A stretch of DNA of 64,000 bases from assembly GCA_964036665.1 (NCBI GenBank), contig OZ038529.1:1798001-1862000 (forward strand), written 5' to 3'. Every line of letters begins with the position of its first letter. The stretch's first letter is position 1. The notes beneath the pieces were generated by a model that was not told where the DNA came from, searched no databases, and saw nothing but the letters and a program-made list of their open reading frames with translations. This DNA is from Gordius sp. MW1 (Eukaryota > Nematomorpha > Gordioida > Gordea > Gordiidae). A program made the position numbers and the translations under genes. Positions 1-64,000 of the stretch are shown piece after piece.

Positions 1-64
1 AACGTTTTGATAAAAAAATATGATTTTGTTTCGTGTACCTTCTAAAAAAATGAAAATCAAAGGA

Positions 65-195
65 ACGGTTATGGAGCGGCACTCCATTGTTTGGAGCGGG
101 AGCGCTCCTTTTAATATGTAGTAGCGGGAGCGGGAGTTCGCTCCTTTTGAGAAGGTAGGAGCGGGAGCGGGAGTCGCTACTTTTAAAAAGGAGCG
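65..195. repeat. Subterminal repeat array of a hAT-like element (end fragment)
   Basis: Repeats of GGAGCGGGAGC and its complement (GCTCC) are packed into about 130 bp. Short-motif arrays of this kind are typical of the ends of hAT-superfamily transposons. No transposase or matching second end is visible, so the element is either a remnant or continues to the left of the window. Confidence 0.45.
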
Positions 196-546
196 TTAAC
201 AAGACTGAGTCAAACCTTTGGTCTGATTTTGTTACATCAACTAAAACCAAAGGTCGACCAAATAAATCCCAGTCGTTTGTATAACACTAGTGTCCGCATA
301 GAAATCTTTTATTCTCGTATTTTGTGTATTGTATTACGAACTATAAACGTGCTGAAGTGGGGAGAGGGTATACCCTCATTTTACTCGTATTCGCGTATAA
401 GGAATGGGGGGGGGTGTTTTAGCTATTAAGATGTGCGGTATAAAGGGGCATAAAATATGTGCGACGGAGAATGCGAAAGTTATGTGAGACATTAAGATTT
501 AGAAACAATGTGTTGGAACTGGAAACTTATGAGCTTACCGCACGAG

Positions 547-748
547 TAGTGTTGTTTAAACGGTCAGGTTTTGTTTGGTCGACCTTTGGTTTTAGGCGAA
601 AACATAAACACACTAAAGATTTTTTTGTCTGTTTTTCTTAGTCACATAAATATACCAAAGGTTTTTAGGTCAAACTTTTGGTCTGTTTGTGTTATGTCGA
701 CTAAAACCAAAAGTCGATCAAAAAAACTTGGCTGTTTTTCCGACACTA
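547..748. mobile_element. hAT-type MITE, TAGTGTTGTAAAA family, copy 1
   Basis: About 200 bp bounded by inverted ends TAGTGTTG and CGACACTA. The long imperfect arms carry GGTTTTGTTTGGTCGACC on the left and GGTCGACC-like sequence on the right. The same arms recur at 2008, 2695, 31884, 32944, 60114 and 61587. There is no coding capacity, and no clear target duplication survives here. A partial copy lies just upstream, ending at 289. Confidence 0.7.
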
Positions 749-2007
749 TTCTCAAGGCACCAAATAACCTTATTTGCATGTTATCTCACCCACTCGAGTC
801 AATGGTTTAACACCTCTTATCTGCATGTTACCCTACAGTACATATGTGGAACTTTTATGTAAAAAAACATTCGGTTATTTTTGGTTTATTTAGTTATCCT
901 ATTATTCCTCCCTTCCGTGATTCTATTACTCCTCCAAACAATTTCTAGAAATTCCGACGTTAAGGAAAAGTTTGTAAACTTAAAATTAACAACGAGAGTG
1001 AAAATAGAAAATCTGGATCTTTTGATGATTAAAATTCGGACTCAAAATAGATAGATAATTCATATGTGAATTTAAACAGAATAGTCTACAAAGATATCAC
1101 CTCAACTTATTACATTTCGATCCTTACATGTGGATGAAAAAACATTATACAAGTTAAAAGCGCTTTATTCCAGATTATAAGCGAGCGAGAAATTGTCACA
1201 AAACCTTTTCTCACCTTGAAGATTCACTAGCTTTGTATTAGTGTATTTTTTGTGTCACGTGGAAAGGCATGTTAACAAAATTATGAAAACTAACAAGCTT
1301 ATTCAATACATGGCACTTATCCCATCAAGATGGAAGAAACTCATCTATAACTGTGGGACCAATTACTTGATAAAGAAGAAGATATATCGTATATGCTTAT
1401 GTTGAATTTACTATGTGTTGGTTTTCATTGTTGATTTTAAGCACAAATTAACTACAACCCATATTTTACAATATCTACATTTTGCCCGTTTATTTTACAT
1501 AAAACATTGTAAAAATATATGTTTTAAACAATGTATTGTAAATAAAAAAAATTAATATAGTTGATAAGACTATGTATAACAACTGTCCTAATAAAATCAT
1601 TTCATTTAGTTAATGTAAATGTCCGAACATTTGGCTTTACAGCATTTTTGATTATAAATCAAAAGACATTGTTTTCTACTGCGGATTGAATCACCTAAAT
1701 ACAAATTAAAGCAAATGTCTAGCCATAATCCAATAAACTTGGAACAGCTGATTTTGGCATTATAATATATTAAGTAGCCTAGGCTTTCATTTTGGGTGAG
1801 GTTCTTTCAACACGCGCATTTGTGCTGTAAGAATTGCAAAAGTTATGGAAGAAAGATTTATGCGAATATTAAAGGGTTATGTTTCCATAAGTTAGTTTGG
1901 CATTTAATTATTCAAAAAAATGAATAACGTTTTGTTTGTTACGATATGCTTCCAAGGCCTACAATCCTTACTTAATAATTATCAGCTGTTTGCCAGTTTA
2001 CTGTATT
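749..2007. other. AT-rich intergenic sequence, nothing recognised
   Basis: No long open frame, RNA gene or clear repeat is visible. The stretch is AT-rich with scattered short homopolymers. Confidence 0.5.
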
Positions 2008-2170
2008 AGTAGTTTTTAAAAAACGGCTGAGTTTTGCTTGGTCGACTTTTGGACAACTATCGACTCTAGTTTCGCTAAGCTTAGAGGTGGACTAAGAATA
2101 GCAGACCAAAGTTCTTAGTCGACTAAAACCAAAGGTCGACCAAACAACACCCAGCCGTTTTTACAACACT
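2008..2170. mobile_element. hAT-type MITE, TAGTGTTGTAAAA family, copy 2
   Basis: About 160 bp. The left end is degenerate (AGTAGTTTTTAAAAAACGGC) and the right end is good (GCCGTTTTTACAACACT). Flanks ACTGTATT and AATGTATT match 7 of 8, compatible with an eroded 8-bp duplication. Confidence 0.65.
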
Positions 2171-2686
2171 AAATGTATTAATAAAATCTATGTGTTTAGC
2201 ATTAACGTACAATCACTCATTTTGCACAATCTTGATAAGGCTCCTTTCCAACCTACAAAAAATGAAACGTATGTTGTTTATAAAATAAACTTAATTTCAC
2301 ATGTAGCATTTTTAATTTAGAATGTAATATATAAAATATACTTTTAAAAATAGGCTGCTCGACTACAATTTCATCTTTCTGTGCTGAATTTTGTTATAGT
2401 TTATATAAAATTAAAATAAACTCACTGATAGAATACGTGGTATAGACTAAATAATTGATAATCAAAAATTGAATAATAAATTTATTATGAGTATTTTGTA
2501 TAAGAGATAACATGAATTTGATTGTCGATAAACACATATGTAATAGAGAACGTTTCTATTCTAAAATGTCTTTATGATTTTTTAATAAATACTAAAACGT
2601 AAAAAAACTACAAAGGTATATAAAATTATAATTTTTATGGTTTAAAGCTTTAATTATAAAATGTTTATTTCTATTATTTATGATGA
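2171..2686. other. AT-rich intergenic sequence, nothing recognised
   Basis: No coding signal or structured repeat was noticed between two MITE copies. Confidence 0.5.
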
Positions 2687-2694
2687 CCACCTAT

Positions 2695-2893
2695 TAGTCT
2701 TGTAAAAACGGCTAGGCACTGTTTGGTTGACCTTTGGTTTGAATCGACTAAACAAACAGATTAAACGTTTATTGGCCTGTCTTTCTTAGACGTATAGGCT
2801 TAGTCGAAATTTGTATAATAGACCACAGTAGACAGTTAATCTTAGCGGAACCAAAGGCGCACCAGACAACACTTATGTCTTTTTACAACACTA
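2695..2893. mobile_element. hAT-type MITE, TAGTGTTGTAAAA family, copy 3
   Basis: About 200 bp with ends TAGTCTTGTAAAAACGGCT and TTTTTACAACACTA. It is flanked by CCACCTAT (2687-2694) and CCACCTAC (2894-2901), an 8-bp duplication with one mismatch. This supports a hAT-type transposition mechanism. Confidence 0.8.
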
Positions 2894-2901
2894 CCACCTA
2901 C

Positions 2902-3550
2902 CTTTACAAATTAAAAAGATTGCTGACTGTTATTTATTAACCTTAACAAAGGCGCCTAACTTTATTTTGACTCAAGTGAGGAGGGAGGGCGTTAACGGCG
3001 CCTGGAAAAACGGTACAAGCAAATAACTTTTACCCTTAGTATGATAAATTTTATTTTGATTCTCTGTTACATATATATTATTAATAAAATATAAAAACTA
3101 CAAGAACAATATGTAAAAAACGGTTATTTTATTGCTAAGTGATTTGTAAACGTGCAATATAAAAGATGCTTCTATTATAAAAAGTTATAGTTTCTTATAG
3201 CCAAATAAAATTAATATCGTTCGCTGATTCTTGGCCAATTTTGAAATCCTCTCGATGATTCTATATTGGAATATTTTATTTTCATTATCTGATGCATTTT
3301 GTTTTATATATTTTATGTATTTATTTTATAACATTGTCAACGGATTTTTAGCAAATAAACTTTGGGCAAAAAAATATATATAATAGCTTGTAAATGTACT
3401 AAGCTATTTGATCGAGACCTCATTCTCTACTAATTTAAAACAACATAATGAATTCAATGAAGAGTTATTTAAACTTTACACTAAATTATATCATTAAGAT
3501 ATCATTGTGATAATTTGATCAAATATTTATGCCGCAATTATTATTTAAAA
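2902..3550. other. AT-rich intergenic sequence, nothing recognised
   Basis: Mostly AT-rich sequence with no supportable gene. Confidence 0.45.
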
Positions 3551-3692
3551 CCCAGTGGCGTCAGCAAGATTGTCTCAAGAGGGGGGGGGGAGGTTGCTAA
3601 AAAATTTGATCAATAACATTAATAAACAAGAATTTATTTAATTTTTGTACACTCGTCGTAGCCAGGATTGCCTAAGGAAGGGGGGGGGGGGG
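3551..3692. mobile_element. Poly-G 'GCGTAGCCAGG'-type repeat fragments
   Basis: Two short fragments, each with a degenerate GGCGTCAGCAAGATTG / CGTAGCCAGGATTG head followed by a run of 9-12 G. This matches the head of the poly-G MITE family that recurs at 5415-6300, 35776, 36310, 62768 and 62963. Confidence 0.5.
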
Positions 3693-3699
3693 TGGCTGG

Positions 3700-4630
3700 T
3701 TATTATTTTTTAAAAATTTAATATTTGCGTTATGGTTTTACCAACGAATATATTTATATTATTTAAAAGTATTATGTCTTTATTTATGCATTTAGTCAAA
3801 AATTTATTATTTGTGACCCAATTCCGCCTGTGGTCTGTCTTTCTTCCAAGGATATTTTTCAAAGAGCTCCTTTCAATTATTCTTAATAAGCCAACCAGGG
3901 CCATTATTTGAACTAAAGATATCCACTGTTTGGGCTGAACTCGAAAACCAGTACCAAATATTTAAAGAATCGGGGCATCAATCCATTAAAATTATATGCC
4001 TGTTGGGGTGGGCAGCAAGTTTGCACTCTTCCATCCCCTCTCAATGTATGATAAATCCCATTTCTGACCCTATTGTTAAAAAAGATTAAAAAGAAAAGAG
4101 AATATATCAATTATTTAAACCATTTTAGTTTATTGACAAATTATTTATAATTTTACTTACGCTTTTAGGGTTTGTCTTAATATCGGATTTTGTTGTGCAG
4201 CAAAAATCGTCGTACGGGTTATAACATAGCCGCGTCTTAACTTCGAATTCACAGCAGATTTACATTTCAAACTCATAACATAAAAGCGAATTTGTAAGAT
4301 GCAAAATTTTCCCTAAGCTTAAATGTTATATGTTTTTATAATTTTAGATATCAGCAAAGTTTAGATTTAATCTCAAATGCTGAAATAAGCAAAAAACGTT
4401 TTTAACTATCAAAAAACAAAATATTAATAATAAACTCGGGCCTTCGGCCCTCGTGGGAAGGGGGAGAAGGGAAGGGGAGGAGGGGAAGGGAAGGGGGGAC
4501 GACTCATCTATACTCCGTATAAATGTATCATATTTGCTATGCAATTTATGGGCGAGAAAGGTGGGAAGGGGCGAGAATGCCTATAGGGGGTATTAAATGC
4601 AAAAGAATTGGACTGACGGGCATAGGGTAA
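3700..4630. other. Intergenic, with purine-rich stretch near 4440-4500
   Basis: No gene recognised. A G/A-rich strand-biased stretch at about 4455-4500 (GGGAAGGGGAGGAGGG-like) stands out. The frames read through it are low-complexity Pro/Ser and are not credible proteins. A copy of the GCTATGCAATTTATGG repeat core lies near 4534. Confidence 0.4.
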
Positions 4631-4870
4631 TTATTAATGTTAACCTATTCAAAAACGAAAAAAAATCCGATTCATAATTTGGCCAATGGTCATTTTTTGC
4701 ATTGGTCAGTAGTCAGCGGACGGCCAAAAAGTCATATTATCAATGTTATTAACAAGAACAAAATATTAATTTAATATAAAAAAGAAATTTTTTTGTCCTC
4801 TCCTGGATTCGAACTCGGTACCTTCTAATTGCAAGCCGTTCTCTCAACCCTGCCGGTACTAAAATAGCAG
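4630..4870 (-). mobile_element. tRNA-like SINE copy
   Basis: On the minus strand a tRNA-like head (4870 to about 4794) has an A-box-like GGTTGAGAGAACGG, an anticodon-loop-like stretch and a B-box-like GAGTTCGAATCC. It is followed by a body running into the TTGGCCAATGGTCATT motif at about 4679. The same body and B-box-like sequences occur in the cluster at 8618-9842, which argues for a dispersed SINE family rather than a single tRNA gene. Confidence 0.5.
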
Positions 4871-5414
4871 AAGTTTTTATGTTATTTATATAGATAATGA
4901 AATAGTATATCTTATATATAAAAATGAAACTATGTATATATGTGTGTGTATATGCCGCCACCAATTTTGAAAAAGTACCAGACCGATTTGGCTCAAAATT
5001 TCACAGTTTATTCCTGCCACTCCGGAGCGTGTTTTAAGATATGTTCCAGCCAAATCGGTCGAGTAGTTTTCGAGATATTTTGTTTTATGCGTTTTGACGT
5101 TGTATCGAACGTCAATCAAACGCCCTCATCACGTACTGCCTATCTAATATCTATCGTGTAGTGTAGGTATAGGTAGTGTGATAAATGGAGTAGGCATGTG
5201 TTTCGGAAAATGAAAACTTTATACGCACTTTGAAACATATCAAAGCCATCTTTTGCTTATTTTTCACGTCAAATATTATTAATTTTATTATTATAGGACG
5301 GTCGTGTCCCCCCCCCCTCCTGCGTGGCTAAATAAATTAAAAGATCTAATTTTTTCATTTTTTGCACGTTAAATAAGAAGAAAAATGAAAATAGTGCCAA
5401 TAAATGCTGATATA

Positions 5415-6300
5415 TCCAAGGGCGTAGCCAGGTTTTGAATTAAGAGGGGGGGGGGGGGGGCAGATTAAAAAAAAAGGTCTTGACTCTGAGAGCAAAAAAA
5501 AATAAAAAAAGGTCTCGACTATCCAAAAATTTTCCTGCGACCGTAATTTAAATTTCATTTTACCAAAATAATTTATATTTATGTGTAAATTCGCTAATAC
5601 GCATCTGTATTATTTTGAGTTAAGTTCAAATAGGGGGGGGGGGGGGGGGGGTTGGGTAGCTGCGCCCTCTGCCCCCGCCTGGCTAATTAAAGGGGGGGGG
5701 TAAACATAATTTTTTTAATTTTTAAGGGTTTTTGTATTGAAATCCTTCTTTTTTTAAATTAGGAAGGGGGCAGCCGCGCCCCTTGCTTTCCCCTGGCTAA
5801 TTAGGAGGGGGGGCAGCCTCCCCCCTGGCTACGCCCATGATTATGATATTGTTTCTTAATTACATAAATATAAAAAAAAAATTGCTTGAAGGGCCAGGGG
5901 GCCAAAGATTTTTTCCTTGAGGGGGGGGGGCATGGAGCCAGGTTTTCTCTCTTGGGTGGGCCTGGGCCTTAGACCCTCTTTAACTATTTGTTTAAAATTT
6001 TTTGCTTAATAAACACTTACCAATTATATTTGATATATTCCTAATCTTGAAATTTATCTATATGCCCCCCCCCCTAATTAGCCATGGGGCAGAGGGCGCG
6101 GCTGCCCCCCTCGCTAATTAAAAAAAGGATCAAATTTCAATACAAATACCCTTAAAAATTAAAAAAAATTATATTTTGCCCCCCCCCCCTTAATTTAAAA
6201 TTACGGTCGCAGGAAAATTTTTGGATAGTCAAGCAAAAAATTTTAATAATTTGCCACCCCCCCCCCCCCCCCCTAATTCAAAATTTGGGTACGCCCATGA
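5415..6300. mobile_element. Cluster of poly-G/poly-C 'GGCGTAGCCAGG' MITE copies
   Basis: Several nested or adjacent copies begin GGGCGTAGCCAGG and end CCTGGCTACGCCCATGA, with G or C homopolymers of 9-18 bases just inside the ends (about 5445, 5633, 5690, 6063, 6180, 6256). The orientation of the G runs flips between copies. No coding capacity. Confidence 0.65.
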
Positions 6301-6351
6301 TATATATTCTGCTAATACACCCGGGTAAATGGCAAAACAACTTTTGATTTT

Positions 6352-6749
6352 TCGTTAAATAAACTATATGCGTATCCGTATCCGCCTTTTGTTTATATTT
6401 TATCATAAAGACCAGGCGCAATATTTTTTTTTGATTATAGGTAAATATGACTTAAAAAAATTTGCTTCATGAAAATTTAAATTCGAACATTTTTGAGGTA
6501 AAATTTTGTGTTTTTAACCACCCTTAAAAATATCAATTATTTGTTATTTTTCGTTAAATAAACTATATGCGTATCCGTATCCGCCTTTTGTTTATATTTT
6601 ATCAAAAAGGCCAGGCGCGATATTTTTTTTTGATTATAGGTAAATTTGACTTAAAAAAATTTGCTTCGTGAAAATTTAAATTGGAACATTATTAAGGTAA
6701 AATTTTGTGTTTTTAACCACCTTTAAAAATATCAATTATTTGTTATTTT
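6352..6749. repeat. Tandem duplication, 199-bp unit, two copies
   Basis: Unit 6352-6550 is repeated at 6551-6749 with few differences, and a third unit starts (TCGTTTAG at 6750) and breaks off. The units share TCGTTAAATAAACTATATGC heads and CCAGGCGC(A/G)ATATTTTT cores. The block is followed at about 6841-6866 by AACAACGTTTGCCGGGTCAG, then CTAGT, a sequence that looks like a transposon terminus. Confidence 0.75.
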
Positions 6750-6869
6750 TCGTTTAGTTGAGTTTTTAAAAAAAATTTTTGGTAGTTTTAAATTTTCTTA
6801 TTTAAATTTTTTAATTTTTTTTAAATTTTTTTAATATGGCAAAACAACGTTTGCCGGGTCAGCTAGTTA

Positions 6870-8617
6870 TATAATAAAATGAAACAATAATAGAAAATCA
6901 ATATATTATAGATAATTTAACAAATATAAATTATTATGAAAAAATGGAGGGCCGCAAAAAATAAAATATTTGGGGGGGGGGGGGGCCACCTGTATAAAAA
7001 GGCTACGAACCACTGATTTAAAAACTTCAGCAATAGGCGTTTTTTGATCATCAATTATTCAAGAATTTGGTTAAGTATTTTATAATGATTTTGGGAGGTT
7101 TAAAAGTTAAAAGATATAAAAATGTACAGGAAAATTTACGTAAATGAGAACTTTAAAAATCACGAGGAAAAATAAACATAAAATTTAAATACTCAAATAA
7201 AAAGATTAAGAAATTTAGAGAAAAGTAAAGGCAATGGCATAATAAAAAACAGTTAAGATACGTAATTTTGGCTAATTAACTTATAATTCGCAGATTTTGT
7301 CACATGCTTAAATGGACTTTTAATTAAATAGCCACTATGAAATTACTCTTTAATCCCATTTTATTTATGGGATGTCGTCTATAAAAACCATTAGGATTTT
7401 AAAAAATCCCACAATTAAATAGCGACTTTTTGTCACGTTAAAATTGAGTTATACATATTGGTAAATTTGGCACGAAGCAATTTATTAAGAATAGCGGTGA
7501 AGCGGGGTTGAGAGATGATCTCTCTTTCTTTCTTCATCTCCTCCACTCCCGCCCCCTAGCGGTGGGTGGATAAGAGAGGAAGATGGGGGGGGGGGGGGGA
7601 AGGGGGTAGGGGCGCCATTGAAAAAAAAAATCAATATAAAATAACGAAGGAATTATTTCCCCCTCTCCCCTTTTAATTGCTATATAATAATTAATAGGCG
7701 CGGTAGAGTAAACCCCAAAACGTATACCGATACCGTTTTGTCGACCCAAATCAATTTTCAGACATTTTCCTGCCATATAAATAAGGTCTAATTTAAAAGG
7801 TCCATTTTTACAGCGTATTAACTGTACATGAATAATTTAGCGTTTAGCTATGATTTTAGATCACCATGTAATGTGTTCATTCTAAAATAAGCCCAATTAG
7901 TGCCTAAAAGGCATACAAATATGGCTATATGTTCATTTAAAACTAAATGTATGTGTAGTTCCACCTAAATCAAGGGGTATTAAAATTTTATAATCTTCAA
8001 AGATATAATTTTTTTAATACTTGAAAAGGCAAAAAGATGGAACCAAGAGGTAAAAAAATGATATATATTTTTAGATAAATAAGTCAAGAAAATTGTAGCA
8101 GGTATGTCTAGTCCAGGTTTACTTATTCAATAATAATATAAGCTAACTACCTGACAGACTTCGAAGATGGGTTATCTCTAGCATATATTATTTTTATTTT
8201 AAAATTGTTATTAAAAATTCTATTATACATTTGACTTATTCACGTGCGGTGTAATATCTATGACACGTAGAAACATTTTACTAGTTATATAAACTTACGC
8301 GCGCCATCTAATAAAGTACAATTCGTGTTTTAATAGTTTAATAGAAGATTGAATTTAATAGAAAGAACGGGTTATGATTATACCTTTGAGGGAGGTTTCA
8401 AATTTTGTGTTAGTTTATATCAATATATTGTATCGTAAATTAGAATCTAATACCTATATTTTTTTAACTATTACTTTATAGGTTTTCTATGAAATCACAA
8501 TCTAATAAATATATTAACCCAATAAAAAAATATATATGCATTTATAAGGTTAAAAATATATTACATAGTTGGCTGTCTGTTAGACCATCTATAATAAATT
8601 TTTAGATTATATATAAA
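6870..8617. other. AT-rich intergenic sequence
   Basis: No gene recognised. It contains short G-runs at 6972 and 7587 and a C/T-G/A-rich block at 7530-7620 whose reading frames are low-complexity artefacts. Confidence 0.45.
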
Positions 8618-9842
8618 ATATGGCCAATGGTCATTTTTTTCCATTGGTCAGGACCAACAGATACTCTAATGATAGCCCAAAAAACGGGGAAAAATTTTTT
8701 GACGCTCGCTTTGGCCAATGGTCATTTTTTTCATTGGTCAGCAGCCAGCGGACGAAAGTCATATTATCAATGGTATTAACAGGAACAATCATAAGAGTCA
8801 AAAGAAAACGGAAAAAAAAATTTCTATTCACAATTTGGCCAATGGTCATTTTTTTCCATTGGTCAGTACCAACAGATCCTCTATAAGGCAATAATAGCCA
8901 AAAAACGAAAAAAAAATTTTGATGCTCACTTTGGCCAATGGCCATTTTTTTCCATTGGTCTGCAGCCAGGACACGTTAAAAGTCGATATAAATACATAAG
9001 AGTCAAAAAGAACTGAAAAAAAATTGTCGATTCACACTTTGGCCAGTGGTCATTTTTTTTATTGGTCAGTACCAAGAGATAGTCTATTAATATATAAGAG
9101 CCAAAAATAACGAAAAAAAAATTTTTGATTAACATTTTGGCCAATGGTCATTTTCTTTCATTGGTCAGCAGCCAGTGGAAGGCCAAAAAGCCATATTATC
9201 AATGGTAGTAACAATAATTTTTTGGCCTTTTCGGGATTCGAACCACAGATCTGAATAGGCATATTGTAGGGGGGGGGGCACAGGGACCCATATCAGTAGA
9301 GGCATAGGCTTTGTTAGGGGAGGGCATAGGGTAATTGTCAATGTTAGCCAAAAAAACGAAAAAAATAGTTTCGATTCACATTTTGGCCAATGGTCATTTT
9401 TACCATCGGTCAGCAGCCAGCGGACGGCCAAAAAGTCATAATAGCAATGGTAGTAACAGGAACAATCATAGTAGTCAAAAAAAACGAAAAAAAAACTTGG
9501 ATTCACATTTTGGCCAGTGGTCATTTTTTTCATTGGTCAGCACCCAACGGAGGGCCAAAAAGTCTTATTATCAATGGTAGTAACAAGAACAATCATAAGA
9601 GTCAAAAAAAACTCCGGTATTCGAACCCAAAAACTAGTTAAATAATTAAATAGGGGCACAGGGACCCATATCAGTAGATGCATAGGCCCTTGTAGTGGAG
9701 GGCATAGGGTAATTATCAATGTTAACATATTCAAAAACGAAAAAAAAATTCGATTTATTTGGTCAATGGTCATTTTTTTTAATGGTCAGTAGGTTGCGGA
9801 CGGTCAAAAAGTCATATTATCAATGATATTAACAAGAACAAA
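8618..9842. repeat. Tandem/clustered copies of SINE-body unit (TTGGCCAATGGTCATT)
   Basis: About nine imperfect copies (near 8620, 8711, 8835, 8932, 9041, 9138, 9384, 9511, 9764) spaced mostly 91-127 bp apart. The unit holds TTGGCCAATGGTCATTTTTT, CATTGGTCAGCAGCCAGCGG and GTCATATTATCAATGGTA. Between units at about 9230 and 9610 lie B-box-like GGTTCGAATCCCG / GGTTCGAATACCGG (minus strand) and a GGGACCCATATCAGTAG segment. The array looks like repeated partial copies of the SINE at 4630-4870. Frames through it are repeat artefacts. Confidence 0.7.
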
Positions 9843-9867
9843 ATATTAATTTAATTAAATATATACA

Positions 9868-9960
9868 TTGGAGGGTAAACGGACGGACATCAACGGACAG
9901 ACATCAACGGACAACCAAAAACGAGCCCATAAATTGCATAGCAATTAATTACAACCGAGT
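9868..9960. repeat. GCTATGCAATTTATGG-family repeat end with GGACGGACATCAACG
   Basis: The sequence CCATAAATTGCATAGCAATT follows repeated GGACAGACATCAACGGAC. The AT core recurs at 4534, 28702, 33601, 44884 and just inside the ATP13A intron (59908), which marks a dispersed family. Confidence 0.45.
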
Positions 9961-10011
9961 TTGATCCATGAAATTGAATCGGATATTTAGACAAAGATAA
10001 ATTATTGCGAT

Positions 10012-10464
10012 TTGAATCTGAATTCGATATTCAGGCAAGCCCTTACAATTAATATATATCGCAATAATATATATAATTATAACCGAATGGGAGAAAAAGT
10101 AATTAAGTTGTGCGAAAAAAAATTACAACTTCGGGGAATACAGCAGATATCTTTAAACGTTCGATTGATGGATATTTTTCTCTGTGCGTTATGGCCATCT
10201 GGGTTCTGTTCGAACTCACAATACGATGGCAAAATGATTAATATGCTAAACGCGACTAACATCGGGGAGGGCGTGTCGCATTTGCGTTCATTGCGGGGAT
10301 TTATAAGAGACATGTTGCCGACCCGACAGCCTATTTGTCAAGATAACTTCGTCCGGCCGAGTGTTGACATATCTCAGCACGGTTTTGGCAGGAGGAGGCG
10401 GCCGCCCCCCCCCCTAAATCCAAAAATTTATTTTATTAAAATTATGGCTAAAATTCCAAAATAA
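10012..10464 (+). other. Uncharacterised 150-codon open frame
   Basis: An open frame that is less AT-rich than its surroundings over about 10120-10400 and encodes a mixed-composition protein. I do not recognise any domain. It ends in a Pro-run reading through a C-rich repeat, so at least the C-terminus is not credible. It could be a decayed exon, a pseudogene or chance. No splice sites were found that would join it to the zinc-finger exons downstream. Confidence 0.2.
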
Positions 10465-10504
10465 TATAATCTTGCCCCTCCCGAGAGGCCTACAAAGTCA
10501 CTTT

Positions 10505-10690
10505 TTTTCAACCCGAACCTGACCCGAAAGCGTTTTTTAAATTTTTAACCCGAATCCCACCGACCCAAAAGCGTTTTTAAAATTTCAACCCGAACCCGAC
10601 TCGACCCGAAAGCGTTATTAAAACTTTAACCCGAACCCGACCCGAAAGCGTTTTTAAATTTTCAACCCGGACCCGACCAAGTAGAAAAAT
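10505..10690. repeat. CCCGAACCCGACCCGAAAGCG tandem array (hAT subterminal type)
   Basis: Four to five imperfect units of about 45 bp, each with AACCCGAACCCGACCCGAAA followed by GCG and a TTTTTAAA stretch. Similar CCCGAACCC motifs sit just inside the ends of the hAT element at 14234-15012, so this is probably one end of a related, decayed element. Confidence 0.55.
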
Positions 10691-10699
10691 TTAAGGATA

Positions 10700-12439
10700 A
10701 AAATTTATTCGACAGAAATGATCATACAAAATTTGATTAATAAATATATTAAATTAATTTACTATAATTATGTATAAATATTGTGGCGTCTACAACTTCG
10801 GGGCGTAAATTAGCCCTTTTCTCTTCTATAATTCTCTTAACAGTGGAAAAGGACCTCTCGTTACTGGTAGACTTTAGACTATAAACAATAATAAGTAATC
10901 ATTTGTGAATATTTTACCTTTCGGGATTCAGACTCTTAAGTCTTTCTGCAGTGTGCCCCATTGTAAAACAGAAAAAGTGAATTTGCCTTCCTCATTAATT
11001 AATAAAAATGAATTTTAATTAATTATTATGAAATGCAGATGGCACAAAATTACTTTAATATCACATCATCACAGTATTTTTATATATTACTTTTTTATAT
11101 TGTGTAAATGATATATATTTTAAAATGCTATTTTTATCATTTAACTAGCTAAATATTTTTTTATCACGTTCTAAAAAAACTTTAATTAACCAATATTACT
11201 ATAAACTTTATGTCTTCCCCATATTTGTGTCCATTTCAAAATGGCCGAAAGGCGGTACACTTATTTAAAGTTGTTAAGCAGGCTATCTAGTCCAAGAATA
11301 TAGTCGTTCTTCACAAAATGTCCTTAATCAATAATATTCATATAAAATAGAATTTATTTTGCTGAGAGTAAATTTTTTGGCGCAGGATGCAAGTCGAAGG
11401 TAAACGTAGGCAGATTTGAAAACATAATATTGATAGGGGAAAAAAGCGAATTTGGGGAAATTTGAGGGGGAAATAACATAAACGAGCAGATAGCTATTAG
11501 GTAGAAATAAGTAGGGGGGAGGGAAATAAGAGCCGTCGACTACCCCCTTCTCAGCGAAATTAAGGGTTGGCCCTTCGCTGCAAGGAAAACAAGTTAGCTA
11601 CGTTATCGTCTACAACAATACCTTCATCAATCTAACCCTCTCTAGTTAGTGTAAAATAATAAGATGAATAATTTATTATAGTTGTAGGCAATGTTAAATT
11701 TATTGATTAAATCAGATTTGTTAGGGATGACTGAAATTTGATTGTTATTTTTGACTTTTAATTATAATTTCGCTGAATACATATATTTTTATGATTTTAG
11801 CTACGCCCGTCAAACTTATAACCAGATAATAGGGTTTATTAAAATAAAATTCCAAAATCGAGGGAGAATTCAAAAATAACAATCAAGCCATTTACTAGTT
11901 TAAGTAATCATTTTCTTAATATTGAAGTCACCACGATATCACAACTTTACCAATAGTCTTCTAAACGATCGTAGTGTAATATTTCTGATACCTTTTTTAT
12001 ATATCATAAAAGTCAAAAAAACATTTAAATACATTCAATAAGATAATAAAGTGAATCTTAAAACTGCCAACGATTTTGTAAATACCTTAAATATAATGAG
12101 TTTTATGCAATTATCATAAACGCAAAATGGATGAGAAGGGGGGAGGAGGGGTTGGATAGGGTTTGTTATGTAAACATTGGGGATGGGTTGGGTGTGAGCC
12201 TGGGTAGGAGGAATAACAACAAAAAAGAGCAATGCTTAGCTTAAATAAGCGTATAGCAAAGCTCAAAAACATTCACTACTACAGTTCAATTAAGACAGTC
12301 ACGTCAACAAGGTGCGCGTTAATTAATTTCTTGGAAAACGTAGTGGATAATAAATATATAAATTTTCCAAATTTTTATACGCCATTACATTCATTTCCTC
12401 AATAGTAGTAACGAAGAGTTAAATTTTATTAATTTCCAG
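10700..12439. other. Intergenic or 5' intronic sequence
   Basis: Nothing coding recognised. If the zinc-finger gene has upstream exons, part of this stretch is intron, because the next exon begins at an AG acceptor (12438-12439). Confidence 0.4.
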
Positions 12440-15400
12440 GGCAATCATCGAGTTTTAAATTTTGACGAGATGTCTATAGCCAACGTCTTAAAACCGTACA
12501 AATGTCAACGTTGTCTGAAAACATTTTCGAAATCTTCTCACCTCAGACAACATATCAGGATACATTTGGGTATAAAACCATATGTTTGCAACTTTTGCCA
12601 AAGAAGATTCACTCAAATGTCGCACATGCAACAACACCTGAGAATTCATACGGGTGTAAGACCTTACAAATGTAAGAGAGAGGGATGTGACAAAGCCTTT
12701 GCCCAAGTTTCCAGTCTACTAGCACATACCAAATCACATAATAAAAGTACTAACATAAAATATTAATTCAATAGTTTAAATTTTTTTTTCGATTTTTACA
12801 AAGTAACGCGTAGTTAAAACAAGAGCCATTTAAACTGGATTTTCTTTGGGCCCGAGCCTGAAAGTCTTTACTTTTGGCCCGATTCGAGCCCGAGGCCCGG
12901 CTCAACTTTATTAAATAAAAAACTTTTATGCTAATATTACATTTGAAAATTATTTTATAGATTGGATAGTTTATTTAATTTAAGACAAGCATAAGTTAGG
13001 AATTTAAAATTCAATTACTCTTGCTACCATTTTTTCAATCTTTAATTTTAAACATAATAAACAGATTTATAAAAAATCTTTCTGAAATATTCACTTATTA
13101 TATTTTTAAAATTTTAATAGCCATATAAATATTATATCAAACTAAAATAAATTTGCCATTCTGTTCAAAAAATGAATAAAAAGAGAGGGGCAGGGATGCA
13201 GTTTGAAAACTAAATACATTATGTAGGCTTCAAGAAGATATTTAGTTTATATCGAGTTGATTTTATATAAATCATACTTTAATAATAGTTAGTTGCTTTG
13301 GGTAAAATTCTGGCCGGGCTCGAGCCTCGGGTTGGACTGCCCCATCAGACGCTACCCGAGCCCGAGGCCCGATTATTTTTTAATTTTTGCCCTAGCCCGG
13401 CAGAAACTCTCTCAAAGGCCTCTAACTGCTAAATTGCGTTTTATTCATTTTACTGCCTTGAAAGACGTATGTTTTATAGATAGTGTGTCCTTTTGGTTAT
13501 TAATAGTTATACAGGGGCGTAGCCAACATTTTTACGAGGGGGGGGGGTGAAATCTGTCAAAAAAATTTTCCCCAATTTATTTGTAATTAAAAGTAAAAAG
13601 TAAACTACCAAAAAGTCGGGCTCGCTGCGGGGCCCACTCATCTAAGGGGTCGGGCAGGCTACACTTATAAATTGGGATTTTTAAGTAGGCCTGGACGGGC
13701 ACCAAAAATTCTAGAATTAGATCAATTTTTTTGAAAAATAAAACAAAATTAATTCTTGAAATTTAAAATCGTGATTTTGGGCCCGGCTGTTCGAACAGCA
13801 TTAGTGAATTGGGCAATTAAAGGGTTTTGGCTGGCCTTGGCAGGCAATTTAGTTATCAAACCATGATAGGTTCTAGAAGAAAAGGATAGACAAATATGAT
13901 AAATGACAAAATTATTAATTATATAGAATGAGGAACATTATAATAATCGCTTAGTTATCTACTTCCTGGGGCGGTCTGGTGTTTTCACGGGAAATAAATG
14001 TTCAATCAAGTTTTTTTTTCATAGCAATTTTCACAATCATATACGGAAATTTTACAACGCATTTTGTCAAAAATTAAATCAAAAAAATTAGATGTATATA
14101 TTATGTTTCTAGATTTATATAAGTGTCCTAAAGTCTTAACTAAACTATAATATTTTAACCCATTTAATTTAGTTATTAATCAAAAAACAGGGGGGGGGGG
14201 GCGTGATTTCCCGTTTCCCCCGCCCCTATTTACCAGGCGTTTATCCCGAACCCGAACCCCTGAACTCGAACCGGGTAAAACCCGATGTTTTACAGAACCC
14301 GAACCCAAACTCGAACCCATTTTTAAAAATACCCTCAAAACCCGAACCCGATAAATACAAAAAGGGGTCGGGTTCGGGTTTTTAATTCAAAAATATATTG
14401 TGAATGGAATTGAATATCTCAGTTTTCTCTATCATAAGAATGTAACGAAACGAAGAAAACCATATGATTTTAATTTCAATATTTTTATGTTTTCGGCATT
14501 TTTCATTCATTAATCAACACAAATCTCAAGTATTATTTGTTAATATTATATATATAATTGATATATATTAGACTATAATTTATATAATAACTGTAAAATA
14601 CTTTAAATATATGTACTTTAACATTTAATATAAAATATCAGATGTTTTATTATAATTTTAAATTTGTTTCTCACTTGTTTGTAAAATTTACTGAGGTCTA
14701 ATTATTATACAATGTTTAAATAAGAATAGAACATATATTTTTTTATTCTCTATTAGAGTCTAAAAATGGTGAAGGAAAATAACCCCATTAAACAATTGGC
14801 ATGTGAATTTAATTAGGTGCTATTTAAAAATTAAGTAACTATTCAATAATTTTTTGAAGGTAAAAATGTATTATTAGTATAATAAAATTTCTTGAACCCG
14901 AACCTGTACCCGAACCGGGTTTCAAAATTTATGCAAACCCGAACACGAACCCGATTTCAAAATTTATGCTGAACACGAACCCAATTTTATTTTGGGCGGG
15001 TTCAAACCCCTGCTATTTACGCCATTGGTAGACCTTAATATAATTCTGCGAACATTATGGTGAAAATATCACAGCTTTTAACGAAATTTAAATCCTTGTT
15101 TATTTAACAATTTTTAAGACCATAATTTTTAAGGACGGAGGTTAGAAAACAGTTTATATATGTGTGAATGAATTAAATTAAAAAAAAACAATTAATTCTG
15201 GATCATAAACATCTTAAAGTCTAGCGCGTTACTTAACAGCACAGCACATACAATTACGTATAATTAAAAAATAGAAAACTAATAGTTATTTTAATCTATA
15301 ATGATGGAAACGAAGTATCTATATATTTGTTAAAAGTGAATGTGTGTTGTAAGCTAAAATAGGTAAACCTTTAATATATAAATATAAAACTCCTTAATAT

Positions 15401-16035
15401 TTCTACTTTGTCACTATTTCTTTATAGATTTACCCTTTAAATGTCGGGGTTGCCATAGGTGCTACGATAATCAACAGGATCTAATGATGCATATCATTAG
15501 CCATCTAGCTTCGAAACATTTAAAAGTACATATATGCTTGTTGTGTGGCATGTCGTACAGTCAACGAGATCAGCTAATCCAACACTTGAAAGATCTACAT
15601 CATGGTTATCTTCAAATCATCCATCCAGCATATAATGGATTAATGGAAGCTTCGCGAAGAAGTATACAAGCTTCATTCCCAAAACCAACTGGTAATGATC
15701 GATTTGAAGACATGACATATTTGAGTTACGATAACTTTGTTAATACAGACCTTAGTCCGATGGGCTATTGGGAATCAACTGATTATGACAACTTATTGAG
15801 ACCATATCATAAGGGCTTAAGTGTGAAGGATATTGAGAAACTTGTTGATACATATTCAAAGCAGTCATCTATTTGGTCAAATGATGTTGATCCAATTAAG
15901 TCACCATCTCTATCGAGCTCCTCAGCTGACAGATATGACACCGTAATCAAAAGGTTTGATAGAATCGAATCACAAAAGCGAAAATCAGTTATCGTCAAAG
16001 CCCCACATCGTCCTACGTCGGTCGAGGCACATTAA
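12440..16035 (+). CDS. C2H2 zinc-finger transcription factor, rotund/squeeze/lin-29 family, last two exons
   Basis: Exon A is 12440-12746 and exon B is 15428-16035, joined by a 2681-bp GT-AG intron with matching phase 1. Exon A encodes three fingers: C-x2-C of CQRC, then CNFC, then the long CKREGC finger. Exon B encodes two more (CRGC and CLLC), followed by a Ser-rich tail and a stop at 16033. Five fingers in this order, with linkers like HLGIKPYVC and a SKHLK spacer before the last finger, are diagnostic of the rotund/squeeze/lin-29/ZNF362-384 family. These are nuclear DNA-binding regulators of neuronal, limb or heterochronic development. Exon A opens at an AG acceptor and its frame is open upstream of the Met at 12470, so an N-terminal exon is expected but was not found. 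The gene is partial. Confidence 0.88.
12840..13400. mobile_element. Decayed hAT-like element in the zinc-finger intron
   Basis: Two GC-rich end blocks (about 12848-12903 and 13308-13377) contain GGCCCGAGCC / CCCGAGGCCCG motifs in opposed arrangement around an AT-rich centre. This resembles the subterminal arrays of hAT elements elsewhere in the window. No target duplication was identified. Confidence 0.4.
13510..13570. repeat. Poly-G 'GGGGCGTAGCCAAC' repeat head
   Basis: GGGGCGTAGCCAACATTTT followed by G9 and a T-rich stretch. A truncated copy of the poly-G MITE family, lying in the intron of the zinc-finger gene. Confidence 0.5.
14234..15012. mobile_element. Non-autonomous hAT element, 779 bp, with 8-bp duplication
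   Basis: Flanked by perfect 8-bp duplications CTATTTAC (14226-14233 and 15013-15020). The ends CAGGCGTTT and (reverse) CAGGGGTTT are imperfect inverted repeats. Inside each end is an array of CCCGAACCC / GGGTTCGGG motifs; the core is AT-rich without a transposase. It sits in the intron between the two zinc-finger exons, in neither splice site. Confidence 0.85.
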
Positions 16036-16048
16036 ATGTATTGAATTC

Positions 16049-16054
16049 AATAAA
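16049..16054 (+). promoter_or_regulatory. Polyadenylation signal AATAAA of the zinc-finger gene
   Basis: A canonical AATAAA lies 14 bp after the zinc-finger stop codon, an unusually short distance. A second AATAAA-like hexamer lies further downstream (about 16213). Confidence 0.5.
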
Positions 16055-17538
16055 CATGTGTGTGGAAGTCAGAAAACCTGGCGATCCCCAAATGATTCAC
16101 AATCTTTAAATTTTTTACAATGCCGATGACTTTTTTATATTTAATTTTGGTAAAAAAAATAATTGAATTGTTAGATAATTAGTGGTTTTTTAAATATTTC
16201 TATATTTTTTGTTAAATAAACGCACTTCATTACAATAACACTCAAAGAAATAGGTTTCAAACTTAATAAAATATATGATGCTTTCAGTGCCGCATAGACT
16301 AAAGTAGACTGGCGACCAACTGATAATTATTAGGTAAGGGGTATAGGCCCCCATGTCTTAGGCATAAATTAACAAACTACTATATTTTGTTGAATATTTA
16401 TTTGTTAAACTTACATATAGATAAATAATCATTTAATGTTTTTATTAAGCCTTTCCCCTCTAATTTTTGAAATTTTTACTACACAAGTGTGCAAATTAAA
16501 AAATGCTTATCAAATTTTAATGCAAAAATCAGTTGTTCGCCAGGCCAATCTATTGTATACGTTAGTCTATAGTTAGTGGTTTATATAAATAGGCTTTTAG
16601 GGCTCATAATCAATATTTCTGATTTCTTTTTATTTCTAATTACACAGTTTTTTTTAAACTAGATATCTTTATTAAGTGGTATACAAAAAATTACATACAC
16701 GACTAAAAAAATATAAAAACGCGCTACAACTAACGGATGGCATTGATCCGTGTATGAAAATCGTGTTGGATTTAACGATTTCCATTGTAATCTTTTGTAT
16801 TAATGATTAATTGTTTCATATTGTCCTTAAAAGTCTAAGCATTGGATAATTAATTTAATCATATAATGCATTCATGAAATTAACATTAATTACAATTGAG
16901 TTAGAAAACAATTTAATTTGTAATTAAATTATATACATTCAAGCGTGGTTGAATGTACTTATGCAATCATTGTATGTAATATTTAACTATAAAAATGCCC
17001 ACACCGTAAAACGTATATTTGAAGGGTGTTAACTACAAATCTTTTAAAAAATATGTTTATGATCACAAAAAATCTCCGTTGGTTGTTTTAAGTTAATGCA
17101 TGAATTTATTGTAAACGGATAAAATTAAAAAAATCGTACTAATAAGGATAAACATATTTTTTAAAAATATGTTGAACGCACAATACTCTAAATGATCATT
17201 AATTTATAATCTTAATATTAGAAAACTGTTTTAATAAAGGGTAAGATTAAATTAATAAAGTGAGTAGAGAAAATGAAATCCTATATTTTGATCCAAAGGG
17301 ATCCACCTTGAAGGGATAACGTGGAGGTGAAATAAAAGCAATTTTCTATTGCGTATCGTTTTTATATTTCTAAACTTGTCTGTCATCTTTCTCATACACT
17401 CCCTTGAAGGGGAGGGGGGCGGGCAAATCACTCCCCTCCCCCCTCGTGAAGTAAAGGGGTGGAGGAAGGGGGGGGACAAGAGAGGGGGCAAAGTTCCTAA
17501 TTTATTTGTGTTATATAATATGAGCAGATTTTTAATTA
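16055..17538. other. Intergenic, AT-rich
   Basis: No gene recognised. A purine-rich block at 17405-17490 (GGGGAGGGGGGCGGG-like) produces Pro-rich artefact frames. Short inverted repeats AAAATATGTTTAT / ATAAACATATTTT occur around 17048 and 17148. Confidence 0.4.
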
Positions 17539-18196
17539 CTAACTCGTAGCAATAGCTTCTAACAAATCTGCTATCTGCTCGAGTTTCTGCTCGGGAAATC
17601 TGTTCATTGCCTCTCGAGAATTTTTATATGCTACTGTTCGGCCGTATACCGAGTAGCAAGCGCAAAGTGTGCTATACACGCTTATCAAACAACTCAACGT
17701 GCTTGCTCGAGCAAAGCACATAGCGAGTAATGCTCACGCGATCAATTAATCAACTCAACTTTTCGAACCCTTGCTTAATATCTTTTCCATCGTTTGTAGC
17801 CCTATGGTTGCATATTAGTTTACCTAGAATTTCCTTTTTTAACTGTAGTAAACTAAAATTTCAGGCACCCTTTAAACTGCCTTGCTAATGAATTCATATG
17901 GAAGGCTTAAGATAGGCAACATTACAAATCAAGCCGCCCTCAATAGGCCAAAATAATTTTAATCCTGGTGCCCTCAGACTTCTCTATAAAAAAGGATGCG
18001 TAACGGTGGAGCCTAATAAAGCTGCAATATCTTCTACTTTTCCAGCATTCATTTTTTCCCCACAATGCTTCATGCTCCGTACTTTTAAAAACAAGCCACC
18101 ACTTAATGAATTTAAACTACTATTTAGTCGGGAAACAACAAGAAGGGGCTTAACTTGTTGATACAATTGTGAAGCTTTTGCCAATCCTTGGCCCAT
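17539..18196 (-). other. Two uncharacterised short open frames, possible small gene
   Basis: The frame 18196-17984 starts at an ATG and encodes 70 residues (MGQGLAKASQLYQQ...). The frame 17721-17539 encodes 60 residues with a hydrophobic first half and an EQKLEQIADLLEA helix-like tail. Both are less AT-rich than the flanks and lie in the same orientation. They could be two exons of one small gene or unrelated chance frames. I recognise neither and could not fix a convincing splice junction. Confidence 0.2.
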
Positions 18197-18199
18197 TTA

Positions 18200-19370
18200 A
18201 TATCTAAAATAATTCAGATATATAATTTTTAATATTTATCATCCTTTGTCTTCGCAATATGTTTATGGAAAAATTAAAGATGGATCTTGATAATTTTTTT
18301 ACATTTATCTGTAAGCAGCTTAATAGCAACTTATTGCAAATGTTATCTACATAATTTATATTTTAAATAAACCCAATACTATTTTAAAGGTTCCTTACTA
18401 AAATCAATAGTTAGGCTAAAATAATAATTTTAATTCACAACTCTATTCTAATGTGCAAGTTTTTAAATGATAAGGATAAAATTAGCAAGTTTGCTAAAAA
18501 GTATTAATCTCATACATTTTATTTTGACCATACATATGTTTGATGTTTATTAATTATTACATTTCAATTTTAAAGCTTAATGCATAGATTTTTAATTTAG
18601 TAATATTAATTTTTAAATAATAATGTAAGTTAATTGGCTCTAACAGCCATCCATAGTGTAGTCAAACTTAATATTAAATTTTTTTTATAATCACTTACGT
18701 TGTTGTTATGTCCCGTAAAGAAGAAAGTGGGTTGTGGCTGATGGTTAGGCTCGGGGGCTTCCGTAACGTCAGGGTGTGGGTGTTAGGTTCGGGGGATGTT
18801 AGCTGTTAGAATCTGTCCCTAATCGTAAACCTTCGTATTCGGGTTAAGGGTTTCTTATGGTTGAATTCGCGTTAACTATTAAGGGGTTTGCATTAACTGT
18901 TAATTTCCTAGGTGTTTTCATTTTATTTCATTGTATCTGCTGGACAATACACGTTCAAGAACTTTATTGGTATTATATTTGTTGACAATCGGTAAATTTA
19001 CGTATTTTATTCGATCTTCTTATTCAATATATGTCACGTCATAGGGTACAATTAGCGTGAAAATATAATTGTCGTAGGGTTTATCGAAGGGACGTGAGTT
19101 TTGTAGAGGTTCGTAAGGCTATAGAATAAGAGAAGAGAAAAATTAAACAGTCGAGAAAAATGGGAGAAGTAGAATTAGTTGGGGAAGAGTAGGAAAAACT
19201 TAATCATAAATAGGGGGAAGGTGGGAGAATAAAAAGTAAAAAGAAGGAAAAAATATGCAATTGATTTCTAATTGAAACAGGGCTTTTTATAATGACAGAG
19301 TTTTCTAACCTCGGCCTGCTCATTACTTTTTATTATATTTACTTCTTCTTATAAGGAATAGCTATTAAAT
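18200..19370. other. Intergenic sequence
   Basis: AT-rich up to about 18700, then a GT-rich part (18720-18900) with TTAGGTTCGGGGG-like runs. No gene recognised. Confidence 0.4.
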
Positions 19371-19373
19371 TAA

Positions 19374-19481
19374 CCCCGGCCTCATTTTTAGTTTGTCTAC
19401 TTTTACATCTTTATGAACTAGAACTTTCCCCGGCTTCATTTTAAGCTTATCTACTTTTACATCTTTATAACTAGAACTTTC
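19374..19481. repeat. Tandem duplication, 54-bp unit
   Basis: CCCCGGCCTCATTTTTAG...CTAGAACTTT is repeated from 19428 (CCCCGGCTTCATTTTAAG...) with a few differences and a one-base indel. Confidence 0.7.
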
Positions 19482-19787
19482 CCATCTCTTATCTTGACAG
19501 CTCTCCTCACTATGAGGATACAATATTCAATCCCCTGCATACGAACACTAACTCTTAATACATCTGCTCCCTTAACTCTTGAGGATACAACACCCTTATT
19601 TAATCCCTGGTATTCCCCAACTTTAAATACACCCATTAATCAATAATTAACTTTTCCAGCACAACATTCTAAACTCAAATAGAACCAAAATTCGATACTA
19701 AGGCAGGGGCAATTAGGGGGCGGGGTGAGGTATTTAGGGTCCCGTGGGGATACGATAGAATTATATATAAGCAATTTCTATATATTT

Positions 19788-19968
19788 AATATAATATATT
19801 AAACATTAAATTATATAATTAATAAATACACCTTATTTGGTATAGGGTGGTATATAATTAAGTGTATAAAAGCCATTTATACTACTTAATATATTCAATA
19901 CTAAATCATACAATTAATAAATACAAGTTATTCTGGTAAAGGGTGGAATATAATTAAGTGTATATAAT
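19788..19968. repeat. Tandem duplication, about 97-bp unit
   Basis: Two units each contain ATAATTAATAAATACA followed by GGGTGG(T/A)ATATAATTAAG and GTGTATA. The copies are diverged. Confidence 0.6.
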
Positions 19969-20135
19969 AAAATATGTAATAATATAAAAACAATGTATAC
20001 ATACTTAATATATTAAATATTAATTTGTTATGGCTGTCGTTATTATAAACTTTCTTTGTTTTGAATATGATTCGTAGTGATAGGATCGCAATATTTTGAG
20101 CTGAAGCTATAGCAAATGTAAAGTTGTTAATTCGT

Positions 20136-20297
20136 GGCCTAGGCTATGTATTCTCGATTCAGAGTGATAAATAACAAAACGTAAAACGCATTTCTTAAAC
20201 GTTCCATTCCCGAGCGCAATCATCGCGTTCGTTAATTTGTGTGTTATTGTTTACAAATTTTTTTAAATTCGCCATTTTTGCTTGTTCTAATCCATAT
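20136..20297 (+). mobile_element. LTR fragment, inverted relative to the copy at 29738-29905
   Basis: About 160 bp nearly identical to the reverse complement of 29738-29905, from GGCCTAGGCTATGTATTC to GTTCTAATCCATAT. That right-hand copy is part of the 5' LTR of the minus-strand gypsy element. Here the LTR reads in the opposite orientation and stops where the CTT-repeat tail of the neighbouring non-LTR element begins. The missing LTR end (GGACTTCA) and primer site are not found on the other side of that element. Confidence 0.6.
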
Positions 20298-20319
20298 CTT
20301 CTTCTTCTTCTTCATCGTT

Positions 20320-22563
20320 TTAAGGCCGTTTTCCAGGATCTCCTGGGTTAGCCTGTTTTCCCCTAATGCATTTCCTCCATTTTATCCGATCATGCGAATC
20401 CTGTTTTGTCAGACCCATTGCTTCCATGTCGGTAGCTAGAACAGAGGCCCATGTTGATTTCGGCCTCCCGCGCGGTTTCTTTCCAGATACCTCCAGGGAA
20501 GTACATCTCTTCACCCAGTCGTCGTCATTCTTCCGCTCCACATGTCCAAACCATCTTAGCCTGTTTTTCCGGATGACCTCGTTGATTGGCTCGATCCCGA
20601 TTTTTTCTCTGAGTCTATTGCTTGTTATTCTTTCCCGTAGCGACACGTTTGACATCCATCTTATCATACGCATTTCTGTGCTTTCCAATTTGGCTTTATG
20701 TATCGACATTAAAGGCCACGTTTCGCTTCCATATACAAGACAACTTCTAATACATGCCGCGTAGACTTTACCCTTTAAAGTGAGTGAAACACCTTTTCCG
20801 GTCAAAAGAGGGGCCATCTCTCTAAACTTCTTCCAGGCTTGTCGTATCCTTGCTGTAACTGCCGAGTCAACATTCTTATCTGCACTTAAAGAGTCCCCGA
20901 GATAGGTAAAGGTGTTAACTTTTCCTAGCGTCTCCCCATTACCGATGTTAAAGTCGGTTATGGCATTATCCGGTAGAGGTCCTGTCACGCAGGGCTTGCA
21001 GCTAAAAGTACGGCTTGCCAATAAAAGACTTCCTTTCACACCGCTACATTTTTTGTGAACCCATCCTAGGCATTTTGTACATTGTATAGAGTTGCTAGCC
21101 ACTCCTTTGTGACATACGCTACAGGGCCAGGCGCAAGTTGTCTCGGCGCTCTTCGTACTTTTCCCGCCAAACATCACCTTTGTTTTTCCCATGTTAACTT
21201 TTAAGCCCTTTTTCTCCATTCCGTTTTTCCATTTTTGTATCTTTTTAAAGAGATCAGCCTCACTCTCAGCCATTATCAAGAGATCATCGGCGTATAAAAG
21301 TTCCCATGGAAGTCCATCTCGCAGTTCTTTTGTCACCACCTCCATTACGAGTATGAAAAGTAGGGGGCTTAAAACGGAACCTTGGTGTAGCCCAACCTTC
21401 ACTTCAAAGCTTTCGCTATCGCCATCGTGGGTCCTCACTGCTGTTTGAGATTCGTCATACATAACCATCACAGCCGTAACCAACCATTCTTCCACACCTG
21501 TTTTCCTAAGAGCCCATTTTACAACTTCCCGCGGCACCCGATCGAACGCTTTCTCTAGGTCTACGAAGGCGTAGTATAGTCTTTTCCCTTTTGCTTGGTG
21601 TTTTTCTTGCATCTGTCGTACTATAAAGATGGCATCGGTGGTCCCTTTCCCTGGTTTAAATCCGAACTGGATAGCGTCGATGTTCGTTTGTTCCCGGATT
21701 CTTTTCTCGAGCACCCTCTCTATAACTTTCATAGTTTGGTCGAGGAGCTTAATAGCCCGATATGATCCGCAGTCAAGTGGGTCGCCTTTTCCTTTGTAGA
21801 TTGGTAGAAGAACGCTCTTTTTCCAATCGCTAGGTATAGTCCCTTCCTGAATTATGGCATTACACAGCTGTGTAAGCCAAACGACTCCCAAATGTCCAGA
21901 AGCTTTTACCATCTCCGCCACTATTCCTGTTGGGCCTGCCGCTTTACCTTGTTTCGTTTTCTTTATGGCACGCTGAATTTCGTCAGTCCCAATCCAGCAG
22001 CAGGGTCCCTCCACTTTATCACAAACAACGTCATTGTCCCAGGTATTCTCTTCGTTTAAGAGTCGTTTCATATAGTCTTCCCAAACTTTTTTGATTCCAT
22101 CGCCATGGGAGATGATGTTACCCGCCGGCGTTTTAACGCATTTAGTCGCCACAACATCGAGTCGTTCTTTCGCCATTTGTTTGGCTACACGAAACATGTT
22201 TTTCTTCCCTTCCTCTGAGTCAAGGCGTAGAGCAAACTCGCATCTTTTTGTTTCCTTTATTCTGGCGACGGTCCTTCTTGCAATTCTTTTAGCCTCTTGA
22301 TACATAACCTTATCGCACCTTTGTTGAGATTCATGCACTTTATAGCAACGCCTTTTATCTTCGATAGCTTTAGCCGCCTCAGAGTTCCACCACCAAGTTT
22401 CCTTATGTCTTGGGGGCCCCTTTGTCCAACCACACACGCGCGAAGTTGTGTCAAGCCAAGCATTCTTCATAGCCGTCCATTTGTCGTTTACGTTCTTCGC
22501 CATCTCCACTGAGGTTCCATCAAGTGCTTCGGCAAAATCCCTCTTTTGAGTATCATCTTTCAA
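20320..22563 (-). CDS. Reverse transcriptase domain of the non-LTR retrotransposon, with PHD-like finger
   Basis: 747 codons, open throughout. Reverse transcriptase blocks run from about residue 200 (GPTGIVAEMV) through YAFVDLEKAFD (about 331-341), LHQGSVLSPLLF and the catalytic YADD at 424-427. Between palm and thumb lies a cysteine/histidine module (C481, C484, C495, C498, H503, C506, C522, C525) spaced like a PHD finger. The C-terminal part has a conserved WFGHVER motif typical of this element class. The first Met (MKDD...) is an artefact of the upstream frameshift, not a natural start. Confidence 0.88.
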   Translation of the reverse strand: MKDDTQKRDFAEALDGTSVEMAKNVNDKWTAMKNAWLDTTSRVCGWTKGPPRHKETWWWNSEAAKAIEDKRRCYKVHESQQRCDKVMYQEAKRIARRTVARIKETKRCEFALRLDSEEGKKNMFRVAKQMAKERLDVVATKCVKTPAGNIISHGDGIKKVWEDYMKRLLNEENTWDNDVVCDKVEGPCCWIGTDEIQRAIKKTKQGKAAGPTGIVAEMVKASGHLGVVWLTQLCNAIIQEGTIPSDWKKSVLLPIYKGKGDPLDCGSYRAIKLLDQTMKVIERVLEKRIREQTNIDAIQFGFKPGKGTTDAIFIVRQMQEKHQAKGKRLYYAFVDLEKAFDRVPREVVKWALRKTGVEEWLVTAVMVMYDESQTAVRTHDGDSESFEVKVGLHQGSVLSPLLFILVMEVVTKELRDGLPWELLYADDLLIMAESEADLFKKIQKWKNGMEKKGLKVNMGKTKVMFGGKSTKSAETTCAWPCSVCHKGVASNSIQCTKCLGWVHKKCSGVKGSLLLASRTFSCKPCVTGPLPDNAITDFNIGNGETLGKVNTFTYLGDSLSADKNVDSAVTARIRQAWKKFREMAPLLTGKGVSLTLKGKVYAACIRSCLVYGSETWPLMSIHKAKLESTEMRMIRWMSNVSLRERITSNRLREKIGIEPINEVIRKNRLRWFGHVERKNDDDWVKRCTSLEVSGKKPRGRPKSTWASVLATDMEAMGLTKQDSHDRIKWRKCIRGKQANPGDPGKRP

Positions 22564-23527
22564 ACACCACCTTGAGTCTCGGGATATAGCGTTTCTTTGG
22601 ATTTATAAGCCCCTTCATTACGAGATCCCCAACAATAAGACGGTGTTGTGTCACGCATTCTTCCCCAGGGACAACCTTGACGTTTTTCACCATACATCTG
22701 TCCGATTTTTCGACCATCATATAATCGACAGTACTTTTGAGGGTGCCCGATTCATAGGTTATAAGCTTCCTGTCTTCTTTCTTGAAGAAAGTATTGCATA
22801 TAACCATCTGAGTAGCGTCCCCAAAATCCAGAATGCGTTCCCCCTCCGTGTTCCTGGTTCCGTAGCTGTGACCACCATGGACACCCTCATAACCATCGAT
22901 ATTCGCGCCAACATGTCCGTTTAGATCCCCGCCTAAAATAATAGATTCTTGAAGGTGGGAAGTAATTTCCATCAGACGATCCCAGAAAATGTCTTTTTCT
23001 TCATCGCTTCTTCCTACTTGAGGGGCGTAGGCCGATATAACGTTGAAAAGCCTTTCTCCCATCGCCATCTTTATAACTATAATCCGGTCATTCCATCGCT
23101 TGACATCGATAACTTTGTCCACCCATTTCTCAGCGACAAGTATTCCTATACCAGCTTTTCCATCCTTGTGCCCTTGCCAGTAGAATTTATACCGCGCACC
23201 AATGGCTCCCATCATCCTAGCACCCTCTCCTTTCCACCTTGTCTCCTGTATGCAGCATATATCTATCCTTCTCCGATTGAGTGCTTCCACTACCTCGCCC
23301 GCTCTTCCCGTCATGCTCCCTATGTTCCAGGTTGCAACCCTTAGGGTGTAGCCTTTAGACCGGCCTCCTCGAATATTTTCAGGTCGATGACCATCATTAG
23401 GAGGGAATCCTTGCGGAGTTCCCAAAACGATTTGGCCAGGATCCTCATCTTTCTTTTTGACGTAGGTCGATGAGTTAACCCACGGGGTACTTAGGGCTGT
23501 ACCCCGCCCATTCGCCTTTGTATTCAT
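22553..23527 (-). CDS. APE-type endonuclease domain of the non-LTR retrotransposon
   Basis: 324 codons. The apurinic-endonuclease-like fold is visible as RVATWNIGSMTG, then the catalytic-Glu motif CCIQETRWKG, then ILGGDLNGHVG and the C-terminal STVDYMM ... QHRLIVGD (a histidine motif in the position of SDH). In this family the enzyme nicks target DNA for target-primed reverse transcription and is normally fused to the reverse transcriptase. Here the frame ends in a stop that overlaps the start of the downstream frame by 11 bp, consistent with one small indel near 22555-22565 splitting an originally single ORF. Confidence 0.88.
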   Translation of the reverse strand: MNTKANGRGTALSTPWVNSSTYVKKKDEDPGQIVLGTPQGFPPNDGHRPENIRGGRSKGYTLRVATWNIGSMTGRAGEVVEALNRRRIDICCIQETRWKGEGARMMGAIGARYKFYWQGHKDGKAGIGILVAEKWVDKVIDVKRWNDRIIVIKMAMGERLFNVISAYAPQVGRSDEEKDIFWDRLMEITSHLQESIILGGDLNGHVGANIDGYEGVHGGHSYGTRNTEGERILDFGDATQMVICNTFFKKEDRKLITYESGTLKSTVDYMMVEKSDRCMVKNVKVVPGEECVTQHRLIVGDLVMKGLINPKKRYIPRLKVVFER

Positions 23528-23950
23528 AGGGGGAGATTGGAGCAGGTTTTACAGCCGGATGCCCTTCCTGGCGCCAACCTCTTCGTCGGTTTGTACGATT
23601 CGCGAGGAGCGGAGATCCTATTCTGACCCCAGATCACAGGGGTTTGAGTCGTTTTCCTTAGAGGGTGAGTTCTAAAGGACCATTCTTTTGAAACCTTTCC
23701 ATATAAACGAATCCACATATAGAAAGGTATGAGCCGTGTCACTTTAACATTTTCAGCAGTCTTTCTGAGTAACACGGACCGTTTCTCCTTTAGCCAGATA
23801 TTAGGATCTGTTGTCCCCCCTGCACGACGAGGACGTAGGAGAGCAGTGGTTTATTTCATTATTAAGCGAAAAAACGAATAATAAATGTTAGTTTTAAAAG
23901 TTGTGCTTATCTAGCTGCGCGAGCCCATTATAATTTGAATAATCCGGCGA

Positions 23951-24118
23951 TGATACAAGCGAGGTTAAAATAAAAAATAACGTGATGGTTAAGTACAAGC
24001 GAGGGGCTATTAAAATAAAAATCACCTGATGGTTAAGTACAAGCGAGGGGCTATTAAAATAAAAATCACGTGATGGTTAAGTACAAGCGAGGGGCTATTA
24101 AAATAAAAATCACGTGAT
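23951..24118. repeat. 44-bp tandem repeat beside the gypsy 3' end
   Basis: Units start at 23983, 24027 and 24071 (TGATGGTTAAGTACAAGCGA ... AAATCAC), preceded by a diverged partial unit from 23951. The three full units are nearly identical and each contains AAGCGAGGGG. The array lies where the 3' non-coding part of the minus-strand gypsy element is expected. Confidence 0.8.
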
Positions 24119-24204
24119 AGAATTCGCCTAGACGGGGTCAAGGGAAAGTAGAGTGCGAAAGAGCCTCTACAACTATCCTCGGGGCTCCACTCGGAGAGTT
24201 GTGG

Positions 24205-27200
24205 CTAGTGTAGTAGTTTATAGCGCCAATGCACGTGCCTTCCTCTCGATGTGATGTATTGGTTTTCTTTTGATTTTGTTAGGTCTGGGTCGGAGTTAGC
24301 TGGTCCGGCGATGTCGTCGGAGGGACAAACTTTGGGTGGATTTACATTTTCAGTAGCCGTAAGCGGCTCAGTTGAAGTATCTAAATATGCAGGTTTCAAT
24401 CGCTCGATCGAAACTGAGTCAGCTTTTCCGTTTTTTTCAATAATAAAATATTTAGCATGTTTGGACTTTACTCTGAACGGGCCGTCATATGGTGGCACCA
24501 AACTTTTTCGAACGAAATCATTACGGATAAAAACGTATTTACAGTCCTTAAGAAGTGAAGTTGTACTCGCATTTGTCAATTGTGTCCTGACTTTTTTAAA
24601 AGGTAAATGGTAAAAATGTTGTTTTAGGCATTTAATGAATTCGGAGGCGTTATGAGGTGTTCTTGAGTTCGTAAAAAATTCGCCGGGAAGTCTAAGTGTA
24701 GTGCCATAAACTAATTCGGCTGGAGTGCAACCTAAGTCTTCCTTGATTGTGGTTCGAATGCCAAGCAAAATTAATGGTAAGAGCTCATCCCATTTGTTTG
24801 TGTCACCTTGTGCCATCAAGGAACTTTTCAACTGTCGATGAAATCTCTCAATCATGCCGTTGGCTTGTGGATGATAGGCAGTGGTTGTGATGTGATTTAC
24901 ACCAAGGAGTTGCGTGAGATTCCGAAATAATTGGGACTCAAACTGGGGACCTCTATCTGTTGTGAGGCTTGATGGTACTCCGAGGTCAGCTATCCAATAC
25001 TTGATCAGAGCTTTTGCAACCGTTTGGGCTGAGGTGTCACGGATCGGCATGGCCACAGGCCATCGTGTGAAACGGTCAATAATGGTAAGTAAGTGGGTAT
25101 ATCCATTCGACGGTGGTAGTGGACCAACGAGATCGACGTGGATGTGGCTAAATCGAGCGTCAGGTTCAGCAAATGTGCCTAAAGGGGCTTTTATGTGACG
25201 ATGAATCTTCGATTTTTGGCAAGCAACGCATGATTTGGCCCATTTCCATACATCCTTATTGATGGAGGGCCAAACATATCGACGTGAAATCAGCTTAAGT
25301 GTTGCACGCGTGCCAGGGTGTGATAAGTTGTGGAAGTTATCAAAAATTACGCGTCTGAGTGAAGTTGGAACAAGTGGTCGAGGTGAGGTTGTGGACATGT
25401 CGCATTGCACGGTCAAATCAGAGCCAGGTATAGGAAGTTGCGTTAATTTTAGGGACTTTAGGTCCTGAAATGCCGACTTTTCTTCCATCTGAGCCAAAGC
25501 TAACCTTTCTACTAGGGGCCTGTCTTTAAAATCAACGGAATCAATTTCAGACCTTGAGAGGGTGTCAGCGACTACATTTGATTTGCCAGCTATATATTGG
25601 AGATCGGTAGTATATTGCGAAATATAGTCTAACTGTCTAATCTCCCGCGGGGAGTATTTGTCGATAGGTGTACTGAAAGCATAAGTTAGTGGCTTGTGGT
25701 CTGTATAAATAGTGAATTCATGACCTTCTAAAAAATGGCGGTAATGGCGGATTGTTAAATATATTGCTAATAATTCGCGACCGAATGCACTGTATCGTTG
25801 TTGAGTTTTTGTTAGCTTTTGGGAAAAAAAGGCCAAAGGCAGCGTATTACCGTTAGATGTTTGATGTAATACGGCTCCTACAGCTGAGTTGGAGGCGTCG
25901 GTGGTGATTGAGAGTTGAGCGTCTTTTTGAAGATGGGAGAGAGGCACGACATTGCTTAAAGCGAGTTTGGCGTTGTTAAAAGCAGTCGAAGCTTCCGGGG
26001 TGCAGGAAATTGTCTTCTTTGAACCGTCGAGCAAATCGGTGAGAGGTTTGAGTAAATCGGCACACATCGGAATAAACCGTCTATAAAAATTAATCATCCC
26101 TAAGAAGCGTCTCAACTGAGTCATCGAAGTAGGCTGTGGGAAATTGAGGATTGCTTCCACCTTGTCCTGAAGGGGTGACAAACCTTGAGGGGTGATTTTG
26201 TGTCCCAAAAAATTAATTTCGTTTTGACACCATACGCATTTATCCTGACTGATTTTAATACCGAAAGACTTGAGTCTTTCAAAAACCAGTCTAATATGAT
26301 TGTGGTGTTCATCAATGGAAGAACTCGCGATGAGTACGTCGTCAAGGTAAACAAAAACAAAATCAAGTTCTCTAAAAACTTGGTCCATAAAGCGTTGAAA
26401 CGTCTGGGCAGCGTTGCGAAGGCCAAATGGCATGCGAAGAAATTCAAAAAGACCGAACGGGGTTGTGATGGCGGTTTTAGAAATATCCTCGGGGGCCATT
26501 GGAATTTGGTGGTATGCCCTGACTAAGTCGATCTTTGAGAATACCGTTTTATTGCAAAGGGTCAGCGCAAAATCATGGAGGTGGGGAAGGGGATAACAGT
26601 CGGGAATTGTACGACTGTTGAGCATGCGATAGTCGCCACAAGGTCTCCAATCTCCCGCGGCCTTCTTGGGTACCATGTGCAGGGGTGAGGACCAGTCACT
26701 GTTAGAGGGACGGATTATACCAAGTTCGAGCATGTGAGTAAATTCGTCTCGGGCAATCTTAAGCTTGTCCGGGAAGAGTCTCCTTGGTTTTGAGCGAACC
26801 GGGGGGCCGTTGGTGTGGATATGGTGTTGAGTGCTATGAGTTACTTGAGTCTTATAATCAGAAGGGGACACTATGGAGGCATACTTCTGAAGTAGTGATT
26901 TGATGGGGGAGGTGCCAATTATCCCAACTTGTATGTTGATTGACGTAGCGAATGTAGCCTTGCCTGCAGATGTTAATGTCGTTTGAGTGTCGAAAAGCTG
27001 CTTCTTTTTTATATCAACTACTAGATGGTAGTGATTAAGAAAATCGGCTCCGATGATTGGCTGTTTAACGTCTGCTATTGTAAAAATCCATCTAAATTCT
27101 TTGCGTAGGCCGAGGTCCAAAGTGAAAAGCTTTTGGCCGTATGTTTTGATAGGGGTAGAATTGGCGGCCTGAAGTTGCACATATGAAGGGGTCAAGGAAT

Positions 27201-27324
27201 GGTCTCGAGAAGGCGGAATAACGGAAATTTCTGCGCCTGTGTCAATGAGAAATCGCTGACCCGTGGATTTGTCGAATATGTAAAATAGGCGACTAAGTTT
27301 TAGACCAAGTCCAGGCGTCGCCAT
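24205..27324 (-). CDS. Gypsy pol polyprotein (protease, RT, RNase H, integrase)
   Basis: 1039 codons, uninterrupted. Aspartic protease [10 protein letters not shown] with catalytic D28. Reverse transcriptase from about 180, with [12 protein letters not shown] and catalytic YLDD at 326-329. RNase H with [13 protein letters not shown] and [10 protein letters not shown]. Integrase has an H-H-C-C zinc module (HLSHPGTR ... CVACQKSK) and DDE residues in [19 protein letters not shown] and MIERFHRQL. The order PR-RT-RH-IN is that of Ty3/gypsy. The frame opens 14 bp after the gag stop in a different frame, so expression would need recoding or reinitiation. No internal stop suggests recent insertion. 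Confidence 0.93.
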
Positions 27325-27338
27325 CCCTGGGTGGTCTA

Positions 27339-28133
27339 CTAGTTTGTCGAGGAGGGGTTAAATGCGCAAGGTTGCACGCATTTGAGCGCCTTGTCTTTAA
27401 AGCGGTAATGGTACCAACAAAGTATATTTGGTTGAATATGCGCGCTAGGGTGGCGAACGGTAGAGGGATTGCGGCGTCTCGAGTTGGAACGATCACGTGG
27501 CCTATTGATTGAGATTTTTAAATTTTGTACCTCCTGTGTGAGTTTTGCAATCATCTCCCTAAGCCGAGTCGATTCATCTTCCGTGACTACATTTACAATT
27601 GGACATGTGGAGTTGTGGTAGGTCTCTACAATTTTGTCCGCAGTTTCGGCCAATTTGGAGAGGGACTGCTCGTCAGAAACAATTGCCAAAATGCCGGTCA
27701 TGTTTTTTGGAAGTTTTTCTAACCAAAGTTCTTTAAGAACTCGTTCATCCATGGAATTCGTTCCCAGAAGATTTTTCATGAAACGCAGAAGCTGGGATGG
27801 GGTGCGATCTCCTAATTCGACAGTTGTGAGAAGAGCACGAAGTCTAGCAGAATCGGATTGGCTAGTGCGGTCTATGATGGCTGCTTTCATGGTTGTATAG
27901 GGTAAAATGTCGGGCATATTTTGTAGGATATCTTGAATTTCGATGGTTATTTCCAGTGGCAAGGCTTCTATTAAGTACCCAACTTTGGTAGCTTCGCTTT
28001 TTATCTTTCTTACCAAGAAAAGAGCCTCTATTTGGATGAACCATGAGCGGGGGTTTATATTGTTAAACTGTGGCAGTTTAAAATATGTGGCATTTTCGCT
28101 TTTAACCTCCATATCAGATGGTTGCGTGGACAT
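27339..28133 (-). CDS. Gypsy gag protein
   Basis: 264 codons starting 5 bp after the primer-binding site. The N-terminal two thirds has the capsid-like composition of the CsRn1/Kabuki gag ([25 protein letters not shown]). The C-terminus has a basic stretch and a zinc-knuckle-like CWYHYRF ... CVQPC, the CHCC arrangement described for this clade rather than the usual CCHC. The protein packages element RNA in particles. The frame is intact. Confidence 0.85.
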
Positions 28134-28137
28134 TTTT

Positions 28138-28146
28138 GGGTCACCA
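28138..28146 (-). other. Primer-binding site of the gypsy element (tRNA-Trp type)
   Basis: Reads TGGTGACCC on the minus strand, two bases after the LTR terminus TTCA. This is the primer site reported for CsRn1-like elements. Confidence 0.7.
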
Positions 28147-28162
28147 AATGAAGTCCATATGG

Positions 28163-29737
28163 TAACAACAATTGTGGCAATATAAAAATATGATAAATAG
28201 ATATATTAAATATTTTCCTAGATAAATAATTTTGAATTTTTAATCTCTTCAAACAAGATTTGTTCATTAATTCAACATTTGTGGCAATAAAAAGGTATGA
28301 TAAATAGATATATTAACTATTTTCCTAGATAAATAATTTTGAATCATTTTCTTAGATCAGTTGCAAAAGAGGTGGGAAAAATACATCCACTATTCAAAGG
28401 TTCAACATATTTGTCTCATTTACTAAAACATCAATCTATAGTTGATTCAAATACATCAACCATTCAACTGTTCAACATATTTGTCTCATTTACTAAAACA
28501 TCAATAAATAGTTGATTAACCATCGTATTTAAGAATTTACAACATACATCTAATAGTTTTTTTAATGAGGTTGGAAACCTTATTTGTTATCCGTGTAATA
28601 CAATAAACCTTGTGTTGTTGCTCATATTATTGTTGTTAGCAGTGTTATATTCAACATTTTAATACTATTTGTGAGTCAGGGAGAGTTACAATTATTAATT
28701 GCTATGCAATTTATATTAATAAGAATGACCATTTAAGTATTTTATCAAATTTAAAATATGATTTTCATTAGAAATCATTAGTATAACAATTAAATTTACA
28801 ATTTTGCATACATATTCTGACAAATCCTTAAATATTAGTTTGTAAAAATCTGAATACATTTATACATATATCATTAAGAGTCACATAATATAACTGCTAT
28901 TTTAAGAGTTAATTGGTAGTATCAGAATCCTGTATGTTCTAAAAGTGCAAAAGCTTTGTGCATATAGTTACCAACAATTTATTAATTCTATTTTCAAAAC
29001 TTATTTTTTAAATGATGTTATAATCTAAAAGTTACTCAAGATAGTTACCAACAATCTTCTATTTCATTTTTTATAAAAGGCACATATAAAAATGTCAAAA
29101 GCATTTTCAATATTTTTTACCTGATGTTATAATCTAAAAGTTACTCAAGATAATTACCAACAATCTTCTATTTCATTTTTTATAAAATGCACATATAAAA
29201 ATGTTAAAAGCATTTTCAAATCTAATTTTTTATAAAATGCTATATTAAAAAATACAGTTTATTTAAATTTGAGCCAAATTCAGCAAACCTTTTAGGAAAT
29301 TTATTGAATCTTTAAAAAAACAACACTCAAATATGTCAGCTGCAGTTTATTATTTTTAAACAATAAGAAAAATGGTGAATCAACTATTGATTGATGTTTT
29401 AATAAATGAGACAAATATGTTGAACATTTGAATGGTTGATGTATTTGAATCAACTATAGATTGATGTTTTAGTAAATGAGACAAATATGTTGAACCTTTG
29501 AATAGTTGATGTATTTTTCCCACCTCTTTTGCAACTGATCTAAGAAAATAATTCAAAATTATTTATCTAGGAAAATAGTTAATATATCAATTTATCATAC
29601 CTTTTTATTGCCACAAAATGTTGAATAAATAAACAAATCTTGTTTGAAGAGATTAAAAATTCAAAATTATTTATCTAGGATAATAGTTAATATATCTATT
29701 TATCATACCTTTATAATGCCACAAAATGTTGTTGTTA
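28163..29737. mobile_element. Foldback-type DNA element, 1575 bp, in the gypsy 5' LTR
   Basis: Flanked by CCATATGG (28155-28162) and CCATACGG (29738-29745), an 8-bp target duplication with one change. The ends TAACAACAA are inverted, and about 370 bp at each end are inverted copies. Each arm itself contains internal direct repeats: two units with GATAAATAGATATATTAA and TCCTAGATAAATAATTTTG, then two units with CATTTACTAAAACATCAAT. The central 0.8 kb is AT-rich and non-coding, with its own short direct repeat (GTTATAATCTAAAAGTTACT). This is foldback architecture, and the superfamily (hAT or P/Galileo-like) is unresolved. Confidence 0.82.
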
Positions 29738-29905
29738 CCATACGGATTAGAACAAGGAAAAATGGCGTATTTAAAAAAATTTGTAAACAATAACACACAA
29801 ATTAACGAACGCGATGATTGCGCTCGGGAATGGAACGTTTAAGAAATGCGCTTTACGTTTTATTTATCACTCTGAATCGAGAATACATAGCCTGGGCCTT
29901 AATTC
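29738..29905 (-). mobile_element. Distal part of the gypsy 5' LTR, abutting RPF1
   Basis: Continuation of the LTR beyond the foldback insertion. It matches 20136-20297 in inverted orientation. Removing the foldback element and one duplication gives a continuous LTR ending in CTTCA at the primer site. The match ends at GGCC (about 29903), roughly 15 bp before the RPF1 start codon, so the LTR lies antisense to RPF1 in its promoter position. Confidence 0.65.
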
Positions 29906-29919
29906 GTAAAAGCTAAAGC

Positions 29920-32867
29920 ATGCCTAAGCAAAAACAAATCTCGGAAATAAAAAATAAAGTTAAAAGGCGTGAAGAATTTTTGAAACTTAAATCTCGCACA
30001 AATAAAGTATTGATACATCTTTAGGCGTTAATATTTTGTAGGAGAGTAGACAAAAAAAGAAAAATAAGGTGAAAGATTCACAAGTTAATGGAGGGGTATG
30101 ATATTTATATTTTATTAATTATTTTTTCTCAGATTGCCCCAAAACGTCAGCCTCACACTATAGAGAGTTTAAGGGAATATGAGGACACAAATTTAGACCT
30201 AAATAATGAAGAAGTAAACCAATTAATCTTGTTAAAAATAACTGTTTAGGCACAAATTGAATGCAATTTAGATAAATTTTCTACATATTTTGATTTTTCA
30301 TCTGTACCAAAAGTGGTAATTACATCAAGCTATAGACCAAACATAGTAATTATTAATTTTAAATAATGATTATGTTTAAAATTATATATAAATGTATGTT
30401 TATTTTAAATCTATTCATATATTATAAACTTGTTTTTTTATGTGTGTGCTTATTAATTTATAATTTCTAATAACATGATACTTAGCTACACATAAGTCAT
30501 CATCATATTTAATACAACAATTATATCTTTTACATTGCTATCAAAGATATTTAGATTAATAAATTTATTTTTTAAATTACACATATTAATTATACAATTT
30601 TATTAACTCCATTATTCTTAATTTAATTTATTTTCCATGTTTTTTATAATAGAAAACTCGCAAATTTTGTCGTGAGTTTACAGCTGTAATTCCCAATTCT
30701 ACCTTTTACAAAAGGAAAAAGTGTGATATTGATAAAATAATTCCTAGAGCTATTGAAAAAGGTTTTACAGATTTCATATTAATCAGTGATGATCATAAAA
30801 TTCCATGTAAGGTTATGTATACAAATATTACCTTTTATAACATTATAAAATTGCTATGGTGATTTCTACATATTGAATAACTTTTCAAGCCCATTATACT
30901 TATTTGTTATTTTGTTTTTTAGATGGAATGCTTATTAGTCACCTTCCAAATGGACCAACAGCATATTTTAAAATATTAAGCCACAAATTAACCTCAGATC
31001 TCAAAGTAAAATAAGATTTTGATTTAAATTTTATTATTGAGTTAACGACATCAAAATTATCACATATAGAGAGAATCTATAATTTGTATATTTTATATAC
31101 ATATGAAGTATTTTAATCAACTTTTAAGGTTGCATACACTTAAGGCTATGCCAACAATTGCCCTTTGAGCAATCAATCACTTTTGCTTTTGTGCATAATT
31201 TTGTATAAAAATGTTAATAGTTTTTTTTGTTATTATACCTATTTTAGAGGGTGGATTTGGGAATTGATTAATTCCATCTATATTAGCATCACTGGACATA
31301 GCCTTAAATATTTTTTTACATCTTGCCTGAATAATATTGTCTGAATTCTTTTTTACCATAACATTAAATTAAGCACCCCAAACTTATTTCAAAACCTATG
31401 CCAACTTAGATAATGAATTAGAAAGGGTCAACATTAACATTTTTTAAAATTTAAGTCATAATATTTGTAAATTTTAACAACTTTCTCCCCTAGCTTCATA
31501 ATTTTTAAAGAGTTTGGGCAATTTTTTGTTTAATAGGGCATGAAATACTTGGTATCTTTAGGGGAATGTCATCAATATCATAAGTCCATCATGTCTTGAT
31601 TATGCTAACTTATAAATGGTACTTTTATTGTTAATATTAGAAACCAGGTCAAAAGTGTACCAATAGCCCCGAAGTAGTTCTCAACAATTTTACCACGGAT
31701 TTGGGTAATGTAGTAGGCAAAATGTTTGCCGTATTATTCCCTCAGAGCCCTTGCTTCAAGTTTCGTCGCCTAGTTACGTTTCACAACCAACGGGACTACA
31801 TATTTTTCCGGCATCATAGGTATAAAGCCTGCCTTGGATTTAGCTTTTTGTCTCCTCAATAACATATATATGTATGTATGATATAGTGTTGTAAAAATGG
31901 CTGAGTTTTGTGTGGCCTATCTTTGGTTTTAGGCGATAACATAAATAGACCCACGATTTTTTGGTTTATTTCTTTTAGTCTCATTAGCAGACCAAGGATT
32001 TTTTGGTCCTTTGGGTCTGCTTGTTTATGTTTAGTCGATCAAAACCAAAGGTGGATCAAACCACACCTAGCCGTTTTTACAACACTAGTATAATAATTGA
32101 GTTTTTCCCCTTAATTATATGTTTTAATGTCTTTAAGTATCTTGTGGTGTCAGTTAGGTTACATAAATGGCCTTCTCGTTAGCTAAAAAATTCGTTTTTT
32201 TCCACTAGGACCATGGTTTAATTAATTTCTGCTTACCGTGGCTTAAATAATATATTTTTTTATATTTTTAGGGTTGACGTCTTGATTTTTGGTGCTTTTT
32301 GTGAACGCGTTAATCATTGTTATTATCAACTTTGCAATTTTTGTAATTTAGTCACATATTTTAATCAACTAATTTAATCCAAAAAACTCGTGGTAGTTAT
32401 GATGAAAGCTGAGTAAAACACAATACATATCAGAACCCTTTCTTATAGCGGCTATTTTAGAACATTTTACCTAATCTTTTTTTTTGTTGATAAAAAATGC
32501 TTCATTATAAAAAAGTATTAAATATATAACCAAATTAATAATTTATCCACCTACCTACATCATATCCTTGATCTAAAAAACTTAATCGTCCCATCATGGC
32601 AAGGTACCAATTTAAGAAAGAAGGGGAGAAGGTCGCTCTGCATGAGCTAGGACCTAGGTTTACCCTTAGGCTACAATGGCTGCAGGATGGTACATTCGAC
32701 CCCAAGTACGGAAATTATGAGTGGACCTTGAAGGTATGTGCAGCTCGAAAATTAATTTTAACGTCAAGATTAGTTTTATATGATCATTATGCGATTTATT
32801 TTTCTTTTTCTCCCCTCGTTTACAGCGACACAAGATGGAATCAAATCGTAGAAAATTTTACCTCTAA
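29920..32867 (+). CDS. RPF1: Ribosome production factor 1 (Brix-domain protein), complete
   Basis: Nine exons: 29920-30006, 30042-30095, 30133-30213, 30250-30345, 30653-30806, 30923-31005, 31641-31819, 32604-32733, 32826-32867. All junctions are GT-AG and all phases agree, giving 301 residues (human is about 349). The protein has a Lys/Arg-rich N-terminus and the conserved [12 protein letters not shown] segment. The Brix domain carries [55 protein letters not shown] and a final RRKFYL. RPF1 is a nucleolar factor for 60S subunit (pre-27S/5.8S-25S) processing. The first three introns are only 35, 37 and 36 bp; later ones are 92-784 bp, and intron 7 contains a MITE. It converges on SMEK. An antisense LTR lies immediately upstream. 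Confidence 0.96.
31884..32087. mobile_element. hAT-type MITE, TAGTGTTGTAAAA family, in RPF1 intron 7
   Basis: Ends TAGTGTTGTAAAAATGGCT and AGCCGTTTTTACAACACTA. Flanks GTATGATA (31876-31883) and GTATAATA (32088-32095) match 7 of 8. Arms carry GGTTTTAGGCGATAACATAA. It is wholly intronic. Confidence 0.85.
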
Positions 32868-32943
32868 TCCCCACAGTTCGTCAACACAAACAACTCACAA
32901 TCTTTTCTCTCCCTATCAGTACACTCTTGAAGAAACCACGCAC

Positions 32944-33121
32944 TAGTGTCGTAAAAAAGGCTCGGGTTTGTTTAGTCGATCTTCGGTTTTACTCGATTAA
33001 TTGGTCTGTTTTGTTTATTCGACCTCTAGTTAGTCTAAATTTGAAAACAGACAAAGTCAACCGTTAGTCTTGGTTAAAATAAAGGTCGATTAAACAAAAC
33101 CTAGCCTTTTTCACAACACTA
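32944..33121. mobile_element. hAT-type MITE between RPF1 and SMEK, perfect 8-bp duplication
   Basis: 178 bp with ends TAGTGTCGTAAAAAAGGCT and AGCCTTTTTCACAACACTA, flanked by identical CCACGCAC (32936-32943, 33122-33129). This is the clearest evidence that the family uses 8-bp duplications. It lies about 75 bp after the RPF1 stop, in the likely 3' UTR region of both convergent genes. Confidence 0.92.
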
Positions 33122-33373
33122 CCACGCACTCCTTAAATTTTCGAATGACAAAAAACCGCGTTTAAACGCATAAACATTCTACTCTACACCACGTTTGTAT
33201 GTATATGTACGTCTTTGTATATTATAGCGCTCTCGGATAACGATAATTTACAAATTTTTTGACTCTTAATATCCATCAATTTCTCGCACTTCCGTATGTA
33301 CAAGGGGTAATGGGAGAGAGCATGTTAAAAATTGGCTAATAAGATAGGAAGGAATATATGTATTGGGGGGCTC

Positions 33374-36300
33374 TCAGACGGGGCTAGGTCGATGAGAAGT
33401 GTTTTCTTCCTCTTCTTCGGAATCTTCATCTGGGTAGTCCACTAGGCTGGGCAAAGTAATCTGGTTAAATGTTAAGCAAACTTTAAATTTTGGCCTGTCT
33501 TCTTGACACTCAAAAATCAAGGAAAGTTGTATAGCTCTCAGACTTAGTGTTGCTCTAACACCTGAGAAAGTAGTTAAGATTTTTATTCACAACATCAAAT
33601 GTTAATTGCTGTACAATTTATAGTTTTTAGTATAACTTAAAATTATTTTTTTAATTTTCCCTAAAAATTTAGATTAAAAAAAGCCTAACACTTACATACT
33701 ATAAAAAACCATTAATGCAGTTTTTGGGTGATAAGGTTCGACCTTATAATGACAAGAATGAGTACCTAACTACCGATCAAAATTTATTAAAATATAAAGG
33801 CCACTGTTTCTACCTTGACAATTTTTAGTGCAAAAAACACCTTCCCCATAATAAATTAAAAAGAACACAAAATACAAAACCAGTACATGTAATATTACCT
33901 TATTCGACGTTGATGATTCGGCTGGCGTAAGCTTAGAGGCTGTAGATGATTTAATTTTCGTGAACGAGGATGTGAAAGTGGAAGATTTGAGACCTAGAAA
34001 ATTAGAAAGAACACGAATGAAAAAAGATACAATTCACTGCATTCTATAAATAACCTCACCGCACTAAACTCACTAAAATAGATACTATTTTTAAATTGAT
34101 AATTATCCAAAAAAACGCTTAACTACAATTTGAAATTAAAACAAGTAAAACTGCCATATTTGAACATTTATATAATCATTTAAAGACTCGACGATAAATT
34201 TCAATCAAAGTGGATTTGACTGTTGTCTTCTATAAACATTACCATTGTTGTCTGATGAGGGATCCGATTTAGGTTTGGTTTGCAAGCTAAACGATATCTG
34301 GGGCGCGAGATATTTTTTAGCTTGGAAACCTGCGTCAGAAGACTCATCTCGCGTTACGGTGGAAAAAGAGTTTTTGAAAGCCGAGTTATTAACTATCGGC
34401 GATAAGAGGCTGCTTGTGGTAGGGGGGGCAGGTGTGGACGACTTTTCAACTCCTTTAGCAATTCCTCTATCTTCAAAATTTAATAGAGAAACATCAATGA
34501 TTAATCGACGGGATGTATTGTCGAAAGCTATATATATATATATATAAAGCTTGTTGCTAAAATTGCATTTATTTCAGTTTCATAAATTTAATTAAAAATA
34601 TTCTCCCTCTTTCAACTAAATGTAACACGAAAAAAGTAGAAGCACAAAAAACAGTCACTTCACAACCCTTGAAAATGGGCTTAAATTTTCTACTGCAATC
34701 CATCTCACCCCAATAAGACTTTGATAGAAAAGTCTCAACTAAGCTAAAATCAAAAAACGTTTCCGAAAAGCTAGATATTCCACGTCCTTTTTCTTATTGC
34801 ACGATACAACTTTATATCCTTGTCCACTCTGGGCCTATTTTAAATAATAATGATATAGATCTTTGTATCTAACCAACATGCCCTTTTTAATGTTATCTTC
34901 ATATCTATAAAACTTTATAATTATGAAAAAAAATCTATTTATATACATATGTACCCTCTAACTCTCCTTCCAGCCGTTTCAATCCTATGGTAACCATATT
35001 TAACGGCGGTTCTCCTTCATTAATCTCACTTTCAAGATCTTTTAATCCTGACCCAAGTTCGATCCTTTTCTCTGCCTGGTCATTTCCCTTTTCATCTGGG
35101 TCATCTTCAGTTTCAAACCACAACTCCTCTTTCCTCCCTTCTCCCTCTTCCTCATGGGAACCATCGTCAACTGGGTAATTCCCTCCAGCGCCTCCCCTAT
35201 CTATAAGGTAACGGTTTAATCAATTATAATGAGCGCTTCTATGCAAAACAAAACTAGTCCACTTGGTGAGGCCAAAAAATGATTTTAGCTAGCATTACTA
35301 AATAAAAAAATTTGGAAACCCGATATCAAACACAATCCTGAGCGTTTTATATATATTCTAGTCTGGCCCACGAGCCAAGATAAAACAAAAACCAAAGAGT
35401 CTACTTTTAAATTCAATTTTTCGCCTCTTATGTTAAAACTTAAACCTACCCTCGTCGGGACCCAAGGAGGAAATGAAAGGTGTGCGATCATTTTTGGAAG
35501 TGACCCGCCCCTTCACGTTCAATTTGGTGGAGCTGGAATAGTAGAAGGAAGAGGTGGTAGAAATATTGTTATTGCTCGCGGAATCGATGTGTTGACCGTA
35601 ACGGGTTTTAAGCTTTCTAAAGGTGTCAACGTACGTGACTTCGCTAAAATATTTGTCGTAATAATTTTCGACCACGTGAACCAGGAGCGATTTCAAATCT
35701 TCCTAATAATGTCAAGAGTGGAAAAAAATAATGTTATGATTATAATTGATTCGCACTAAAATCTGGCGTCTTGATCATGGGCATAGGCGCAGTGAGGTTT
35801 GGAATTAAAGGGGGGCAATAATGATTTAAGGGAGGGGCATAATGTTAATTTTTTAATATTTTAGCCATAATTTTATGAAAAAAGGATTTATGGATTTAGA
35901 GAGGAACAGCCGCCCCTTCCTGGCTACGCCCATGATCATGGGCTTAGGATAATAGTTATGATTAAGTAAAGTGGACGGGTAAAATAATAAATTCTTTTAT
36001 AATTTAGTATTAATTTGCACATAAATATCATTTTCGTGGGATTTAAGCAGTGGCCCTTCTCCGCTTCTCTTAAAACCACATCTTAAATTCACACATAATT
36101 ACTGCAATCAATACTTAATAATAATTGTAGATGTTCCATACAGTTATTGTTGCAAACATAATCAAGAAATTTAAAAAGGATACTTTACTTTGTTATCATG
36201 AGTTATGAGAAAATTTTGTTTTACCAACGTAGATTGACACTTAGGGGGAGATCTCGATTATTAATTTATAAACAAAAAGCGAGCCCATAAACACAGAATA

Positions 36301-39300
36301 TGTATATATCAAGGCATGGGCGTAGCCAGGGAGAGGCAGGGAGGGGCGGCTGCCCTTCCCCTCTACATCCAAAAAAGTCTTTACTTCAATGTAATTATGA
36401 AATTTTAAATAAAAATCATATTGTCCCTACCTTAAATCAGCCCCCCCCCTCTAATCCAAATCCCAACCACGCCCATGTATACATTGGCGTTGGAATTAAA
36501 GGGGAGGGGCAATAATGATTTAGGGAAGAGCAAAATGATCATTTTTTGAAATTTTAGCCATAATTTCAAAATTTCAACAAATTTTCAGATTTAGAGGAAG
36601 ACAGCCGGCCTCCCTGCAACCCCTTAGCTACGCCCGACTAAACAGCAAATGTCATAAATGAGCTCGACCGACAATTGGGGAAGACTTACCGTGTAAATGA
36701 AGTCGAAAAGTTCTAGGATGGCGGAATTTAGTAGATTGTAACGGTCACCGTTAGCTTGAAAAGCTTCAACCACGGAGGCAAATAGGTGTCCACGCACTAT
36801 GTACCTATTGTAAAACTCATCTTTTAGCGCTACTATTTGACGCATGAGACGCAAGGCGCACAGGACGAGAAAATGGTGGCGGGATTGGGTTAGAATGAGC
36901 ACGCGTCGAAGGAGATCTTTGTTTATGAAGTAATTTTTGGAGTGAAAGGTGTGGTGCGAGACGTAAAACGATAAGATTTCCACGATAACGCTAAGCAAGT
37001 GGGCCGTCCTGTAGTCGTCTAGCATAGAGCATATTAATAAAGAGAACAAATTATTGTGCCCAGTATTTAATTCAATTTTATTAATCTTATTAATTACTGA
37101 GGTACTGAGCATTGTTATAAAATTACTAAACAATGCTATATAATTACTGAGCAGTATTACTAAATTACTGAGCAATTTATTGTAAATTAACGGTGCATTT
37201 ATGAATTATTTACTGCACACTTAAATAAATTACTATTTTACTGTGCATTTTTGAATTTCTTACTGTGCACTTAAATATCATCCATTAATAAATAATATCA
37301 TTATAATGTATCACATATTATAATATGTTGCCAAGTGTAGTCACCATCAAATTTATTAGATTATATTCAATAATAATTAAAAATTAGGTGGAACGCCTAA
37401 CATAAATTGGGTATTTTGCATTTAATGCGTTGTGTCCAAATCTATAGATAAAATTGTATCGGGTTTAAAATCGTTTCCAATCATATTTAAGTAAAATAAA
37501 ACTTACAATTTTTAAAAACATGTGATTAGATAATATGGACGATATCTTTATAGTATAAGTTAATTGTTTAAATGGCAATTATAAATTTCTAGTTGCTACA
37601 AACGCTTATCACAAGTAAATCTTATTCATACCTTTAGTCGGCTCTTTGCAAGTTGTGTTGGCGAATAATGGGGCTGTTAAAATGTGCATGTTGTATTTGT
37701 AAAAGTAACTCAGGAAATCGGTCTTTTCATTTTTCTAAAACAAAAAAAAACAAAATTATTTGGACTCTTACTAATTGTTATTTCGAATTGGCGTTGCACT
37801 TAGTGGGAAGCAGACGATTGTAATAACACCTTAAATCGTTTGTTAATTAAATTATAACTCTTCCACGATTGTTTTTAAATACTTCGAGTAAAGCCATAAT
37901 CTGTTTTACATATTTTTGCTCGCAAAAACCAAAGATTTAATCGCCGAATTCGCACTCAGACGTCGTAGGCAAATAACAAAATTATGGGATAACTTTTAGT
38001 TATGGTGTTTACTTAAACAGCTTGAATGCACAATTATGAGAACCCAAAATCTTAGCTTTATATATGACCCTTCTATATGCCTAAAATGCATCCAAGGAAG
38101 ATATTCACACTTATATAATAAATATTGTTTGTTAATTATCTTTAAAATCTGTTTAGATCATAATTTAATCCAATCACCATACCCATATATAGGATTTCAG
38201 CCCTTTTAACGTGTAAGTTTATAAATTTCAATGAATAAAGGTGTCATATATTGTGAATATATGGAAGACGACAAATTAATATCACTTTTATATTATTGCT
38301 ATAATTATATTTTAATAGAGTAAACAAAAACTGAGTTGGTAAAATCATATGTTTTTCAGTTTTTGTTTTTTAATCATCTTTTTTTTTAAAAGTCCCACCC
38401 CTTCCCCTCAATATAATTTATCAAAAATATCCTATTTCTCTTATCCTCGACTGATTTATTATCATAACCACATCTTAACGCATAATATCATATATTATCA
38501 TTTTAAAAATTAGGGGAAACCGGGGCTACTTTAGCCATAAAAAATTAAATCGCTTAAAAACTAAAAACAATTTTTCCAATTTTTTTGTTGGAATATATTT
38601 TTAAGGTCTTCTTTTACTATAGGAAAAAATTTGGAGGGAAATAAGTAATAGTTTTCTCACAAATTAAGTTTAAAAAAATAAAAATCCAAAATTTTAAAAA
38701 TGTCTGGGGCTAGTCATAGCCGTTAGATTAACTCTGACGTTTTCACTTCTTATTAGTGTATGCTAACTCAAATCAATAAAAATATTGTTTCATTATAAAA
38801 AATGTAGAAAATGCGAATGTAATATGATTATTTTTTAATAAACAAAGGGTCAAGATGACAATCTGACTTAGGAACACTTAAAAGACGGATTTAGCAATGG
38901 AATATAATTTCTATTCCAAATAACACTAAGTTAGATTATTAAACAAAATTTTTTGTTTTTTAAATCTTGTCATTTGTAAGACACAGTGAAAAATGGCTAG
39001 AACTAGCCCCTCTCCGACTAGCCCCGACCCCTGAAATTTAAGATGTTATATTGCATATAAAAATTAATCATTAAAGGGTTTTTATATAAAAAATCTCCCT
39101 TTATAAGATAAAAGTTAAATCAATCCAAAATATTCAGCCAAAAAAATTTTATGTGCAAAATAAGAATTTTTGTAAAGGCTACTAATAGTCCCGAAAAATC
39201 GTTTTTTCTCAATAAAAATTTTAAATTTTATTTTTTCTAAACAAAAATTTTTTTACTTATGCCTTATGGAAAAATACACATATATGGTTGAAATTTTGAT

Positions 39301-42300
39301 TTAATATCATTCATTATTATTTTAGAAAATAATTAAAAAGATAATAGTAACCCCGGGCTACGACTAGCTCCGGTCTCCCCTATTACTTTTTTCTCTTTAA
39401 ATTTATAGAGGCAATTACGTTTATGGAGGCAATCATATTTTCGGGGTCAGCTATAGTCCTGAGGATCAGAGAAATTTGTAGGGCGTTACTAAGTTCGGGG
39501 TCAGGGTCGCAAATCATTTGTTCGATGAGGAGATTGAGGAAATACGTACTTTCGTCTGCGTTGTTCTCGCATTCCTTCAGGATGTATTCGCGAATTTGAG
39601 AGGGGCTGAACTCCACCAAATACCAAACGATATCCACTATGGCATTTCGCGTTACTTCATCATCCGAAGGCTTACGAAAAACGTTAAATGAGCTTAGAAA
39701 ACGCTAAAACACGTGTGTAGAAGCCGAAAGAAGGGAAAATAGTAGATATTTAATAAATATTAAAATTAATATTTTAGCTGATTTAAAATTACCAAAACGT
39801 TCTCCAAAGCCGAGAGGATGCCCCGATTTAAGATAGTTTTCAAGAAGGTATCCCTACTTTGGGTTTGCAAAGTTTGAGAGAAGGTGCAAAATTCCTTGAG
39901 AAAACTAATCAAACTACGCCTTTGCTCGATAGTACTATCCTCGCTGACGAGACGGGTGAATAGTTCTTTGAGCAATGGTTCATCTTCTTGAATTTGATTT
40001 ACGATTTCGAGCTTGTTAAAGAAGATAAAAGAGGTCAGCGAAGATAGGACGTTCTCTTCGAATAGGCTAGGCTGGGGGAAGATGACGTCTTGGATGTATT
40101 GTAACCGATAGGTTTGGTGTATTTTGCGAAGTACTTCGGGGTTTGTTATGGGTACCGCTTGACGAAAAACGGCTTCCTTCAACACGTATTCCCTGTGACG
40201 ACGCCTTACACCTCCACCCACCTTCGGACTAGAGTCTGAAGATGTAACCACGGATTCGATATCGGAATTAGTGCTTATTTCGAGAGCGGCGTTGTCGCTC
40301 GACGCCGTAGCCGAAATAAGAGCGGTGGAAGAGCTTATTTCTGACGTTTGAGTAACGCTCGCCGCTCCTTGGTCTACGTCCATGGGTGTGAGAGAGGTGA
40401 GGTCGTTTGACGCCGATAAGACGCTCGGATCGTATTCCAAACAGCCGATGACGTCAACTATGGCGTCGTCAGATACGAGCAATTCGAGTACGGCGTTACG
40501 ATTCAGGAGAAATAGATTTTTGAGGATTTGATACATGTGATGCAAGCCTTCGGTATGCTCCAAATCCTCGCAAGTCCGAAATAGTTGTAGCAGCTGAGGC
40601 ACGTAGGCTTGAGCTTCTAGCGCCGACGCTAAACGCTCACGCCTATTAGCCTGAGCTATGCCAGTTCCCAGCCCACCGAAACCGCTCACGTGTTCCGCTA
40701 TAACGTCCGCTATTTGAGGCAAATGACTCAAGTCGCAGGGGGGCAAGAGGGAAGGGTTTGAGGTGTTGGGGAGCGTTGTAGCGTTGTAAAAGTAATCTTT
40801 ACCGGAGGAGGAGGGAGCGGAGGAGCGTTCTATGTAGGAATTGAAAGCTGCAGCGCTAGAAGGGATGTCGTAGGTTAGGGAGGATGACGCCGCAGTGACG
40901 CTGCTACACAAACTTATGCGCGCGTCAGCTTCGGCGTCGAGCGCTGCCATAAAATCGTCGTCTTCGTCGGCGTCATGAGCGTCAGCGTCGTAAGTAGGAG
41001 AGGGGTCAGCGTTACAGACGCCATTTTCGTAGGGAAAATCGAGAGGGGTGGTCTCTTCTTTGCGCTGCTTCTTCCACGCTCGAGCGTTGTGAGCGCTAGC
41101 GCTTTTACGCGGAGTGTCAGGGCGTTTTTTAGCGCTAGCGCCTACGGCCAGCTCTCTTTTAGGCGACACACCTACATCTCCCCCACCACCCAGACCCGTT
41201 TTATCGACGTTATTCGCTAATTCATCTTCCGCAAACATATCGGCTAGAAAAACGAAATCGATAATATAAACTAAAGATTCACAATTAATCCATCGAAGAT
41301 TTATATCTTTAATGGTTTAGATTTGAAATTTTTATTGGAATCAGACCCAAAACCTTTTATATAATTGTGGAATATAAACTAAAAGTTTAGCTTATCAGTT
41401 TGGACATAAAATTATTGATATTTTAGAAATACGCTCTCTCTCCCAAATTACACGTTTAAACTAGGATAAAAACTTTTAAAAACTACAAAAAAATTAAAAT
41501 GTTCTCAATACCAAGTCATATGCACAAAATAAAAAGATTCAAATTTTAACCAAATTATAAAATATTTTAAAAATTTAAAGTCAATATTTATGGAGACTAC
41601 ACTGCTTAAGGTGCTCAATATTACATTTGTTGTGGTCATCTTTACCGTTTTCGGTTTCAAGTTCGTCATCTTCATAATCGTCTAAAATGGCGTCGGGATC
41701 TTTGCCCTGTACCTAATGACAAAATAACTCGGATTTTTAAAATCAATTTAAAAATTTTAAATTTATATAAATTTATGAAGCAAATTTTAATTAAATATAA
41801 AAGTATTAAAAATAAATGAAGGTGAGTAAAATAAAATATAAATTAAATTTTTTCAATTTTATATAAAATTATATGAATTTTAATTTTTTCTAAATAGCAA
41901 ATTTATCCTCTGCTTTGAAATATTGGGGGCTATCAAAAAAAGATGCATTTCAACAATTTTAAATAAAAACTTTTGTGTTTTTTTAAATATCAACTATTTA
42001 ATTAAGGATGATATATCAGGTGACTAACAATTACTATAAACAAAAATATAATATTTACTATCCTATAAATGTAATGTTACAAGCAGAGGCCTAAATGCTC
42101 AGTTACTTAAGTAACATAATTTAGGTTAATAGTTATAATAGATCTTCATAGCTTTAAATATTAGATCATTGATTCTTTCAAGTAATTTCTATATGTAATA
42201 ATGTGATATTTTACTTAGAGAAAAAGTGTAAAATTCAAACATGAATTATTAAAAAGAAGGATCCAATTATTTTTAAATTTTAAACAGCCTTTGAGCTAAT

Positions 42301-43132
42301 GATAAGTTTTAATGTGCAATAAAATATTCAAACATCAATAAATATTAGATTTAATAAAATTATTTTTTAAGAAACTTTACATAAAAAACTCAGCCAATAC
42401 AAAGTATGATCTATTATTTTACAATATTAAAAAAATACCAAATATCCACATATGATCTTATATCCATCATAAAAATGTTTAAATAATTAATTTAATGAAT
42501 ATTAGCAGATATAAGATATTTGTATTTACTAATGAAACTTACTTCACATATTTTAGTCCATATTTCATCACGACCTTCTTTTTCTTGAAAACTTAAAGCT
42601 ACATCACTACCTTCTTCATTAGTCCAGACAATTAAGGTGTCCTATAAAGTAATATAATAATCCATTTACTCACTTATATAATTTTCATTAGTTTAAAACA
42701 AAAGTTAATAAATATTAATGCCATCTTAACCATATAGTTAACAATATTTAATACGTAAAAAATTTATTTGAAATTTTAAAAAGATATAAGAACTTAATTA
42801 TTATAAAACTAAAATATTTAATTGTGTAAGTATAATATACTTGTTGTTTTTGATAGGTAATATCCTGCAATATTTTACTATTTAATAGTACAGAAGCTAA
42901 AATATTTTAATATGAGATTAAAAATAACAGTACTACCATCAGTTTCGGATTTAACCATTAAAATAAGATCTTTTGTATCACCCGCAGATTGAATAGTCTG
43001 TGGGATTACATGTCCAGTACCTTTATCATCCCACACACGTTTTTCATTTAAAGAATATAATTTAACTCTATGCCGAGTTTCATTCATGAGGGTAGCATGC
43101 AGACTCGCATTTAAAACATATGATGGAAACAT
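33374..43132 (-). CDS. PPP4R3/SMEK: Protein phosphatase 4 regulatory subunit 3 (SMEK/falafel), complete
   Basis: Thirteen exons on the minus strand: 43132-42937, 42896-42841, 42641-42543, 41712-41646, 41243-39793, 39670-39419, 37734-37632, 37018-36690, 35702-35450, 35200-34956 (or 34955), 34527-34243, 33993-33899, 33460-33374. Phases are consistent, giving about 1172 residues. Exons 1-3 encode the PH/EVH1-like domain (RRVWDD-type core [12 protein letters not shown], then [11 protein letters not shown]). Exon 5 encodes the SMK-1 domain ([55 protein letters not shown]). Exons 6-9 are the armadillo-like region ([36 protein letters not shown]). The end is acidic ([12 protein letters not shown]). 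The protein directs PP4 to chromatin and other substrates. It is longer than human (833) because of Ser/acidic insertions in exon 5. Intron 1 is 40 bp. A second Met at 43087 aligns better with known starts. Confidence 0.96.
35776..35945. mobile_element. Poly-G/'GGCTACGCCCATG' MITE in SMEK intron 8
   Basis: ATGGGCATAGGCGCAGTGAGG on the left is a degenerate head and CCTGGCTACGCCCATGATC is the right end, about 170 bp apart. Internal GGAATTAAAGGGGGG and GGGAGGGGCATAATG are shared with the copies at 36493 and 62800. Confidence 0.6.
36310..36635. mobile_element. Two adjacent poly-G MITE copies in SMEK intron 8
   Basis: The first copy runs from GCATGGGCGTAGCCAGGGAG (36314) to CCACGCCCATG (36476). 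A second follows directly, from GGCGTTGGAATTAAAGGGG to CCTTAGCTACGCCC (36632). Both lie upstream (in plus coordinates) of SMEK exon 8 and do not touch splice sites. Confidence 0.6.
37735..39418. other. SMEK intron 6, 1684 bp
   Basis: The longest SMEK intron. AT-rich, with repeated GGGGCTA(C/G)T...TAGCC motifs near 38520, 38707, 39005 and 39350, which may be a decayed repeat. No second gene seen. Confidence 0.5.
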
Positions 43133-44970
43133 TTACAAACTGTCATTACGCAGCGATGATAAGTTTGAAGTATTATTTAACAAGAATAGATGAATTGGAT
43201 TACTAATATTTGCGCCATTGGAACTTTTTTTAAATAGTAATTGAAGTTTTAAAGCAAAGCACTTGCTAACTAAGAGCTTGGTAAAATCACTTTGTTATTC
43301 GTTGCTACTATTATACAAGGATTATAAAAGTTAGGCATATGGGTCAATAAATTTTCCCGGCATGATAATATAAGTTAAACTTTAAAAATTGTGAGTAATT
43401 TGGAGCTGATTGACCCAGTCATATGGCTTCTATCCATTTTTTCATATTCCGTTGATGTATTTAAAGTCGTTTTTTATATTTCTTTAACCTTGTGTATATA
43501 AATATATATGAATTAAATTTAAGTAAGGGTTTCGATGATGTTCTCCAAAGCAGGCTACGCAAATGACAATTTTTTTACCAGCAAAATCAGGACGATTAGG
43601 AATACGTTACGGCATATCCCTAGCTGCTTTTAAATCCTTATATTTGTTTAAGGGTTGATTTTCACGCTCGCAACACAAAATTTCGATCGCCTGCTAACTC
43701 ACGCTTTGACCCGAGACCATTCTTTAAAAGTTCAAGACAGAAGGATTGGGATTCTAATCTAGAATCGCCTTAACTATTATCGAGCAGCGGTGATTGCCAG
43801 CATTACAATTAGGTCCATCACTTTTGACGGATTGGCCACGAGTGGCTTAAATCCTATCCAAGCAAGCTTTCAAAAATGTTGCTTGACGACTTTGAGTTTT
43901 ATAGCTTTAGGGTAGGGAGTTATATCCTATGGAATTTTATTGTTGGAAAAGTAACACCCAAGTAGATGAGTAAAGCAGGCACCCTCAAAACTGCTTTGCT
44001 ATAAATTTGAATTTATGAGGTAATCCAAGATGCCCTTATAAGGGCCAAAGGCCCCTCAATCCTTGAGCCGGATCCTTTTCTGAAAGGGTTAAAGTGCCCT
44101 GACGGCTCCTTTCAAGTCTCTTGACAAAATTGTTTATCCCTTATATGTAGAGCTGGTTAAAGTTACTTTTACACAAGAAGTAGTTAGGTTGCAGTAACTT
44201 TCAACAAAATATGTAGCTAATTAGGGTTACAGTTATATTTTTCTAAAAGTAACCGAATACATTCAGAATAATTACATTTTAGGTTATGCAGTTGCATTTT
44301 TCTGGGATTTAATAAAGCATAATTTATAATTATAATTTATGCATAATTTCGTATAAAAATTCGAATGAGACATTCAAGATTATCATCTAATAAACTAAAG
44401 CGCTTCCACAGATATTAATTGAGCCTAGCATTAATTTGCTAAAAAGTTATTTTAATCTAGAATTATTAACCTATATCATTAAAGAACGACCAATATTATT
44501 ATTACTAAATGATGCATTTATTAGGTGCCTCAGATTTTGTGAAATTAAAAAAACCATGCTGGTGGATTTGATCTCTTCTAGACTTTGCACCTGGCGAGAA
44601 ATTAAAAAATCTATGATTCAAAGTATTTTCCATAATATATTTGTTTTCTTCTTATTCGGATCCTAGTCCAATTTGTCTAGATCCTATGTTAAATCGGCTC
44701 GAATATATTTTCATATTATATAAATTTGAAAATTGAATTAGTATATATTTGAACCATTTATTAATCCTTCCTACTATAACCTCTTTCAAAATTTAAAACC
44801 AATTAAGATGACACTATATACATGCATTCTTTATCTTTTAAAAATTCAACAGCTTTAGATAAGGATTCAAATATCTTTTGATTGCTATGTAATTTAATTT
44901 TTTTTTGTCCGTCCGTCCGTCCGTCTTGTCCGACCTGCAATTTTTCGATAATTGCCTTGCCACTAATATC
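43133..44970. other. Intergenic between SMEK and the second gypsy element
   Basis: No gene recognised. The stretch 43530-44110 is less AT-rich but has stops in all frames. A (GTCC)n microsatellite lies at about 44907-44924 next to a GCTATGTAATTTAA repeat core. Confidence 0.45.
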
Positions 44971-44974
44971 CGCA

Positions 44975-46375
44975 GGTCCACCCCCAAAAGGGAAGGACTA
45001 CATCTACTTGAGGATTTCTAAAGTCCCGATTAAATATTTTATTTAATGACTACGCTACACAAAATAATATTATATTGAATAATGAATTGATTAATGATGA
45101 ATGTGCTTTCCTTCTTTTATAATAACACTACGATAAAAATTAATAATAACATGAATGCGCTTTTTTTAACGAATTAAATAATAACCAGCGCTTGCAAATT
45201 CATGTTAATAAAATACGCTTTAGATTCTATACTAATATAACGCGAAGGCCATTAAAGGTGCTCGATCAAAATGGGTAATAAAATCTATTTTAATCGTAGA
45301 GGGATTTGGCACAATAGCGTATATTTATATGCGTGTGTGTGGGGGGGGGGGAATAAACAAACCAACAAAAATAAATAAGCTAATAAACAATCGTGTGTTA
45401 CGCGTAAAGTAATAAAAATAAGTAATAATAATTCAGGGAGGTGGAAATACCACACCTCCCCCTTTATCGAGAAGTCAAAGACTTGAAGTCCTGCCGATCC
45501 GATAAAGGTACAGGGGTAACAATTTTAGTTCGAGGTCGAGGCGGTTTAACCTAAGGGTCGAGGCGGCGATCTACCTTATTTCTTAATCAAAGTTCAAATA
45601 AATCATAGGTATAACAAACAATATAATTTTTAAACAATTGCTGACATCTAGCCCATTCATTTAATTTATCGTTCTGCTTTTGCCCTCGGAACTGATTCAT
45701 GGCAACTGATTTCAATGAAATCCTGCACTGTGAATTAGTTGGGGTACTTCATGGCTACTGGACGTCGTCCCAGCTCTATACGCATGGCTACTGGACGTTG
45801 TCCCAGCTCTATAAAGCATCACTGGGCAACAGCTTCAACCAAAATTATAATTAATATATACTAAATCATCATCAAAAGGCTGTACCGTTTTACTTCTATT
45901 TTATACCTAGATTATGACTTGCCATTTTTTTAAAAATTATCAATTCTCTCGCCACCCCTTCCTAATTTTTATAAAAACATGCGCAAACCGCCAATAATAA
46001 TAATAATAAAAGAAAACGGGGGGTTTGGTTTAATATTGGTTAATAAAACCGCCATATCATTAATATATGTGAAAAAAAAATCAAGTAAAATCTCTTACAA
46101 TCATATTTAAGTATCGAATAATTGGTGTGAATCTATTTTTCATTTGTTGACACTCAGGTATGCTTCAGTCTGGGTGGGTATTTGCTTAAGAATTTTTCCC
46201 TTTCGTTAGGTGTATTCGTGTCTGAGAATATTTCTTGCACTGAATTAACGAACGGAATAGCGAAGTGATTAAGGATTTTCATTCGTTTGAAGAATTTTGC
46301 CAGTATTTTGTTTTGGAGTTGGTTGCCGAAGGTTCAATTGATCTAGTTCGTGGTTCGATTGCTTTTTAATCCGGC
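44975..46375 (-). mobile_element. LTR-related block of the second gypsy element (left)
   Basis: Begins with AGGTCCACCCCCAAAAGGGA and carries blocks shared with the right LTR: GATGGGTAATAAAATCT-like, a poly-G tract near 45341, CCTCCCCCTTTATCGA, GGTCGAGGCGGCGATCTACC and TCTCTCGCCACCCC. The two blocks are diverged, so either the insertion is old or two subfamilies are present. A second copy of the head (CCGCAGGTCCTCCCCCAAAA) starts at 46390. Confidence 0.5.
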
Positions 46376-46571
46376 GCCACTAATAAATCCGCAGGTCCTC
46401 CCCCAAAAGGGAAAGACTATAGAAGGCAGAGTTTGGCACAATAGCGTATATTTATATGCGTGTGTGGGGGGGGGAATAAACAAACCAACAAAAATAAATA
46501 AGTTAATAAACAATCGTGTGTTACGCGTAAAGTAATAAAAATAAGTAATGATAATTCAGGGAGGTGGAAAC

Positions 46572-47535
46572 CAGAGGTCAGAAATGCCCGGCCCGGCCCG
46601 CTGCCCGGCCCGCCCGGCCCGGCCCACGGGCCGGGCCGGGCCGGGCAACTGTCTTAAGTTTTACTTTTCGGACGGGCCCGGGCGGGCACGCTGATAAGAT
46701 TCGGGCAATTCGGGCATGCCAAAAATTTTATCAAAATGATTTTCCCCGAAAAAAGAAAAATTCGCTATGGGCTGATGATGAAGATGATACAGCATTAGAT
46801 GAGATCAATTCATACTTGAATGATGTTTTAGACAAGGACGTGGATGAAAAATTTTCCCTTTTAATATGGTGGAAAATTAAAGAAAACAAGTCACATTAAA
46901 GTTATCTAAAATTATAACTATTTTAGGTATCCTAAATTAGCAAGATTAACAAAAATACTCTTTGCCATCCCGGCGACGAGTGCTGCAAGTGAAAGAAGTT
47001 TCTCTATCGCAGGAAGATTAATAGAGGAAAGACGCACAAGATTATCCCCGGAAATTGTCGACGATTTTTTATTTTTACATAATAATTATGAATAATAAAA
47101 TATTGTCATCTTTGTTCTGAACAATATGCCATTAGTTAATGCTTATTTTGTAATAGTGGTTAAAAGATTTTGGGATTGGATAATTTCTAGTCTAACGGGC
47201 AAATTTTATTAATAAGGTCGGGCAGCTCTAATGATTTGGGCATGGCTGAGCGGACACTTAGAAGGGTTCAGGCGGGGAATTTAGTTAAAAATTTAGACCG
47301 GGCCGGGTTTGGGCAGAAAAATTTTAACAAATCCGACCTCTATTTGCGACCTCACAAATTCGGGACTAACGGGCAAATTTAATATTTCGGGCCGGGCAAT
47401 TCGGGCAGCTTTAACGATTCGGGCGGGCCCGGGCGGACACTTAGATGGGTTCGGGCGGGCTCGGGCGGGCAGATTAATTATAAAATCGGGCCGGGCCGGG
47501 TTCGGGCTGAAAAATTCTAACAAATCTGACCTCTG
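46572..47535 (+). mobile_element. hAT element remnant, 964 bp, perfect 8-bp duplication
   Basis: Perfect terminal CAGAGGTCAGA / TCTGACCTCTG inverted ends, flanked by identical GTGGAAAC (46564-46571 and 47536-47543). Each end has a GGGCCGGGCC / CCCGGCCCG subterminal array. The interior keeps only the last part of a transposase. It interrupts the LTR-like block of gypsy element 2. Confidence 0.92.
46786..47095 (+). pseudogene. hAT transposase C-terminal dimerisation domain, frameshifted
   Basis: The first part reads LDEINSYLNDVL ... LLIWWKIKEN and stops. After a frame change, AIPATSAASERSFS ... RTRLSPEIVDDFLFLHNN follows, then a stop. The W-x-x-hydrophobic WWK and the PATSA-SER-FS block are the hallmark of the hAT C-terminal domain. 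The catalytic region is absent, so the copy is non-functional. Confidence 0.85.
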
Positions 47536-48396
47536 GTGGAAACACCACAGCGACTGAAACTTGTAAGGAATAATATATAAACAACCATTTATTTTACATT
47601 AAGTACTCAGCGATAAAATCGTAATTTATCACATAGAATAAAATTACAACGGCACCCGGTCAAAGTAGCAGAAAAATAGCAACCAAATTGGTCAGATATC
47701 GTCAAAATTCATCAAGATTGTTATGGTTAGGGTTAGGAATACATCAGAAATTCCCGTCCCATTTGAGATTTAATTCTAATATCTTGATTATATAAAAAAA
47801 TATTTTTCTGCTACTTTTTCATCATTCTGCTACTTTTACCATGATTTATTACAACTTTTACATGATTTATTTCAATATACTTTTTTACCGAGTCTAAAAA
47901 CTATTCACTCTAGTAGGTACAGGACATAATAATTGAGACCGTAAATGCTTTTTAAAGTGTAAAATTTTGGGTAGATTGGCCTTGACAGTTCCACAAGATT
48001 AGGCAATTCCGAAACGCCTTTTTTAATTATTTACGTAGCTAGTTGTCACAAATTTATCTGATTTACAAATTTATAGTAAAAGTTGTTATCGATGTCCCTA
48101 TAAATAATAATAAATATAATATTTTATAGACAAGGGATTAAGTAGAGGCAAACAACATATTTTATTTTAACCAAAAAATGGCACGAATATATTTCGCTGT
48201 TTATGCGTCTTTATATATACTTGTGTACAGATGAAATAAGTATTAATATGAATAATATCTGTAAATTGTTAGGTTTTCATGTCAAAACGGCATTTTTTAA
48301 ATCCAACCGCCATTCTCGGTTGAACGCTAAAATTAATTCACGACACAAAGGATCTTGTTCAATTGATGTTTTTTTCATAATCTAACTTTAATTCAT

Positions 48397-49176
48397 CTAC
48401 ATGAGTAGTCCTACGTGATTGATCTGATCCGTCTCAAGGTATTTTGGATCTGGCAGTCTCGACAATGCATCATCGCATTGATTGTTCTTTCCTGATCGGT
48501 ATTTTATGTCGTATTGATATCCATTTAAAAATAAAGCCCACCGAATTAATCTATTATTGATCACGTTCGGTAAATCCCGTTGGTTTCCGAGTAATCTTTC
48601 TAGAGGTTTGTGATCCGTCATCAATACAAATTTTCGACCACGTACGTATTGATCAAATTTTTGAACACCGAACACAATGGCTCGCGCTTCCCGATCACTT
48701 GTAGAGTATCGTTTTTCGGACTCGCTTAACGTCCTAGATGCGTACGCAATAGCTCTTTCGGACCCGTCTGCATATAAGTGTGATAGTACAGCACCTACAC
48801 CAGTTTCAGAAGCATCTACCGCTAGGTATAACGGCAATGAGGTTGAATACGGTACCAATGTATTGAACGTTGAAAGCATCAGTTTAACATCGTTAAAAAT
48901 CTTCTGCTCTTTAGTCGTCCATTTCCAACCTATTGATGAGCCCGTCAATGCATGCAAGGGTGCGCATTTTTCGTGTAACATTGGGATGAACCTTTCCTGA
49001 TAATTAACTAGTCCTAAAAAGGAACGTAGTTCTTTTTTGTTTTGTGGTTTTTTGAAATTAACAATGTCTTCCACTCGCTCTTGAGTCGGGTGGATCCCTG
49101 TTGCATCGATCACATGTCCCAAGTGTTTAACTAAATTTTGGAAAAATTAAACCTTTTCCTTCTTTGCTTTTAGACC
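48397..49176 (-). pseudogene. Gypsy element 2 pol, RT thumb and RNase H
   Basis: A minus-strand frame of 241 codons (49122-48397) with RSFLGLVNYQERFIP, AVDASETGVGAVL, YASRTLSESEKRYS and MTDHKPLERLLG, the RNase H of a Ty3/gypsy pol. An in-frame stop separates it from the RT end just upstream (49123-49176). It continues from 50981 once the hAT insertion at 49185-50972 is removed. No integrase follows. Confidence 0.88.
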
Positions 49177-49184
49177 AGCGTCCT

Positions 49185-50972
49185 TAGTGTTGCGATCTCG
49201 TCTCATCTCGGTCTCGAAAGCAAAATCTCGTCTCGTATCGGGTGCGATTATTAAAATCTCGATCTCGTCTCGGCCTAAAAAAATCTCGATCTCGTCTCGT
49301 CTTGACGAGAATTCTCGTCTCGTCTCGACTTTTAATAATAATTATAATTTATTTTTTTGTGACTCTTATAAATTATTATATAAGATATAAATTGATCATA
49401 ATGGAACCAATTTTTTATCTCAAACCCCAAAACACAAGCTAAATGAGTATCTTAAAGTAGGAAACATTAATGGAGGTGTTATATACTCTTGGCTCTAATG
49501 TATAAAGTTGCTAAACAATAATCTTTATTTACTGATTAAGGCTAAAAAAAGGATGAAGTTTAATAATATTATCATATCTTAACATAATGAATTTATGAGA
49601 TCTTATATGATAACGTTAAAATAATGACAAAAATGCGAGAGTAAACTTTTGAAAATATTATTATTAATTATAACAAGTATCTGAACATTGTAAATACAAT
49701 AAAATAGGCATTTTTGTTGGAAGAATACAAACGTTTTGAGATTTTACGTTAATTGTACATATATAATTTAATTAAAGTTGTTAAATATAAAAATTTTATT
49801 TTGTGACATCCCATTATATATAACAAAATATTACTTAATCCATTTATTATTCATTTTTGGATAAAATAATTACTTACTAATCAAACTTTTGTTCATATAT
49901 TTTAACTTTTTGATAAATTGCAGCACTTTGCAAAGAATTCAGTGAATTTGAATGCATCTGCCAAGCCCACATTTTGACTTAAATAGTTATGAATGCAATG
50001 GGTTGAAAATTGTTGAGGTGTGCCATGATTTTAGGCATAGCAAGCCCCTGGCAGATTCATGAGTTAATCTATTAGGATGATTTCGAATAGTCAGAGACGC
50101 CTTCGAAAACAATCTTTCGGCAGGCACCGAGGTCGCCGGAGTGCTCGGAAAATCACTAGCCATTGCTGCAAAATTGGGATCATTATATTTGTTAATCAAC
50201 TAATTACATATACATTATTCTTTAATCATTTATGAAGAATATGTTTGATATATAATAGTGTTAAACGCTAGATTTTTAAAGCTTCTAGGTTGGCTGAAAA
50301 AATGTTTTTGGGCAGTTTAATTCCCTATTAACTTAAGTAGGGTAAAGGTTATAGTAATCCTTATGATGGTAACGTTTAAGATGTCGTTTAAGACTTGAAG
50401 TATAGCTCTCAGTCATTTTTACTGCTTTAAAGCACAATTTAAACTTCCCCATTTTTTTATTCATCCTTGAATATTGTGAAATGTTTGAGCAGCTTGGTCT
50501 TTTTTGAGTTGGATGATGAACTCGTTGCGCATAAACTCATTATAGGTCTAAATTTTTATATTATAAAAGCTATACAAATAAGTAACATATACCTAATTAA
50601 TTACTCGAATACCCTAAGGGCTACTAACACAAGTGTTGTCTATTTAATAATATTATATTACAAATTTGAAATTTGCGCGAAGAGGATAATTAGGTGCGTA
50701 AGTAAATTAATATCAAAAATTTGAAAATCATATTAATTTGCATTTAATATCCTAAATTTAAATCTCATTATAAAAACTCTTAGTTAGCTAAATTAAAAGT
50801 TAATACTTAATAGGTAAAATTAAAAATTAAAGTCGAGATCTCGCTGATAAAATCTCGTCTCGTCTCGAGGTCAAAACTCTCGTCTCGATCTCGACTCAAT
50901 TTTTCTAAATCTCGTCTCGTCTCGATTTTTCGAGACGAGACCGAGATTTTTCTCGGTTTTTCCGCATCACTA
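49185..50972 (-). mobile_element. hAT element, 1788 bp, inserted in gypsy RT with perfect 8-bp duplication
   Basis: Identical AGCGTCCT flanks (49177-49184 and 50973-50980). Ends are TAGTGTTGCG and CGCATCACTA. Each end has a dense CTCGTCTCG / TCTCGATCTCG subterminal array (49194-49330, 50830-50960). The interior is AT-rich with only a C-terminal transposase remnant in the minus orientation. Confidence 0.93.
49987..50199 (-). pseudogene. hAT transposase C-terminal domain remnant
   Basis: 70 codons with FPSTPATSVPAERLFSKA ... RLTHESARGLLCLKSW, the conserved hAT dimerisation segment. The rest of the transposase is not readable in any frame. The sequence differs clearly from the remnant at 46786, so the two come from distinct hAT families. 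Confidence 0.8.
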
Positions 50973-50980
50973 AGCGTCCT

Positions 50981-52163
50981 GTACCCTCTTTAGTACTTCG
51001 TTCAGATTTTGCAAGTGGTCATTTTCATTTACCCCTGTAACTATAACTATGATATCGTCTAGAAGTACGCCGGTATGGGGAATCCCATCTAATAATTCTT
51101 CCATATAACGTTGGAATAAATTTGGTGCTATTGAAAGTCCAAATGGAAGACGCTTATATCGATAATAACCTAAATGTGTTGCGATAGTGAGATACTGTCG
51201 CGACTTTTCTTCGACCTTCATCTGAAGATAGGCATCACGTAAGTCAATTACTGTATATTTCTGCCCTCCTGCGATCTTCAGAATTAAATCGTCAAATGTA
51301 GGAAGTAGGTTGTTTAAAGTTAGGAAGGGATTGATAGTAACTCGAAAATCGACGCAGATTCTAATGGAATTATTTGATTTTAATACATTTACTATTGGAG
51401 TTGCCCATGTTATTGGTGTTGCTGCAGGATCAACATGTTCAATTATATCTTCGTCCAATAATCTATTATTTCCTCTTCAACTTTATTCCTTAAAGGAAAA
51501 GGTTCGTGCAGGAAATGCTATGGCTTTGGCTTCTTCCTTTAGAAAAAGATTTACCTCATAATCTTTAATACAGCCAGTGCCATCATTGAACACATTGCTA
51601 TACTTTTCAACCAATTCCTCTTCTATGTTTTGAGGTTTTTCTTCTATAGCATTAATCTTAACTTGATGAGGAAGTTTTAGGTTGAAAGCTTGCAACCAAT
51701 TTAACCTAAAGATGGTTTAAATTTACATAGACTTGTGTTTCTCCACATATAGGAACTGGATTATTTCCAAAAGCTTTTATTTTGGGGCATGTTAATTGAG
51801 GTGTATTTAAAATGTTGTAGATATTCTTGTTGATTACAGATACGGATGAGCCAGTATCATATAACATTTTGAAAATTTCCTGATTTATCCTTACATGTAT
51901 GTATGGTTTAAGGTGAGTTACATTATTTAAGTCATAAATTTTTCCAAGTGTATTAATTATCTGGTTTACTTTGTTTGAGTTTTGCACATTTTTGCAAAGT
52001 GTTCTCTATGACATATGGAACATTCTTTTAAAAATGCTGGACATTGCTTCATTGCATGTGACTTACCACATCTATAGAAATTCCTTATGAATGATTGTTG
52101 ATGTTCATCCTTTTTTGTAGCAAATTGTTTTATTGATTGCCTATTTTTTTGATTTGAGTACAT
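50981..52163 (-). pseudogene. Gypsy element 2 gag end, protease and RT, broken
   Basis: Minus-strand fragments in order. 52163-51966 carries zinc knuckles (the first lacks its leading Cys: FYRCGKSHAMKQC, then CSICHREHFAKMC). 51987-51706 is a protease with LYDTGSSVSVI. 51695-51483 is a linker, and 51458-50970 is RT with YTVIDLRDAYLQM and an altered catalytic VLLDD in place of YLDD. Several frame changes show it is dead. The RT end QDA is cut by the hAT target site. Confidence 0.88.
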
Positions 52164-52610
52164 TGGATTTGGTTTTTTATAATTTTAAATTTTGTTTAAA
52201 TCTTGTGATGTGGTAACTTCTTTATTAGCTGTCTCCATTGATTCAGCTAGATTGAATATATCATTAAATGTTCTTTAAAGCTTCAGGCATCTTGTCCTGA
52301 CATCAATTTCCAATGATGGTTTTGATACCCATTTAAGAGTTGGTCACGCACGGAGCCGTTCATCTAAATTAGATTTGAAGTCACAATTTCCGCAGATGAT
52401 TTTAATCTTGTTACACTCAATCAGAGTTTCATCATTTCTTTTAAGACATCTCATGAATTGTAATCCTGAGTGGAAAATTGTACTTCTTTGTGAAAATACC
52501 TTTTTCATTAATTTAATTAAGTCCTAATATTTAAGCAAGGGTATATCTTCAGGGTTAATAAATCCCCACCTAAAAGGTCGGATGGATGAAATTTTGGGTT
52601 TTATTAATTA
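52164..52610 (-). pseudogene. Gypsy element 2 gag remnant
   Basis: Readable only as broken minus-strand segments (a RCLKRNDETLIE-like run, then GNCDFKSNLDERLR), consistent with a decayed gag between the LTR edge at 52611 and the zinc knuckle. Confidence 0.5.
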
Positions 52611-53775
52611 TGTCGGTCCTCCCCCAAAAAGGGAGGACGAATTTTTGTTCCCTTTTAATTTCTACCGACTAATCTTTATTTAATATCACATCAGAAATAA
52701 AATAATAATTATTCTACGAGCGATTTCGAGGTTGTCAAATATATTTGCTAAATCATATTAATAAAATAACGATCTTAATTCAATATAATAATAAACCATA
52801 ACGCGATGGTATTAAAATCGCTCGCTCGAGATGGGTAATAAAATCTCTATTTATCCTAGTGGTAAAAGCCAATCGAAAAGATAATTAAAACAAGTAAGCG
52901 GGTGGGGGGGGGGAACAAATAACGAAAAACAAATCAGCTAATAAAACCAACGTGGAACACCACACTCAGATATATTTTTTTTCTTTAAATTTTTATTTTT
53001 TTTGTCCCGAGAAAAATGCAACCGTGAATAAAAGATTAGAATATATATTATCGCGATACCTACACGCGGACGCGGACCATTCTTTTTTTTTAAATAGATC
53101 CTGAATTACTCGGACGTTATAGTGAAATAAATTTGAATACGGATAATTTTATCGCTGAAATTAAAATTAAGAAATAAATTAATTTATGGGGATAATTTTT
53201 TGCAATATCGTTACGTCCTAGTTCGACAATTTCGTCGACCCTCCCCCTTTATCGAAAAGACCAAGACTTAATAATCATTTCATTTAGAGGTCGAGGCGGC
53301 GATTTACCTTTTCTATTTTTATCAAAGTCCAAACAATCCATAGGTAAAACTTACAATTTGATCATCTGTTTAGCTAAATAATTTTCAAACATCTAATATA
53401 ATTTTTCGCCTGACATATAGTACCAGATATTTGCCTTTGCCCACGGATCGACTGATTCCTGGACAGCGGATTTAATCGATTAAATCTTTCACTGTGAATC
53501 AGCGATAAAAAGGGGACGTCATGTCTAGCGGACTTTTAGTCCCAGCACTATGACTCACCGAGCAACAGCCTCAACAAAAATTATAATTAATTTATACTGA
53601 ATTTTTTTTTTTTTTTAATAATATCTTTTATTAAATGAAACTATATACTACAATAAAATTATATGCTAGGTAAACATTCAAAAATTGCGATCGCGTTGAA
53701 ATGACAAATTATAATTCCGATTTTCTGTTTTAAAAAAAAAGTTTCCCTTTTGTCAAGGGTATTGGCAGCTATACG

Positions 53776-53825
53776 GCGCCCCAATTCTTTCAGGAGGGCT
53801 TGGGTTTTAGGACCTATTGTTGTAA
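53776..53825. repeat. 50-bp inverted duplicate of 56700-56749 (left copy)
   Basis: Begins GCGCCCCAATTCTTTCAGGA and ends ATTGTTGTAA; one mismatch in 50 to the reverse complement of the right copy. In element orientation it is the end of the RT ORF and the first 3' UTR bases. Confidence 0.92.
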
Positions 53826-54034
53826 AATAGTAAATTTAAAGCAAACAGAGGGCAAAGGGTTTATTTTTTCTAACCTTTACCAAGCCTTTACGCCTATCAA
53901 AGGCAAAAAAAACCATTTAACAATATCTCCTAACAGTTATTTCCATGACAATCCAACTGTTGAATACCAAACATCAAAATAGCTGCCATTTTACTCTACT
54001 AAAGGTTTATCCCAAATATCCATAATCCTTCTAC

Positions 54035-56717
54035 ATGAACAACACAAACTCCACAACCCAAACCGGAATCTGCCCAGTCTGCTACAGGTTAGCTTCAATT
54101 ACCCTCTCTAATTTTATTTACGTTCACGGTCCATTAAAACAGAGGTGCCCAGGCCCTGGAAAACATCCAGCAGCTACAGTCCCCAAGAGGTCTACCTCTA
54201 CTCACAACCATTTATTGCATAATACCTACTCCCCGCTCACACCACCACCAATACATATTCAGACATTCCTCATTCTCCTGTTAATAGGATTCTAAAAAAC
54301 ATCCCTAAAGGTGCCAGACATCAAGTTCTAATTGCCCTTACTGATGCCATCTCAAACCTCTCTTAGGACCCAAGCAGCACCCTTCATTGGGCCAACCTTT
54401 TCAATTTACTTCCCGTGTCCTTTCAATACCACCATCAAATTACAAAGGTACCCTCTCGAATTGGGTTAAACAAAACTCAGCAAAATGGGACGTTTCATCA
54501 CCCCCCATTATCTACGAGCCACACATCCATAAGATTACATCAGTTCAACAAAGAGCCAAACGGGTTTCCTCAAAACTCAACCACTTTGACATCCAGGGTG
54601 CCCTTCGCCTGGCCAATGCAGACTGCAAAATTTCCCCAGACACTCAAGAAACCTTCGAATCTTTACAAACTAAACACACTGAAAGAAATTGCTCCCAATT
54701 TCCCCCTACAATCAACTCCCCCTTCAAGGACTTCACATCGCCCGAAATTCTCGGTCCGAAATTCTCGAGGCTATCGGTTCTTTTAAAAAATCCTCAGTAG
54801 GTTCTGGTTTAGACGGCTTCCGTGCTTCACATTTAATAGAATTAACAAGACCTCACATTGACAGGTCTGGCCACTTCACATCCACCCTAGCAACCTTCCT
54901 TAACCAGGTTATTAAAGGCTTAGTACCTGACGCGATCTCTCCCTATTTTTTTGGGGCCACCTTAATATCTCTTACCAAACCTGATGGTGGCCTTCGTCCA
55001 ATTGCCATGGGTTCAATTTTTAGACGCATATGCTGCAAACTTATCATTGCACGAGTAAAATCCGACATGCAGATCAATTAGCTCCTATCCAACTAGGTTT
55101 CGGAACCAAGGGTGGTTGTGAAATCGCCTCTCACGCTGTTCGCATAGCCCTAGCCCATCCCGATTATTCGATCCTAGCTAAGATTGACTTCAAAAACGCA
55201 TTTAACACGATCTACAGGTCACACTTCTTAACCGAGGCTTACAAATCTCTTCCCGAGTACTCCATTTTCCTTAACGCATGCTACGCTCCTACTTCCATGC
55301 TCAACTTTAATTCCAAAATAATTGCATCGAGTGACGGCATTCAACAAGGAGACCCGTTAGGCCCCCTACTATTCTGCCTAGGTATAAAATCCCTGACTGA
55401 CGACCTAGCCTCTAAATATCATCTATCACTCAACTTGTGGTACCTAGACGATGGTACCATCAAGGGAAATGCCGAAGACGTCAAAGAAGCCCTCTCTTAT
55501 CTAGAAGTCGAGGCTTCAAAAATTGGTCTCCATCTAAATCATAGCAAGACCGAGGTTTGCAAAAACAATACTGACTCTTTAAGCCTAGACCCATACTTTG
55601 ACGCTTTCAAACATATTCACCCTAACGAACTAACGCACTTAGGATCTCCCGTAGGTGGCTCACACCCTTGTAACAAGTCATTAACAGAGACAATACAAAA
55701 ACTAGTAGAAATCAAACCCCTCCTTTCTTACTTGCCAGCCCACCAGGCTTTTTTTTTTAATTAAAAACTGCTATTCTTTACCTAAGATAAATCATATCTT
55801 CAGGTCATCCACCTCATTTTTAAATCCTAATGCTCTATCTATATTCGACCAAAAACTCAAAGAGTCGAGGAAATCACAAACCTTTCTTTTACAGGGTCCC
55901 AATGGAAACAAGCGTGTCTCCCCACAAAATATGGTGGTTTGGGCCTGAGATCCCCCCCTCTAGTAGCTTTGTCGGCCTTCATCACGAGTCGACTTCAGCC
56001 AAACCAATCATCGACAAAATAATCGATCAACCAGATCCCTTTACCCAAATCGCTCTCGACATGTGGAGCTCTTTGTCCGACCCTAACACTCCATTCCCTA
56101 CCATAAACTCTCAAAAAAGTTGGAACACTCCTCTCTACGACCATGCCCTTAAAACTCTTATATCGGGCGCTTCGTAGGAGGAGTTACCAGCTTTAAGAAG
56201 TTTTGCATCAAGGTCCGGCCACGAGTGTTTAGAGGCCATCCCAAGTCGGACCCATGACCTTCAACTCTCCAACAACGAGTTCAGGATCGCAACAGGGCTC
56301 CGCCTAGGTTGTGATATAGTTGTCCCCCATCAATGCAACTTATGTGGCTCATCTGTAGGTACAAAAGGTCATCACGGCCTACATTGCGAATTTAATAAGG
56401 CCAGATTTTTACGTCACACATCTGTTAATGCTCTTCTACAGAAGACATTCAATAAGGCTGGCTTTCCCTCCCAATTGGAGCCTAATGGTCTTTGCCTTAG
56501 CGACAAGAAGAGACCCGATGGACAGACCCTCATCCCATGGGCAAAAGGGCTATGCCTAGCATGGGACTACACTTGTCCGGATGCCTTTGCACCCTCAAAC
56601 CAAAACAAAGACCCCCTTGTCGATTCTGAAAGAATAAAGTCAGCTAAATACGCAGAACTATTCCTCACTCCTTTTCTGCCCTATAGTGACCACTACCCTT
56701 ACAACAATAGGTCCTAA
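54035..56717 (+). pseudogene. Reverse transcriptase with C-terminal restriction-like endonuclease, frameshifted
   Basis: Plus-strand pieces in several frames. 54035-54295 has an N-terminal zinc-finger-like CPVC ... H ... C. 54387-54800 and 54689-55081 follow, the latter with GSGLDGFRASHL, PYFFGATLISL and DGGLRPIAMGS. 55030-55764 has QLGFGTKGGCE, LAKIDFKNAFNTI, QQGDPLGPLLFCL and WYLDDG as the catalytic box. The end (about 56226-56717) has CNLC ... HGLHC and KRPDGQTLIPW ... WDYTCPD, a zinc knuckle plus PD-(D/E)xK-type endonuclease as in R2/R4/NeSL/Hero-like elements. At least three frame changes and a stop near 55764 make it non-functional. The exact clade is not determined. Confidence 0.82.
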
Positions 56718-56749
56718 AACCTAAGCCCTCCTGAAAGAATTGGGGCGCT
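56700..56749. repeat. 50-bp inverted duplicate of 53776-53825 (right copy)
   Basis: Begins TTACAACAATAGGTCCTAAA, including the RT stop TAA, and ends AATTGGGGCGC two bases before the 16-bp target duplication. Confidence 0.92.
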
Positions 56750-57270
56750 GTAATTTATACTGAATTATCACAAAGGCTTTACAAATTATCATTTCTCTCG
56801 CCGCCCCTTTCTGATTTTATAAAAGCATTAATTATTATGAGCAGACCGTCAAATAATAGTAAAGAAAACGCGATGGGGGCGGGGGGAGGGGTTGAGTATA
56901 GGTTAACAACATAATTTTCGTAAACATCTTTTTTTAAGTGGTTACAACTGAATCAAAAATGTTTTAAATAATTTTAAGTATGTAAATAATTCAAGTGGGT
57001 TACATTTTATATTTGTTTACTGAATTCTACTTTGTTTTCGGTGGGTTTAAGAACTTTTCATTCGTTGAGTTTTGCCATTTGTTTCCAGATAACTCTGATG
57101 TTAGGTTGTCGCGGTATGGTTTGTTGCCAACTGTTCGGAATATTGAGGAATTGTTTTCTTTCTTCGTTTTCTTGTGAATTAAAGCACGGATCAGTTTTTC
57201 GAATAATCGGCTTAATATTAGATGGGTATTTGCCTTTTGAGGGCGTGGGTTCAGATCCACGATTCTGACA

Positions 57271-57770
57271 CTAATTGTTAAATTCGAAATTGTTGATAAT
57301 ATATAATATATATCTCTTCAACTGTTTAAATTTTAATGGTATAACCAAAAATGCAATATACGTCTACGAGGTGCCATTGCCGTTATTAAATGATCAATTT
57401 TTATTTAAACAATGGCGCTATATTTTCACATCCTTACACTTGTTTACTTATTATAGAAGTTTCATCTTAAGTAGACCTCTAAAAATTCTAGATTGAGCCA
57501 AAGCAGCGTTTGACCGATTGTAGATAGCATAATTTAATAATATATAAAGTCAAGTGAATTAGAACGTAGCCAAATTTAAATAATACTCTTTAAAAGTATT
57601 CAAGAACATAATTATAAGGACGAACAATAGACAATTTACTATGCTAAATTTACAGACTGCCTATTTTCACCCGACGATCATTTGCACCCTATTTAATAAC
57701 CTTCGTATTTAAATATTAATTATTTCCGCTAACTCATCTATCCATCATCAACAAACATCTGTAAAGTGAG
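57271..57770. other. Intergenic/5' region of the P5B ATPase gene
   Basis: AT-rich, with no promoter element recognised. The gypsy LTR ends 500 bp before the first Met. Confidence 0.4.
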
Positions 57771-59870
57771 TTGCCGCATGACAGTTTAATAAAATTCTGG
57801 ATTCAATATATGAACTATTCATTCAAGCTATCTTCCGATGACCAAAACATTCATATTATTGATTATGGAACCGAAAACCAAATCGAAGCTTACCCTTATA
57901 AGAAAAATACTCTTAAAAGATTATGTGCCCTGTTTCTGACCTTCATATCTTTCGGTGTTGTGGGTTTGCTTTTTCACTGGAAGCGTCATTGGTTTATTAA
58001 ATTTACTTGTGACAAAGGTTCTATAGACAATTGTGATTTGTTGATTATTATTGATAAACACCAAATAAAATCTATCTCCTACATTAAATACATCAAAGCT
58101 GCAGATTTGGAAAATGAATATTCCAAAGGAATTTATCTACAAGTCCCAGATATTGGTGGAAGATTTTATCATGAAAAGATTGTCAAATATTTTGATCACC
58201 ATAAAAATATATATATATGGCGTGGTCACCAACGAGGTTTCACCAATCTAAATGAATTTGAGAAAGATATAAATTGTTCATACTTTTACAAGCAAAAACC
58301 TCTTTCAAAGGAAGATCAGGAAAAAAGGAGAATTTTTTTTGGGTCAAATGATATTAAAGTTAAAGTTAGACCTATCTACAAAATATTGTTCTATGAAGTT
58401 TTAACCCCTTTTTACATATTTCAAATATTCAGTGTCATCTTGTGGTTTAATGATGACTACGAACTTTATGCCAGTTGTATATTGATTATATCTCTAATAT
58501 CGTTGACTCAAAGTACTTATGAAATCAAGAAAGATCAACTTGCTCTCCACAACCTATCTAAGATGATTGACATAGTTACAGTGTACAGGAATGAAAATAT
58601 TTCTGAAGAAATTCCATCTGTTGAATTGGTACCAGGTGACATAATCAAAATTCCACCCAAAGGTTGCCTTATGACATGTGATGCCATCGTCTTAAATGGT
58701 AGTTGTATCGTAAACGAAAGCATGCTAACGGGTGAAAGTATACCAGTCACTAAAACTCCACTACCAAATGTAACTCATTCCAATACTTGTGATTACGTAT
58801 TTGAAAGGAAAAAACAATTCAAACATTTGCTTTACTGCGGAACTCAAGTTATACAAGCCCGTTACTACGGCACGGAATGTACTAAAGCCATAGTGTTGAG
58901 TACGGGTTTTAATACCATAAAAGGTGATATCATACGATCTATCCTATTCCCTAAACCGTCCGAATTCAATTTTAACCAGGATAGCTATAAATTCATAGCA
59001 GCCCTGTTTGGTTTATCCATCATAGGTTTCACGTACAGTGCAGTACTCAAGATCATGAATAACGTCTCGGTCAGACTCATAATATTAAGGTCCATCGATT
59101 TGGTTACCATAGTGGTGCCCCCTGCTTTGCCAGCAGCCATGACTATTGGTATAGTGTTTGCCAAGAGTAGGTTAAAGAGGTACAACATATTTTGCATTAG
59201 TCCCAACCACATAAACGTATGTGGAGTGATTGATCTCATGTGTTTTGATAAAACCGGTACCCTCACCGAAGATGGGCTAGACATTTGGGGCATAGTACCT
59301 TATGTTACGGGTCAAAAGTCTTTTAGCCAAACCACGGGAGATGGTCGTTCCTTGGATATGGGACCACTTGTGTACTGTATGGCATCTTGTCATTCCCTAA
59401 CTACCATAGAAGGAGAACTGATTGGTGATCCCTTGGACATAAAAATGTTTCAATCCACGGGCTGGCACTTGAAAGAGCCATCGGTAGATGATTCCGAAAA
59501 GTATGACATGCTAGTGCCTACCATAGTACAACCACCGGCAGCCATTACGAGTGTACCTTCCCAACAGGGTGTCGGCCATCTTGAGGGAGTTTCCCCGTAC
59601 GAAATAGGGATCATTAGGCAATTCCCATTTCTATCCGTCTTTCAACGTATGAGCGTTATTATATACAGACTAGAAGCTAAGGAATACGAAATATACTGCA
59701 AAGGCTCACCCGAAAAGATTGCTTCTCTGTGTACACCCTCTAGCCTCCCACCAAACTTTTACTCTGACCTCATGGCTTATACGGAAAAAGGTTTTAGAGT
59801 GATCGCTTTAGCTCACAAAACCCTACCCAACCTAAAATGGGCCAAAATTCAGAGGATCAATAGGGATCAA
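57771..59870 (+). CDS. P5B-type ATPase, ATP13A2/3 family, 5' exon (partial gene)
   Basis: Exactly 700 codons to a phase-0 donor (CAA|GTGAGA at 59871); frames beyond it read into the intron. Residues 36-100 match the P5B N-terminal region with an N-terminal membrane-associated hydrophobic segment (about 50-68). Two membrane segments follow near 205-245. Then come the actuator motif TGES (320-323), a membrane segment with the P5B signature PPALP (450-454), the phosphorylation site DKTGTLTE (D493) and a nucleotide-binding KGSPE near 650. ATP13A proteins are late-endosomal/lysosomal polyamine transporters. Missing are the rest of the P domain (TGDN box) and the C-terminal membrane helices. These may lie beyond the window, since no matching exon is visible up to 64000. 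Start: Met1 at 57771, or Met14 at 57810. Confidence 0.93.
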
Positions 59871-60113
59871 GTGAGATTTTTTTGCATTACACTTACAATA
59901 TTATGTGCTATGCAATTTATGGACTGTGTTTTTGGTTGTCTGACTTGTCCTGTCCAATATTTAAGTATCTTTTGGAAGTCTCATTACTTTTTTACTATAT
60001 TATAATTGAAAACGTGGTGTTTTGCGAATTTTTTACCCCATTCAAAAACTAGAGTTAAAGCTATTTTTGAGATGGTATATAATAGTATTTAAACGTATAT
60101 ACCTTTGTGTTGT
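59871..60113 (+). other. Start of P5B ATPase intron with GCTATGCAATTTATGG repeat
   Basis: Begins GTGAGATTTTTTTGC. A copy of the dispersed repeat core TGCTATGCAATTTATGGACT lies about 35 bp in, followed by GTTGTCTGACTTGTCCTGTCC, similar to the repeat end at 9868-9960. Confidence 0.6.
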
Positions 60114-60255
60114 AAAAACGGCTGGGTTTTGTTTGGTTGACCGTTGGTTCAACCAAGACTAATGGCTGTTGACTGATTTCTTTTTCTGGTTTCGACTCAG
60201 CCTTAATAAATGTATTCTTAGAAAAACAGACCAAATTGGTCTCTTTACAACACTA
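60114..60255. mobile_element. hAT-type MITE, TAGTGTTGTAAAA family, short copy
   Basis: GTGTTGTAAAAACGGCTGGG at the left and TTTACAACACTA at the right, about 140 bp. Flanking GTATATAC and GTATATAT resemble a duplication with an indel. Confidence 0.65.
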
Positions 60256-60329
60256 GTATATATGGAACATTTAGAGGTGCCTCTTTTAGTTTTGCTATAT
60301 TAAAAACTATGTTTTTGGTTTTAAATACA

Positions 60330-60460
60330 AAACTTACCACAAAAGACGACTAAATAGTTGACTCAAAGCTCGGTCGAAATTTTAAAAACAGCCCATCGAA
60401 CGTTAGTCTGAGTTGAACCGAACATCCACCAAACAAAACCCAACCCTTTTTACAACACTA
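60330..60460. mobile_element. hAT-type MITE, partial copy (right arm)
   Basis: Ends CAAACAAAACCCAACCC then TTTTTACAACACTA. The left terminus is not clear and the inner region is degraded. Confidence 0.45.
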
Positions 60461-60469
60461 CTATACTTG

Positions 60470-61580
60470 CTGCACATTTTAAAATATCCCTAGCGGTTTG
60501 TAAAAGTTTCACGTCAAAACGACGACTTTCAATTCTACATTTTGATCATTTTATTAAAATATCCATTATCACTTTTCATTTTTTTATTTATTATTTTTTT
60601 GTTTCCCAAATTAAATTATAACATAAAGATCAAAAATATTTTTAATTTTGGCTTTAGATTAAAAATGAGATTTTGACTTGCTCCAACTCAAATGGTAACT
60701 TAATTGCCTTTAGCATCTTGATGACAAGTGGTTTACGGGGCTAATTGTGTCCTTGATGCCAAAATCAATAATAATCTCTCCTCTTATAATTGAGCCTTAG
60801 GAAAATTTTGTTTTTCATCATTTCAAAAATTTATTTTAACAATTTTATTAATTAAGTTTTCTTTCTACTTTATTAAATGTTAAAATGATATCAAGTTTTT
60901 TGAGCTACCTTTTGGTATATTACATAAATTGACTTATATTTTTGATGGAGAGGGAGTTTAAATGTTACCGAGTTTATTATATTATAAACTCAGACAAATA
61001 GACTGCTCATCAACTTAAAATAATATCGTTTTTCCGCCATTTTGAAATGTGCCCACATAAGGGAAGAATATATCGATTATAATAATTTTGGTAATTAAAG
61101 TGTTTTAAAATAGTAAACTAATATTAACAATTGCATTTTAAAATAAATATCATTTACAAAATTTATAAAAGTATAAATAAAAAGCAATTTGGTGCCATCT
61201 GCAATTTATTAAATCATCATTTATTAACATTCGTTTTTATTTTTTAACTAATTAATGGCCAAGGTAAATTCACTTTTTTGTTTAATAACAATTGGGTACA
61301 CTGCGGAAGGACATGGGAGATAGTAAAATTCAAAAATGGTGGATTTTATGGTACACACATTCCAAATGAAACATATATAACATGATGTGCAATTTGTGTA
61401 GTCTAGTATGAATTTTCACATTTTTGAAATGTTTCATATGTCTCTATATTCTATAGTAATAAAAATGCTGGGGGCTAGACGCCTCCCCGTCGCGCACTTA
61501 GATGACTTTTTTACGATTGTTTATGTTGAATTCTTCGTCTATAATGTATACGTATTACGTTATACTCTTTCTCCCAAAAT
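60470..61580. other. Presumed P5B ATPase intron or flank, AT-rich
   Basis: No exon with P5 ATPase hinge or TGDN-like coding was found in any plus-strand frame. A short frame at 61408-61596 has no recognisable domain. Confidence 0.45.
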
Positions 61581-61586
61581 AGCAAG

Positions 61587-61775
61587 TTTTTTGTAAAAAC
61601 AGCTGGGTTTTGTTTGGCCGACCTTTAATTCAAATGATTAACGGTCGATTTTGGTCTGTTTTTCAAATTTCGACCAAGCCTAGAGGTCCACCAAGAAAAA
61701 CGGACACCAAAAATCTTTGGTCTGCTTATGTTTAGTCGACCAAAACCACAAAATCCGGCCGTTTTTACAACGCTA
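61587..61775. mobile_element. hAT-type MITE, TAGTGTTGTAAAA family copy
   Basis: TTTTGTAAAAACAGCTGGGT on the left and GGCCGTTTTTACAACGCTA on the right, about 190 bp, with GGCCGACC / GTCGACCAAAACC arms. No clear target duplication. Confidence 0.65.
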
Positions 61776-62765
61776 GCTTATAGAAGAAGTAAGTTGTAGA
61801 AATATTTTATCTAACCTTATTTCGTTTAAAAAAAATAAAAAGTTTGTTAAAAATAAAATTTGATTTTAAAATGAGGAGGGGGGGGGGGTAATAGTTACCC
61901 AGATCGCTTGAAAGCTAAGAATTTTCTTAATGAATCGAATATCTTATCTAATGACAATTTTCCCCCGTATCAATCAAATATTTGCCGTGCGGTGCCTGCC
62001 ATACGCACGCACTGGTAATAGCAAATAAGGGACCCACTTGCCTTGTCAATATTTAAGTGAAAACTAACGTCAATATTACGACGACATATACAACTCTACC
62101 ATTTTTACAATTTTACAAATATGTCCCGCATACCCATCCCTAGGGCAAGTTTGAAAAAATTACCTTTTGCTTACCCCCCCCCCCCTTCTTCCACTGATTC
62201 AAAAAATTTGTTTCTTTTTGTGCCCAAGGCAATCAAAGGTATTGGGTTTCATTTATCCCCTTTTAACGTTTAAGGTATAATTTCCATCATCTTTAAGTGT
62301 TAAGTAACAATTTAATAACACAATCAATAACGTTCATGAAATTATGCGAGTGAATCTCGTCTAATGAATAACTGAGCAAAAGTAAGGAGAAAAACTTGGC
62401 TAAAAAACGTGGGACGGCCTTTTCGGAAATGAATCCCTCGGGGTTACTTAGTACTTAATATAATTATTATTTAACCTCCAAGGACTTAGCCATCATGGCA
62501 TGGGAGGGTAGTATTTTTATCCTACCTCATGCAACGCTACATTTCTCTTTGATACTAACGTAATTTTATTTGATGAGACTTTGTTATTGGTTAGGCTGGC
62601 TCAGTTGCTCGACCCGAACCCGAGCCTTTAATATCTCCGTAAATGTTGTCGCTTGAGGGCTCTGGGGTTGGGGCTTCGAAGGAAACAACTTCTTACGCGA
62701 GACTGACTGACATTTAGCTCAAAATTTTTTAAGTGCTCTTTGAAAAACTTTAACCTGACCATGCA
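61776..62765. other. AT-rich sequence with isolated poly-G and poly-C tracts
   Basis: No gene recognised. G10 near 61879 and C12 near 62178 are probably remnants of poly-G MITEs. A CTCGACCCGAACCCGAGCC motif at about 62608 resembles hAT subterminal sequence. Confidence 0.4.
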
Positions 62766-62767
62766 TC

Positions 62768-62916
62768 TAAATCATGGACGTAGCCAGCATTGAGATTAGA
62801 GAAGGGTAATAATAATCTAGGGAGGGGCAAAATGACTATTTGTTGAGATTTAAACCATAATTTTAACAAATTTTTAGATTTAGAGAGCAACCGCCTCCCC
62901 TTGGCTACGCCCTTGA
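62768..62916. mobile_element. Poly-G-family MITE, GACGTAGCCAGC copy
   Basis: ATGGACGTAGCCAGCATTG on the left and CCTTGGCTACGCCCTTGATC on the right, about 150 bp. It shares GGGAGGGGCAAAATGA with the SMEK intron copies but lacks a long homopolymer. Confidence 0.65.
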
Positions 62917-62962
62917 TCTAATTTATTGGAAAACCCTAGGTTTTATCATATGTTAAATGGAC

Positions 62963-63242
62963 AGGCGCGTAGCCAGGATTTTCTTAAGGGTGAGGAAAAA
63001 ATCAAAAAAAATTTCGACACTTTTGTTCATAATGTAACAAAAATAAACTTCGCGTACAATATATGCGAAACTTCAGGTATCCAGCTTTGAAAAAATCTCT
63101 TCTTTTTAGCAATCAGAGCATTTACTATCGCTTTTTTATAATAATAAATAGACCCATTAAAATAAGTTATTAATAAAAAAAATTAAACTTTGGCCAAGGG
63201 GAAGGAAAAGTCCCGCTTTCCGCCCCCTTGGCTACGCGCCTG
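62963..63242. mobile_element. Poly-G-family MITE, AGGCGCGTAGCCAGG copy
   Basis: Inverted ends CAGGCGCGTAGCCAGG and CTTGGCTACGCGCCTG, about 280 bp apart. The compensating GCGCG/CGCGC in the two ends shows they are a genuine inverted pair. Confidence 0.7.
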
Positions 63243-64000
63243 GTTTATGGCAACCCTAACACCGGTCTTTTTGCCCCTCCTATACTAGTGGCTTAGATAG
63301 GGTGGGGAGGCCTAAGACTGAATAAATGGTCTGAGGGGGTCGAGAAAGTTCTTGAGCCCCCTCGCCCCCACCCCTTTAGCTGCGCTATTATCATTATATT
63401 TATATTTAACATGTCAGCTTAGAGTTAGATATATTGCATTTATAGCTAGCAGCTCGATATTATTATTCACACGGGAGTAGCGGCCTGAAAAGCCATTTTT
63501 ATTTAACTCTAACCCGACCCCAGAGCATTTTAATAATTTTCCTACTTAACCACCTGTACATGTCTTGGGAGGAAATTATAAACAATTTGTCGACGACGCC
63601 AATGGAGGAAACTTGCTAATATTTCATTCATTTATTTATGAAAGGTGGATTGAGATTCCCCACCAATAGAGCCCTGTAAAATGGAATTTCTTTGGCCCCA
63701 GCCTGGGATTTTTTTACTCAGGCCCGGCCCGACTTGTGAAACCCGGCCTGTGCGGGACTCTACCCCCTAATCTAGTGACACAAATGCCCTTATGAGACCT
63801 GACCTCTTTCAACCTTAAATATTTTATGAATAAACCAGCTTAAAGTTCTATATTACTTCATGGCTAGCAGCTCGATGTCTTTATTCACATGGGATGACGC
63901 GGTGCCTAAAGACTTTTTGCTAATATAATTTATTCATTCTTTCATGTATTAAAGGTGGAACGAGATTTGACTTTCCTGGGCTTGCTCGTGTTCGAAAACA
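63243..64000. other. Repeat-rich window end
   Basis: GGCCCGGCCCGAC and ACCCGGCCTG motifs near 63722-63745 look like a hAT subterminal array. GCTAGCAGCTCGATAT / GCTAGCAGCTCGATGT with TTATTCACA(C/T)GGGA recur at 63447 and 63863, a diverged duplication of about 200 bp (63410-63650 versus 63830-63985). No gene seen. Confidence 0.5.

Follow-up and report, generated by a model that had tools for sequence, protein, structure and literature searches.

The window, a 64,000-nucleotide stretch of the Gordius sp. MW1 genome (contig OZ038529.1, positions 1,798,001 to 1,862,000), very probably contains a single insertion of a poly(A)-tailed non-LTR retrotransposon that became 5'-inverted through twin priming. 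This reading is preferred to that of a TIR family because the sister copies show the normal order, a 30-mer that crosses the break point of the window without interruption being found at 326 genome sites of contiguous element sequence (a count to which the tail in the window and further inverted copies contribute), whereas a 29-mer spanning the inversion junction was found at one site in the 212-Mb genome, i.e. the window, with up to three mismatches allowed. The dispersed copies with the same termini in the same orientation, which the initial annotation had regarded as the mark of a genuine TIR family, are thus absent. Its proposal of target-primed insertion followed by a second priming event is backed by the sister copies, the unique junction and the microhomology observed in related inverted copies.

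Structure of the insertion

The insert is flanked by an exact 16-bp direct repeat (TAATTTATACTGAATT, no mismatch) at positions 53588..53603 and 56751..56766, with the TA of the right copy overlapping the element end. A site lacking the insert, in which the 16-bp sequence occurs once (with point differences), was present in all five fetched paralogous copies of the invaded repeat, picked from its match lists, and the direct repeat is therefore a true target-site duplication. Among 40 long copies of the element, a shuffle test returned a significant duplication in only 10, including the window, so that many uninverted copies have no recognisable target duplication.

On the left, a T15 run (53602..53616) represents the complement of a minus-strand poly(A) tail, the position of which matches the sister copies; its first two T residues are shared with the target-site duplication, and the complement of AATAAA follows. 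The first cDNA (53604..53825, minus strand) is the 3' end of the element and corresponds to positions 2876-3098 of the reference copy L010, the final 15 of these being A; judged by the frame of the sister copies, it comprises the last codons, the stop codon, the 3' UTR and AATAAA. The second cDNA (53825..56752, plus strand) covers reference positions 6-2929 and constitutes a near-complete element body, inverted with respect to its own 3' end. Both cDNAs meet in the stretch 53813..53841, where ~2 nt (TT) are, by eye, common to the two. Element positions 2876-2929 are present twice, as the left arm of an inverted repeat within the first cDNA (53772..53825) and, recopied within the second, as the right arm (56699..56752). 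These arms show 96% identity and differ at 2 of 54 positions, both C-to-T in the body arm; the differences look like later mutations, because one is absent from 67 other copies and the other is present in 1 of 65.

The initial annotation had correctly described the perfect 16-bp duplication, the T15 run with its AATAAA complement, and an inverted segment that includes the stop codon and 3' UTR, the last of which matches the sister-copy frame. The inverted repeats that it had reported as 50 bp with one mismatch are present, but measure 54 nt with two mismatches.

Encoded protein and class of the element

The reverse transcriptase annotated between the repeats was recovered as an open stretch on the plus strand (55024..55764) that matches PF00078 (E 1.3e-16), while a further plus-strand open stretch (56178..56717) carries CCHC and KRPD...D/KSAKY motifs, read as a restriction-like endonuclease (RLE). 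The reading frame of the window copy is interrupted by stops; stop-free frames of 937-970 aa were observed in 8 of 40 long sister copies. For the 937-aa frame of L010, RVT_1 was the sole Pfam family above the cut-off, with no APE endonuclease domain detected. Compared against PDB sequences, the reverse transcriptase produced five matches at E≤0.01 (best 1.5e-5), three named R2 and two carrying the name 'reverse transcriptase-like protein', which we take to be R2 of Bombyx. By its RT match, this poly(A)-tailed non-LTR retrotransposon is R2-related.

Seven long frames were inspected, and CCHC was seen in six and PD...D with KSAKY in all seven, downstream of the reverse transcriptase; these motifs presumably denote an RLE region. 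In the homology search for an endonuclease, the C-terminal 237 aa matched only two zinc-finger sequences (E above 1), and a single-sequence fold model of window positions 56178-56717 was unusable (mean pLDDT 37). The RLE claimed by the initial annotation is therefore a candidate read from motifs only, which may have acted as the nuclease during insertion. The element shares with R2 and further LINEs that carry an RLE (PMC6895275, PMC2718515) a single long frame in which CCHC precedes PD...D motifs; among solved structures, its reverse transcriptase is nearest to R2.

Sister copies and frequency of inversion

In uninverted sister copies, the RT frame continues into the 50-bp block, followed by the reverse complement of 53604-53771 and a poly(A) tail, as the initial annotation had anticipated for a twin-primed element. 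Other inversions in the element family have breakpoints and target duplications that differ from those of the window.

The frequency of inversion was assessed on 60 3' ends from outside the long-copy set, drawn from 100 listed of 166 counted. The 5' junction was within reach in 40 of these, and 7 of the 40 had an inverted second cDNA. Fifteen listed ends belong to long copies, 14 of which continue past the 600-nt range or have their break outside it, with the window being the remaining one; their addition gives a rate of 8/41. Four copies picked later for their inverted appearance (L121, L122, L123 and L126) and another 21 listed ends stand outside the rate. Inversion of the twin-primed type therefore recurs in this element family and, at 7 of 40 judgeable insertions, is no rarity, contrary to the initial view of it as unusual; in the literature searches made, no report of twin priming in an RLE element was found.

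Twin priming was reportedly described for human L1 by Ostertag and Kazazian in 2001. The L1 endonuclease is of the APE type, which sets L1 apart from the present element, and duplications at L1 inversion junctions are also known. Among the L1 insertions of Table 2 in PMC2912911, 639 of 2068 are 5'-inverted. As far as these accounts of L1 twin priming go, the present insertions share with it a frequent occurrence, the target duplication, a 3' piece that bears poly(A) joined to a 5' piece in inverted orientation, and microhomology at the second priming point.

Second priming points, overlaps and microhomology

Fourteen inversion events were resolved. Seven of their second priming points are located between 56 and 65 nt upstream of the poly(A) (positions 3019-3028), a feature that departs from the account of L1 twin priming in PMC2837659. 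The clustering in this 10-nt stretch, a width picked after the data had been seen, gave p 1e-4 to 2e-4 under a model that leaves base composition aside, compared with p 0.004 for widths of 20 or 40; within the 60-end sample, the cluster holds 4 of 5 points (p 0.0014). In 8 of the 14 events, 11-153 nt were copied twice, and a deletion of more than 15 nt at the inversion junction was found in none; the window has a 54-nt duplication and no internal deletion. The L1 inversions described in PMC2837659 differ in carrying an internal deletion, the lack of which here is taken as a departure from the described L1 pattern and not as an exclusion of the mechanism.

At the second priming point, microhomology of at least 1 nt was present in all eight copies measured (2 nt in the window), totalling 26 nt compared with 7.1 expected (p 1.7e-5), as determined with fixed, hand-chosen anchors. 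Outside this set are L069, which has no clear duplication, L056 and L065, which have poly(T), L043, for which a priming point could not be assigned, and the copies added afterwards; among the latter, by eye, L121 has ~3 nt of microhomology and L126 none. L097 and L123 have no clear target duplication. In L122, the duplication falls inside the aligned stretch, which reaches 3004; we read its priming point as about 2984, and its overlap contains four differences, all beyond 2984, that are taken to be flank. The overlaps of L121 (30 positions), L123 (20) and L126 (2) contain no differences. The inverted body of L097, for which the priming point was placed at 3019, first seemed to end at 2742 because other sequence interrupts it.

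Template and alternative explanations

In all 12 informative body/tail pairs, the two cDNAs are of one subfamily; if site 3080 is taken by itself, 11 of the 12 agree (chance pairing: p 3e-4 to 8e-4 and 0.004 to 0.009, respectively). The same holds for 2 of 2 arm pairs, and no subfamily site differs in the seven overlaps tested. L121, which is discordant at site 3080, agrees solely through an indel marker scored by eye: its tail is GTATCTATAG, compared with GTATATATAG for the body's subfamily and GTAGTATATAG for the other, and neither scripted form matched the tail. One source RNA for both cDNAs is favoured by this comparison, which resolves the source rather than the molecule; the argument for a shared template would be weaker if subfamilies were active one at a time.

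This agreement argues against dual priming, in which two separate element RNAs, one per target strand, would each be copied and then joined. Dual priming is considered improbable, although the 11-153 nt overlaps would arise easily from two templates and the discordance of L121 at site 3080 points in the same direction, as do L056 and L065, with poly(A)/poly(T) at their two ends. The subfamily agreement would also be expected if the protein preferred its own source RNA. For structures with poly(A)/poly(T) at the two ends, PMC2837659 considers a variant of twin priming as well as dual priming. L056, L065 and L021 resemble the L1 5' poly(T) insertions of that paper in having poly(T) at one end plus some element bases; they differ in deriving from another element and in that L021 retains the element almost in full, 5' leader included.

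Snap-back, whereby the 3' end of the first cDNA folds back and copies itself, is very unlikely. Such cDNA junctions have been described in human cells for R2 proteins (PMC11371274), and the inverted element sequence at the 5' junction is similar to the products as presented there; L056 and L065, whose inverted piece does not extend past the span of the uninverted tail, could have formed in this manner. For the window, snap-back was rejected, since the inverted part spans positions 6-2929, whereas the first cDNA extends only over 2876-3098 and so never contained most of it.

Equally little probability is given to two separate, opposed insertions or to a normal copy that was inverted in the genome at a later time. 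The interrupted inverted body of L097 shows that later rearrangement of copies does happen, but in the window a single perfect duplication encloses both opposed pieces, the body piece lacks its own poly(A), microhomology is present at the duplication and the empty site indicates a clean single insertion. A genuine RT-bearing TIR transposon family, as suggested by 54-nt inverted ends with a flanking duplication, can be dismissed almost entirely, given that inverted ends are missing from most of the 40 long sister copies, that the arm comes from inside the coding region and that the inversion junction in the window has a single site in the genome.

Proposed mechanism

Under twin priming, and reading the minus strand, a nick in the A/T-rich site would have primed copying from the poly(A) tail, with the first cDNA covering ~208 nt of the element (positions 3083 to 2876). 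A cut ~16 nt away in the opposite target strand would have provided the end that primed the second cDNA on the RNA, possibly the same molecule. The first cDNA would have overrun the second priming point by 54 nt, which explains why this stretch is present twice in opposed orientation; such a duplication would require strand displacement by the first reverse transcriptase or a second RNA from the same source. The two cDNA ends would finally be joined at the shared TT and the 16-bp stagger filled in to yield the target duplication, generating a product that mimics a TIR element. Twin-primed copies may consequently be mistaken for RT-bearing TIR elements during annotation.

Because 7 of the 14 points occupy one 10-nt stretch and no gap exceeds 15 nt, non-random second priming is proposed. 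Tentatively, and with considerable doubt, the RNP may position the RNA such that 3019-3028 meets the second-strand cut, with first-strand synthesis subsequently reaching and displacing the second cDNA. If so, twin-primed copies would be a footprint of the geometry of the complex and of a second strand cleaved while the first cDNA was still incomplete. The second half of LINE integration is termed very poorly understood in PMC6895275. The many inverted copies of this R2-related family may serve as natural snapshots of a top-strand end primed on RNA, which would imply that the second cut preceded completion of the first cDNA, and the clustered priming points and duplicated overlaps render the geometry of integration testable.

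Genomic distribution of the element

Two genome scans gave 629 and 503 candidate places, which puts the candidate copies at several hundred. Copies of the element are dispersed over contigs C1-C8 with unlike flanks, and, judged from these flanks alone, insertion at the 28S rDNA site was not encountered. This dispersal and the poly(A) following AATAAA distinguish the element from R2 and the RLE-bearing LINEs with which it was compared above, while the lack of a fixed insertion site is shared with BLAG, presented in PMC7650587 as an R2-like element with non-site-specific insertion. A search of viral and prokaryote contigs for relatives of the element confirmed none. CCCTAA telomere repeats were observed at the starts of three contigs.

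Structure and origin of the insert

The insert, located on contig C3 of the 212-Mb genome, is flanked by a 16-bp perfect direct repeat (53588-53603 and 56751-56766), with a T15 run whose first two T are also the end of the left copy, and its reverse-transcriptase (RT) frame, which is broken by stops, is enclosed by the opposed arms of an inverted repeat (53772-53825 and 56699-56752). The direct repeat, T run and RT frame are as described in the initial annotation, as are the inverted repeats, except that these measure 54 nt with two mismatches rather than 50 bp with one. In the coordinates of L010, an uninverted reference copy of 3098 nt ending in 15 A, the window copy consists of a body (6-2929) and a tail (2876-3098) in opposed orientation.

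With the insert as a genome query, 86 matches were listed, and scoring covered 40 of 629 candidate places. Uninverted copies of the predicted arrangement were found, in which the body (window 53825-56752) joins the reverse complement of 53604-53771, followed by poly(A) (three copies inspected). An RT-bearing family with terminal inverted repeats, which would be dispersed with the same inverted termini, was rejected, since a 29-mer spanning the window's inversion junction occurs at one genomic site (up to three mismatches allowed) versus 326 for a contiguous-element 30-mer through the same point, among which are the tail of the window copy and other inverted copies. The sequence flanking the insert is part of an interspersed repeat. 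Five paralogous copies of this repeat (L115-L119) align across the site, have the 16-bp sequence once, show point differences and lack the insert; two of the five carry an unrelated insertion of ~38-39 bp some 10 nt beyond the site. The window insert is a real insertion event, and its earlier reading as twin-primed is borne out by the sister copies, the unique junction and the empty sites; taken alone, it is a single accident of a known kind, a 5'-inverted, twin-primed insertion.

Classification of the element

Stop-free frames of 937-970 aa were present in 8 of 40 long copies. In the L010 frame, RVT_1 (8.1e-19) was the only family to pass its cut-off, and a PDB sequence search returned five matches (best 1.5e-5), of which three carry the name R2 and the other two 'reverse transcriptase-like protein'. 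Downstream of the RT, seven examined frames showed CX2C...H...C (absent in one), KRPD...D and KSAKY motifs, which we read, as in elements with a restriction-like endonuclease (RLE), as a CCHC motif and a putative RLE. The RLE proposed initially is matched in its motifs, but neither homology search nor fold prediction supported an endonuclease. By its RT the element is an R2-related LINE, its RLE being putative. Insertions of the family are dispersed, and the element is therefore not confined to 28S; BLAG elements are likewise described as R2-like and non-site-specific (PMC7650587).

Many copies extend beyond the L010 5' end by up to 28 nt. In L035, L036 and L037, the match to the reference begins only at ~183-187, with some 495 bp of other sequence in that place in L037 (3492-3985), which may be an alternative 5' region. 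The listed 3' ends vary in the bases found where poly(A) begins, one group of copies having TTAGCAA at this point.

Frequency of inversion

Opposed pieces were observed in 5 of the 40 long copies L009-L048 (the window copy L048, L023, L037, L041 and L043), and L021, which has poly(T) and AAT at one end and was primed near 3067 at the other, represents a sixth. For a rate estimate, 3' ends were chosen by a 29-mer pattern, so that body length did not steer sampling (166 places, 100 listed), and 60 of the 100, outside the long-copy set, were taken with ~600 nt upstream. The element extended past this stretch in 20, leaving 40 with a visible 5' junction, seven of which contained an inverted second piece: at least 20 nt in L056, L065, L069, L090, L097 and L107, and 14 nt exactly at the junction in L079. 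Adding the 15 listed ends already among the long copies gave 8 of 41, with the window copy as the additional inversion. Among L1 insertions, by comparison, 639 of 2068 are 5'-inverted (PMC2912911, Table 2). T runs of ~10 to 35 or more nt occur at the 5' junction of the otherwise uninverted-looking L014, L021, L067 and possibly L011, and are similar to the 5' poly(T) insertions described for L1 (PMC2837659); the long run of L067 could, but need not, be a case like the inverted copies.

Junctions and target sites

The second priming point relative to the first cDNA end (positive, duplicated; negative, deleted) was +54 nt in the window, +1 in L023, +70 in L037, -4 in L041, L079 and L090, +153 in L069, +11 in L097, +39 in L107, +30 in L121, +52 in L122, +20 in L123, +2 in L126 and -13 in L021. 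At least 10 nt were duplicated in 8 of these 14 resolved events and more than 15 nt deleted in none, while L043, outside the 14, has at least 55 nt duplicated. Inversions in this family tend to duplicate rather than delete at the junction. Duplications at the junction of L1 inversions are known as well. Twin priming of L1 as described in PMC2837659 leaves an internal deletion, whereas the Gordius element has mostly a duplicated overlap and deletions of at most 15 nt.

The 14 second priming points were 2862, 2929, about 2984, 2990, 3019, 3020, 3021, 3023 (three times), 3028, 3042, 3050 and 3067; in L056 and L065 priming lay in the poly(A). Seven fall within 3019-3028, which is 56-65 nt before the poly(A) begins (P 1e-4 to 2e-4 for a 10-nt width, 0.004 for 20 or 40, assuming uniform placement over 2860-3083, ignoring base composition and with the width picked after the data were seen). 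The 60-end sample alone placed four of five points in this cluster (P 0.0014). Inverted insertions of this LINE tend to begin at a favoured site close to the RNA 3' end.

In eight inverted copies with clear duplications (10-16 bp) and chosen anchors, the duplication overlapped the inverted element by 2 (window), 6 (L023), 1 (L037), 3 (L041), 3 (L107), 2 (L079), 4 (L090) and 5 nt (L021), totalling 26 nt versus 7.1 expected (P 1.7e-5). By eye, L121 has ~3 nt of microhomology at the second priming point and L126 none. Microhomology is also reported at R2 5' junctions (PMC2718515).

A shuffle test on the 40 long copies detected significant target duplications in 10, the window included (~2 expected by chance); in many full-length uninverted copies a recognisable one seems to be missing, and no clear one was found for L069 or L097. 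In two copies of another host repeat, L056 and L078 were inserted a few bases apart, and each provides the empty site for the other; L056 has a 10-bp duplication and L078 none.

Template of the two cDNAs

For L1, dual priming by two mRNAs has been put forward as an alternative and left undecided (PMC2837659). Two subfamilies can be followed along the element by linked sites (1563, 1848, 2778 and 3080 among them), which do not cross in any copy examined, and by a 3' indel marker (22 matches versus 49, no crossing; three more of neither form). All 12 inverted copies that were informative had body and tail of one subfamily (window, L023, L037, L041, L069, L090, L097, L107, L121, L122, L123 and L126; P 3e-4 to 8e-4 under random pairing), L121 agreeing by the indel marker, by eye, but disagreeing at site 3080 (at least 11 of 12, P 0.004 to 0.009). 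The arms of L056, and likewise those of L065, agree at site 3080. Across 427 duplicated positions in eight overlapping copies, five differences were found, four with an allele absent from every other copy examined and the fifth with an allele in 1 of 65; in the seven of these copies that were tested, no difference hit a subfamily site, and both arms agreed at all five subfamily sites covered (P 0.035 for random pairs). This agreement suggests that both cDNAs derive from the same source, which does not amount to the same molecule.

Relation to reported inversions

No report of twin-primed inversions in an RLE element was found in the literature searched, most subscription papers excepted; one paper among those searched, PMC6895275, mentions both subjects, its twin-priming passage concerning L1. 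Snap-back junctions reported for R2 proteins in human cells (PMC11371274) are related to twin priming, but represent a different route. The family is of more interest than the single window copy, because inversions recur in an R2-related LINE, tend to start at a preferred 3' place and tend to duplicate rather than delete.

Other features of the window

A second LINE (20323-23548, minus strand) encodes an RT (PF00078, E 2.1e-33) and, in a frame upstream of it, an endonuclease/exonuclease/phosphatase domain (PF03372, E 8.3e-12). LTR-type pol frames lie on the minus strand at 24208-27357 (RT, RNase H and integrase domains) and 48400-51476 (one frame with RNase H, another with RT). The twin-primed insertion sits between host genes for a phosphatase 4 regulatory subunit 3 (39769-41316, minus strand; PF04802, E 1.6e-74) and a P5-type ATPase (57765-60002, plus strand; PF12409 and PF00122).
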